From NCBI GenBank assembly GCA_902728285.1, contig CACVBU010000050.1, positions 2,266,060 to 2,330,059 of the forward strand: a stretch of DNA of 64,000 nucleotides, written 5' to 3'. The DNA comes from Clytia hemisphaerica. Its lineage: Eukaryota; Cnidaria; Hydrozoa; Leptothecata; Clytiidae. This document shows, one piece after another, positions 1 through 64,000 of the stretch. Both the position numbers and the translations under genes were made by a program. The notes under the pieces were generated by a model, which was not told the origin of the DNA, made no database searches, and was given only the letters and a program-made list of their open reading frames with translations. How positions within the stretch are numbered: the stretch's first letter is position 1; each line of letters opens with the position of its first letter.

Positions 1-963
1 TAAGTATTTTATTACGTCTAACAAAGGAAAAATCAAGTTTTTAGATGTCCTGAGATTTGAAGATTGCTACTATTTTAATTGCTTTGATGGATTCAAAAAG
101 TTACTCTGCGATGAAATATTATGGTGTTCTCTTTCGATAAGGCTTTTTGCTTTGCTTTTTTGTATAGAGATGACTTGAAAAGATCGCTCAGCTAAAAATA
201 GCGATCTGTTCTAAGAAAAACAGGAAATTTAAAAGGAAGTAAAAAGCCCTTTCTACGATTAAAGTAGGATTTAGTGCATGTTTTAACTTTCAAAGTTAAT
301 TTTTCTCATTCTTGTATGTATTTATGACAATTGACATTAAAATATTAATGTTTCTTACAAATTCAGAAAAATAATTTCCTATTTGTGTTTTTGGTGTTGT
401 ACATCACTTTTTGGGCCAAAATTGGGTCATTTTTAGGCCGAAATCCAAAAAAACAACAAAAGTAACCTGAAAATAACCCTATCATGTTATATATCCAGTG
501 GAAGTGGAATTTTGACTAGATTTTGAATATCCAAGTTTCATGTCCTAAAAAACAACTTAACTCAAATTATTATGCTTTAACAGCTAAAAAAAGACATGGG
601 TATGAGCTTTTTGCTTATAGCTTTAGTTCGACTTATACCTTGTTGTACCTTGCCGCCCAATTTTTTATTTATATTCCGAGGGCGTATTGGCGGCCGCCCA
701 TGGGCAATTCTTGCGGGCTATCCAATATCTACCCCATCAGATGGGACAAGCTGGAGATTTTACAAGCTCTTTTACGATTTAGTTGGTCGTTAATTTGTAA
801 AAAAAAGATTTTAATTTTTATCACTTTCTTTAAAGAAAGTGTCATCTCTATTACTTCAAATGAGCAATGAATGAAGCATACATAATAAAAAAGCTCCAGC
901 TCATCCCTGTTGGACGAAAAACAGAAAATGCTATTTACAATTACATGCTTTTTTAAACGACAA
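1..963. other. AT-rich non-coding stretch, nothing recognised
   Basis: Short open frames occur here, the longest about 115 codons, but none has recognisable protein character, splice context or a family motif. I see no RNA gene or inverted repeat of note. Confidence 0.5.
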
Positions 964-1080
964 TCGAAGTCATTGAACATCAATCAAACTCATCGAACAT
1001 CAATCAAACTCATCGAACATCAATCGAACTCATCAAACATCAATCGAACTCATCGAACATCAATCAAACCCTATCGAGCA
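964..1080. repeat. 20-bp minisatellite, about 5.5 copies
   Basis: A tandem repeat with a unit close to AACATCAATCRAACTCATCG. Units differ mainly by A/G at one position and by TCAA/TCGA changes. The copies are directly adjacent without spacers, so this is a minisatellite rather than a CRISPR-like array. Confidence 0.85.
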
Positions 1081-2271
1081 CATCAATCGAGAACTTCATC
1101 AAACAATAAGAACAGTCATCGAACTAAATCGAACTTGTCAAGAAATTTTCGTAAAGTTTGATAGCTGTTCGAGCGGGTTCAGTAATAGACCTTTTTCTGC
1201 CATCTTGAATTGTATGCAAAAATACAGGAACGAAAATGCCGTGGTTGGATTTAGTTGGAAAGTATGCAAAACATATGCAAGTTTACACAAAGATTAAAAA
1301 GACAACAAAGCATCTTATAAATAAATATTATAATCATTAGAACAATAAAAGATGGAATTTTTTAATCCAAAAAGAAATATTTACAGAATAACAAAAGCCT
1401 TTTAGAAATTTGCTCTTAAAGACATAGCATATTTTGTTTTCATGCCATTAAAAAACTCGGAAGTACACACATCAAACTTTCAAAACACGCAAACTGAAAG
1501 CAGTAATTATGACGTCACACAGTTACATCAATATGCCTTCTTACCTGTCTTTAAAAATATAAATAAAAGTAATCACGGAAAAGGACGCGAAAAAAAAAGA
1601 CATAAGTGTGAGAACAGAGTAATCAAACTCGTTAGAAAAAGTACTATTAGAAGTCATAAAAAATCAACCTGAATAAATGCAATCGGAATCCCAGAGAACT
1701 TCATAATTCCCCAAACAACATTTCATTACTATGTCAAACTCCCATTACATAAATTTTACAATTACGTCAGAGTAGACTACGCTCGCCACCGAAGAGGTTT
1801 ATTTGGAAAGGGTAATTACATTTTATTGTTCGCTTCTTTTTTAAAGATTGGCCGGGTTGGAAAAGTATGAATTTCTTTGTACATATTTTACCTACCCCAA
1901 ATATTTAGGAGGCTGAGTTTAAAACAAATTGTCAAGTTGAAACGAACGATAAATGTATCAAGGTCTGTTTTATTCACCCCCTGGTGACTTAACAAAAGAG
2001 ACTTAACTCGATGTTACAATCCAATTATTGAAAGTTTGTCTCGGCCTTTTTATAATGAGCGAGACATACATTCTCTGATTACGCAATTTTCATATTGACA
2101 TTTTCGAGGCATTTTGATGTAACTGTCACACATCATCAATGTTTTGATTTGATCATTTGGCGGCTCTATCCCCAGGAGAATAATTTACCGTCAGCCGAAT
2201 AAGGATTATTTTTTACCTTCGCGGGTGATTTTTCAGTTTGAGTTTATGTCTAATGTTATGGTCTTTTGAAT
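1081..2271. other. non-coding stretch, nothing recognised
   Basis: No open frame with protein-like composition and no clear repeat structure. The 76-codon frame starting at 1442 matches no family I recognise. Confidence 0.45.
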
Positions 2272-2446
2272 AGCCTGGGTATCCAGACTCAAAATTTTAG
2301 AAAAAAAACTCTTACCTCAACATACAAAGATTCTAAAATTTTAGAGTCTGGTGCAACTAAAAAAGTCTGATACAGTTTTGAATGACACAGTCTGTGAGTG
2401 AACCCTTCTTGTTGACAGAATCTCAAAACTTTGGAAACCCAGGCAG
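2272..2446. mobile_element. MITE-like inverted repeat (about 175 bp)
   Basis: The left end (TAGCCTGGGTATCCAGACTC) is matched in inverted orientation by the right end (GGAAACCCAGGCA). A second inner inverted repeat pairs CCAGACTCAAAATTTTAGAA with TTCTAAAATTTTAGAGTCTGG-like sequence near 2330-2350. There is no coding capacity. The element class and target duplication are not resolved. Confidence 0.6.
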
Positions 2447-4036
2447 ACACACATAATTACTTACCATAAAACCTCTTTTACAAACTCAAAAGCCTTTCAA
2501 AACTAATTCAAACCACATCCAAACGTCAGCCACATTCATAAAGGCTCCTTTCCATCAGCCATTTTGTTTAGAAATGAACCTGTGTTTTCATTTTCATTTG
2601 TTTATCTTTTTTTGCCATGTCAGCTTTTTCCATAAATTATGCGCACACATCGAGAAATATCGAAAAGCCTGCGAAAATTCTGCTCAGTGACTGGGCGCGT
2701 ACTGACCAATTAGAGATACTCGCATATGCAGGGACAGATATCCCTGCAGACGAGTTACTTGGACCAGACCGTAAACCAGAGACAAGATTATAAGAAACTA
2801 GACGGTGAAATAGTTTATGGTCTGGATATCTAGGCTATCTTTTGAAGTGCTTGTTCCAAGAGATGAGTGAAAATTATTGTTTTTAGTTTTCAAGAGAAGC
2901 TAATTTTATCGTTTTTTATTAATACTTTCTTTTTCCAGACTCCCACGCTCGATAGGATCGATCAGCTTCTGAGAGGTTGTCCCACCATAAATTTTAAAAC
3001 TCGGTCTTATTCCATGCAATAGTTAATGTAAAAAAACGACTTTAAGTTACCTGTTGGTCTAGATCTGTCTTTAGAAACTGATACTTTGCCTTCTATCTTA
3101 AACAAGAGAGGACTTGATTCGCTCTCATTACAATTTGATGTTTGAAAGAGAAGGAAAAAAACAAACGAAATCGTCGAAAATTTCGCCGCCATCTTGAAAA
3201 TGCTGTAGCCTTGAATCATGTTCGTTTTCTCTCTCCCAGCATGGCGTTCTCTCTCTCAGAGTTTCTGATGCTCTGGGCGTATATTTCCACGGGGCGGCCT
3301 CTCGCGCCTCCCGAATACTGCTGGGAGAACAAGTAGTGTCTTATCTTTGGTCTTAACTTACTTAGGGTTTGAAGTTCGAGTTTTAGCTCCGAGTTTTAAC
3401 ATTAGACTTTAAAGGGCTTGGATCTGAGCAGGAACCAAAAGCCTCGGGTGTTTTTCCAACACAACCTTACGTGTTATACAGTGTATCATTGCATTATCAA
3501 GCTAAAAAAGAAGTATCGCAAGCGGCAAGTACACCCTTATAATAGTAGTGCACACCGAGTGCATTTCGAGGGTCTCAAAAAACCCACACCCTTTGGGCGG
3601 CACATGCCGTGGGTCGGACCATACGGGAGTGCTCCCACCCCGGCGGGTTCAAAATATCCGCCCTTCCTTAGATTCAACTCAAATTATCATCAATATTCGT
3701 AAAACCAAATTGCATTTTTGTGACGGTTAAAGAGGTTTAATTGCAATTTTAGACTCCCCGCTGAAGCAGAAATTGGGATTTTCAATTTTTCAGACAAGAA
3801 TCTCCCTACAACATTTAAAAAACTGCAATTTAGTTTTTAATTTAAATGCCCTATCATGGAGGTATTTATAAAGAAAAACAGGAGTTGGACGTGTCGGTAA
3901 TTGGTCGTTAATGTCTTTTGATTTCTTTTATAAACTGTATCAAAAGAAATTCTAAGCTCACCCGATGAAATAAAGACTCTTTAGTAAAACTCAAGATTGC
4001 TCTGAACATTCTTAAATCTTAAAAGATATTAGCCTT
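2447..4036. other. non-coding stretch with small inverted repeats
   Basis: A short inverted repeat pairs GGACCAGACCGTAAAC (about 2761) with GTTTATGGTCTGG (about 2813). Another pairs CTCTCCCAGCA (about 3231) with TGCTGGGAGA (about 3321). A GC-rich patch lies at 3560-3660. No gene is recognised. Confidence 0.5.
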
Positions 4037-4205
4037 CTACAATCCTGGACAGAACTGTTTGTCCACCCTCCTCCCCCCAATATCAGTGTTGATGTTGAGT
4101 CTTGTGAAGGTGCAAAAATTCAACTCCAACATTGATTTTGGGGGAAGAGGGGGGACTTGTCGGTGGAAAAGAGTTATTGGACACCAGTTTTGACCACGAT
4201 TGTAA
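4037..4205. mobile_element. MITE-like element (about 169 bp)
   Basis: The termini are imperfect inverted repeats: CTACAATCCTGGACAGAACTG on the left against TTTTGACCACGATTGTAA on the right. C-rich and G-rich inner stretches (near 4065 and 4140) also pair with each other. There is no open frame. Confidence 0.6.
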
Positions 4206-4700
4206 TATAAATAATACGAAAATTAAATAAAACTTCGTCCGCGAAACAAGTTTATGTTCAATTTCGTTATCCGTTAAATTTTGTTTTGAAAAGATATTTT
4301 CTCAAGCCAGAAGATGAAAAGTTCTTTATAAGTACACATGATTTCAGACTCAATTTGTAGACATAAAATCACTGGAGAATTTTGGAGGAAAGTATCAAGC
4401 AATGGAATTCACCTTAAGAAGACATTGATCGAAAAATCTTATCATTTGATGAAGGATTGTCAAATTCACAGGCCTTTTTTAGTCCAAATATTTTCTTACA
4501 CTGATGTAATGAATTGAATGAATCTTGTCTCAAATAATTTTTAAAACTTCAATGAGCCAATAAGACTTCACCCAAAGAGAATATAAAAACAAATGTTTTT
4601 ATAGTATCTTTGCTTCACCTATGGCTCAATATATGAGTTTATGAGCATGCATACATCGTAACTTTTTTAATCGTAGGGCGAGCTGGGTTACAATAGCATA

Positions 4701-5926
4701 CAGTATATGGCCCCCAATATGTAGGTTGAATTTGAAAGCTCTCTCAAATCAGCAGGAAAAGATATTTTATAAAACTTTTTCTGCTTTTAAAACTTCAGCA
4801 TCTCTACTGTTTTTCCCAAAAGTTCTTTTCCCAACAACTTGAACAATATTTTTCAGTCGCTTGAGATAGCTTTTTTTCATGGCCCCCAATATGTGGGTCA
4901 TAGGAATTTTTGCAATTTCTCCAGATATATTTGAGGTACAAGTATAAATTTTTGACCATAGTCTGGAAGTATAATTTGAAAGATGATGAGTATAAATTTG
5001 CTAGATAAAATGTTCACAGTATCCCTTGGTCGTTAAAATGTAAGTTTGTGGCCCCCAAAATGTAGGTCTACCTAAAATCAAACTGTATCGTCCAGTGATG
5101 TTAGAGTTGAAAACCATTGATATGTGCTTGTTCTCCTATAAATCTTCCAACTAACTGATGTAAAATTTAGTAATTTTGATAAAGGATTTAAGGATTTTCG
5201 ATAATGCAAAGTCCAAACCGAAAATTTTGAAATTTTGAAAATGACTGTTTAAATGAAATGACGTTTTGATTGAATTTTTGAAAACCATTTTCTTTTGGAA
5301 ATAATCATATTTGGGTATGGATTACGCTGTAAAAAAATCAGAATTAAAACTTGGCTCAATCCAAAGATACGAGTTATTTTTCTCTTATATTTTCCACGGA
5401 AACGATAATTTTCCCCGATTTTGCTGATTAAGCAAATATTATTGTATATGAAGTTGATTTTCTGTTGCAAACTATGAAGTTAAGTTGGTAGCAAAAGAAT
5501 TCCACAGGTTTTAGCTATTACCCATCTTTAGAATTTTCAATTCTATTTATGCTAATTTAAGGGCCCCCAAAATTTGACTTAAAGATGCCATATCTTTCAT
5601 TCAACTTCTCAAGATATAAAAACATCTGGTTTTTTGGAATAGGTATTAGGTGTAGAAAGCATCCTATACTCCATCTTCATAACTTAATTTCAGTATCTAA
5701 AGAGCTACAAAGAGTTAGATGTAATTTTTGGCAGATCTTGATGCAACATTTTTTCATTTAGAAGTAAATTAGCTACTCCAAATATGTTTTAGACCACCAT
5801 AAAACATGTTTTTCTTAAAGAAGAAATACTAACCTACCAAAATAATCAAAAATCATTTCATTTTGACTAATCTACAGATCAGAATCCTCATTTGAATTAA
5901 AACCTACATATTGGGGCCATATACTG
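4701..5926. mobile_element. 1.2-kb non-autonomous Tc1/mariner-like element with TA target duplication
   Basis: The left terminus CAGTATATGGCCCCCAATAT and the right terminus ATATTGGGGCCATATACTG are inverted copies extending about 27 bp with one indel. Both ends are flanked by TA (4699-4700 and 5927-5928), the target duplication of Tc1/mariner-type transposons. The subterminal motif GGCCCCCAATATGT recurs inside near 4880, 5050 and 5560. No transposase frame is visible, so the element is non-autonomous. Confidence 0.75.
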
Positions 5927-7150
5927 TACATCTCCTGTTTCTTTATACCTCCATGCTGCTTATATAGTAGGGGGAAATTTGTTCGTTTTTTTTAGGTTGC
6001 TCGATTTTTTTTAGTCAATCAAAGCACTTGTTATACATTTTTGGAAAGGGGTAGGGGAATCACTTACACTTTGGTGTAATTTTCGGACAAATATGACAGT
6101 CTCAGGCAAAAATCATAGGGTGAAAAATTAATGACAATTTTAGCTTGAGAAAACGGAGACCTGTTCGCTGTTGTATATTTTTGGAATGGCTGAAAAACAC
6201 TATTTTTAAGGGTCAATATATTGAGTTAGGTACAGAAATCACCTATACTCGCAATATATCTCTAATCTTAATTTTTTGAGAGCTTCCCCTAGGGTCTACA
6301 ATATATTAAGGGTCTAAAATACTAAATACTCATACTAATACCTTAACTTTTGCTCGCGCATATACGATCGTTTTCATAATGAGTGACAATCAGCTTGAGA
6401 AGAGTTCCTTACGCTCAAAAATGTTCGAGATCATGAAAACGTTTTGAACGTAAGCAAACGTTATTTTATGCTTAGGCCTCAAAACACTGTGTAAGCATTT
6501 CCCCATTTCTAAAGATAGAATATTACTACATGTGAACCGTTGCTTTATTATTAGAAGAACTACCGTAAATGTCATATCAAAGACTGGATTACGAAGAATA
6601 CCACGGATGGGTTAGCGAATACCAAAAAATGATGTTCATTTATTCTATGGTGAAAAGCGTTTAGACGATTTTTACAAAGGCGAGACAATTGCATTGAACT
6701 GATGTCGATTCTTCTTTTAGCTCTAGAACGGTACTGCAGAAGCTTCAGCAGCAAAATATGTAGTCAAATCTACCCCCGAAAACATCAGGGTAGAACGTAA
6801 ATTATTGTCCAAACGAAATAAACGTCGCAGCCAAAAACGAAGCCTTTTTAACATCTAGTATACTCTGAGATGTCCGTTCAAAAAGCGTAAAACGAAGAAA
6901 GATTTAGAAGTAGCAAATATTCATGAATTTTTAAACTCTACAAGATTTATAAACATCTAAACTTTATACAAAACTAATACATTATATAGAGACAGACTGG
7001 TACAAAATTATTCTACATCATAATAAGATTAGTAAACAGCTCAATCTAGGATATCGTTAAAATAGGGTAATATATATATGAAAATAATATCAATATCGTT
7101 TAAAATCTCTTACAGTATAGTAAAAATCACAGTTGAATGTTAAAGTTATA
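5927..7150. other. non-coding stretch, nothing recognised
   Basis: Several short open frames on both strands (for example 6390-6754, minus) have no recognisable motif. Plus-strand sequence at 6380-6860 is locally less AT-rich and could be a decayed coding segment, but I cannot assign it. Confidence 0.4.
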
Positions 7151-7581
7151 CCCGGGTGACACAAAAGAACATTTGACGCCCAAAGTTACATAGTCTTACT
7201 TTAAATTTGACATATGACTTTTTAAGTTTGAGGTACTGCCAATTTTAATAAAAACTGGTCATATTATGAGCAGTACATGGCTTTTAAAAGTATTATCAAC
7301 AATCATTTATGCCATAAAACGAGTCAATCCAAAAGCAATTTTCAAATCAATTACATGAAGTTAATACCTTTATTTTACATGACTTCTACCCTTTTTTAAA
7401 TATGAATTTTAACTTCAAAAGCTTATAAATATGGCAAATACGAGACAGTTCTAGAAAGTTATTCCTCATAATTTTCAAGTAGACAATCCTCAGTTCATAA
7501 AAACTTGATTTTGAGCTTAACCAACACTTCATTTGGTCTCAGCAGGGATCCATCAAAAGTTTTTTTTAGCCACCCTGGCAG
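7151..7581. mobile_element. old relative of the foldback element at 26165-26792
   Basis: The left end starts CCCGGGTGACACAAAAGAAC after TA. The right end finishes CCACCCTGGCAG before TA. Inner sequence such as AATTTTAACTTCAAAAGCTT and TATGCCATAAAACGAGTCAA resembles the arms and centre of the element at 26165-26792. The arms are too diverged to pair well, which indicates an older copy. Confidence 0.55.
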
Positions 7582-8375
7582 TATGATTGAATGATTAGCT
7601 TACACGTGATAGCTTTCGCAAAAGTCTGTAGGGCGTACAAGATCTCTCAATTTTTGCAAAAGTTGAGGAAGGTTCATGTTTTTCAGAATCTTAGAAACTT
7701 AAATGTTATGCATGTTGAAATTTAAGCAAGTTTAAGATTTTGATACTTAATCTCTATTCCACTTTCCTAATTTCCCACGCTCGAAAAATCCGATCTGTTT
7801 TTTTTTCGTACGAAAACTTTCAATTTAACGTCACGGTTTCACAAACGAGCAAAGTTAAGAGCTAACTTTTACGAACGGGGCTTTTGAATTTTAAAATAAT
7901 TCGAAAGGATTAACTCTCACGACTCGTCCATTTTCCCCCCAGCTTTTCACCAAATTTTGTGAAGCAGAGGAAAAAAAACCGAATAATTTTATAATATTCA
8001 AGGCTGAGGAGTGAAGGTTAAGAAATTTCGTAGGTTTAAGAAAGATCCTTATTTGAGTGATTATTGTGCTGTTAACAGCTGTTAAAGATGTTTCTCTTTT
8101 ACAGTATTTGTATAATAGACATTCACTAGCGACCTACCCTCCGTCCTCCTTGTTTGATGTTTGTTTTAATTTATATAGTTTTTTCAGAAATCATCAGACT
8201 GTTGATAGAATCCGATAAAATAAACAAAAGTTCATCCCTAGTAAAGAATGATCAGAAAATAAAAATCTGTAAAAGTTTCATGAGAAAACTTATCATAGAA
8301 AAAAAGTTATCTAGATCTAAAGTAATAAAAAATAAAATTGAAGCTATGCAGAGCATGTGCTTCAAATCTTAAAAT
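7582..8375. other. region downstream of the carrier gene
   Basis: Probably the 3' flank and 3' UTR of the carrier gene on the minus strand. A 72-codon plus-strand frame (8154-8372) is Lys/Ile-rich, has no family features and is probably chance. Confidence 0.4.
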
Positions 8376-9392
8376 TTATTGGTCTAAAAGATGAATTATA
8401 GCCTCATAAGTCAAAAAGGTCACTGCAGTGTGAGGTAATTGGCGTAATAAACTAGTGCCAAATCCACCATAAAGTCCAGCTCTTCCTTCCTCTCTAGCTA
8501 CCAGCTTCAAACTCTGGAAAAAGTTTTTATATTTCAATCCTCCATTTACATCCAATACATCTTGCCTTAGCCTAGTCCTTATAACTTCATGGGGATACAT
8601 TATGGTTGTGGCAAATATTTTTGAAACTGTAGCTGCATAAGTGAAATGTAGGGCTTGAAACTTCAACTTTTGTCCATCCATTTTCTTTGAAGAAATCATT
8701 CTTTTGAGCTCTTCATATAAAAGAAAGTAAATCACAGTTTCCAAGACACCCACATAAGATGCTGTAATTCCTCGAAAGAAACATTTCATTCCATGTTTTC
8801 GATAACCCCGCACAATGATTTGTCGGACTGTTTTATTTTTACCACTCAATTGCAACTTTGTCTTAATGTACCATACTGGATTTGTAACTGTACCAGTGAA
8901 AATACCTGCAGACATTGCAGAGAGTGAATGGACAACATGTTGATGAGATTGTAAAGTTGAATTTTGATACAACTTGTGCTTGGCAGTAGCATAGCAAAAG
9001 AAGTATGCTGATTTTGCTGGAACGATTCCTATCAACCCTGGTGTCAGGCCTTTGTACATGGATCTAATTCCTTCATTCTGAACCATATGTCTCATGTATG
9101 AAAAAAGCACTTGGAAATATCCAAAGAATGGCTTTCTCTGTACTTGAATGGCAGGTCCCCCAGCAATAGCAGGAGCTGTTAAGTTTGCACTTGCACCAAC
9201 ATAACTAAAATTTAGTTTTGTTGACATTAACCGTGTTTGTACAACATCCAGAGGACAAGTAACACATTGGGCAACAGTAGATCCTATCCCACCTGCTAGA
9301 AGATGAACAAATGGCCCGAGATTGGGTCGATTGGAAGATGAACTAGCAACTTCTTTTGTTGATCTGCTTGGGTCCTGGTGCTGCTGCGACAT
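8376..9392 (-). CDS. mitochondrial carrier, SLC25A33/SLC25A36-like (pyrimidine nucleotide carrier)
   Basis: A 338-residue member of the SLC25 family of six-helix inner-membrane carriers. The three repeat signatures are PLDVVQTRL (residues 47-55), NPVWYIKTKL (171-180) and YPHEVIRTRLR (266-276). The Asn-Pro-x-Trp form in repeat 2 and PHEVIRTRLR in repeat 3 are typical of the SLC25A33/SLC25A36/Rim2 group, which exchanges pyrimidine nucleotides across the mitochondrial inner membrane. Repeat 1 has Gln where Lys or Arg is usual. The length fits the family (about 310-340), with a Ser-rich hydrophilic N-terminus. The whole gene is one exon, unlike most animal orthologues, which may mean a retrocopy or intron loss. 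The stop codon lies inside an AATAAA hexamer. Family assignment is firm; substrate is inferred. Confidence 0.9.
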   Translation of the reverse strand: MSQQHQDPSRSTKEVASSSSNRPNLGPFVHLLAGGIGSTVAQCVTCPLDVVQTRLMSTKLNFSYVGASANLTAPAIAGGPAIQVQRKPFFGYFQVLFSYMRHMVQNEGIRSMYKGLTPGLIGIVPAKSAYFFCYATAKHKLYQNSTLQSHQHVVHSLSAMSAGIFTGTVTNPVWYIKTKLQLSGKNKTVRQIIVRGYRKHGMKCFFRGITASYVGVLETVIYFLLYEELKRMISSKKMDGQKLKFQALHFTYAATVSKIFATTIMYPHEVIRTRLRQDVLDVNGGLKYKNFFQSLKLVAREEGRAGLYGGFGTSLLRQLPHTAVTFLTYEAIIHLLDQ

Positions 9393-9900
9393 TTAAAATG
9401 TCCAATGTCTGGATCTCTAGAATCTTTTACTCTGTCTTGTATACTGATCTAGATGCATCTGGTTATAATTTCAAAGAAACAAAAAGAAAAAAAAAATATT
9501 GTGCTCCTCTTTATTGTCTTGTTTGTGTGCAGAAGATCTTTGTAGTTTGTACTTTTCAGACGTCTTTTTGTGTTTTTTTTCAACAAAAACTATGTTTTGA
9601 AAAAAAACTCAAGAATATATTTAAGTCGGGTCCATGTTTAACATGTTTGATATTCCGCGCGTTTTCATGCTTTTGATGATCAAAAACTTTGCATAAAATG
9701 ATACTATTTTGTAATAGATTAATATTATTATTAAGTTCGACACGACTGAACTTTTGTGATCCGATTTACCAAAAATTGTGTAATTTTACCGATATTTTGA
9801 ACCGGGATTATACGGGAATTAAAATGGCCACGATTTCACGTTCCTTTTGCTTTGCCTATTTCTTCTGTTTTCTTTTTTTAGTAAAGTTGAAGTTCAAGGA
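9393..9900. promoter_or_regulatory. shared upstream region of two divergent genes
   Basis: The carrier gene starts leftwards at 9392 and the proposed first ZCCHC10 exon starts rightwards at 9901, leaving about 500 bp that would have to hold both promoters. I see no clear TATA box. Open frames in it look like chance. This is inference from layout. Confidence 0.35.
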
Positions 9901-13048
<3,148 letters not shown>

Positions 13049-13414
13049 TGCGAATAAACTTTGCTTGTATTGGTGTAATTGTTCTAAACTTACACTGTGG
13101 AATATCAGTTCGTTGTTGGCTTACATACAATAAAAAGATTGGCTTCTACAGCTTAATACCTTTCTAAGATAAAAAACAGTTCTGGTATTGCTTCACGATG
13201 CATGGACAGAAATTTCCGCCAGCAACTCTTATCGTGAGGAAATTTCTGATGAAGAATGTGAACAATGAGTTCAGATGAGTTTTATCCATCATGACTATCT
13301 AAATTACTAATTCTTGGCATGAAGGCTATATTTTTTGAAAGGAACCATTTCTTAGGACTTAAGATCGATTTCATATGCTTAGAAAAAAGTACAGACGTTC
13401 ATAAATTCGTGATA
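13049..13414. other. 3' flank of ZCCHC10
   Basis: Contains the probable polyadenylation signal AATAAA (about 13128). Nothing else is recognised. Confidence 0.4.
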
Positions 13415-13548
13415 TGCACCATTGCAATGTCTTCCACAGACCCAACAGCTGATTGGTTGAGAGTGACGTATTGACTGACTTTACGTCACTTACAACCAAT
13501 CAGGTAATGGGTCCGTAATGTAATGTCAGAAGACATTGCAATGGTGCA
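13415..13548. mobile_element. near-palindromic MITE with TA target duplication (134 bp)
   Basis: The termini TGCACCATTGCAATGTCTTC and GAAGACATTGCAATGGTGCA are perfect inverted 20-mers flanked by TA on both sides. Inner blocks also pair (GACCC/GGGTC, CTGATTGGTTG/CAACCAATCAG, AGTGACGTA/TACGTCACT), leaving a small central loop. The transcript would fold into one long hairpin. Confidence 0.8.
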
Positions 13549-13702
13549 TATTATGAATAAAGGAAATGGAATCCTTTATATCTTTTCGGTAATCAGAATA
13601 AAGGATCTTTCTTTAGAATCGTCAAATAATTTCTTATTGAATAGATTATTTAATTCCCACAGCAGTTAAATTAACTTTTTTCTTCAATTACTCAATTACT
13701 CC

Positions 13703-13951
13703 AGGTCCCAAATAAACGCCCCCCCCTGCTTATTAATTTTAGACCTTATTAGGACCCCCCTCGTTTATTAATTTTCAAGAATATTTTCAGCTGTCAAAGA
13801 GAATGAAGGCCCCTTATTTTGCTCTAAATAACCTGATTTTAGCCTATATTTACCTTATTTTTGGGTTTTCAGAAATACATTTTCCAACCCCCCGGCAATT
13901 AGGTCTCCCCCCGTTTATTAAAATCTCGAAACCCCCGTTTATTTGGAACCT
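13703..13951. mobile_element. MITE with CCCCCGTTTATT termini (249 bp)
   Basis: The left end AGGTCCCAAATAAACGCCCC is inverted at the right end as CCCCCGTTTATTTGGAACCT. The related motif CCCCCxCxTTATTAATTTT is repeated inside. No coding capacity. Confidence 0.7.
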
Positions 13952-14804
13952 AAGACTAATTAATTACTCGTAAATGCGATCTGGTAGGATTACCTCAAAA
14001 AAGATCCCAACCATGAAATTAATGTGCCTGCATGGGTCCTAGAACCAAAAGAAAAACCCTAAATCTACTTAAGGCGTACAAACTTTCGCGAGAAGAAACT
14101 TTCGCAAGGTCGAAAAATCGCGAATTTGACAAAAAAAAATTTTTAGTAGAAAATTCATGTTTTCGGTACATAAAACTAGATTTTTGATCGTTCAAATGTA
14201 TTCAAACCACAATTGATGGACTTTTACACAATATCTACATTAAATTTTACCCTTGTTATCATCAAAGAGGAAAATTTGAGTAAGTTTAAAGTTTTCGAAA
14301 AGTTTTGGACCCATCTCACGATGACATAAATCTTCAATACAAATACCTACAAACAATTAAAAAAAAAATTTATTTAGGCTATTTAATCTGAATGATCATG
14401 AAAAGTTAAAAAGGAAAATGAGGTTGTTTTAATTTCGTCAATTAGATCCCTCAAATGGTCAGAGACCGCCCAAAATATGCCATATTTCCTGTTGGCGTCA
14501 TCAACTACCCAGACGATTTACAGTTTTAATTTAGGCCAAAGATCGGGTCTCGAAAAGTACTAACTGAGCTGAAAATGATATGGTGCATAGGCTCTTTTTG
14601 GCTAAATCGCGAGATATTTGGGTTTTAAGATCAATGATTTTTGATTAGTCGGCAAAACTTTTTGTGCATCAGTTGTAAAATAGTAAAAAAAATATGTAGG
14701 GGCAAATTTTTTATTTTATGCAATTTATCAAGAAAAGACTTATAATTGACTAATGCAAGGAGTTTTAACGACACAATTATTACGGGGGAGATACTTGATG
14801 TCGA
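13952..14804. other. non-coding stretch
   Basis: No gene is recognised. ACTTTCGCGAGAAGAAACTTTCGC near 14080 (an inverted TTTCGCG pair) may be debris of the MITE group seen at 22.0, 23.2 and 34.3 kb. Confidence 0.4.
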
Positions 14805-15004
14805 GTACCTAATAGCCGTTCCCCCGCTAATTAATTTTTCGAAAAGTTTCCACCCAGGACATTCTTATTCCAACCACCCCCCGCTTATTAATTTTTGGGA
14901 AAATGATTTTGAAAGTTCCTTCTTTTGTCCTAGTTCTGCTGTATTAGCCTCCTTTAAAAAAATTTTGAAATATTCCCAATACCCCCGGCTATATTAGGTG
15001 TACC
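14805..15004. mobile_element. MITE related to 13703-13951 (200 bp)
   Basis: The left end GTACCTAATAGCCGTTCCCCC pairs with the right end CCCCCGGCTATATTAGGTGTAC. CCCCCCGCTTATTAATTTTT lies inside, as in the element 1 kb upstream. The short open frame across it is a by-product. Confidence 0.6.
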
Positions 15005-15688
15005 AGAGAGTAGTCAAAATGGAATATGCTAGAAGGGTCCTATTTTTACACCCCTGAAAGTCTCTTTAAGGATTACAAAATTCACTCCCTTAAATTCGCT
15101 CTCTCGAAATTTCCGATCTCAACAAAGGGGTCGCGATTTTTTAAATTTAGACCAAAATCAAGTGAAAATCAACAAAAATTTTGGGGAACAGTCTCTCTTA
15201 GGGCCCCAAAAACATAAATTTGTTTCTCTCTCTAAGAGTTGGTTTTCGATTTTTGATATACCCGTCACCTCGCAAACCTTGATCGGCTGACAAGAAAGTT
15301 CAAATAAAACAAGTAAACTAGTCATAGCTTTCACTAAATGCCCCCACATAAAGATCGCTTTAATGCTTTAAAGATTAAACATTAAAAAATAATCAGGAAT
15401 AATTGATTGCTTTAATTATTGATTGATTGGTTGATTGAGGCGTTTGTTTGAAAAAAAAATTATATTCCATTATAAAAAAATACATACTTGAACAATTCAT
15501 GCAGCTTGATAACTTAATAAAATTTAAGGAAAAGCTGGAAAAGCCTCTCAAAAATATATTTAAAAAGTTATGGTATCATTATCTTACTGATTTTCACATT
15601 TCCTGTTTGTTTGTTTTTCTCCTAGTTTCTTTCTTATAACGATATATGTCATGATTATTATTCACTAAATAGACCTTTTCTAATAATG
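15005..15688. other. non-coding stretch
   Basis: AT-rich. Short frames on both strands have no recognisable features. Confidence 0.4.
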
Positions 15689-15716
15689 TTCTAGTTCTAG
15701 TTCTAGTTCTAGTTTT
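15689..15716 (-). repeat. 3'-terminal hexamer array of the LINE
   Basis: TCTAGT repeated about four times on the plus strand, about 390 bp past the last LINE codon. CR1-clade elements end in short tandem repeats instead of poly(A), so this is taken as the 3' terminus. Confidence 0.5.
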
Positions 15717-16107
15717 ATATTTGCATAAGACAAATAAATGCCTAATCTCGCAAATTCTACGTAAAAATACAAAAATGAAAAGGTTTAATAGCTAAGATAA
15801 AGATATAAAAAATTAGAATAAATAGGTAGTTTATACAATTTTAAATTAGATTTATTAGATTAAAATTCATAAAAATTTAGAAAAGTTAAAAACAGTACAG
15901 TAATAAAAAGTGTGTTAAAAATAGTACACTAATAGGGGACGCACAATTAGCAGGGTCACATGAGAAAGGTGTTCAAAAGCTGAAGGAGAGCACAAACTAG
16001 AATCGAGGTGAAACAAGAGTCCAGCTGGTCGCTAGAGGATAATGTAGCAAAAAAACATGAGTATGAGCATAAAGTCAGTGGAAAAACGGGCGCAGATTAA
16101 GTGTACA

Positions 16108-16575
16108 CTAGAATATTAAGCTATCGATAGAATTTTTGAGTTCTTTTTCAGTTTTCAAATTTGCTCTAATTGGTAATTTGTTCCATATTTTGATGGTAGA
16201 TGGAAAGAATGAGTTTGAATAGCATTTAATCCTGCCCAGAATGGGCTGATATTTCACATTTTTACAACGCTGTCTAGCTGGGTGAATGCTGCTGTCAACG
16301 AATTTGTTTCCTGACAAAATATCAAATAACATTTTCAATTTCGATTTGGATCTCCTTGTTTCCAGTGTTTCGAGTTTAAGTGATTTCCTTAGATCGTTTG
16401 GGCTGACTTCTGAACTCCATTCCCTACAGATCCAGCGGATAGATTTTCTCTGAATCATTTCAATTTTCTGGGTAAGGGATTGGTTTTCAGTGGGATCCCA
16501 TACAGTGTTGGCATATTCCACCGTTGGTCTGATAAAAGTTTTATAACACTTCAGACGTGTTTCTTTGTCTGCCAT
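16108..16575 (-). pseudogene. LINE reverse transcriptase C-terminal segment
   Basis: A 155-codon frame carrying the typical C-terminal region of CR1/jockey-like polyproteins: FIRPTVEYANTVWDP, IEMIQRKSIRWI and IKIWNKLP near the end. It is the same polyprotein as the upstream segments; its frame actually begins just past the second frameshift near 16695, so the ATG at 16575 is not the true start. Confidence 0.85.
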
Positions 16576-16664
16576 TGATAGGTTCCTTTGAAAGAATATT
16601 CGGGTGTTATTTGCTTTGGAAGTGGCAAGATCAATGTGATTCTTCCAAGAGAGATTATTCGAAA

Positions 16665-17261
16665 TTACGACACCGAGATATTTAGCTTTGTTAACAGTTT
16701 GAGCTGTTGACCATGGATTTCATAGGTTTTATCATGAATTTTTCGTTTGTTGGTGACTCTGAGGTTAAAACATTTGTCTGGGTGAAACTCCATGGACCAT
16801 TTGTTTTCCCATTTTACCAATTCGTCTAGGTCTTTTTGAAGCTTTTCGCAGTCTTCCTGTGTGTGTATTGAGCGGTAAAGATATGCGTCATCGGCAAACA
16901 GCGCAATTTTCGATTTTACTTCAAGTGGCATGTCATTTATATAGATTAAGAATAGCAGTGGACCGAGGACAGTTCCTTGGGGGACACCTGAAATGACGTT
17001 TGAAATTTTGGAGGATTTCCCACGAACAACAACACATTGGGTGCGATGAGATAGAAAGTCTGTAACCCAAGTTAGGACGTTGCCATGTACTCCATAATGT
17101 TTAAGTTTAATAATTAGTTTACGATGGCATACCTTATCGAAGGCTTTACTGAAATCAAGTAAAATACTGTCAACTTGTTCTTTGTTGTTGATAGCTCTAG
17201 CGAGGGTATCAATGGTTTGAAAGCAATTGGGTCTCGCACGATCTTTTCTTGCGAAAGCCAT
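16665..17261 (-). pseudogene. LINE reverse transcriptase catalytic segment
   Basis: A frame of about 198 codons with core RT motifs: LLDFSKAFDKV, SGVPQGTVLGPLLFLIYIND and FADDAYLY (the catalytic F/Y-x-DD box). It overlaps the end of the upstream 729-codon frame in another phase. The shift is best explained by one extra base in a short A run near 17220-17222 (a T run in the coding strand). At its 3' end the frame drifts out of the conserved sequence near 16695, and the third frame resumes it. Confidence 0.88.
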
Positions 17262-19398
17262 GTTGAGTATCTGTAAGACAGCTGTTCTCCTCGAGGTGGT
17301 TGATGATGTGGCTATGAACGATGTGTTCTAAAACTTTGCAGGTGACAGACGTCAAGCTAATCGGTCGATAATTTTCTGCTTTGGACCTATTTTTGTTTCC
17401 TCCTTTGAAGATTGGACTGACTACAGCATGTTTCCAATCAGTGGGTATTTTCCCTTGCTTTAATGATGCATTGAATAATAGGGTGAGACCGTCAGCAACT
17501 TGGTCAGCTGATTCCTTTAGAATACGGGCTCCGATTCCGTCAGGACCGCTAGCTTTAAAGGGATTCAATTCGTTAAGTAGTTTTACGACTCCGTTTTTGG
17601 TAACAATGATGTCATTGATCTTTTTTCCTTTAGGGCCTAATGGTGTTGGGGTTGTACCATCATCTTCTGTGAAGACACTTGTGAATTGGTTATTTAGAAT
17701 CTCTGCTAGTTCCTCCTCTTTGGTATGGATTTCGTTGTTTTCACCCAAGAGAGGTGATAAACCACAAATGTCTGTTCTTTTGGATTTCACAAATGAGAAG
17801 AACTTCTTGCTATTTTTCTTATCATTGCAAATGTTTTCTTTGATGTAGGTGTTGTATACGTTTTGGCAGGTCTTTCTTGCCAATTTTGCTGCCTCCTGGT
17901 ATCTTTTCCAGTCTCGATCAAGTTTAGTTCTTTTGTATACTCGGTATCTTCTTGACTTTTTTCGAACTGCCTTTTTGCATACTACGTTAAACCAGGGTTG
18001 ATTGAAACGCTGAGATGTGGTCTTTGTTGGTACATGTTTGTCCTGCGCATTCGAGATAATTTGCTTGAACGTTTCCCAACATTTATCGATGTCTGTTTCT
18101 GTAGTGTTTGTTGTGCAGAAGTTTTGTATACCTTCAGTCATATCCTTTTGAAGGCCTTCTATATTTGCCCGATGCCAAACATAGATCTTGCGTTGGATAG
18201 GTTTCGATTTTTGGGGATGGCAGAAAACATCAGCAATAACAGCTGTCTCATGGTCACCAAATCCTTCATACGGCTCACATTTGTTAGTAAGACCAGGTCG
18301 GTTCGTTAGAATTAGGTCAAGTATGGCTTTTTTCCGAGTTGTGAAGTCAACAAGCTGATTGAGATTTAGAGCATCGAAGGCTTCAAGGAAATCTTCGTTT
18401 AATTGTTTTGAGTATTGGCTTCTGACAATAGTGTTAGATTCCCAGTCTATGTCTGGAAGGTTGAAGTCTCCACAAATCCAGTGCGGGTTCAGTTTATACT
18501 TTTTCACAGTGTTGGAAATATCTTTAATTAACTGAATGTTGTAAGAAGCATCACTTGATGGGGGTCTGTAGCAGGCTGTGAGAATTACTGGCTTCTCATA
18601 GGATTCTATTTTAATTGATACAATTTCAGATTTTTGCTGCGGAAGTTCTTGAACTAGGAGGTTATCTTTGTGGATGACGATTTCTCCTCCTTTTCCATCT
18701 ATGCGATCCTTTCGAATGGCGAGGTAATGCTTTGGAAGGAATTGAGAGTTGCTAATGTTACAAGACAAGTGAGTTTCAGAGCCAATTAGAACGTCTATGT
18801 CGTTTTTATGTAAATAGTTTCCAAGCAGAAGTTTTTTGTTCCAGATACTTTGGAAATTGCACACAACGACACGTAGATGGTTGACTTTCTTTTTCTCGGG
18901 TGTGATATCGTTGGTAGAGGTTGAGCTGCAGGACGAGATCGAGGTATCGAATAGACTATAAGAGATGTCTGCTAAAGCACAACTTGGACAAAGCCATTCT
19001 AAACTCTCCTCTTGGATGTGGCATTGATAGATTTGATCATCCATGTTGGTACATTTAAGGTGAAACCACTGGTTACAGAGGTCACAAGCGATAGAAGCAC
19101 CAGAAGAAACTGCCTTTTGACATTCACCACAGGGATATTTCAACTTCTGTGATGGGCCAGGGTTGAGTTCGACAGTACCACTAATGATTAATAGCATCTG
19201 CTGTAATATGGCACTTGTTTTCGTCTTGCATGGGTGGTATCGATTTTCCTGATAAGTAATAGCAAAGGAAAACAGCGAGATTTCATTTTTAGAGAGAACT
19301 TTGCAGCAAAGCAATGAGTTTGCTTGGTTCAAAGGTATCTGACATTCAGTTAGTTGCCAGGATAACATAGCAATGAGCAGCAGTCGCGAGAGAATCAT
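17209..19398 (-). CDS. LINE polyprotein, N-terminal part: 2A-like motif, PHD finger, APE endonuclease, start of RT
   Basis: 729 codons. Residues 1-22 are hydrophobic and signal-peptide-like. Residues 74-82 (GTVELNPGP) resemble a 2A ribosome-skipping motif. A C4HC3 PHD finger follows, with C90, C93, C105, C108, H113, C116, C137 and C140. The APE-like endonuclease spans about 174-390 with N181, E208, GDFNLPDIDW (D311, N313), D361 and D382-H383, all the usual catalytic positions. The RT begins near 600, with NPFKASGPDGI and ENYRPISL. RT then leaves frame near residue 725. Endonuclease coding looks intact, so the copy may be young even though it is not functional as a whole. Confidence 0.88.
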   Translation of the reverse strand: MILSRLLLIAMLSWQLTECQIPLNQANSLLCCKVLSKNEISLFSFAITYQENRYHPCKTKTSAILQQMLLIISGTVELNPGPSQKLKYPCGECQKAVSSGASIACDLCNQWFHLKCTNMDDQIYQCHIQEESLEWLCPSCALADISYSLFDTSISSCSSTSTNDITPEKKKVNHLRVVVCNFQSIWNKKLLLGNYLHKNDIDVLIGSETHLSCNISNSQFLPKHYLAIRKDRIDGKGGEIVIHKDNLLVQELPQQKSEIVSIKIESYEKPVILTACYRPPSSDASYNIQLIKDISNTVKKYKLNPHWICGDFNLPDIDWESNTIVRSQYSKQLNEDFLEAFDALNLNQLVDFTTRKKAILDLILTNRPGLTNKCEPYEGFGDHETAVIADVFCHPQKSKPIQRKIYVWHRANIEGLQKDMTEGIQNFCTTNTTETDIDKCWETFKQIISNAQDKHVPTKTTSQRFNQPWFNVVCKKAVRKKSRRYRVYKRTKLDRDWKRYQEAAKLARKTCQNVYNTYIKENICNDKKNSKKFFSFVKSKRTDICGLSPLLGENNEIHTKEEELAEILNNQFTSVFTEDDGTTPTPLGPKGKKINDIIVTKNGVVKLLNELNPFKASGPDGIGARILKESADQVADGLTLLFNASLKQGKIPTDWKHAVVSPIFKGGNKNRSKAENYRPISLTSVTCKVLEHIVHSHIINHLEENSCLTDTQHGFRKKRSCETQLLSNH
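19153..19179 (-). other. 2A-like translational recoding motif
   Basis: Encodes GTVELNPGP at residues 74-82 of the LINE protein, preceded by LLIIS. The consensus is D-V/I-E-x-N-P-G-P with skipping between the last Gly and Pro; here Thr replaces the Asp. It separates the hydrophobic leader from the PHD finger, as in 2A-bearing APE-type LINEs known from other invertebrates. Confidence 0.75.
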
Positions 19399-21769
19399 TG
19401 TTGTAAAAGATTAGTTTATATACGATAGAATAAGATAGAGTAAGAGGTACCTGCTCAGCTGCACGTGGATCCAATCACACGCACAGCTGGTCCTTGGTTA
19501 TTTGCCGAGACCTCAGTAGTATTCTGCTTTTTCGTTTGTATTGGACACTTGGCCAGATTTCCTCGTCCAGTCTGTCAGTTCCAAACCAGGGCGTCTTGTA
19601 GTAGTGTATTTTATAACTTTTTTAGTTTCTTTTTCTTTTTAGTTCGCTGAAAAAGATGGCTCCACCAGGTTTCCCAAGGTTTTGCCTTATTCACTAATTC
19701 TTAATGGAGTGAATTTTTTTATCTGTGTCGCAGACATCTTAGATTGTAGACAAAATATATGGACATACGCAGTGAATAAATCCACAAGGTAACCAATCAG
19801 AAATAGCTTTTTTTTTTCATTGGCTGCTATATTTCAACATTTCTCTATTGCTACTTTGCCTAATAAACAAAAGTCAAGAGGATACTGCGTATAAAATTTA
19901 TCAAAAAGTTCTGCGTCATCTTAAGTTGGGTGAAATAGAAACTCACTTATCCTAGTTAAGGCCCGGGCTCCACTAGCGTACGCTGTGATTGCACTTCTCA
20001 AGTAAAATCTTCTATGTTGTTGGTCAAAAGAAAAGTAAAGGAATGCCATTGTGGTTCATTCAGACGTACAGTCGGGAAAAGTTAAAATGCGCCTAAATTT
20101 CTTTTCAAGTGCATAGTCCTTTTTCATGATGCAATCTTTTCTCCAAGCTGATCGCAGCGCAGACAATGAAGAGACGTGCCTTCAGGAAGCTAGACTTTTT
20201 GAGTTTATAGCTAGCAATATACTTTCCCTTTATGGTGTTTCTATATGACTGTCTGTGTACCTAGTCTCCTAGTCTAACCATCGTTAAATGCCTTCGGGAA
20301 GGTCTCTCCTAACTTAGAAAGCCAGAATTTGGAGCACCAAACCACTGGAGCGTAAGTTATTTAGGCTATCACAACTGCATGAAAAAGTTTAACGTACGCA
20401 TGTAAAGTTTAACGAGTAAAACAAACTTTTTTCAGGTTTTTGAAAAAGATTTACCACACTGAAAAGACGTAAAAACACTCTAAGTGAGGTAAATTATTTT
20501 GAAGACCAAAAGAAAAAGTCAACCACGTTTGGATTCAACTTTACATATGCGTACATTCATCTTTTTTGTACTTTGCCGGTTGTTTTACTAAGTTAAGATA
20601 AGAAGGACTTTCTCAAGTTACGACCATATATGTATTTAGAGCTCAAGAAGCCCTATAAACAGTAAAGGTAGTTATCAATAAAATGACAGACAAAAATAAA
20701 TTAGAGTTTGAACAAAAATATCAAATGTACATTTGAAAACTTAAGCAAATTTCTTTAAAGATTCTGGAAAAAGAATTGAAATCATTGCTGAAGTGAACTT
20801 CTGACTAAATTACAGTAGTTAGTATTCAGTTTCAAAGACAAGAAACAAAATTTGACATACAAAACACTTTTTCTAGTCAATGAATCAGCTCATCATCATC
20901 ATAACCAGTCTGCCATTTTGTTTGTTTTGATTTGCACAAGTAATATTGTAATTCGTGTTATATCATACACTGTTTTGATTTGCATTTATAACACTCGCTT
21001 CAGCTTTTCAAAGCTAAATCAAAACTAAAATTGTAATATGTAATAATGATAATACCATATAACGTAATATGAAAATATGCATACTACCGTCCCGGAAAAA
21101 TACCGAACATTTACGGAAGAGACTAACTACGGATATGCTTGCGCGACAACAACAACAACAACAAAACAATTCGCAAAATTTTGAGATTCCAGTCCAATAT
21201 CTATGCGTGAAACTATGAGAGCCTCCTCGTCGCTACGCTCCTGCGGGGGCAAAAACGATGTTGGAGATTAAAATTGGTGGATAAATTAAAGCCATTACAT
21301 GAATTGGGCTCTTTCAGAAAATGTCCGTACATCGGACTTGCTCTGTTTGGGGAAATCTATTTGAGAGTAATTTTGAATGTCTAGGGGTCAACTAATGTTT
21401 GTCCGCCGGGGGGGGAGGGGGGTTAGAGTTGCTATCTGAGGGGTTAAAAGTCACAATGTCCGGGGGATAATTTTCCAAAAAATGTTATCCTCCACTCCCC
21501 ATATTCAAATTTTTTTCTTAAAAAGCGTATTTCTCAAAAGGTTAGAAAATATGCAGCCTGTATAAAAATTTATAGTTTAAGTATAAACTTATTTCTTTTT
21601 TTATGATTTTTGTTGGCGAAATGTACTGACTCGGCAAAAATCATATTAATGAAATTTGGGAAATTGGGTCCACCATGGGTTCATCCATATAGTATATACA
21701 CGAAAAAAATTCTACATTTTGGACCACCTTGTGCGTAAAGAACAATTGAAATGACGTACCACTTTGCTA
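19399..21769. other. LINE 5' flank and non-coding stretch
   Basis: 19399-19650 may be LINE 5' UTR. The rest contains no recognised gene. A (CAA)n tract lies near 21148-21172, and a G-rich run (about 21401-21423) may be an end of another G-run MITE. Confidence 0.4.
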
Positions 21770-21976
21770 TGTGAACCGACGGTATTTGCGGCGAAAAAAT
21801 TGGCTATAAGAATCGCACCCTTACAGTGCAGCAAAAAATCGGTGTAATTCATACCCTTACAGTGCATTAACCTCAAAATTTCAGCTCTTTAGGAGAAAAA
21901 AAATCAGAATTTTTGGCAAACATATCTTTAACCGCCGCACATACACGTCAGTCAATTTGCCTGACTGTCCCCGGGG
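21770..21976. mobile_element. truncated second copy of the G-run MITE
   Basis: It shares GACGGTATxTGCGG, AAAATTGGCT, ACACCCTTACAGTGCA-like units (two) and CCGCACATACACGTCAGTC with 10294-10634, and ends at GTCCCCGGGG. The left G-run is missing or displaced. Confidence 0.6.
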
Positions 21977-22010
21977 TTTTACTTAAATAATTTAAGAAAA
22001 AAAATGTAGT

Positions 22011-22275
22011 GTACCTGAAGGGAACTAATTTTCGTGGAACTAATTTTCGCGGAAGACACCCATTTTTTTTGCTATTTTGAGTAATTTCAAAAAATTCCGC
22101 GAAACACGAATATTTTTAGGATTTCACATGTAAAATTTGTCTTTTTAAGGCAGAATAAGCCATATTGTAAACAAAAAAATCCTTTCAACCGCAAAATTAA
22201 ATTCTGCGGAACTTCCGAATTTTGAACAGTGAAACGCGAAATCGAATTCCGCGAAAGTTTCTTCCCTTAAGGTAC
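22011..22275. mobile_element. MITE A with iterated TTTTCGCGGAA motifs (265 bp)
   Basis: The left end GTACCTGAAGGGAACTAATT and the right end TTTCTTCCCTTAAGGTAC are inverted. Inside are repeated TTCGYGGAA and TTCCGCGAAA units in both orientations, giving local CpG clusters in AT-rich DNA. A partial relative (TTTTCGCGAAAAACCAATTC, then CCTTAAGGTA) ends near 22808. Confidence 0.65.
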
Positions 22276-23238
22276 CAGATTATATAACTCCGTGAATGAG
22301 TGAGTTAAATATCATTTATTGCATCCGTCGTTTTTCAATTTCTAAGGTACAATCTGACGTTTTTGTCGAAAGTTGAAACCAAACAGTGGCTGACTACAAT
22401 TCTGTCATAATAAAAAGTCATTTTACTTGAAAGGGGAATTGAAGTCCTTTTGACTTACACCATGCTTACACTAAATATTTTTATTTTCAGTCGAAATATT
22501 GTGACTAAAATTCATCCACAGAGATTCAGCGACACTATGGTTACACGAAAACTTCTTGAGTGGGAAGGTAACGGCTGCAGCAATCTGATTATCCGTTAAT
22601 GAGATTCACAAAGGGTGATTTCTCACCAGGTAAGTTATGGCATGTCTCAAAAACATGAAATTACCGTAATTTTTGGAAAGCATTAGCCGGCAGAAAATTA
22701 GCAAACCATTGATTTAATACGAAAGGAACCATGATGAAGTTTCCCTGTAGGGGTTTTACGTAATTGTTTACGCCCTAATTTTCGCGAAAAACCAATTCCC
22801 TTAAGGTATTTTCGAATGTATGGTATGTTTAGGTACAGTATATGTTTTAGAGACATGCCATACTTAGCTGAACTTAAAGTGTTGAGGTGTGTACAAGCCC
22901 TTTCACCAAATGACCATGAATTAAATTTACTAAAATGCTATGGATGGAAATATGAAGGGAAACATGAATGACTAATTTGGTTTCATTTTTCTTTGTTTAC
23001 TGCCAATAATCTAAAAATATTAATTACATAGTTTATAATGAAAAAACATTACTAGTATTGACCCTTCGTGCTTTTGAACCCATTTTCTCTGATATAAAAT
23101 TAAGATTGCTATGAAGAGGAGAGGATGTGGAGTTTTATCATTCATTTTGTCAGTGGCAACATTGTAAGCTACTTGATGCAACCCCGCCTATGTTCATTAG
23201 CGAAAAATTCTACCCGCAAAAATTTGTACACCTAACAT
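22276..23238. other. non-coding stretch
   Basis: Contains one partial MITE A-like end near 22775-22808. No gene is recognised. Confidence 0.4.
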
Positions 23239-23545
23239 AACTTAAAGGAAGAAATTTTGGCGGGAATTTAATTTGGCGGTCAACTTGAAAATTTAAATTT
23301 GGCGGGATTTTAATTTGGCGGGCGAAGGACATTTTTGTTAAAAAAAAAAGCCATTTAAAAAGGAAATATCTGTTTTAAAGCCTGAAATAACACAAATTTT
23401 GGGGGATAAATAGAGCAACTTAAATTTGGCGGGAATTTAATTTGGCGGATGACGAAAAAAACTAAATTTGGCGGGAACTTAATTTGGCGGATTTTGACCA
23501 AATCCGCCAAATTTTCTTCCCGCCAAAATTTCTTCTTTTAAGGTA
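23239..23545. mobile_element. MITE B with about ten TTTGGCGG motifs (307 bp)
   Basis: The left end AACTTAAAGGAAGAAATTTTGG and the right end CCAAAATTTCTTCTTTTAAGG are inverted copies. The body is built from repeats of AATTTGGCGGG or AATTTGGCGG: eight on the plus strand and two inverted near the right end. No coding capacity. Confidence 0.75.
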
Positions 23546-24689
23546 GTCATTTAAACACTATACCCACCTTTTGATAAGAATCACAAGGTTTGAATTTACA
23601 AACTTTTGTTAAAAGGAACAAATATTCTTGAATGACCCCGAAGTTAAGTAAAATAGGCGTTTCGCTTTAAGAAATTTTTATTTCAAGACACGGCTCTGAT
23701 AATTACCAAATGTGTTTTTGTCAAACTACTCGATGTCTTACATCATTTTTCTGTCAGGAGGACATGGCAAGGAACACTTTAGAAGTAAGTTCCTCTTTTC
23801 AAAGTTCTTTAAAATTCAATTAAAATTTAAAAAATTCAGGGATAAACTCAATCCTCAGGACAGTCGACTCTTATCATCCATAGGGAAAGGGTACGTTTCG
23901 AAAGAATTAATCTAATCTAATTCTTCACTTTTTACCGACAAATGTTTTTGAAAACGAATTTTTAGCGAATTCTTAACCAGAGTAACGTCAATTTTTTGGA
24001 GTAATTAAGGCTGGAAGACACCGATAAAATAAGCAATCGTTGGGTGGAAAATAGCGACCAGTGCGAGCAGTCTGGAAAGAAACGGCGCGTGCACAATCAC
24101 GTGACTTATACATGATTTCTGGGTTGCGTACTGTACATAGTTTTGATATTCGTTCTATACGTATATTCAGTAGCGGAAAGACGTAAAAAGTTTTTTATCT
24201 AAAATCTAAAATCTTAAATGTTTCTACGTTTTTACTGATATTTATGATATAGAGTAGACTGGAGTCGTTTATAATGCATGTAATACTAATAATAAACACA
24301 AATAATGATACGGGATTTAGTTTGTATAAACGACTGGAAGAATCCGGTGTTCCAGCCTTATAGATACCGGGCCTAGCTACGCAGAAACTTGCGTAGCGAA
24401 AAAACAATTTATCAAGCAACAACAAACTCTCAAAATAAAATCAACTCAAATGAAACATTTTTAACACACAAATCCACACACATTTTATTTTCAAGAACTT
24501 TTTTTGAGCGGGAAAAAATTTTAATTGCGATATTGACACTTTTTTTTTGTTTGGAGTTAGTGCACAAAGGTTTCTAGACGACTAAAATTTACTTTTTTGC
24601 TTTATTTCTAATATGTCTGAATTAGTCGTCTAGCTTGCTAGACTAGATATAGAGGTATTAAGACTAAGGAAGATTTCACATGGCGCCCG
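23546..24689. other. non-coding stretch with one hairpin
   Basis: CTAGACGACTAA (about 24573) is inverted as TTAGTCGTCTAG (about 24623) around an AT-rich spacer of about 40 bp. Nothing else is recognised. Confidence 0.45.
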
Positions 24690-25402
24690 ATGAAGGACAA
24701 GAAAACCAAACAAACACTGATCATTACCGAAGAATCAATGACAAAAGCCAGCTATCAAAAATTGAAAACATTGTTTAATTTGTTGGAAGATCAGATAGCA
24801 CTTTTACGACCACGCAGGTGATTTGGAAATTCAATTTTACAACACCAAAAGAAGTATGCGATAATTTTAAGAACGGACAGTATTTTCACGAAATCAGAGA
24901 AAGTAACGAAAAAGGTTTTTCATCACGGAATTGAATAAACGCTGGCACATTTAGGAACTGAATATTGGATCGATGGAATAAGATATATACACTACACAAT
25001 ATATTGTTAGCCAATATTGTTTACAAAAAGAAAATTCCTTTTTATAATAAAATACCTGCTTTTTACTTAGTACATTACGGTCCGCAAACCATATTGTCAG
25101 ATATTGTTCATCAATATATTGTGTAGTGTATGCAGCCCTTAAGACTTTTAAATCGAAAGAACAACAATATTTCACTTTCTCTCCCCTGGTGGGGTGGCAT
25201 GTACGAGCGTCTTGAGCGCAGTTCAAAAATGTCCTTAAGGAAAACCTTGGGTGAATCTCTAGTGACACTTGAAGAACTACAAGCAATGTCAGATCGAAGC
25301 ATTATTAATAGTATACCACTTTGTTATACGTCAAAGAAGATGACATTGATGAGCCTTTTTCAAAAAAAGAAATTGAAAAAAAAAAAACATTCTCTAAGGT
25401 AA
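24690..25402 (+). pseudogene. BEL/Pao retrotransposon integrase fragment
   Basis: At 25160-25330 the frame reads PWWGGMYERLERSSK, LRKTLGESLVTLEEL and INSIPLCYTSK. This is the conserved C-terminal integrase segment of BEL/Pao LTR retrotransposons (PWWGGxxERLVxxxK and NSRPL). Upstream, 24700-24980 carries weaker related sequence. It is split by a MITE at 24988-25130. No LTRs, protease or RT are visible, so this is an isolated remnant. The catalytic residues are not covered. Confidence 0.75.
24988..25130. mobile_element. MITE with TA target duplication inside the BEL fragment (about 140 bp)
   Basis: CACTACACAATATATTG on the left and CAATATATTGTGTAGTG on the right are perfect inverted 17-mers flanked by TA. 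The following bases pair imperfectly. It interrupts the integrase remnant. Confidence 0.75.
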
Positions 25403-25560
25403 AAATAGATTCGAGAAAATATACCTGCATGAATTGAGACAAAATAACATTCACAGAAAGAATAAGGAGAGTGATGTAACGTAAGTTTAAATCAAATTGT
25501 CAACAATTTACACAATGTAAATTTAATTCAATCATTGATTAACTGTTGATGCTCTGGGTA
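25403..25560. other. short spacer, nothing recognised
   Basis: AT-rich sequence between two retroelement fragments. Confidence 0.4.
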
Positions 25561-26085
25561 TTGATAACTATTTTGATAGATTTGGAATGGAAATTCATGC
25601 CGGAATCTGTGATCTCCCTGAAAAAGCTTCTAAAACAGAAATCCTATTCGTCGCCTGCCGTACGCACCCAGCTTCTGAAACCGACCACGTAAAGGTGAAC
25701 GTGAATGATGAAAGATTCTTCCTCGTTGTCGATAGCTTCAGTTACCTTCTACCTTGGTTCAATCATAACGAACAACTGCTCAGATCGTGAAGATGTGCTT
25801 TCTCGAATTAAGAAAACAGGAAATATGTTTGGCTCCTTGAAAAAGTGTTCATTTGGAAATCAAAAAGTAACTTTTAAAGTAAAAGGAAAAGTTTACGAAT
25901 CACTCGTCTTGTCAATATTATTGTATGGTTCTGAATCGTGGTGCTTGACGGAAGAGCTATTTCGCTGACTGCGTAGTTTTCATAACCGATGCGTTAGAGT
26001 TATGTGTAATGTTAATATGGCTGATGTTTTTGAAAATCGTATTACTACTGAGAGTTTGTAGGCTGCATGCATCCCCAAATTAGTT
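25561..26085 (+). pseudogene. LINE reverse-transcriptase C-terminal fragment with a 7-bp duplication and a nonsense codon
   Basis: Encodes the widely seen module with KTEILFV, then YLGSIITNNCSDREDVLSRI, GNMFGSLKKCSFG and LSILLYGSESWCLTEELFR, as in jockey/RTE-like endonuclease-reverse transcriptases. The frame breaks near 25748 where TACCTTC is followed by TACCTTG, a 7-bp tandem duplication. A TGA stop near 25967 interrupts the downstream LRSFHNRCVRVMC. The fragment has neither 5' half nor tail. Confidence 0.8.
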
Positions 26086-26164
26086 TTTCACCCTATTGAC
26101 TTTAATCTTGACCAAAATAATGAACCAGGACCTTCTTCAAGCAATGCCATTCTTCCTACACCTA

Positions 26165-26792
26165 CCGGGTGCGGCAGAAAAAACTTTGGACGTTTGGCGA
26201 GCCACTGAGGCCGAACAAAGTCTTGTTTAGACTCAAAACCATTTTTATTAGAAAGAGGATAGTCTAACTTAAATTTTGCGGTATAACTTTTTAAGTTTGG
26301 TCAAGTAGTTGTCAAGTTATAAGCTTTTGAAGTTAAAATTTACTTTTCGAAAAGTGTGAAAAACACGTAATAAAAGGGTATTAAATTAAGCATTTTTAAG
26401 CGTTTTCGATAAGAATTTTTTTCAAATATTTCTAAAAAAACTGACTATTTACTAAAAACTGACTATGTTGTAAACGAAAAACTGCTTTTAAAGTATTTTA
26501 ACAATTAATTATGTCGTAAAAGTCGTTAAATAAGTCAAATACTGAGCTATTTTTTCATTATTTGCATAAATTTAATACACCTTTTTTTACGTGTTTTTTA
26601 CACTTTTCGAAAAGTGAATTTTAACTTCAAAAGCTTATAACTTAACAACTACTTGACCAAACTTAAAAAGTTATACCGCAAAATTTAAGTTAGACTATCC
26701 TCTTTCTAATAAAAATGGTTTTGAGTCTAAACAAGACTTTGTTCGGCCTCAGTGGCTCGCCAAACGTCCAAAGTTTTTTCTGCCGCACCCGG
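26165..26792. mobile_element. foldback element with about 210-bp inverted arms and TA target duplication
   Basis: The two arms (26165-26385 and 26572-26792) start CCGGGTGCGGCAGAAAAAAC and are inverted copies with only a few mismatches. TA flanks both ends (26163-26164 and 26793-26794), and removing the element restores a continuous flank. The centre of about 185 bp is AT-rich and non-coding. Near identity of the arms suggests recent insertion. Confidence 0.9.
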
Positions 26793-26848
26793 TACTACCC
26801 CATCTGTTACCGACGATTCCAATTTTCCATCCTCCAGTACCGCAAGCA

Positions 26849-27994
26849 ATGCCGCTGTCCACGTTCTCCGAAAAACTTTCCCAAAAGCTGTCTCAAGAAA
26901 AGACTAAAGTGATCTACAAGCCATTGAAAAACAAGAGTGCTGAAAAGTTGAGAAAAGGTTATCTGAATAAACACAAACGATTAATTAGAACACGCTCTCA
27001 AACTGAACGCCGCGGTGTTCGCAAACTTTATCCAAAGAAACGCGCTGTTGGATTCAAGTTGATTGATGAAGAAGTTTTAATGAAAGCCTTTAATAATTTT
27101 ACTGTTTGCAAAAACTGCAAGGCTTCTTCCTCTATTGAGATTCAAGAAAGTGAAAATCTTCGCAGAGGCATGTGCGAAACATTGACATTGTTCTGTAAAA
27201 GCTGTTCGCACATATCCGAATTCAAAACCAGTCCACGCTCGTCAAATAAAATTCTTGCGTATGATGTGAACATCAGATCAGTGTATGCAGCTCAACAAAT
27301 TGGAAGAGCAGGCCTTTCAAAGTTTAACAACTTAATGGAACTTCCAGCCCCCGTAACATCAAAACCTTTCACACATATCCAAAACAATCTACTTGAAACC
27401 ATTTCACAGCGCACTTCCAAAGTTTTGAAGGATGCCGCGGATAATTTACTAACCAAAACATTAACCGAAAATCCGAAAAACATAACTGTATTAGACAATG
27501 GGGAGATCATAGCTGATGTGTCTGTCATCGTAGATGGAACGTGGCAGCGTAGGGGTCATTCATCAAAAATCGGGGTTGTTTTTGTCATCAGCGTCGAGAC
27601 CGGAGAAGTTCTGGACTATGAGGTCAAAAGTTTATTTTGTCATTCCTGTTCAAAACGACAGAGTTCTATGACAGAAAGTGATTTCCAAAAATGGTATGAA
27701 ACACATGCAAAGGAATGTGAAATTAATCACAAGGGAAGCTCTGATTTCATGGAGACCTCTGGCGCGAAGGAAATTTTTCTGCGGTCAATCGATAAGTATA
27801 ATCTAAAATACACTGTGTTTGTTGGTGATGGTGATAGCTCATGCTTTGGCTCTGTAAAGGAAGCATGTGAGGAAGTGTATGGTGATGGTTACAATTTAAA
27901 CAAGGAAGAATGTGTTGGACATGTCCAAAAAAGAATGGGCACTAGGTTGAGGACCTATAAAAAGAATATGCGGGGTCAAAAGCTTGCTGACTGA
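26849..27994 (+). CDS. Mutator-like transposase, main surviving frame
   Basis: 381 codons. A Lys/Arg-rich N-terminus (to about 70) is followed by a CxxC...CxxC zinc-binding region (VCKNCK near 90, FCKSCS near 116) and the catalytic-fold region with VIVDGTWQRRGHSSKIGVVF (about 229-248), FCHSCSK (about 264), VFVGDGDSSCFGSVK (about 324) and EECVGHVQKRMG (about 356). The DGTW and GDGD acidic residues are the expected first two catalytic positions of this DDE family. The third should lie beyond the stop. The stop at 27992-27994 is premature: conserved sequence (RLADKSIDKIQNFYG) follows in another frame. The ATG at 26849 may be internal. Confidence 0.8.
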   Translation: MPLSTFSEKLSQKLSQEKTKVIYKPLKNKSAEKLRKGYLNKHKRLIRTRSQTERRGVRKLYPKKRAVGFKLIDEEVLMKAFNNFTVCKNCKASSSIEIQESENLRRGMCETLTLFCKSCSHISEFKTSPRSSNKILAYDVNIRSVYAAQQIGRAGLSKFNNLMELPAPVTSKPFTHIQNNLLETISQRTSKVLKDAADNLLTKTLTENPKNITVLDNGEIIADVSVIVDGTWQRRGHSSKIGVVFVISVETGEVLDYEVKSLFCHSCSKRQSSMTESDFQKWYETHAKECEINHKGSSDFMETSGAKEIFLRSIDKYNLKYTVFVGDGDSSCFGSVKEACEEVYGDGYNLNKEECVGHVQKRMGTRLRTYKKNMRGQKLAD

Positions 27995-28326
27995 AAGGGA
28001 TCGGCGGGGGTGGGCGACTGGCCGACAAATCCATCGACAAAATCCAAAATTTTTATGGGCAATGTACTCGTAACAATGCAGGGGATAAAGATATCATGGT
28101 TAATGATATTTGGGCAATCTACAAGCATATGATTATTGATGAGACCAAAACGCTTGACGAACAACATGCTAATTACCCAAAAGATGAAGCGTCGTGGTGT
28201 AAGTATTTGTCGGACCGAGAAAACTATCACGAGAACAACAGATTGCCCTCTGTTTTTTTGGAAGAGCTGAAGCCAATCTTTAATGCACTAACTGAGGATA
28301 AATTGCTTGATAGATGCCTAAAAGGG

Positions 28327-29159
28327 CGCTTTGCTAGAAGAATGACATTCTTCTATGGAATTATTAACAATTTAGCCCCTTCGTATTTACGTAACTACCT
28401 GCCAGTAAGACTTACAGCACCAGGTGGCCTTAGAACAAGAAATCCTATTTATCCTCTTAATATACGAACTGAACGTTTCCGTAACACTTTTTTCCGTACT
28501 GCATATCTCAGTGGAATGTTCTGGGAGGTAATATACGAGATCTACCTTCAATTAAAACTTTCAAAAAAGCAATCTATGAATTTTTGAGACCCAAGCAATC
28601 CCATGTTTTTGATGTTCCTGACATTCAAGGAGTGATCTTTCTTAATCGACTTCGGGTCGGTTTCAGCCATCTCAACGAGCATAAATTTAGACATGGCTTC
28701 CGCGACACTTTAGACCCTTTCTGTGGTTTGAAAACACTCAACACTTTATTATTAAGCTGATTGCCCAAACAAATTTATTTAACTCAACACTTTCTTCTGC
28801 ACTGCTCTATATATTCCCATGCAAGACAATCTTTGTTCGACAAACTTCAGACCCTAGGTATTATTTTTCATCCGCCACTTAACCCTCCTTTTTTCTGTCG
28901 GCTTTTATTATATGGGGATGAAAGTTTGACTTCAAATCTAAATAAATCTATTCTTTGTTCTGTTGTTGAATTTCTTAACGAAACTGGAAGGTTTAGCGGT
29001 GCTTTATTTTAGGCTTTTACCTAACAACTGTAGCTTCCTTCTCCAAGATTTTTTCTTTTTATTTTTTCTTTATTGAAACAAAGACACGTGTACACTACGA
29101 ACATATATTACAAAACATTACTTAAACATAAAATATAGTATATATATAGTAATATTTGG
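28327..29159 (+). mobile_element. 5'-truncated LINE 3' end inserted in the transposase
   Basis: Encodes, over two frames, FFYGIINNLAPSYLRNYLP, TERFRNTFF, then VGFSHLNEHKFRHGFRDTLDPFC, FLLHCSIY and LLLYGDESL, ending FLNETGRF. This is the C-terminal region of a non-LTR retrotransposon, followed by about 150 bp of AT-rich 3' UTR. The transposase reading (CLKG, then LTQNQNE) resumes exactly at its borders. No target duplication is visible. Confidence 0.75.
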
Positions 29160-29653
29160 CTTACCCAAAACCAGAACGAAGCATTGAATGGTATCCTTTG
29201 GTCCAAATGTTCTAAAACTAAATTTGTTGGTCGTAAGCGCGTTCTTCTTGCGGTATGCGACACAATTAATCAATTTAACTCAGGGGCAGGAAACAAGGTT
29301 GTCTAATTCATCTAATTCATTGTATGGATTCCAAAAGGAAGATGCCACGAGAGTCAGTACAGCTGAACGCAAAGTCTCGATTAAGTCAAGAATGGCAAGA
29401 CAAGATTCGGGCCAAAAAGAAATCAAAGGGGGGATCATCCAAAACCACCTATTTCCCAGGAGCATTTGGAACCTCAGCAGAACCAGAAATTAACATTGAT
29501 GGTGAAAAGCAACCAAAAAAAGCCAAGGTGAAGCAAAAAAACATAAAACGCAAAGCCGTCAAGCCGAAAGAGCAACCTGTACTCATCAATAGCGCGCAAA
29601 AGCCAAAAAGCCGAAAAAGGACTCCAAATCGGATGATGATGACCTACCTTTGA

Positions 29654-30172
29654 TTAGCCTCTTGGAAGTTAAAATTACATTTGTCAGTGATGAAACTGTT
29701 ACAATAATAACTTCTAAGCATTAGGAACATGTATTGTTGTGTTTTTCATAAAAATTTGTTAGATTTTTGGTTTTACACAAAATATCTGTACTTTCTAACT
29801 GTTGCGGTACTTTCTGGGCGGGCCTACCGAATGATATATTTTGGTCAAAATTTTGGGTTTGGAGGATTTTGGCACTTTTTCCATCAGAATTTCTGAAAAG
29901 TAGCTTTGAAATGATTGAATTGTGCAAAAAATTCCATTTGAAAAGCTTTTCATCCCTTTTTTCTACGGTTATCTAACTTTTAGAGCCCGTTTACGCAAAA
30001 CATGAAATCCGGGGGTTCGCAATCTCTTGGCGGAAATATCTCAGGATTGGCTGTTCCGATTGACTTGAAATTTTCAGCACAGGTTTCTCTCATGGTAAGG
30101 TGTGATCTGAATGAAACAGAATCAACAAAAAATGTTCAGTTGATTTTATAATTAACAAGCAACATGCTGAAT
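29654..30172. other. non-coding stretch
   Basis: No gene is recognised. 29990-30172 may already be the left part of the tandem-core element that follows. Confidence 0.4.
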
Positions 30173-31514
30173 GGACCTACCTAATGATTAACATCAGATG
30201 AAAATAAGAAAAAAGTGACAATAATTGTAAAAAAATTCAGAATGGAAAAATAAAGCTTGTGTGTTGAATAATGTAAAATGGTAAAAAGGAATTTCCCCAA
30301 ATACGAAAATCACTTAAACCATTCAGGCCCAAAAAACCTTTTAAGCTGTTTTTGGCCCAAATTTGCCCAAAAAAATTTTCCTTAAAGATCTGGCTCCTTC
30401 ACATTTTGGGTATTGCCATTTTGCATCATTGTGCAAAAAATCAGAAAAAAATTATGAGTCAACATTGAGAAAAGCTATATTTTCTTATTTGGTTAAAGGG
30501 AATTTCCCCAAAATACGAAAATCCATCTTTTAAGGCGAATAAGAATTTTCCAGGAAAAACCACTTCAGCCATTCTTTAGAGAATCTTGCCCTCCATCTTT
30601 GTACAAAAATTCAGAAAAAAGTAGCGACAGGATTTTGCACAAAGTCCAAAAAACCCTATTTTTAGGCAGTTTTTGGCCCAAATTTGCCCAAATATATTTT
30701 TTTTCGAAAATCGGGCTCCGTCACATTTTAGGCATTGCCATTTTGCATCATTGTGCAAAAAATCAGAAAAAAATAATGAGTCAACTTTGAGAAAAGCTAT
30801 ATTTTCTTATTTGGTTAAAGGGAATTCCCCCAAAATACGAAAATCCGTTTTTAAGGCGAATAAGAATTTTCCAGGAAAAACCACTTTAGCCATTCTTTAG
30901 AGAATCTTGCCCTCCATCTTTGTACAAAAAATCAGAAAAAAGTAACGACAGGATTTTGCACAAAGTCCAAAAAACCCTATTTTTAGGCAGTTTTTGGCCC
31001 AAATTTGCCCAAATATATATTTTTTCGAAAATCGGGCTCCGACACATTTTAGGCATTGCCATTTTGCATCATTGTGCAAAAAATCAGAAAAAAATAACGA
31101 GTCAACATTGATAAAAGCTATATTTTCTTATTTGGTTAAAGGGAATTTCGCCAAAATACGAAAATCCGTTTTTTAAGGCGAATAAGAATTTTCCGGGAAA
31201 AACCAATTCAGCCATTCTTTAGAGAATCTTGCCCTCCATCTTTGTACAAAAAATCAGAAAAAAGTAATGACAGGATTTTGCACAAAGTCCAAAAAACCCT
31301 ATTTTTAGGTAGTTTTTGGCCCAAATTTGCCCAAATAAATTTTTTCTCAAAAATCGGGCTCCGTCACGTTCTGGGCATTGCCATTTTGCATCATTGTGCA
31401 AAAAATCAGAAAAAACTAATGAGCCAATCCTGAGAAAAGCTGGTAACAGACGGACGGACGAACGGACATGGGTTAATTTATAGAACCTCCACCGGGTTAC
31501 CCGGAGGTAGGTCC
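30173..31514. mobile_element. tandem-core element, 322-bp units with (GGAC)n tail
   Basis: About 3.6 copies of a 321-322 bp unit lie at 30285-31440, recognisable by CCATCTTTGTACAAAAA near 30593, 30914 and 31236. After the last unit comes a GACGGACGGACGAACGGAC microsatellite (about 31449) and a GC hairpin (CCGGGTTACCCGG, about 31490). A 10-bp inverted repeat, GGACCTACCT at 30173 and AGGTAGGTCC at 31505, flanks the whole. This layout recalls Helitron-associated pearl/HINE-type elements of marine invertebrates. It has no protein coding; open frames are by-products. Confidence 0.65.
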
Positions 31515-31783
31515 AAAAAACCCCAGCTTTTTCGGTTTTTACCCCCTGATTTTAATTTTTTCAATTTTTTTTTCTCACTCAGATCACAGAAGGTCACGAG
31601 GGTAACATAAGTGCCAAATATCAAAAGCTAACTCCTTCTGGTTGCTGAGATTTTTCCAGTACCATCATACAAAGTTTCAACAATATATCATTTATACTTT
31701 TTGAGATATTTCAATTTTAATATTTTTTGACATTTTCAAAAAGTTTGTTAACGACCACCTTAATATAATCTTTATCATTTTAG
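31515..31783. other. spacer, nothing recognised
   Basis: AT-rich sequence ending in an acceptor-like TTTTAG at 31778-31783. Confidence 0.4.
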
Positions 31784-34157
31784 TGCTCATCCGGGTGATG
31801 TCCATGGATCAAGTTGGGACCTTGGTTTGGCCAAACGGGCGATCAGCGGGTGCAAGGATCCCAACGAATTTATTCGTATATACGAAACGTTTGGTGTCGA
31901 AGAGGCGAAAAATACATTCTGAAACAAATTAATCTTCGACATGAAACAGAGCTGCCACATTCATTATTGGTTGAAAAAATCAAAAGAACATTCCACACGG
32001 ACAAAGATCCGAGAGTGTTCCTCAAGATCCATGAAATCTTTGGGCCTGAGGTTGCAAAAGTGTATTTGTTAGCGCATGAAGAAAGCGACGACACGAGTGA
32101 CTCGTCACACGACGACGACGGCTATTGGACGGTACATCAACTCCGTCCAAAGTATGACGTTGAGTCAGACACCAAGTCGTTTCAATCTAGCGAACATACC
32201 AGTATCTACTCAAGAAACCATTCCCGTTCTTCGAATGGTATCCCTAGCGAACAGCGCGGCCGCTATAACTGCGTGCGTAAGAGGAATTGGTGCTTAGCAC
32301 GCAAGCTGAAGAGGGAATATCAATTCGAAGACACGTCAAGTGAAAGCGACGAGGACAATCTTGATCGTCAATCTTATCGGCAACATCGGAAAGGGAGCCG
32401 AAGCACCCGATCCTTCCTTTCATTGGTACGCGCAAGCCGTAAAAGTCGTTACAGTACATCGTACGGCAGTCTGGGCAGCTCAGCAACTTCATCTACAAGG
32501 AGCGGTTTCGAGAATCCCAGTCTTTACTCTCGGGCATCCTATAGATCGGAACAAACAACTTCTCGAGAGAACTCGTCAGATTCCCGCAAATCTATTGGAT
32601 CAAGTTCGAGCAGTAACAAAACCTCATTCAGTACAAATGAATCATTCCGGTCGCTTAACATGTATAGACAATACATGGAGTTTACCAGTACACATAACAG
32701 CTCCTTCCAAAGTGAACGGTTGAGTGAAAGGTATTGTATAGAGATTTTTCATGTTTTTGCTAAGTTACGTAATTCCTTCCATTATGGAAGCAAACGTTCG
32801 AATCAGTGATGGAACCCTTAAGCAAATTGAACGTTTGTTTTGACAACGGCGAAAGCTACGTAACTTATGCCCGATTCATAATAGACTACTGCTGCGGGGA
32901 GAGGTAAAAAGAAATACACTAAGTACCCCATGCATATATAGGGAACTTTGTTTAAGCTTCAATATCTTAAAAATGCAAATGGTCATAGGTATAACCAACA
33001 AAATTGCATTTTTTTGCTCAAGAGTTATTCAAAATACTCAACCTCAACAGCCACCAACAATGAAGACGGAATTGTAGAAACAGATGAATCCGATGAATTC
33101 ACCGACCGTGAGCCAACTGTACAAGAGCTCGAAACGTTCAATTGTTACATAGCGAATAAACACGGTCGGAATCGCTATGCGATTAACCCCAGGTAACTAT
33201 TTTTATGACAGTACAAAATGAAGATGTGTTTTAGTAAAGTTGATACTAAAGGACTTGTTTTGTAAACGATTGAACCATCTTTCTTAGTTCACAATAACTA
33301 AAAAAGGACAATATTATGAGATAAGAACTTCTCTATGTTCGTCCAGGAAGAATTTTGAATTGAATACCCGCTAAATACTACTTTTATCTATGGAGCGTAT
33401 TGGGGTTTTGCACACAGAGCCACTTGCATCACTTTGCATCATTTTACTAATGGTCGTGATAAAATCGTGATCGTTATACCTTTAATGAGCGCTATCAGAA
33501 TCATAAAACAGCGAACTAAGGGGCTGGGTTTGAGTTTGAGGGTTTTGTTCGAATGTCCAATTTGTTTCCACGTCCGTTAATTTATGCCCCGAATTTGGAA
33601 ATTTAAAATTAAAGATCCTCTTTTTGATCCTGTAAACTTCTTTAATCATCCTTTCTTTATTCGTTTTTAGCAAGCCGCTAAAAGTCCAAACTTATCTCAT
33701 GGCCAGCGATTCTAGGGCCGACGCGGAACAGTTATTCGTGCCAAGAAGATCAGCGGTCAAGAAATTCGGAAGCTGTAGTGTGAAGGAGAGTGACAAAGCT
33801 ATTTCAGTTTATTCATCGCTCTCCTCTCGCAGTTCTTTAAAGAGTTGTTCGATTCGGGACTTCATGAACCGTGACACGTGCGAAAAAGGAGCAGCTGATA
33901 GTCCGATAACGGTTTCATCAGATTCAGGTGTGTCAGATTCGACCGTGTCATCGGATTCGAGTGGGTCATCAGATTCGTACATTAACGATCACAACCAATA
34001 TAGGCATTATGGCCAGTCTGAATCTTCTTTCACAAGAGAAGAGTATCAGGAGCGAGCGAATGCTCCTCACTTAACATATTTAAGAGGCAATTCTCAGACA
34101 GGTCGGCATGGGCAATGTCATCTGACAGTAAAGAATAATCAACATCAGGGTCATCGG
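31784..34157 (+). pseudogene. degenerate multi-exon Ser-rich gene, family unknown
   Basis: Probable exons: 31784-32730, one ending at 32903, 33025-33192, and 33671 to about 34157 or beyond. The first encodes two copies of a helical motif, CKDPNEFIRIYETFGVEEAK and DKDPRVFLKIHEIFGPEVAK, in two frames separated by a frameshift near 31915. A long Ser/Arg-rich tail follows. The junctions 32903/33025 and 33192/33671 have GT/AG borders and keep one frame. The last exon is again Ser-rich (SSDSGVSDSTVSSDSSGSSD) and shifts frame near 34110, after which Ser-rich coding resumes to about 34280. It may be a decaying gene or a transposon gene. I do not recognise the product. Confidence 0.45.
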
Positions 34158-34308
34158 TAACAACTGATTATCACTCACTCAGCTCGTTAAGGAAACTAAG
34201 CTCTGAGCAATCGGCTTCGGCAATGTCATCTGACAGTTCCGACTCATATTACTCGATCCAATCGGGGATCATCGTATTCGCTCAAACTCAAAGGGATCTA
34301 CCTCATCA

Positions 34309-34659
34309 TTACCTTATTGGTATATATTTTCGCGTGTTACAAATTTTCGCGGGTACTTAATTTCGCGAGTTTTTTGGTCGATTTTCGCGAAATTTAATAC
34401 CGTTTAAATTTTTCAAAATTACAAAATTTTTCTTAGTATTTTGTTAGTATTTTTACATCAAAAACGTTGTGTTTCAAGCAAAATCAGTCTTCTTCTTGCT
34501 TTATATTCCCACTTTCTGAAAATACCTAGTTTAGTGAATCGCGAAATTTAATACACGCGAAAATTTTCCAGAAGTCGGCAATCGCGAAGTTTAATACACG
34601 CGAAACACGTTTTTTCGAAAAAATTTCGCGATTCGCGAAAATATATACCAATAAGGTAA
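34309..34659. mobile_element. MITE C with 26-bp perfect termini and TTTTCGCG motifs (351 bp)
   Basis: TTACCTTATTGGTATATATT, continuing to TTTCGCG, is perfectly inverted at the right end. Inside, TTTTCGCG, AATTTCGCGAG and CGCGAAATTTAATAC units recur in both orientations, about nine in all. The element cuts the Ser-rich gene region. A target duplication could not be decided. Confidence 0.8.
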
Positions 34660-37600
34660 ATGACGCCTCAACCTTCGCCAACCAAAGACATTCCCGTAAA
34701 CGATCCGCTCACATGAGCACAGACCCGTCCACTAAAAGAGCCAGCTCCAATAAGCAACATCGCATCTGGATATCTAGTCCAAAAAGGCTTATTTTTGTTA
34801 TATTTTTAAAAAATTTCTTCATAATAAATTATTTCTATTTATATATTCACTTTTTCTTAAATTAAAGCTTTTCAGAATTATTTCTCAAATCTCGTAGTCG
34901 AAAGGGAACGTATTGCAGTATCTTTCTACCTGAAGAAGAAGAGTGTGGTTCAGTATGTTATCAATAAAAACCGTGCATATCAAGGCATTCCACAATCTGA
35001 ACTCAAAGAGTTAATTCTTAGTTTAGCAAATTCAAAGCTTCGCAAATCAGAAATCATGTAAACAAGACCAAAAAGGGTGGGCGTTGTTACAAGGTACTCT
35101 CGCCAGCTACTAAAAAGGCTTTGATTATTCACTACATGCAAAAAGAAAAATTTGAGCAAGCTAAAGCTATCATGGAAAGGTAGTGGATGGACAGGAACCA
35201 CAATCAAGTGTGCTTGCATGTGATGTTGTTGCTTTACCAAAGGATATTGGCAAAAGAAATATGAGATGGCACAGGAAATCATTTGAGAAGCCAGCGAGAA
35301 GACCTTAGAGCTTGAAGAAATTCCCAGTTTTTTACCTATTGCAAAGGTAAAGCCAAAAAAGAGAGTGGAGAACTTGAGAGTGACACAAATTGTGGTTCAA
35401 TGGAGGGGATATGTACTGCAGGTTGTGGAAAGTTTAAAGAAAAAAAAGGAGGAGAAAACTTTAACCGAAAGAAACAAGTGAAAGGAAGAGGCAGCAAAGA
35501 GAGTGTTTTTATAAATGTAAGGAGATATGTGTGTGCATGCAATCAAAATGCGAAGCTGTCAGTTTGAAAGAATGTCTAATAAACTGTCACGACATCCTTC
35601 GCTCTGTATGCAGCAAAGCTGGCTGCAAAATTGATGGGAAGTGTCCACAGATGATTCTTGGAGCTGCAGCTAATCATTCAGCCGATAACAAAGAGACTAA
35701 AAGTAAACTTATTCATGATGATTCAAAGAGTGATGAGAGTGAGAATGATGGTGAAAGTGAGGATAATTTCCTTGAAGATGGAGGTGAGGTCGATGAAAGC
35801 AAAGTAATTATACTGAGCAGAGTCTGGTCGTCATTCAGTTGACCTGTCAAAGAGGATGAAATTGTTGGGAAATGGTTTGCTGTTATTTTCAATGGCAAAA
35901 GGTTGGCCGTGAAGGATGGCCCAACAAACGACACAACGGACCAGGTCTTAGGGAACTGGGTCCGTAACCTGGGCCTACAACCACCTAGGTTCACCTAGGT
36001 CTTTTCAAAAGAGAAAATATTCTTCCAACTAAAAAATAAATATTGTGCATTCTTATTTTTCTCCTGTTTCTCTTGAAATTATTTTTTTCCCTATGACATA
36101 AAATAAAAAACTTTTTTTAGATTTCTTGGGAACGGTAGTTGAATCCCTCTTTTTCTAATTTTTTTTCTATGACGTCGAAAAGCATTTGAAAGTTAACCAC
36201 CTAGTTTTTAGTCTATTTTGCGCGGGTAAATAATGCCAACGATCTCTACTAATTTAACGAGTTGAGCTTTTAATCACTGGATAGGTCTATCTAGCAACTT
36301 TGTTCAAGTTCAGTTTTTCTTCACACCGAAAGTCCCTTAATTATCATGCACTACCCTTAAACAAAATTTATCATTTAATCGCTTTTTTTTATGTTGCAAA
36401 TGTGGTCCAAAATCGCTTAAAAAGTGAAGTATGGCAAAAACTTTTGGGTAAAAAAAAAACACGGGAATTCTTAAAATTTACAACAAATTCGAAATTATTT
36501 TGTGAAAAAATTTGGCTGGAAAGTGTGCCGTATTTCGGTAGGAAATACTGCCTAGGTCACGTGATATTTCAATAGAATTTCAGCACTTGGTCAATCAGGA
36601 GCTTCGTGGAGCTTCGATGCCACAAATAATGTGATAATCAGTCAATACATTAATCCAACCAGTTTTACAAGCTTCAAAGAAGATTAACAACCAGATAATC
36701 CAACAATATTTCCAACAAGATTGATTTTTCATACCAGATCCCCCTCAAACGAACATCTAAACTCCAGGTGTGACAAGGCTGTAAATTGTAAATAAAGTGT
36801 CCTTGCCTTCACTTCACTTGTACTAAATTTGAATTTGAAAATAATCATTTTAACGGCTGTTGGAAAATTTAATGTGTTTTTTCATGGGCTCCTGTATTTT
36901 TCAAACAGATACAAGGCCGTTGAGACAGTGCATGAATCTTTTGCGTAGATATTTAGGTGAGTTATACTATTATTCTCTTGAGTGTGTGCATGAGGAAAGA
37001 CATTTTACTTATAGACTATTATCGGCGATCCAAAAGATATCTGCAATCTGATTGGTTTAAAAAGAGTACTGAGCTGTTATTCTCAAATTTTGCCAAGGGG
37101 TTGATTCCAGTATGAAAGAGGGATTTCGTGCAGTTTTAAGACAAAAAATCTTATTGTCTTTCGAAATTGGCTATGACTATCTTACTATACAAATGAGTTT
37201 ATGAAAAATGTGTGTAACGCAAGATGGTAGCTGAGCTGTTAAATTTTGCCAGGGGGTTGATTCCAGTATGAAAGAGGGATTTCGTGCAGTTTTAAGACAA
37301 AAAATCTTATTGTCTTTCGAAAAAGTAGTTGATGATACGTCGTGGTTTTAATTTTGTGCTTAAAATTTCATTTTTAGTGCAGTGTAAATGTGCCAATAGT
37401 CATTAACATTGTGCACAAAGGCGTACAAGCATGATTTGCACAGTTGTAGTTTAGGGGTCAAAGATGGATTTAAATCTCAGACCCAAAAAATTGGCATCTG
37501 TTTGTGTATTTTACAGACCAGAACAGGTTCCAAGGCTAAAATGAATTTTTCTTCTCCAAAGTATGTCATGTTACATACCGTTGGAAAGCATTTTTCATCT

Positions 37601-38163
37601 GAAAATGAAGCCAAAAAAAGATATTGCGAAATGTTGTTTGAAAAATGACGTAATTGCTGACGTCAGCAAAAACTCCAGGACAACCCAAAGACGTTTATTT
37701 TTTGCGAAATTTAATAATGAATCAAAAGATTTGATACCCTGTTTTTCGTCTAATGAAGCAATTTTAAAGTTTGATATACCAAAATTTAAGTTAAACCCTC
37801 CTTTAAACGATTTCGAAAAAAATCAAGTTAATATATTTTTTCACTTTTTTCGCAATTTTGAATCAAACAGGGGGAAGTTTTTTCAGAGACAGCCGGTAGT
37901 TCCCGTTTTCGATTAAATTGAAATCGCCTTCAAACTTCCGGAAGAAACTCTCATAATTGACAGTTTACTGTTTACTAAGCTAATTTTATGGTGAAGATTT
38001 CAAGTCATATTCTCACATTCAATTTGAAGCATAGAAAGGTATTTTATTATATTCACGAGAAATCTTCCAACTACTCGATATACTCCCGTGGTTGATGAAA
38101 ACTAATTCGAATTCCCCTTAAAAGTAAAGTTAGAGAGCATCAGCAATACCATCTTTATCATCC
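34660..38163. other. repeat-rich region with decayed coding traces
   Basis: 34870-35960 on the plus strand holds coding-like but frameshifted sequence (for example KCPQMILGAAANHSADNKET and an acidic run near 35720-35800) that I cannot assign. 37069-37324 is a direct duplication listed separately. The rest shows nothing recognisable. Confidence 0.4.
37069..37324. repeat. direct duplication, about 95 bp, 162 bp apart
   Basis: 37069-37166 and 37231-37324 both carry TGAGCTGTTA, TTTTGCCAGGGGGTTGATTC-like sequence and a long identical run through CAGTTTTAAGACAAAAAATC. The copies differ by a 10-bp indel and few substitutions. Confidence 0.8.
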
Positions 38164-38911
38164 TAAGGGCTTTTGATGCTCAAGCTAAACCGGCGTTTGC
38201 GACGACGGGGACCGTCTAGTAGACTTCTATAAGAATATTTCCAGGGTGAGTTTGATACAAATATTGTGATTTATATTCTTGCAAAAAAACCTGTATTTCT
38301 TTTTTCTATTTATTTTATATTATTTATTTTCAGGCTAACATCATTCTCGACAAGGAAAAGAAAAAACCATCCAAACCGACCAAACCGAAAACAAAAAAAC
38401 AAAAGTTCATGGAGCTGCTCCGTGACGATGAAGTTGATCATGAGAAAACTGATTTTGATAAAACATGCACTTCACCACCAAAACGATACGCTCCAAATTT
38501 TTCTAATATTTCTAGGACGCACAAGACACAACATACAACATCTAATACACTAAAACCATCCACTTCAACCCAATCAAAACCCCCGTCAATCAAAAAGCCG
38601 AAAACGAGCAAAGAATCTCCTACATCGACCACCGAAAGCGAAGACTCTGATTCCACTGAATCTGAAATTGAATTTGAAGAGGAGCACGACTTTGGAGAGT
38701 TCAAGTCATTGAGCGACAGGTCGTTAACGCTGAACTTCACCCACTTATATGAAGAATTCTATCCAAAATTTCATTCTGGGCGATACAAAAAGAAACAGGT
38801 CTGGGACATGATACAGAAAAAACTTAAGTCGACAATAAAACCTGGAAATCCAGTACCCACTGCCGCCCAGTGCAAATACAAATGGCGTGCAATGAGTAAA
38901 GCATATAACAA
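38164..38911 (+). CDS. Myb/trihelix-like DNA-binding exon of a mobile-element-like gene
   Basis: An exon opens after TTATTTTCAG at 38334 and continues open to 38911, where a GTAAAA donor follows. An upstream segment ending near 38246 (GDRLVDFYKNIS, then GTGAGT) joins it in phase. After a Lys-rich stretch and a Ser/Thr/Glu-rich linker, residues near the end (LNFTHLYEEFYPKFHSGRYK, then KKQVWDMIQKKL and CKYKWRAMSKAY) form a three-helix Myb/trihelix/MADF-like domain. It lies just before the nuclease-like gene and on the same strand, but its splice phase does not match the next exon, so I do not join them. Confidence 0.55.
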
Positions 38912-39147
38912 GTAAAATATTTATTTATATTATTTCAACTACGATCCTGGATCCTACGGTCCTGGTATTTGTGACATTTTTGTTGAGGTTTACTCTTAGC
39001 TCCGTAGAGTGTGCAAAATTTGAGGTTTACAACTAAAATTTTGCTATGATTAGGCTTTTTTTGAGGTTTACACAAACTTGAGATATCCATTTTTGAAGTA
39101 GGAGCAAAATATGAGGTTGACATAGAAGATGAAGATTTTATTTTTAG
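38912..39147. other. intron or spacer
   Basis: Contains GAGGTTTAC-type repeats also seen near 45800-46900. Ends in an acceptor-like TTTTTAG. Confidence 0.4.
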
Positions 39148-42100
39148 GGTTCAGTTGTTGCAGTTGCTGCTAGCGAGAAGTCTGATGACATTGTCTGGTT
39201 CATCAAGGTTGTTGGAAGTGCAGTAACTGATTACAATATCACTGATAACTATGGAAATACAATTCCTGCTGGTATGGAACATCTCCAGGGACATTTTCTT
39301 GAACGTGAATTTACAAAGAAAAACTGTCAGTTGTTTAAACTTTCTAAAACAATAACCTACTTTTATCGAGAGATTGTTGCCTATCCATTTGTTCCATTTC
39401 AGGAGACAAAGAAAGGCTTTCGATTGGGAAAAAAAGACTTGACAGATATCTTATTAAGATATAAAAGGTTCAGCTTCCCGAAACCACCGAAGAAGAAACG
39501 TTTGCTATGCTTGCTGAAGACAACATTGATCGCCTCGAAGAAACACTATCTGGTACGTAAGAAATCAAGCCAAATAAATACAGTAATAATCTATTCGAAT
39601 AATTAGCTGGATTAGAAGAAGGCCTAAAAAATAGTTATGGTAGACCTAACCTTTGTTAATAAACTCAATTTCAGGTGAAGGAACAACGCACAAAGTCAAT
39701 TCCATAATCATCCAGCCTGTTAACAAGAACAAAACAGTTGAGATGGTTGGTCGCAGAGGACAGTTCCCGTCACAATCAGTACACACGAAGCGAAGGTATT
39801 AACTTCATATAATTGGTCCTTGAAAAATTGCTAATTTGACAGCGAATTTCGCTTCCATTAAAACTTATTTTTAGGTGGATAATATTTTTCTCTTAATTTC
39901 TTTCAGAATTTTTCGAAATCCTCCAACGTTGGTAAAGGATTATGTCCTTGGTAAAAGGATAGGACCAGAGAAAGCCCCTGCTGTCGAGAAAGATTCGTTT
40001 GCTGACATTCTTCGAGCTGATCAAAGTCACCTTTACAACGCATGGGTCGCTTTAAGAATCAGTCAACCAATTCTGCAGCACGTACCAAGCTGGACAGGTT
40101 TCTTTATCAAGATCCGACAAGACGTTCCCATCAGTCCAAGCAGTGTTGGTTATCTTGATTGTTTGGACGCCCCCGCTACTGAAATGCCGACGATCTATCC
40201 CATGCTGGAGCGGGCTCTTCGCATCAAAGACCAACTCAAGGTCAGATTGATCGTTTGTGTTTATGATCAGGCCATCTATGCAAAAGCGTATCAGATAAAG
40301 TGTAAGGAGCCGGAGAAGTTTAAGAGCGTCTTCCTGATGATGGGCACCTTCCATATCATCATGACCCTTCTTGCCGTCATGGCTGCTCGATTCAAAGACG
40401 CTGGCCTCAAGGATTTGGTGATCCAAAGTGTTCTCATCGCTGAAGGTTCTGTTGACACCATGTTTTCCGGATCACGTACCTACAAACGAGCAGTCAGGGC
40501 GTACAAAATCCTGTACGAGTCATTTTCGCGTCTGCTTTTGGAAAAGTTTGCGATCAAGTATCCAGCAACTGTCAAGGTATTACATGATAACATTGGACCC
40601 GCTGCCCTTGACGACTTCAATGGTGTGGTGACGTCAAAAGAAATGCAACAGTATTCCAATGACCTGACTTTGTTGAGCCTAGCAGAACAAGGAAAACTTG
40701 AAAAGTTTTGGTTGTCATTTCTGGACATGTGTGAGCTTCTTTTCGACATTATCTTTGCAACTCGCAGTGGTCATTGGGCATTATACTTGATTTCGATACG
40801 ACAATCTCTACCTTGGTTTTTCGCCTACGATCGACAGAACTACTCTCGATATTTGACAGCCCACTACCGAGAACTAGTCCATCTTGAAAGCAACTTTCCT
40901 GATGTGTACGTAGATTTTGAAGGTGGTAACTTCTCCGTTCAACTATCACCTGACAACCTCTTCGGAAGAATGGAAGCTGACAAAGTGATTGAAACAACAA
41001 TCAACAAGGACACAAAGACACCAGGTGGAACAACAGGTACTTAAGCTTACATAATTGTTATCAGTCAAACTTCGTTTATCATTATCTTCTTAAATAATCT
41101 GCGAACTTTAAATAGTTAAGTCACATCTTTTGAGACAACAGTAATGTGATTTTAATTCTACTACTTTAGCTTTTGTTATTTCCTTTAAGGGTTCAGCACA
41201 AACCACGGAGCCGTTCAAAGATGGGTACTTACCGCAGCGTACAGAGCCGAAGTCCGCAAACACATGCAAGAATTTCTCTCTATGTCAAAGGATTCGAAGC
41301 ATCCCGATTTAAGCCCTGCACGAATTAGACGTGACCAAAAGGATGTCAAGACTGTTAAAGACACGGTCGACTCCATGTTTGTGAATCCTTTCGATGAAGT
41401 GGATTTGATAAGCATTACATCAGGTGTTGCACCAACAACAGAAGTCTGTGACCAACTAATGGATGCAGAGGTGTTAGGTGAAAACGCACTCGTGAAGTTT
41501 CAGCAAGAAAAGTTGGAAAGCAATGAAGTTGACTTCTTTGCTACCTTGACGAAACTAAACCTGGGCACCTTTACAAAGCTGCTGAAGAAAACTGTCAAAA
41601 TGATGAATGGCAAAGAAGCTCAGTTTTCAGCACAGAGCAACATATTTGGGAAGATAGCCCTGATCCAACAGTTTCGCACCCTCAATCTTCGAGAGGTTTT
41701 CTGTTTTCCTCTTGGTCCCGTTCCATGGTCCTTGGCTGAGAGTAGCGGAGCACTAAACAAAACAACAAAGTCATCACTGATGCGCCATTTGGAAAAAGAC
41801 GTCTCTCTTCAACAAAATGTCAAAAAACCGTTTGCTGCAGTTATCGATGGTATGGCATTGGCGAGGAAGACTAAACCAACTGGACACACCTATGACAGCT
41901 ACGCCGACCATTTATTAACAACCGCAATCGCAACATCGGCAAATGCTTCCAGAATCGATATCGTCTTCGATGTTTATCGTGAGCAATCCATTAAAAATGC
42001 AGAACGAGTAAACCATGAGTCTGGTAAATTAGAGGTCAAGAGGATCATTGGTTGTCAAAAGGTGAAGCAATTCTCGTCACTTCTTTCAAACGGAGCAAAT

Positions 42101-43187
42101 AAGATGACCCTCATTCGGTTTCTTGCTTCGAGATGGCAAAAGAAACACACTTGCATTGGGAACACTTAAGTTTATGTGGCATATGAAAAAATCTGTGTTA
42201 AACTCGGTGGTACTGAAGACCCAACATTAGCTTGCAACCACGAGGAGGTAGACACGCGCCTGGTCTTTCACACGAAACAAATATCAAAAAGATCTTCCAA
42301 GAAAATAGTCATCCATACACCTGATACTGATGTTCTATTAATTGCTCTTGGTCTTGCAACTGGAATTGAAGCTGAGATTCACATGAAAACTGGCGTCAAA
42401 AGTAAAACCAGGATAATCAGTCTAAAAGGTATCAAGGAATCTCTTAAGACAAGATACGACGTCAAAGACGTAGAAAGGGTTTCGAGAGCACTCCTAGGTC
42501 TTCATGGATTTATTACTGGGTGCGATACGATCAGCTCCTTTGCTGGCAAGGGCAAAGTGAAACCTTTAAAAACGATGATGAATGACGATCAATACATCAA
42601 CCTATTTGCTACTTTTGGAGATGCACCAGAGTTAACCGAAGCACAGTTCAATACCATCCAAAGTTTTGTTTGCGATATGTATGGCCACAAAGACATGAAC
42701 ACAAACAACGTTCGTTACAAAATGTACGCTGCAAAACATGGTCATCTCGACCCCAAAATGATCCCACCATGCGCTGACAGCCTAAGGCAACACAGTCTAC
42801 GTGCTTGCTATCAAGTTTACATATGGAGAAACTCGTTGCAAAGTCATATCATCCCATCGCCTGTTGATTTTGGTTGGGACCAGAATGACGAAGGTGATCT
42901 CACTATTTCGTGGAACAAGGTGAACCCGGCCGGCTCCAGATGAAATTCTGGAAATGATGTTTTGCACGTGTTTAAAGAAGTGTGTCCGTGGATCGTGCCC
43001 TTGTGTGGATAACTCCCTCAAATGTACAGATGCTTGCACCAACCATGAATGTGACAACTTCCAATCGAATGAGGAACCAGCAGAAGAATATGAAATTGAT
43101 TACGAGGACGATAATGATGAATGTGGGTATGAAACTGATGAGAGTGACGATGAGGAAAGTGACAGGAGGAAAGATCTCTTTTGTTGA
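39148..43187 (+). pseudogene. multi-copy family gene with PIN/FEN1-like nuclease motifs and CXC (tesmin/TSO1-like) domain
   Basis: Exons 39148-39552, 39675-39795, 39907-41036 and 41190-43187, all with GT/AG borders in phase. The middle exon encodes the conserved region VYDQAIYAKAYQIKC, GLKDLVIQSVLIAEGSVDTM and ATRSGHWALYLISIRQSLPW. The last exon carries AAVIDGMALA (about 41845), IDIVFDVYREQSIKNAER (about 41957), HEEVDTRLVFH (about 42240), IHTPDTDVLLIALG (about 42314) and LHGFITGCDTISSFAGKGK (about 42500). The spaced acidic motifs are those of PIN/FEN1-like nucleases. A cysteine-rich CXC domain ends it (FCTCLKKCVRGSCPC, LKCTDACTNHEC), then an acidic tail. Defects: a frameshift near 39465, one in-frame TAA at 42167-42169, and a frameshift near 42930. 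I recall this family as multi-copy and unnamed in cnidarian and fish genomes. Confidence 0.65.
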
Positions 43188-44476
43188 AATTGTGCTGGTA
43201 ACCAATTTTTATTTTATTTGCTAATTATACTAGTGCTAGAAACTATTTTTACGATATTTTAATAACATTTTAATCATTCAAATTGGTCTCAAACCAGCTC
43301 AAACACTTAATATGACCAAATCGGTGAAAGGAAAGTTGTCGGCCATTTTCGGCCTCTCGGGGCCAGTTGAAGGTCCCCGAGGCCCCTTTAATTTTTTTTC
43401 ACTTTTTATGATTCCATTCTATTGAAATGAAGTCCTTCTCAAAATTTGAAGCTAATAAATCAATTGCATCGAGTCTTTGTCAGATTTTACCAAAAGTAGC
43501 GAAAAAAGCAAATTTTTGAAATTTCTAGTTCTATCTTCCCCGCCCTACTTTTTTGAGAGGCCAACTTGTCATCTTGTACATTATTTTATGTTTTAGTACC
43601 CTATTGTGAACTTTTTTAAAGTATTTTCAGTATCATTCATTAATTTTATATGGCTATACCCCCCAAGCATCGATCAAGACACAAAAATTTCATTTTCTGA
43701 CCCAAGTCGGCCTTCTGGGGCCAGCCATAGGTCCTGAAAGTCCAATTTTGAGAAAAATATTTTAAATTCTGATTTTACTTACCAAAATGAAGTTCTCCTC
43801 CAAATTTGAAGTAAAGAAAACAATTTTATCAAAAGTTATGGCCTAAACAAGTTTGCCCGACCCCCAAAAACCATTAAAATTTTACAACATTTTTTGACCA
43901 ACGAACCCTACATTTGGCCCTGAAAATCATATTAAGCTTCCGATTTGACCAGTCCGCCCGACTAATTCCTAGGCTGCTGGCATCCACTAACGGATTCGTG
44001 CTCCTTATAGAGGATGCTTAATAAGCTATATTTCCTTTGTCCAGAGATTTGCCGCCTTTAGCCGATATACGGCTAAAGACATTTTTAGCTGGCGAGTGTC
44101 TACAAATATAACATTACGTAATGTTTAAATTTTCTGTGAGGCACCAAATCATAGATTGGAAAATATATTTGGATTTTGAAAAAAAAGTAGACGGAAGGAA
44201 GATTGCTTGTTTTTCTTCCTCCTTTCTTGTTTAATGTGGAGATTTTGTAAAAGATGAGAAATTTGATTTATTGAATTTAAGTGCCTTGATGTATCTTCTG
44301 TGTGCACCAACAAAATTTTGCTTCGTAAAACTACATTTTGATGCTTTAATTTGGACTTGCATGAGTGTATAATTTTTTTACCACACTGGGATTCGTTGAT
44401 CACTTTGGCTCCAGATAATTGTTTTGTCAGTTCTACAGATATGTTGCAGATTATCTCAAGGTATTCTAGTTATATA
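43188..44476. other. non-coding stretch with a 360-bp tandem duplication
   Basis: CGGCCTCTCGGGGCCAG at 43350 recurs as CGGCCTTCTGGGGCCAG at 43708, and AAATGAAGT with its context at 43425 recurs at 43785. Two diverged units of about 360 bp are therefore present. No gene is seen. Confidence 0.5.
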
Positions 44477-44898
44477 TATATGGTGAAGATCAGAGATCTG
44501 ACCTCAAGGAGAGAAAGTGTTGAAAATACGAAATAAAATAAAGATGAAACATAAAAAGGCACTAATATTTTTATAATTATACGTTTTTTTTCCATTTTTT
44601 TGAATTTTTCTAAATATATAAATCAAACCAATCAAACATCCTGTCAAGAAATGAGAATTTTATGCGAAAAAGAACCAACAAACCAATAGACATAAAGTTT
44701 AAAAAGCCAAGCAGAAAAACACAAACACCAAAACCCACTCAAAAACCCAACCAATGCAATCTGGAGTCCCTGACTTGCGACAGGTGCAGCGGCTTTAAAC
44801 ATGTTTTATGGACGTCCAACACTCAGCCTCCCCCAGATTGCATAACCCTGAACCGACCCGCAGTCCAAACAAACTAACAAACATAGAAAAATAAACAA
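44477..44898. repeat. dispersed repeat, copy B (422 bp)
   Basis: Same orientation as and nearly identical to 11467-11903, with one internal deletion and scattered substitutions. Confidence 0.8.
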
Positions 44899-45960
44899 TA
44901 TATAGTACATTTTGGGAGTCATATTGAATATTTCTGACATTACTTCTTTATGATTCTACAAAAGGGAGTGTTGTTGTTCCTTCAACAAGGGCCTTTAAAT
45001 GTTAAAACAATCAAAGAACTTTTCTTCAGCTTTGGCATTTCACTTTTTAATACTGTGAGGGCTTTGTATCTTTTCAGGTACTTAGCTCCAATTTCTTGAA
45101 GAGATTGGAGTGTTTCTGGTTGTTTTCTTTCACTTTTGTGTTCATATTTGTATTTTTTGAGCTTCGACCGAAGAGCTGATGGAAAAGTTTTGATAAATTT
45201 ACAGACCAGATATCTTATAAAAGCAAAAGTCAAAAATAAATCTACAGACTGTACATAATGCGCGCATCATATTGTTTTTTATCTTTTTTCTGTTTTGTTT
45301 TTCTGGTCTGGGATTCGAATTTCAAATGTAAACATTCCATTGAAAACGTTCGAAACGATCGTTTTTGCGCGCACATCAATGTCAATCAAATTACTCGCCA
45401 AGATTTCCTTTGCGAACCGGAAAGCGGTTGGTAGATCATTAAGCAGACCTATACTACCTGTGGTTTTGTAGAGGTCTGCGATTCAGACTAACTAATTCCA
45501 TAACTAGGATGCCTAAGGATACCAAAAAACCACCTTAGGCTTACTCCCTCTCCGGAGCCCAAAACCGACTATATACTATATGGATCGAATTAAAACAACT
45601 TAAAAATCTGTACTGTAGCAATATTTCATTTAGTGTTTTTTGGATATTTCCAGATAGTATTTATGCTTTTTAGTCTTTGATTTGTTTTAGCTCATACTAC
45701 ATTTTGTTTATTTTGGATAATTTTCCGCATTTTTTCGATAGTAGTGAAAATATTTGTTGCCAGTTTAAGGACATCAGACGCTGCTAAGCTATTTGTTACT
45801 GATTTTGTCAACCTCAAAAACGTTATGGTGACTAGTCTTAAAAGTTTAATTCCTAAGTTCAATAGTTTTTACTAGCATAAGTTTTCAAGTTCATTTTGTA
45901 CTTGCACTCTGTTCCTAAGTATGTTATTTGATAATATTTTGCTAGTGCATTTTCATTATA
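44899..45960. other. non-coding stretch
   Basis: Short frames on the minus strand (44982-45233) are Lys-rich without a family signature. Nothing is recognised. Confidence 0.4.
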
Positions 45961-46499
45961 CAGTTGACGCTCTCTAATTCGATTTTCAAGGGGAATCGGA
46001 TTTTCATCGAATACGGGAGCGTATCGAATAGTAGGAAGTCTCCCTAATCCGATAAACACGAGGTAAATATAGAATTATAGAGCTGAGAAAGAAAAATATA
46101 AGCGAGACTCGATTGGTTTGAACGCGAATCAGGACAAATGTCTAAATTCTCGCTGAAAACCTAAGTTCTTCGGAAGAAAACTTTCGATGTTTGCCTGTTT
46201 TGAAAAGTTTTGAGGAATCGAATTTCGAAATTATAATTCAAACGCAAAAAAATCGAAAATTTGAATTTCGAACTCCGTCCTAAAGGCCTTTTTACACGCT
46301 AGAAATCGAATAAGAGAGCGAAAAACCTTCAAGGGACTTCAAATTTTCATCGAAAACGGGAGCTTATCGAATAATAGAATGTCGAATAGTAGAGCGTAGT
46401 TTATGAGAGTTTCTTAAGGAAATTTGACGGTGACTTTCAATTTGATCGAAAACGGGAGCTTATCGAATAGTAGAACGTCGAATTAGAGAGCGTCTACTG
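45961..46499. mobile_element. pogo/Tigger-like MITE with TA target duplication (539 bp)
   Basis: The left terminus CAGTTGACGCTCTCTAATTC and the right terminus GAATTAGAGAGCGTCTACTG are inverted 20-mers with one mismatch, flanked by TA (45959-45960 and 46500-46501). Subterminal TCGAATAGTAGAACGTCGAA-type motifs repeat several times at each end. The CAGTTGACNCTC start is typical of pogo/Tigger elements. No transposase is present. Confidence 0.8.
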
Positions 46500-49400
46500 T
46501 ATATGTCATTGTTGTGGTGGAATACTTGATCATTTTTAGGTTATTTTGAGGATGTCAACCTCAAAAATGTTTTGTTAACATTTAATTATATCTTATTATT
46601 AGTTAAAGAATCTTTCTGTGCAATATGAAAACCAATTATCATCGATTTTTAATTATTTTTGCCCTCATGAGATGTTTTCTGATTTTAGAGCAATGTCAAC
46701 CTCAAAATTGGCTTCTTTAACCTGCTACGCAGATTTGTAACCCTTGGAAATTACATTGCAAACATTACATAACACCTTTCGGCGGCTTATTTTCAGCATT
46801 TTCCACTTTCTTTTGTTAAGTCCTATTTTTGAGGGTGACATTTTCTGAAAAGAGTCATTTTTGCCCTGTAAACCTCAAATATGGCTCATTTAACAAAAAT
46901 AGTTATATTGACGGGTTCCCAGTCACGAGCCCTACAGCCTCCTAAAATATCAAGTCGAAAGAAGCGGTAGAAAAAAAGATATTGGCAAAACTTGAAATTT
47001 GACAATTTTTTTGAATTAAAAAAAATGTCACACTATTTTTGACCAGGATCCAAGGTATTTTTTATGATTTAGCGGTTAATGACGGTTAATGACGAAAACT
47101 GACCAAAAGTGACGGTCACATCACCGTCGCGTGCTCAGAAAAAAAAATATTGCCCTAATTTTTGTTTTGTAATTTAGGCAGTGGATATCTGAACAAGAGA
47201 AAGTTTTTATTTAGACAATTGATTTTGACTTTCTGTTTTCTTTTTTTTTTTAGCATCGGACTCTGCAAAGTGACAAAGGCAAACATGACATTATTTTAAA
47301 CTGTTCAATTTCTAGGTGAGTTACATTCCAGTTGAAAAATTTAGTTTTTCTTGTTCAGATTTTGAAACCCCTTCAATCCTTCTCGTTGAAAATATTATAA
47401 AAGGCCTCACCAACTTGCAGTTGTTAATTTAAGAAAGATTCACAGGAATGGTTATTCACTAAGATTTACAGTAATGCCCGACATTGATGATATGGATGAA
47501 TTGCAAAAAAAATAGTACTATGTCTTTTCTGCAACTGTCAAATTTGGCTATTTTTAGATCTACTCGTTGAAGATGACATTTTGAATTTCATAATTTTGTG
47601 TTGAGCACTGCTTTTGGAGTTTGGAAGCTTATTGGAGGGTGGCGCTTATATCAAAGTTCATATTTTTAGATGCAGCGCTTATAAGTTTAATGGAAGAAAT
47701 GCGGTAATGATAGATCGCATCATCAGTACATACAAGAATGGTAAAAATCACAAATTTTCATCTAAAATGTTGAAAAATTGCTTAATTATCTACTTTTTAT
47801 CTCTTTTTTATTTAGTTTTTGGACTCTAGTTGGTATCAGCAAACAAGAACATAATTTGAAATTGCCCAATTTTTAGGTGAGTTACATTCCAGAGGAAAAG
47901 TTAAGGTTCTGTGTTCAGATTAATACCCCTCTTAGCACCATCATAGAAATAATCAAAAATGGTACAATTAATTGATGAAAGTTTTTGTGTTCACTGATTT
48001 TCGAGTATGCTTTTCAGGTTCTGACCTGGGAAATTTTTGTGCCGAAAATGGCTTAAAAACAATAGAATGGCCTTTAAATGCCTTCAATTTTGGGATTTTT
48101 ACTTAAAATTGTAAGTAACAGAATACTTGTTACAAACAGAATACCTGTTATAATCGGCAAACATGGGTTTTTCGAATATATTCAGCAAAAAATAAAAACT
48201 ATTTTATGATGAAATAAAGTCTCCTTATTTTTACCTTCATAAAATATTGGGAGCCACGGTAGGAAAAACTGAAGGGAGAATTTTCAATTTAGGCATGGGG
48301 GGGTCAGTCCCTGAAAGTATGCTACTGGATTTCATCATCATTTTTCAGCGAATCTTTGATAATTACTCCAAGACGTAGGGCCTTCACACCCTCTGGGCTT
48401 CTTGTTGGTCTATAAATACATGTAAAATTAGTCTCATTGAAAGGTTTGAAAATTCTTATAACAAAATTAAATAAGGTTTTTTGCTAAAGACAATGACATA
48501 AACTTCAGCCCAGACACAAATCTATTGGACGTCAGGATTTAAAGCTATACTGTCATCACCTGAAAAGGGGGACAACTAACCAATCGAGCTGACCTTCAAA
48601 TCCGGGATATCTTAGAATATCAAAATTATTTTAGGCCGATAGTAAACCAACAAACCAATTTACACGGTAAAGAATCCCATATGGCGTTTGCACAATTTGT
48701 GACATGTGACAGTGATTGGGGAAAAGCTCTGGATTGCAGTACTGGTGGTACTCACAGTTTATGCGGAGCCCATTTATTCATTTTGGTTGAGTCAAAATTC
48801 TAAGAGTGCATTAGAAGGATCGAAGTCACTTAAAAGGCCAACATTAACATACATTTACTCGTTAGCCATTTGTCGGCACTACTCATTCAAAACCTTTGAA
48901 CCATTTCAGCCATTCGTAGCACAAATAACAGATACCAACTCTTTTAGAATGACTGATAACTGGGAAACGGATAAAATAATTGGGAAGTATTTAGAAGGAT
49001 AGTAAGATAGTTTAAGATGTTTGACATGTATATTCAATTTATGGATCTGAATCTTCACCCCTGTCCGAAAAAACATGATTTCTATCAGAAGCAAACTCTG
49101 ACTTCATTCATTTCTTGTTTAAAGCAACCAGCCCCGGCGATGATAGACCATGACCCTTCTGGACAAAGTTCAATGGATCGAGCACCTAAATGACGAGGAG
49201 TCGAATGACAGATAGACTTGCCCGAATGAATCTTGGCGAATTTGAAAAAATACTATCAGAAACATTTGAGCGACAAAATCAAAAAAGGGAAGATCCTAGA
49301 ATTTTTGCCTGTTCCAAAGAACGTCCCCGAACCACTAAAGATAAATCTGTACATGGGATTTTGTGGGATAGTCTGTGATCAAAGCTCATATGGATCCCTC

Positions 49401-49739
49401 TTCCCATGGAATGTCAAGCACTCTGTCAGAGCCATCTTGGGGCCAGTGACACACTTGTGGGATTTTATACTTAACGTTAAATTCTCAGCAAAAAAACTCC
49501 AAGCAGCAAACTACTTGCTTTTAAGCTTTTTGTAGGTCGTGTGGTAGAATATTTATAGACTACTGTGATGAAAAGAATTTTCAAAAAACACCCCTTATTT
49601 TGGTGTTTACTCAAAATGAAGAAGAAGCATTTTGGTAAAATGACGCGCACCAGGATAAACCTGAAAAGTGACACATAGTGACTGATTTTCAACTGTAATA
49701 AATTTCAAAATATCAATTTCATTTGTGAATTTTTTAATG
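46500..49739. other. repeat-derived non-coding region
   Basis: GTCAACCTCAAAAATG-type motifs recur at 45808, 46552, 46693 and 46882. AGGTGAGTTACATTCCAG occurs at 47314 and 47874 with similar flanks, a duplication about 560 bp apart. Frames at 48706-49535 (plus strand) show a few protein-like stretches that break frame and match nothing I know. Confidence 0.4.
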
Positions 49740-49950
49740 GTAACGGTGCGCAGCGCAACGGATTCAAATTTGTATCATTATTAAAGCTATTTGAAGGCCT
49801 AATTGTAGCATTAGTGAAAAAATCGTCACAAGATAGAAAAAGTTTTTGAAAAAAGGAAAAAATACCCTAGATATTTACCAAAAGAACAAGTGTGCTAAGT
49901 TTCAGTCGAATCCGACCATATTTTTTAGAAGAATAACACTAAACACTCTT
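49740..49950. repeat. solo, diverged unit of the 156-bp repeat
   Basis: AATACCCTAGATATTTACCA, AACAAGTGTGCTAAGTTTCA and CGAATCCGACCAT follow the order of the array at 56507-57295, with about 20-25% difference by eye. Confidence 0.6.
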
Positions 49951-50205
49951 CTATACACTTTTTGTTATTATTATAGTTATCAATGAAATATTTCCTGCTT
50001 TTAAAAGCATGTTACGCCGAATAGCACTTAATATTTGCTCCGAGTTGCTCTTATAGATGGGTAATGCACGAAGGGTCAAGAAAAAACCTTTGTAAAAAGC
50101 AACTAAATCCTCAATGCAAAATAAACAGCTATTTTAGATTCAAAAACGAAAAGTAATTTTGTCCAAATATAACAAACCAAGCGGAGCCACTGATTCAAAC
50201 CTCTT

Positions 50206-53200
50206 CTATTCCTCTTGAACACAGATCCAATTTGATGTGGATTTTGGTATATGCCAACCAGTGGGCGAACTTTGCACACTGATTTTTGTTTCCAGTCTCC
50301 CCTATAAAGAAAAGTTTCAAAAAAAGTTCAACAAGCTCATACAATTTTCAATGAAAAGGAAGAGAAAGAAAGAAAGAGATCAAACTTCATGTCAAGTCTT
50401 GCGAAAAAGGCTATGGTGGTATGGATGATGATCCTATCTGAATACACCTTTCCGACCTTAGCCGCCAATTACCGCGCGGGCATTTTTTGTCCGTTTTACC
50501 ACCCTAAAACCGTCCCAGTCTTTTTTCGCACCTAAAGACAATAGAAGAAGTGTAAAAAAGAATTGGATCGAGTTTAGGGTGGCAAATTAAATAATGAAGT
50601 GGCACGCGCCTGACCACGCGACTGCGGTCTAAAAGGTGTATTCTTTCTACGCTCTCACAGAACAAGTACATTCTTTACCTAGTCCAGGTGCCACACCTCA
50701 AAAATCCGAAAAGTTCCCAAATTTAAATCCTAAGCGCTCCTTATATGTATAAAGGTTAAATAGTATGTCAAAATTAATTCCGGATGTCGACGATATAAGA
50801 TCTCATAGGTAAAAGGAAAAAGAAGGGTCCTTACAGAAAACACAGGTTTATTATCATCAGTAAAAGATTGCAAAATATATTGATTGGCAGCTTGCCAGCG
50901 TTGGAAGTCGACACGACTCGTGGAATCCAGGTGATACAGATGGTCACGAAGTAAGTCACGTGATACAAACCCAATGTCGAAATTGTGGTACAGAATGGTA
51001 TACAGAATGTAATAGTCGTCCAAAACGCTGAAAAAAATATAAAGAAAAACATGAAAAAATGATAATTGACAAGCAATCACATTTCTCAATATCCTCAAGT
51101 TATCGTCCAATCATGAAGGAATAAAGATACAGATGGAGAGAAAACGTCTCGGTAATGACCTAAATGGTCGTTAAAATCTTTCATAAATCTATTCAAAGCG
51201 GCTTTTCTTTGATGTACCATCATTGGAAGCAAAAAACATCAATTTATAACTTTATAAGAACAGAAAGAGGCTGATCCGTTGATTTTGAAAAACTTAATTT
51301 TGAGAGAAATCTTAGTTAAAATGCGATTCGAAATAGTTTCAACTGATTTAAGGATAAAAGAATATGTTAATTTCATAAGGATATATTTTTGGGCTGGCAT
51401 TTTGTGAACATTGAGAGTCGCATCACATTATCATTGAAAGTTTCTTATCTTAAAATCTTCACGTCTAAGTGGGCAGCGGTTTTCATACTCTGACAAAATG
51501 ATCGATACAAGGTTCCTAATCGTAACACGTAATTCTTTTTAAAATCTATCGATGGCTTTATGGGCAGCTTCCCATAGAAGTTTAGAGTATTGTGCTTATT
51601 ATGTGAAGTTTTTTTTCAATTTTTCATGACAAGGCTATTATATTTCAATATACAATGTTAAAAATGTAATGTCTTTTCATCCATCTTAAATATTCCCACG
51701 AGTATACCCAAAATTAATCATGTTATTCCCAAAGCAACCAAACAGCTGTTTGCTTCCGATGATAAATCAGAATAGAACAAAAGGCATTGACTCTCCATCT
51801 ATCTTTATTACCTTCATGGTCCAATGTAGCCTTAAAATAATTTCAGAAACCAGATCCCTATAAATAGGAAAAATAGAATGAGAACTGAAAAAAAAAATCT
51901 TCAGTCTTAGAAAACATCTTACCTTGATCCAACAAAGAATATATGATGGTTCTTTTGTAAATACAGCAACAAATTCTTTAGACGAACGTTAGCATTAGGG
52001 ACAGGATTTTGCGTCAATAGTTTCTCTTTTAGTATACCAGCGCAAAGGATCAGACATTTCTGATCTTTGAATTCATCAGCTACATCTCGAACCTAAAATT
52101 GTTAAACCAAAATTTATGATCAAAGCAAGGTTTACCGCCTGAGACGAAAAATGGATTTTACACGGCAAATTAGCACATGTTCTTGAAATCATGGTGAATT
52201 ATGCAGAATTGGGCTTTTCCAGAAAAAAATCGTGCACCCCCTGTTGAGGAGGTCCATTTCTGTTCCAAGGGGGTAAGGTTTGAAATGCAGTGGAATTCCA
52301 TAAGGGTAGACGAAAATCCGTCAAAAATAAGCGGAATTCCAAGGGAGTAATGATTGAAAATTTGTAAAAATTCGGAATTCCAGAGGGGTATGATCCTAAA
52401 ATTGCCTGGAATTCCAAGGGAGTAGGTCACAAAAGGTTGGACCTCCTCAACAGGGGGTGCACGGTTTTTTTCTGGAAAAGCCCATTTTGAGACGGAGAAG
52501 CCTCTTTATATACTTCATCGAGACAGAGGTTCCTTGTCTTACACTCATAATTTTCATCGGAAGGAAGGTGAAACTTTTGAAACTTACCCCCTCCTCATTA
52601 CGAAATTTCCGATCACATCAACATTTCTATATTTATAATTGTATTATAGAGACGAATCAATCCTGAAAATTTGAGCTCAAAAGCTCTTTTCTATTACTGT
52701 ATATGGCTATGTTTATTCATGGTCAAATGTCTCATAACAAGCTACAATCAGTGCCATAACATATTGGCAATTTTGGCTATTTTACCATTTTTCGAAAATT
52801 GAAGTTCCAGCGAGAATGTCAATTTCGGGCATTCAACTTGATTTCATCGAATATTTTGACATGGGGGGATTTATGGTTTCTAGGCTATATTTCAAGCCTA
52901 CTGGACCATTTTTGAACTTTTACCCTTCCAACCTAATTTAGAGCGTTTCCAAATTGTTTGTGGTTATAAAATTTCGTGGGGAATTTCCCTTTTGTGCCAA
53001 GTATTTTGAAACTGATTGTAGATGCTAAATAGACCTACCTGATAGTGAAAGTAAGATAGCAATAAGGAAATAAATGAAACAATCAGTTAGAAGATATATA
53101 GTTTAGCAAAAAATGCATAACACATTAAATTTAATCATTGATTGTTGATGGGGGGAGAGTAGAGAGAAAATAGGGTAGGGAAAATAGAATAAGAAAGTTC

Positions 53201-56200
53201 CGGTTGCAAAAATCAGTTTTATCAACAATCGAATCATGCTTAATGGTGGGCATTGTTATCAAAAATGCTTTTGAGTGAAAAAACAAAGGAATATGAGGAA
53301 AAAGTCCAATGAAAATCTGCTAAAACGGCGATTTCCGGCATTTTCGGCCCGGAAAAAAATGTTCTCAAAATTCGGACTCGATCGTGTTTTGGGCATTGCT
53401 AATACGCATCTTTGCGCAAAAAGTCAGAAAAAACTAATGATAAAATCTCAATAAAATGCCGAAAAACGGTTTTTCCGGCATATCTCCGGCATTTTCGACC
53501 GGAAAAAAAATTTTCTCAAAAATCGGACTCAGCCATGTTTTGGGCATTGCTCTTTGTGCGAAAAATCGGAAAAAACTAGTGATGAAATCTCGAGAAAATG
53601 CCAAAAAGCAGGTTTTATATTTCCGAGATTTTCGGCCGGAAAATTTTTTTTTCGAAAATCGGGCTCCGTCACATTTTGGGCATCACTATTTTGCACCCTT
53701 TGTGCCAAAAATCAGAAAAAACTAATGAACCAATCTCGAGAAAAGCTGATAACAGACTAGCTTTTTAGACAATCCTTTTTTTATTTGTTTTGTATTTTTT
53801 ACAGATTTTTATTTTACCAAAACGAAGCACTTAAAACATTGTAACAAAAAAGTCGACAACATCTCGGGAAAGGTGTATTAAACGTCTTACTTTATTACTC
53901 GAGGTAGGATACGAAGCCTCGTCATCAATACGGTTTTAAATGATCACTGTATATCCCGTATCCCACCTCGAGACGATTGTACAACGGATTTATCCCGTTG
54001 AAGTCCCTTCGTTGCATGTTATCCAAAAGCAAAAAAACTCTCAGAACTCTCTAAGTAGATACTTACATCAAAGAGCTACAAAGTAAATCAAACTGTGAAA
54101 GTGACATTTTATAGCATCGCAAAGTCTTGCTGTAACCATATCAACTCAAGAAAAGTAAAAATCAAAATAACTTTTTCAAAGATTTTTTGTTTGTTGACTT
54201 TCTCAACCCCAACCATTTCTATTTCGATTTCAAGTCTTTTCAAAACAAAACATTCGAATCTTGATCAAAACATTCGAAAGCACATGATATGCAATGTCTT
54301 CTTTTTTTTCTCAATCGAACGCGAGGGAGACAGGATACGGTTTACTGTATATATCCCACCTCCACATGATGTCTTTTAATAACCAATGAAATCGCTAGAA
54401 TCTTACTGATGCGGGATAATCATATTTCTCCTCAGAAGAAAGGTGAAAACCCCCCTCCCCATTATAAAATTTCCGATGACTTTCTCTTGAAATAATGTGA
54501 AGACGTAAAAAATATGAAATAATCTTTACTTGAACAACAACACCATTCCAAGAGTAAAAAGCCTCTCTCACCTGTAGCGGGTTGAATCCTTTTGTGTAGT
54601 AGCCAATATTCGAAGCATCCATCACCACATCAAAAGGTCCATTCGAATCCAAGTAATTCTCTAACTTACCAAGTACATTATAAATGTCATTTTGAGTTGA
54701 CTTTTTAGTGCTTGAAAGTTCTCGAAAATCATCTTTACTCCCGCTTATCAAAGTATCATAAAATCCATAATGGTCAGCTTGCCGTTGAATGACTTCTCGT
54801 ATTTTCTTATTGCGTCTCTTTCGATCAACATCAGCAATTTTAGAGTTGGCTTTCAGAGCAATATTTGATTCAACGTAGGCCATCATGTTTCGTTTGAGAC
54901 GCACCATTCGTTTTTGTGAAATCGTATTCTTCTTAAAATGTGCATTACAACAAGGACATTTACGACTAGAAACATGAAGTAAAAATTTAACATTACAGAA
55001 CTTGGTTGTTCAACTGAAATTTACAGAAAACATTGATAACTCGAAAAGGTTTTTTATTATTAAGGTATATGAAGACATTTTACACGAAAAAATCAGTGAT
55101 GAAAATCAGCAAGTACTTTACTATTACCTATCGTTGGCAACATCAACTTCAGTCAATCTCCATTTTATTTTAGTAGTGCTGCAAAAACAACAATTCACAA
55201 AAATAGTATTAAATTATAAAACATCAAATAAACTATTCTTTTTCATGAACCATTAAAGTGGGATTAAAATGAGGAGGGGTAACCACATTTCCATCATGGG
55301 AATCCTTTCCTTTCCTCTGCTATTCTTTTCCATGCATCGAAACAAAAACATAGAAAAAGACTGAGTGTTATCAATCTGATTAATCCAATGATGAAGGGTT
55401 TCTTCTCTATCGAAACAATACTGTACATCATCTGCATTTTGAATTATCAATCTAGAAACTTTCAAATACATCTCTGAAAAATCTGCTACTACTCTTCAAA
55501 ACAATCAAAATATTTTTCAAAATAAGCTTAAGAAAATGACAGTGGTCCGTTAACTAAAATTCTATTCCCAAGGAGTGGCGTTCCAAGTTTCGTACAACTT
55601 TACAGCTAAAATGCGATTGAATTCTTGAAATAACGCTTACCTTTTAAACCACTTTTCTAATGATTCGGCATCTGCTTGTCCGATTGGTTCACAGCCGAAT
55701 TTTTCTAAAGTCTTTAAAGAGGAATTCACCATTTTCTCCAAATGTTGTTCATTAAGATCTGTTCTGATTTCTCCACAAGATCTGATTAAATCTACAAATG
55801 CGTTGTGTATGAATTTGCTACGCGAGCTTTGAAGAAGCAAATCGAAATAACGTTCTGCTTTCTTATATCTTTCCAACTTCAAGCATAGTGTAATTAAAGG
55901 TATAAACGTTCGGCCGTGATAGATAATATCGTTCTCTTTCATATGTTCGAAATAGGATTTTACTTTCTCGAAATCTTCAAGATTAGAATAATGACGCATC
56001 ATGATTGTGTATGACGCCTCATTCGCTTCTCTTCTACTTAACATATGTTTGAACAATTTTTCTAAGTTTGTATCTTCTTTTCGTTTGGAATATTGGAACA
56101 GAATACCACTCAAATCATTTCGCCATTTCTTAATGTCTTTCTCAATAGGATCTTGTCCGTCTTGTAATAAACCTAACAAATCGTTCGCGTATCTCATTAA

Positions 56201-56344
56201 GTGTCCACTTTCAAGTTTGTCTAAACCACCGATACTGCGTGATTTGAACTGGATTTGTTGCTGGCGTGTAAAGGTATCATTTTTATTGAATTTATTAAAG
56301 TGGTAACCGCCTCTTGATAACATCCTTATTAAATATCTTTGCAT
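50206..56344 (-). CDS. PRORP: PRORP: protein-only mitochondrial RNase P catalytic subunit, five exons
   Basis: Exons on the minus strand: 56344-55641, 54965-54530, 52092-51923, 51027-50835 and 50301-50206 (1599 nt, 532 residues). Every junction is GT/AG and keeps the frame. PRORP cuts the 5' leader from mitochondrial tRNA precursors, in animals with TRMT10C and HSD17B10. Order of parts: Arg-rich start suited to mitochondrial import; PPR helices (about 75-230); zinc CPCC (C238, C241); NYN/PIN nuclease with metal-binding PFDVVMDASN (D351), LDDYYILY (D440, D441) and GFVSRDLLRDH (D461); C-terminal zinc residues in GWHIPK (H518) and NWICVQ (C528). The four catalytic Asp are kept, and D441 to D461 has the spacing seen in human PRORP. 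Introns of 0.5-2.4 kb hold transposons. Human PRORP is 583 residues. Confidence 0.92.
50439..50643. mobile_element. MITE in PRORP intron 4 (205 bp)
   Basis: The left end GAATACACCTTTCCGACCTT pairs imperfectly with the right end GCGGTCTAAAAGGTGTATTC. An inner pair, CCACCCTAAA near 50500 and TTTAGGGTGG near 50573, also folds. Confidence 0.65.
52115..52660. repeat. dispersed repeat in PRORP intron 2 carrying a MITE
   Basis: AGCAAGGTTTACCGCCTGAGACG, the next about 70 bp, and the segment resuming at GAGACGGAGAAGCCTC (52488) align with 57774-57900. The two halves are separated here by the MITE at 52211-52483, absent in the other copy. A weaker relative of the right part (GAAGGTGAAA, CCCTCC, AAATTTCCGAT) is at 54430-54480. 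Confidence 0.6.
52211..52483. mobile_element. MITE with 46-bp termini and five GGAATTCC repeats
   Basis: GGGCTTTTCCAGAAAAAAAT through AGGAGGTCCA is inverted at the right end, over about 46 bp with two or three differences. The body carries about five units of the form GGAATTCCAxxxGGGTA or GGGAGTA. The empty site is seen at 57840-57870. Confidence 0.85.
53320..53760. repeat. tandem repeat in PRORP intron 2, related to the 30-31 kb element
   Basis: Three diverged units of about 150 bp share TTTTGGGCATT, TTTGTGCAAAAAATCAGAAA-like and AAAACTAATGA motifs with the array at 30285-31440. The right end (CTCGAGAAAAGCTGATAACAGAC) matches the end of that array before its microsatellite, which is lost here. 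AGACCTACCTGATAGTGAAAG near 53030 matches its left flank. Confidence 0.65.
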
Positions 56345-56427
56345 TATTTATTTTTATGTTTTTCTGAAATCAAACAAGAAAAATATATACTGAGTCTCAA
56401 AACTGTCGAACGTGCTAACCGCACTGG

Positions 56428-57359
56428 CTCAACTTCAGTATCTTTGAAATCATTCGTAGGCCCAATTGTAAACTTAATGGCTTAAGAAAAATTATAGCAT
56501 TTTGGGTTTTAGCCTCGTTTTAAATGGCGAAAAACTCGTCCCCAGGCCCCAAAAATTAAAATTTTGAAAAAATGAAAAAAACACCCCTAGGGATTTGCCC
56601 AAGGATCAAGTGTGCAAAATTTCAGCCCAACCGGACCATTTTTGAAGTCTCCAGCTTGCCCCAAAGTTTTAGCCTCGTTTTGGCGAAAAACCCGTCCCCA
56701 GGCCCCAAAAATTAAAATTAAAAAAAAATGAAAAAAACACCCCCAGGGATTTGCCCAAGGATCAAGTGTGCAAAATTTCAGCCAAATCGGACCATTTTTG
56801 AAGTCTCCAGCCTGCCCCAAAGTTTTAGCCTCGTTTTAGCGAAAAACTCGCCCCCAGGCCCCAAAAATTTAAATTTTGAAAAAATGAAAAAAACACCCCC
56901 AGGGATTTGCCCAAGGATCAAGTGTGCAAAATTTCAGCCCGATCGGACCATTTTTGAAGTCTCCAGCCTGCCCCAAAGTTTTAGCCTCGTTTTGGCGAAA
57001 AACTCGTCCCCAGGCCCCAAAAATTAAAATTTTAAAAAAATGAAAAAAACACCCCCAGGGATTTGCCCAAGGATCAAGTGTGCAAAATTTCAGCCAAATG
57101 GGACCATTTTTGAAGTCTCCAGCCTGCCCCAAAGTTTTAGCCTCGTTTTAGTGAAAAACTCGCCCCCAGGCCCCAAAAATTTAAATTTTGAAAAAATGAA
57201 AAAAACACCCCCAGGGATTTGCCCAAGGATCAAGTGTGCAAAATTTCAGCCCAATCGTACCATTTTTGAAGTTTCCAGCCTGCCCCAAAGTTTTGGTGAC
57301 AGACACACACACACACAGACACACAGACATTCTCAGATTCTAGCTCAACTGAAGTTGAG
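56428..57359. mobile_element. tandem-core element, 156-bp units with (CA)n tail
   Basis: Five units (about 56507, 56666, 56822, 56978 and 57134), nearly identical and 156 bp apart, end in a CACACACACACAGACACACAGACA tract (about 57303). The 12-mers CTCAACTTCAGT (56428) and ACTGAAGTTGAG (57348) form an inverted pair around the whole. Because 156 is divisible by 3, long open frames run through it on both strands; they are not genes. The element lies immediately upstream of PRORP. Confidence 0.75.
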
Positions 57360-58935
57360 AACAGAGAAAGATACCGTAAATTTTAGAATGACGAATAACA
57401 TTCTAAGGTTTGATCAAGTACTTTAAGAGTTTATAGTTCAGTTATTCCTATAGTATATCAATAACTTTAAAATTTCCCATGACGGGACTTGCACAGGACA
57501 ATATCAATTCAATAAGTCCATCCTTAAACCAGCTCCCTTTAGTTAAAAATTAATGAGCATCTTGGTTTAGTAACGAAAAGGGGGTAGGACACGAAATGAA
57601 ATAATAGCCTTGCAAAATAATTTCATTAAAATACTATCCAAAAATAATTTAACAATAGTCAAATGGAAATGATTAACAGTAGAAAAAAGTTTAGCTACTT
57701 AAAAATTTGACACATCCGTTGATCCTGATCTAAATGGTTTGGGAACATTTTTTAAATCATCCGAATTTTAGTAAAGCAAGGTTTCTCGCCTGAGACGGAT
57801 TTACATTGCAAATTAGTATATGTATTTTTGAAATCTTGGTGTATTACGCAGTGTTTTTAGACGGAAAAGCCTCTTAATATACTTCATTGAGACATCAAGT
57901 CAACTAAAACGTGTACAAAATGCAACATTTTCGATGACACAATAAAGAATCGAACTTCAAGAAAGTCTGGTATTCGTGTGAGGAGCTAAGATCTAATTTA
58001 TGTGTAAAGGACAAAAAAGTCCATATAAGCCTCACTACTGCTATGCACAGGTTAAAAAGTAGCAGTATAAATTTAATTATCTATATACTTGATAAAGAAT
58101 ATTTAAAAATAAATTAAACTTTAGTAAAAAAACTACGGTCAATTAATTTGAAAAATATCATGGACTAGAACTATGTATATACATATTATAAATAAATTAA
58201 CTTGTTAATATAATATAAACTTTGTAAATTAACTTTCAGAAAGCTGCATTTAAAAGTGAAAACATCTATTTTGACCAACATTATTTAGAATAATTATTCA
58301 ACGAGAAAAACTAAGATTTGTGACAAGACAGAAAATCATTAGGATTAGTCTACACAATAGACAGCTCCAGGCTTTTAGGCCTTACTCTTGGTATATAGGC
58401 ACTGCTATAGGCGGTCACTAGTAGCCACCACCGGGAATTGCTTTTTAATAGGTTTAAACATAATAGACAACTTTTCATAAAAGATTTTTATCAATTTCGT
58501 TTCATTAAATCCTCAGTGCGCATGCGATTTATCAGTAGAATTTCAATATTCAAAACAAGAGCAGTGCTCATATCCCGAATGTAATTTATAGTGCTCAAGT
58601 ATGCCAAATTTTCACTTCTGTATTACAGTTCAATTATCGGTCAAACATTATTTCTAGGTTTAGTGTTCCCGGGGACCTCGAGTGTTCGATTAAATTTAGA
58701 AAACCTCGAACTTAAAAACGATTATAAATAAATATTAAACAATTATATGCTAGTTAAAAACTACTGATTCGATACAGCACTTAATTTTTTGAAAACAGAA
58801 ATATTACATTTTAAGGATTTTCCTGATCTTAAACATCTGATCTATCAAAAAGAAATTTCTACACCATTAAACTTAGTTTCTCAACATTCAGTTGCAAAGA
58901 TTTGTCTCGGATCATCTTCGAGTGAAAAGCACAGA
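57360..58935. other. non-coding stretch with one dispersed repeat copy
   Basis: 57768-57900 is the empty-site copy of the repeat at 52115-52660. The rest is AT-rich with nothing recognised. Confidence 0.45.
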
Positions 58936-59531
58936 CAGGGGGGGGGGGGGGGGTCGGTAGTAAAATCTCAGACATAATGACGTTTACTACGGTGGTGGTG
59001 TGACGAAAAATCGAAAAAAAATTTTACTACCCAGGGTAGTTAAATACTAAAATGGGTGGTATCTATGTGTTAAATGTTGAAAAAATTTTACTACCTGGGT
59101 AGTTAAAACTGGTAAAATTAGCAAATTTTAGCTATTTTTTGTAATTCTTTTAATTTTCTGGATGACTTTTCTGAAAAAATCTGAAAATTTTTATAATTTA
59201 AAAAATTTTCTGTTGGAAAGTTGTTTGCTGCAAACAAAAAATTCTCGAAATTTTTTGTCAATATAAAAAGACTTTAATTCTAAGGGAAAACATTAGTTTT
59301 GCACTACGTGAAAAATGTGTCACAGAAATAATCATTTTTTAGCTTTTTTTTGCAAAATCAGTCCGAAAAGCAACCAAAAAATAGGTGGTCTCCATGACAA
59401 ATTGTCCCAAAAGCTTTTACTACCAGGGTAGTAAAATACCTCTTCCAAGAGTCTGGGTGGTGGTATGTAAAAATTCGTAAAAATCCTTTTACTACTCATA
59501 TATGTCTGAGATTTTACTCCCGACCCCCCTG
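58936..59531. mobile_element. hAT-like MITE with 7-bp target duplication (596 bp)
   Basis: The element starts CAGGGGGG and ends CCCCCCTG, with GTCGGTAGTAAAATCTCAGA inverted at the right as TCTGAGATTTTACTCCCGAC. GCACAGA flanks both sides (58929-58935 and 59532-59538). CAGGG termini suggest hAT, although hAT normally duplicates 8 bp. ACTACCC[A/T]GGGTAGT hairpin motifs recur inside. Confidence 0.8.
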
Positions 59532-59805
59532 GCACAGATAGTCTTAATAACCTCCAATAAAATATGATAGGGAAGATAACAATGCTACAGTATTTGAGAA
59601 AATACCTTATCAACTTTGTTGCAGTAAGGAAGTTAAAGCTTATAAACCCTTTTTGAAGTAGAAGAAGCTGAAGAAAAAAAAACAACAAAAGAACCACGGT
59701 AGCAAAAATGGTTTTAACACTGCTGAGATCTCCTCTAGAGGAAAGTTTTTGAGGAAATATGGTACTTGATCTTAATAATTAATTAAAATAATAATTTAAA
59801 AATGA
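59532..59805. other. 3' flank of the WD40 gene
   Basis: Probably 3' UTR and downstream sequence of the minus-strand gene. Nothing specific is seen. Confidence 0.4.
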
Positions 59806-62800
59806 TCAAAACAAATTATTGGTAGAAGTAGCATTGGTATTAACCAATTGGTATCTAGGTCGGTTCGGTATGGAGGAGCTACTTCGTGAAACTGGTACCT
59901 TAACATCGTTATTATTCTTCAGTATAGATAGTGCTAATCGGTCTGCTTGCATTTGGTAATCTGATTTCAGGGTATGGTAACGGTGTTTTTGACCAGACAG
60001 TTTCTTCTCTAAATTCTCAATCAATGTCTCCTTTTTATTTATGGATTGCGGAGGAGGATGTTGACGATAAACGGTACGGTTCAAATAATCATCAAAATAA
60101 ACAGCTTCAGAGTCTCTTTGTCGCACGTTATTTAGAGTAGAATTATTGCAGTTGGATACAGGTCTCTGTTTGATAGTGAGACGATCTTTTTTACGAGGGG
60201 TTCGAGTTCTGTAGTGAGATTGATGCAAGGAACCAATAGAAGCGCTCTCATAACCGCTCATAACGCTCTTCCTATTGCGGACACTTTCAGCGCGTTCTCT
60301 CTGTTTCTGCTTCGATTTTCTGTATCTCTTCAATCGATCTTTAAGGGAGGTTGTGTTTGTCGATGTAGAGCTATCGTCAGAATCAGGTTCTGTGGATGAA
60401 CAGCGTACAACAACACGTGAAACCGGAGAAAACTGTTTGGAAGGGCTGTCTGGGATAGTCGATACACCACTCACTGGACGCAATGATAGCAGTGAAAACT
60501 CTACACTAAACGGTCTTGAGGTGGATGATTCGTAGTCACCTGCTGAAGCATAATCACTTTCAGGGTCTCTAGTATTTTCAGCAAGCTCAGTTCTGAATTG
60601 TGATCGTTTATTTCTGATTGGCGATGCTGGCTTTCGAAAGGAGCTGAGGATGTATTTCATTACACGTTGAGTTTCTTCATCCTTAATTATCAATGGAGAT
60701 TCTTCTTTGTTGTTTGGGTCGGTACCTCGAACTGGTGAAATCATCAAAGGATCAAGAATCTCAGGATCTTGGGAAGAACGAGATGACCGTCCACTGTTTC
60801 TGCTATTCTTCATATCTCGTTGTCTCTCAACAATATGTCGAGATTCGTTAGTTTCTTCGTCATTGATATGGAGATCTGTTTGACTTGGTCGAATTTCAAC
60901 CTTGATGACTTCGTTCTCGGTATTTGTAGAATATTTCTTCTCCCTTGTCAATTTGATTGGGCTTTCAGGTTTGGTAATCTTGGATTTATCTTGCAGCCGT
61001 TGAGCTTTTGTTAGGAGATCTCGATTCTGTTGCTGGGATTTCGATTGCAGAAACTTTGCTTGAGGGTTTTGATTCTGTTGTTGGGCCTTAGAAGGTTGAA
61101 ATTTGGCTTCGAGATCTTGATTATATTGCTGGGTTTCAGATTGCTGATAATTGGCTCGGAGGTGTTGAATCTTTTGTTGAGTTGTAGATTGCTGATAATT
61201 TGCTCGGAGGTTTTGATTCTGTTCCTGGGTTTCAGATTGCTGAGAATTGGCTCGGAGGTGTTGACTCTGTTGTTGGGTTTCAGATTGCTGAGAATTGACT
61301 CGGAGGTGTTGAATCTTTTGTTGAGTTGTAGATTGCTGAGAATTGGCTCGGAGGTGTTGAATCTTTTGTTGAGTTGTAGATTGCTGAGAATTGGCTCGGC
61401 TGTTTTGATTCTGTTGCTGAGTTTCGGATTGCTGGGATTTGGTTCGAAGGTGTTGAATCTTTTGTTGGGTTGTAGATTGCTGAGAATTGGCTCGAAGGTT
61501 TTGATTCTGCTTTTGGGCTTTAGATTGTCGGAGATTAAGGATAACTGATGTAAAGTAGGTTTCACTGTCTGCATTGATGTTCAAAGAATGTGTCTTTCGG
61601 GAAGAGGAAATTGTTCTTTGAGATGATCGACTTGCAGTACTAGCTCCATCATTGAATCGCAAAGCTTTCAACTCGGCGTCACTTGTATCACTAATTAATG
61701 ATTCGTCACCTGATGATAATTCAGCTACAAACGGATTGAATTTAACAGAAGAAGGCCTCGTTCCTTCGATATCAGACCTGTCACTTTCTGGGTTGACAAG
61801 AGAATCCAATACATTTCTGTATGAAACCAAAGCAGTATCGTCCGTCTGTTTTCCCAGAGCCATTGAAAGGAGAGAGCGTTGATTGCTAGTAGTTCTCGAT
61901 TTTGATTCATCCGAAGCTGAGGAACTGGTTTGGGTTACACTGGAAGAATCTTTGATTTTGAGATCTATACATTTGCCTTCCAATAATTCGTTAGAGGTTT
62001 GTTTCTTCTCAGATTGACGGATGTTTGATTCTTTCAAGAAGGTAGATGATGTACTTGGTGCAACTTCAGAGGAAGTTTTGGAATTGGACTTTCCTGTGAC
62101 GGATGCTGATTTGGTAGGTTTCGACTTTGTCTTGTTGGTTTTTGACTTCCGTTTGGTTTTCTTCTTGGCGCGAGGAGTAATTTTATAAATATCCTTTCTT
62201 TCGATGCTGGCAAAAGGATATGGTTTCATTATATTCAGCGTTTGTTCTTTTTCATTCGAAATCGGCTTTGACGGCAACGAGGTTTGTTTATTGCGGATCT
62301 TATCGTAATAGCTTAGAGGGGCAGGGCTGGTAGGTTTGGCAAGACCACCATGGGTTTGAATACTTCCTGCTACATCAATGTTTGATTTGGCATCAATAAC
62401 CTCAGCCACGTCGTTCTTTAGGGGTTCCACTGGTGGCTGTTTGGAATGCAGTGGCTCAGGAGTGCTGAGACAAGATGGAAATTGTATATCTACAACATCT
62501 ATTTCTTGACTCTCATCACTATCTTGGTAAAGGGTGGTACTGGCAAATGAGTCTAAGCTGTCGGAGGACAATTCTGATGCAACAATAAGGTCTACATCAA
62601 TTTCTTCATTGGGAATTGGATCAACAAGAGCTTTATTGAACATCCAAAGAGTTTCGAGGCCAAGGTGTGGATAAGGAACAAGATAACTCGCCAAATTGAT
62701 TGGTGGATTGTTCGATTGCAACATGTTTCTCTTGCAAACAAATGGATCCTCAAAGATAAAAGATTCATCGCCACTGCTATCGTCACAAGTGGTGTTGAAT

Positions 62801-63993
62801 GTAGGTAGTTGCTGTCTTTGGAAAACAATATGGTAAGGAATCACAAACAACTGTGATTTGAAACTGATCAATATCTCATCCAGATGGCTCAGAAACAATG
62901 CATACTTCAAGGTGTTGTCAAACTTGATTTCCACGAGTAAGACTTTGCTAAGATTCCATACCCTGACATAATTATCTGAACCAACAGAGCAGAATATTTG
63001 ACGGGTATCAGACAAATCAAGACTCACAATATGTCCATCGTGTTCCTTCATTGGGTTAGACTTTAGCATTTTGTGAGTTTCTTTGTCGACATCATTTTGG
63101 AATATGGTTTCAGTGTGAATGTGACCAGTAGAATAACCAACGACAATCTGAAGATTTTTGAATACAAACTGTGTAAAGTCTTCAAAGAAGAACATCTGGT
63201 GACAACATTCAAGGGTAACAACATTCCAAATACGAACCATTATCCCATTGATGGTGTCGATAACAGCCAATAAGTAAGTTACTGTAGACAAATAATCAAC
63301 CCTTAAGTTGACAACTGGACTTGTTGGATGAGCTTTGAGTGACTTGACTATCAAGCCGCGTTGACAAGGATCAAGAAAGCAAATCAAACCATTGCTCAGT
63401 CCACACAGTAGGAAACCAAAGTTAAATAAATCCTGGTCGGATAATGAGTCAGTATTGAAAACTTCCCTCTTTATTGTTGTTAATGAGCAGCATGTAATGT
63501 TGGCTTCAGCTTGTTTTTGACTTTGACTGCTAGCACCAAATCTCGAATGGCCATGATTTCCGTCATCAGGAAGATGTTTGAATTGGTCTTCTCTGCTTTG
63601 CTTGATAGTTTGATCAAGATCCCAAGTAGCAACACGAGTGGCTGGATCTGTGCGTGTTGAATAGATCCACAACTGTAAAGGTTTGAACAGGATGTATATT
63701 ACGCGTCCTTGTCGATCAAATGCCACAGATATTACATCATCACCAATGGGAATTTCCGGTGGTGGAAGAATTGTTGTGCGTCGTTGACCAGTGTGTTTGC
63801 TGAATAATCGGATACTGTTATCAGCAGTGGAGACAACAACATACTGTCTTAATCCAGCTATTGGTGATGTGACATTCATGTGTTTGACTGGTGCACGGCT
63901 TGTGCTCCAGAATCTGAAGGAATAGTTCAAATCAAACGTTTGGATACCTTTATGTGATGCTGCAAATAAAGAGTTTGTACTGTATACTTTCAT
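59806..63993 (-). CDS. WD40-repeat protein, WDR87/WDR97-like, with Gln-rich 16-residue repeats (5' end outside window)
   Basis: An open frame of 1395 codons. Residues 1-400 are WD40 propeller sequence (ADNSIRLFSKHTGQ, LLAVIDTINGIMVRIWNV, DGHIVSLDLSD, SVGSDNYVRVWNLS). A Ser/Lys-rich low-complexity region follows, then about ten tandem 16-residue units (about 825-990), a long disordered Ser/Arg-rich part with PASPIRNKRSQF and PSVKFNPF-like short motifs, and a predicted coiled coil near the C-terminus (IENLEKKLSGQKHRYHTLKSDYQ). The propeller resembles large ciliary WD proteins such as WDR87/WDR97; this is a loose match and the ciliary role is inferred. The frame stays open to the window edge, so the ATG at 63993 need not be the start. 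No intron interrupts 4.2 kb. Confidence 0.75.
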   Translation of the reverse strand: MKVYSTNSLFAASHKGIQTFDLNYSFRFWSTSRAPVKHMNVTSPIAGLRQYVVVSTADNSIRLFSKHTGQRRTTILPPPEIPIGDDVISVAFDRQGRVIYILFKPLQLWIYSTRTDPATRVATWDLDQTIKQSREDQFKHLPDDGNHGHSRFGASSQSQKQAEANITCCSLTTIKREVFNTDSLSDQDLFNFGFLLCGLSNGLICFLDPCQRGLIVKSLKAHPTSPVVNLRVDYLSTVTYLLAVIDTINGIMVRIWNVVTLECCHQMFFFEDFTQFVFKNLQIVVGYSTGHIHTETIFQNDVDKETHKMLKSNPMKEHDGHIVSLDLSDTRQIFCSVGSDNYVRVWNLSKVLLVEIKFDNTLKYALFLSHLDEILISFKSQLFVIPYHIVFQRQQLPTFNTTCDDSSGDESFIFEDPFVCKRNMLQSNNPPINLASYLVPYPHLGLETLWMFNKALVDPIPNEEIDVDLIVASELSSDSLDSFASTTLYQDSDESQEIDVVDIQFPSCLSTPEPLHSKQPPVEPLKNDVAEVIDAKSNIDVAGSIQTHGGLAKPTSPAPLSYYDKIRNKQTSLPSKPISNEKEQTLNIMKPYPFASIERKDIYKITPRAKKKTKRKSKTNKTKSKPTKSASVTGKSNSKTSSEVAPSTSSTFLKESNIRQSEKKQTSNELLEGKCIDLKIKDSSSVTQTSSSASDESKSRTTSNQRSLLSMALGKQTDDTALVSYRNVLDSLVNPESDRSDIEGTRPSSVKFNPFVAELSSGDESLISDTSDAELKALRFNDGASTASRSSQRTISSSRKTHSLNINADSETYFTSVILNLRQSKAQKQNQNLRANSQQSTTQQKIQHLRTKSQQSETQQQNQNSRANSQQSTTQQKIQHLRANSQQSTTQQKIQHLRVNSQQSETQQQSQHLRANSQQSETQEQNQNLRANYQQSTTQQKIQHLRANYQQSETQQYNQDLEAKFQPSKAQQQNQNPQAKFLQSKSQQQNRDLLTKAQRLQDKSKITKPESPIKLTREKKYSTNTENEVIKVEIRPSQTDLHINDEETNESRHIVERQRDMKNSRNSGRSSRSSQDPEILDPLMISPVRGTDPNNKEESPLIIKDEETQRVMKYILSSFRKPASPIRNKRSQFRTELAENTRDPESDYASAGDYESSTSRPFSVEFSLLSLRPVSGVSTIPDSPSKQFSPVSRVVVRCSSTEPDSDDSSTSTNTTSLKDRLKRYRKSKQKQRERAESVRNRKSVMSGYESASIGSLHQSHYRTRTPRKKDRLTIKQRPVSNCNNSTLNNVRQRDSEAVYFDDYLNRTVYRQHPPPQSINKKETLIENLEKKLSGQKHRYHTLKSDYQMQADRLALSILKNNNDVKVPVSRSSSSIPNRPRYQLVNTNATSTNNLF
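61020..61515 (-). repeat. 48-bp in-frame tandem repeat, about ten copies
   Basis: Each unit codes for 16 residues close to HLRANSQQSTTQQKIQ, alternating with NLRANSQQSETQQQNQ. Because the period is a multiple of three and lacks stops, other frames on both strands also stay open (187 and 172 codons), without being genes. Confidence 0.9.
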
Positions 63994-64000
63994 GAAAAGG

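What the first reader, a model, noticed from the sequence alone, without database searches (positions are those of the whole stretch)
19150..19400. 2A-like ribosome-skipping motif with an altered Asp in a CR1-like LINE
The LINE protein carries GTVELNPGP at residues 74-82, between a signal-peptide-like leader and a PHD finger. Known 2A peptides need D-V/I-E-x-N-P-G-P; the Asp is Thr here. 2A motifs at this place are known from APE-type LINEs of several invertebrates. If it works, it would release a 81-residue hydrophobic leader from the rest of the protein; the Thr may mean partial or lost skipping.
Basis: partly seen in the sequence, partly recalled or inferred. Interest (0 to 1): 0.7.

Follow-up and report, generated by a model that had tools for sequence, protein, structure and literature searches.

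The report
LINE clade with Asp-less 2A motif
A family of jumping genes carries a peptide that probably makes the ribosome drop one protein and start the next, but with the usual aspartate replaced by threonine, serine, asparagine or glutamine, which suggests the rules for this trick are looser than thought.

Summary
GTVELNPGP is residues 74-82 of a 729-aa minus-strand ORF (window 19153-19179), between a signal-like leader and a PHD finger of an APE-type LINE. The window copy is dead (two frame breaks), but T is not decay: L009, 99.8% identical over 1220 nt, is open for 1101 aa and has T. In the own genome (417 Mb) the core pattern occurs 417 times, reversed control 0: 349 Asp, 1 Ala, 67 others, of which 63 belong to this clade by position (S21, Q19, T18, N4, L1). 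Of 61 fetched clade loci with the core, 0 have Asp. Core p6-p19 is the most conserved stretch of the aligned region (rank 1 of 427), pN/pS 0.15 against 0.62 in the leader. Leaderless relatives begin with Met where the 2A proline lies, and one subfamily's leader+2A was exchanged near that junction. So it is very probably a working StopGo with relaxed p12. A natural viral p12=T is 88.5% active (Li 2026); Ser and Gln are not among the variants named in the sections I read. Nothing was translated here.

The parts
19399..19726 (-). 5' untranslated part of the LINE (approximate 5' limit)
   Evidence: similarity of window copy L010 to L009/L011 begins about 511 nt upstream of the 2A stretch
17209..19398 (-). 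main ORF of this copy (leader, 2A, PHD, endonuclease, start of RT), 729 aa
19342..19398 (-). signal-peptide-like N-terminus, residues 1-19 (MILSRLLLIAMLSWQLTEC)
   Evidence: hydropathy: in L009 (same residues) best 11-residue mean 2.4, reached by 0 of 363 windows downstream; the other 7 subfamily representatives 1.84-2.56, reached by 0 of 363 in six and 16 of 363 in E. No SignalP run
19153..19194 (-). 2A/StopGo core p6-p19, LLIISG-TVELNPGP, residues 69-82
19174..19176 (-). p12 codon ACT (Thr75), Asp in canonical 2A
19153..19158 (-). predicted skipped bond Gly81 / Pro82
   Evidence: position of NPG/P; skipping itself inferred
18979..19131 (-). PHD finger, residues 90-140
   Evidence: Pfam PF00628 E 3.6e-6
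18250..18582 (-). APE-type endonuclease, residues 273-383
   Evidence: Pfam PF14529 E 1.4e-13
17224..17379 (-). start of reverse transcriptase, residues 674-725
   Evidence: Pfam PF00078, 27.1 bits, under its cut-off of 29.6 alone
16758..17207 (-). rest of reverse transcriptase in another frame
   Evidence: Pfam PF00078 E 2e-21
16108..16719 (-). C-terminal part in a third frame
15688..15714 (-). 3' tail of (CTAGAA)-type repeats
   Evidence: read

Best explanation
It is a StopGo (2A) site in which p12, normally Asp, has been free to change among Thr, Ser, Asn and Gln across a whole clade of APE-type LINEs. As the ribosome passes codon 81, the Leu-rich nascent chain and [T/S/N/Q]-[V/I]-E-x-N-P-G lock in the exit tunnel, the Gly81-Pro82 bond is usually not made, the 81-residue signal-bearing leader is released, and the same ribosome goes on to make a separate PHD-endonuclease-RT protein starting at Pro82. 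Shown here: conservation, the clade-wide p12 set, open copies, absence of Asp in the fetched clade loci, module exchange, and leaderless relatives starting at the same point. Inferred: that the bond is really skipped, its efficiency, and that the leader enters the ER.
For: (1) In an alignment of 8 subfamily representatives p6-p19 is the top 14-column window of 427. pN/pS is 0.149 without p12 (0.100 without p12 and p15) against 0.621 leader, 0.398 PHD and 0.450 after; pS of the core is 0.76, so the protein is conserved, not the DNA. 1 of 100,000 random sets of 12 columns is as conserved. (2) 13 of 13 leader-bearing clade copies with an open frame of 950 aa or more keep the core, p12 S6, Q4, T2, N1 (frames, p12); the 8 leader-bearing copies with a damaged core have frames of 349 aa or less. 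(3) Copy pairs over 99% identical exist in T, S, Q and N types: recent spread. (4) The hexapeptides LLIISG, LLILSG, LLFLSG and LLVLSG resemble the LLLLSG-like class of Li 2026. (5) In 11 leaderless rows the ORF starts with Met 6-10 residues before the first PHD Cys; the 2A Pro lies 6-9 before it in 10 of 11 2A rows (L027 lacks that Cys). (6) L027 (subfamily D) matches L017 (B) at 88.5% over leader..2A but 58.7% and 49.3% after; in 13 of 15 D-B copy pairs the match ends -4 to +33 nt from the Pro codon, in two at +98. (7) Li 2026: natural p12=T 88.5%, p12=N over 95%.
Against: No translation was done. D12A abolishes StopGo in F2A, D12N was only modestly active in a foreign context (Li 2026), and the Leu-rich class goes with p12=D in viruses. 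p12 itself is unconstrained by pN/pS (1.09, few sites), and 3 of 59 gap-free leader columns are also all S/T/N/Q. Ser and Gln are not among the variants named in the sections of Li 2026 that I read. Signal sequences can go with inhibited 2A in vivo (de Felipe 2010). The constraint could have another cause.
Confidence: 0.72

Rival explanations
1. Tuned, partial StopGo: the non-Asp p12 keeps part of the product fused, so that signal-bearing full-length protein goes to the ER while free PHD-EN-RT stays in cytoplasm or nucleus (dual targeting, as for sea urchin NLR 2A).
For: Hydrophobic N-terminus in the 8 subfamily representatives; Roulston 2016 shows such dual targeting; p12=T is the least active rare variant in Li 2026, 88.5%; some signal-led chains lower 2A efficiency in vivo.
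Against: p12=N is over 95% active and canonical Asp sites can also be partial; no gain to a LINE from a secreted EN-RT is known to me.
Confidence: 0.3
2. StopGo is lost in the clade and NPGP survives for another role, for example as a turn or a translation pause between leader and PHD.
For: Asp absent in 61 of 61 fetched clade loci with the core; D12A abolishes F2A activity.
Against: The upstream Leu-rich hexapeptide and E/N/P/G/P are kept together at pN/pS 0.10; the PHD-EN ORF starts at the same point in leaderless relatives; T and N are active in viral contexts.
Confidence: 0.17
3. Thr in the window is a decay mutation of an ordinary Asp 2A.
For: The window copy has frame breaks; Asp is the rule elsewhere in this genome, 349 of 417.
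Against: The near-identical open copy L009 has T; T is in 17 of 61 fetched clade loci over several subfamilies, Asp in none.
Confidence: 0.01

Closest known systems
2A sequences in APE-type non-LTR retrotransposons (Odon 2013; not held, known only from its title in a reference list and from citing sentences)
   Same: 2A-like motif in an APE-endonuclease LINE
   Different: Here Asp is replaced by T/S/N/Q in a whole clade; whether Odon lists such forms could not be checked
Rare p12 variants of viral StopGo (Li 2026, PMC12846837; abstract, sections 6, 9, 10, 14, the reference list and some passages read)
   Same: T (88.5%) and N (over 95%) at p12 are active; Leu-rich SG upstream class
   Different: Viral examples; S and Q not among the variants named in what I read; supplements not seen
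Sea urchin NLR 2A signal sequences (Roulston 2016, PMC4981915; abstract/introduction, bioinformatics, recoding assay and discussion sections read)
   Same: N-terminal, signal-like, with a 2A
   Different: There the 2A is itself the signal and fits D(V/I)ExNPGP; here the signal-like stretch and the 2A core are about 50 residues apart
Type C rotavirus segment 6 2A (Luke 2008, PMC2885027, main text read)
   Same: natural 2A with lower separation (about 89 and 82%), giving both forms
   Different: RNA virus, internal site

Membership tests
StopGo / 2A | core D(V/I)ExNPGP or widened (D/G/C/N)(V/I)ExNPGP | tested here: not met
   window has TVELNPGP; T is outside the widened core but is a tested functional rare variant; N copies L014-L016 and L019 meet the widened core
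StopGo / 2A | upstream hexapeptide of a known class | tested here: met
   LLIISG resembles the LLLLSG-like class by eye; FIMO not run
StopGo / 2A | Gly-Pro bond skipped in translation | not testable with these tools
   needs in-vitro translation
APE-type non-LTR retrotransposon | APE-like endonuclease and reverse transcriptase | tested here: met
   PF14529 and PF00078
APE-type non-LTR retrotransposon | multiple dispersed copies | tested here: met
   151 matches of the N-terminal 171 aa, weaker PHD-only matches included
CR1 clade | RT phylogeny within CR1 | not tested
   no reference LINE set held; the trees used PHD-endonuclease of own-genome copies only
2A dual-targeting signal sequence | signal peptide activity | tested here: inconclusive
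   hydropathy only
2A dual-targeting signal sequence | two products in two compartments | not testable with these tools
   needs expression with microsomes or cells

The most novel reading that the evidence does not exclude
A LINE clade has rewritten the 2A rule: p12 Ser and Gln, besides Thr and Asn, are efficient StopGo residues in a Leu-rich context. The signal-leader+2A cassette is a swappable 5' module joined and lost at the skipped bond, its p12 residue setting how much endonuclease-RT stays tied to an ER-targeted leader.
Probability: 0.35. Interest if true: 0.72.

Novelty: new variant of a known kind. Interest (0 to 1): 0.55.

Why it matters
It gives about ten natural subfamilies in one host, with Asp-bearing 2As beside them, to test which p12 residues let the ribosome skip a bond. 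That bears on motif searches (which ask for D, or D/G/C/N), on 2A design, and on why LINEs keep a detachable signal-bearing leader. The leaderless relatives make the role of the junction directly testable.

Tried and rejected
Decay of an Asp site: rejected by open T copies. Chance motif: rejected. Viral contigs: the search for related loci with the RT part found nothing. Pattern scans gave 8 (Ser TCN or Thr ACN), 0 (Gln) and 2 (Asp) stretches, chance-like because the Asp form is not the commonest; those loci were not examined. Text search for six non-Asp octapeptides (SVELNPGP, TVELNPGP, QIETNPGP, SVEVNPGP, TVEENPGP, SVEENPGP): 0 papers in the held library. This is weak evidence, as Odon 2013, Rao 2025, Sharma 2012 and two Kjaer & Belsham papers are not held. 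Host identification was not tried beyond Pfam on window ORFs.

Limits. Tree rows were chosen by me: 12 rows and 22 (21 different), out of the 90 loci L009-L098. pN/pS used 8 representatives (28 pairs, not independent, synonymous sites near saturation). Subfamily letters are mine, assigned by eye from motif and leader. L070 has a second in-frame Met upstream, so its leaderless state is less sure. L086 has a 998-aa frame but its match to subfamily B begins inside the PHD region, so it was not counted as leader-bearing.

Full report
What is there. The minus-strand ORF 17209-19398 codes for 729 residues with GTVELNPGP at 74-82 (window 19153-19179) and p12 codon ACT. Pfam finds a PHD finger at 90-140, an APE-type endonuclease at 273-383 and a reverse transcriptase that runs on in another frame; a third frame carries the C-terminal part. 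The 3' end is a short (CTAGAA)-type tail near 15688-15714, and similarity to other copies begins near 19726. So it is a probably full-length but dead LINE copy of about 4.0 kb.

Chance. A composition estimate gives about 2e-5 [VI]ExNPGP per ORF of this make-up and 0.004 per six-frame window. In the whole own genome (G000, 417,433,876 bases, 951 contigs) the DNA pattern for G-x-[V/I/M]-E-x-N-P-G-P occurs 417 times and the reversed pattern 0 times.

Census of p12. Of the 417: 349 GAY, that is Asp; 67 with a first base other than G (S21, Q19, T18, N7, Y1, L1); 1 Ala among G/A/V codons. These add up to 417, leaving 0 for Glu. Comparing by eye the 67 places with the matches, 63 lie in or beside a match of the window's N-terminal 171 residues (S21, Q19, T18, N4, L1). 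Four (C460 N, C562 Y, C791 N, C827 N) do not. One search lists only 100 of the 349 Asp places. None of those 100 coincides with a listed match, by eye; the other 249 are not listed and were not checked one by one.

Copies. One search gave 151 matches (428 candidates, 150 scored, so lower bounds). I hold 90 loci from them (L009-L098), chosen by me to favour matches that reach the 2A. 63 of the 90 carry [VI]ExNPGP: S20, T17, Q17, N4, D2, and one each of L, G and K in short frames; the G case lacks the p12 codon altogether. The two Asp rows (L079, L080) are a distant family. Hence 0 of 61 clade loci with the core have Asp. Of the other 27, 8 are leader-bearing copies with a damaged core (L023, L046, L048, L060, L067, L068, L077, L078), their frames 349 aa or less and p12 where readable T, S or Q. 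The remaining 19 are leaderless, distant or cut. Leader-bearing copies with open frames (stop to stop) of 950 aa or more are 13, and all 13 keep the core: S6, Q4, T2, N1; one of them (L040) has a small gap in its PHD.

T or D. In the window's subfamily T (ACT) is in L009-L013 and L024, and N (AAT) in L014-L016 and L019. L009 is 99.84% identical to the window copy over 1220 nt and open over 1101 aa. Other subfamilies have S (TCG, TCA), T (ACA) or Q (CAA). On the PHD-endonuclease trees the states are mixed, so p12 changed several times within S/T/N/Q. The root state is unsure because the only Asp row is on a long branch.

Constraint. Across 8 subfamily representatives p6-p19 ranks first of 427 windows of 14 columns. 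Mean pairwise identity is 0.878 without p12 and p15, against 0.312 for the leader, 0.504 for linker+PHD and 0.475 after. pN/pS is 0.149 without p12 (0.100 without p12 and p15), against 0.621, 0.398 and 0.450. pS in the core is 0.76, so codons vary freely. p12 has pN/pS 1.09 on few sites. An unconstrained codon at this G+C would be S/T/N/Q with probability 0.24, yet 8 of 8 representatives are; but 3 of 59 gap-free leader columns are too.

The junction is a module boundary. Relatives without leader (L070, L081-L085, L087, L088, L090-L092) start their PHD-endonuclease ORF with Met 6-10 residues before the first PHD Cys. The 2A Pro lies 6-9 residues before it in 10 of 11 2A-bearing rows; the eleventh, L027, lacks that Cys. 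Three leaderless rows (L070, L087, L088) fall in one fully supported group (100/100) with the clade's ten 2A rows. Within it L087 and L088 join L027 at 91/98 and L070 joins A/B/C/E/F at 97/99; several inner forks are below the tool's star. L087 shares its 5' UTR with subfamily H (90-92%) up to about 30 nt before its ATG, and L070 shares 5' UTR with C and F (88%); L087 and L098 are two copies of one form (97.7%). So L070 and L087 are not merely 5'-truncated. L070 has a second in-frame Met upstream; L088 showed only short matches upstream. The more distant leaderless rows may simply never have had the leader. L027 (subfamily D) has B's leader and 2A (88.5% with L017) but a different PHD-endonuclease (58.7%, 49.3%). 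Over five D copies against three B copies the match ends -4 to +33 nt from the Pro codon in 13 of 15 pairs and at +98 in two; it includes 5' UTR for L025, L026 and L027, while L032 and L063 match only from inside the leader.

How it likely works. In the F2A structure D12 hydrogen-bonds G3636 of 28S rRNA and L7 packs beside it (Li 2026 section 6). Thr, Ser, Asn and Gln can each offer a side-chain oxygen, so a partial replacement is plausible; this is inference, and active V and G variants show it is not the whole rule. Li 2026 measured 88.5% for a natural viral p12=T and over 95% for N, notes that D12N was only modestly active in a foreign context, and names neither S nor Q among its variants. 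The sequence around their T example was not seen. I therefore think the bond is skipped in most passages and the PHD-EN-RT protein begins at Pro82. The leader's first 19 residues look like a signal peptide by hydropathy, so a fraction left fused could go to the ER, as in Roulston 2016; this is open. de Felipe 2010 (abstract and discussion read) warns that some signal-led chains inhibit 2A in vivo.

Known or new. 2A in APE-type LINEs is known (Odon 2013; title only; Roulston 2016 also says so). An Asp-less clade with Ser or Gln at p12 I did not find in the sections read of Li 2026, nor by a text search of six octapeptides. Odon 2013 and Rao 2025 could not be read, so the novelty of Ser and Gln is provisional.

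One search was added to sort the 27 loci without the core; it changed wording and counts, not odds.

Noticed in passing
own genome, 349 places: Canonical Asp 2A cores are very common in this genome; three read (L099, L100, L101) include a LINE-like ORF without PHD (L100) and another kind of protein (L099, L101).
   Followed up: partly
L099, reverse strand 1-1149; L101 looks alike: An Asp 2A (LLLSGDIELNPGP) sits just before a Herpes_teg_N domain (E 2.7e-10) followed by a repetitive tail; it may belong to a DNA transposon (recalled guess: Helitron-like). Two searches for its copies did not complete.
   Followed up: partly
5' UTR of L050, L056, L087 and others: Tandem subrepeats of about 85 nt, shared between LINE subfamilies.
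   Followed up: no
window 26163-26794 and 26657-27994: Mutator-like transposase ORF (PF20700) overlapping a 215-nt inverted repeat pair, 98% complementary.
   Followed up: no
window 8376-9392 and 54395-56347, minus: Mitochondrial carrier ORF, and ORFs with PPR and weak (below cut-off) protein-only RNase P matches.
   Followed up: no
window 38256-38915: Myb/SANT-like DNA-binding ORF.
   Followed up: no
window 60953-61575: 48-nt tandem units open on both strands.
   Followed up: no
window 56527-57450 and 30349-31438: 156-nt and about 321-nt tandem repeats.
   Followed up: no
L081 and L084 upstream of PHD ORF: Two distant leaderless PHD-LINEs have a separate upstream ORF (280 and 206 aa), possibly an ORF1; none of 60 aa or more was seen upstream of L070, L082 or L088 within the stretch held.
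   Followed up: no
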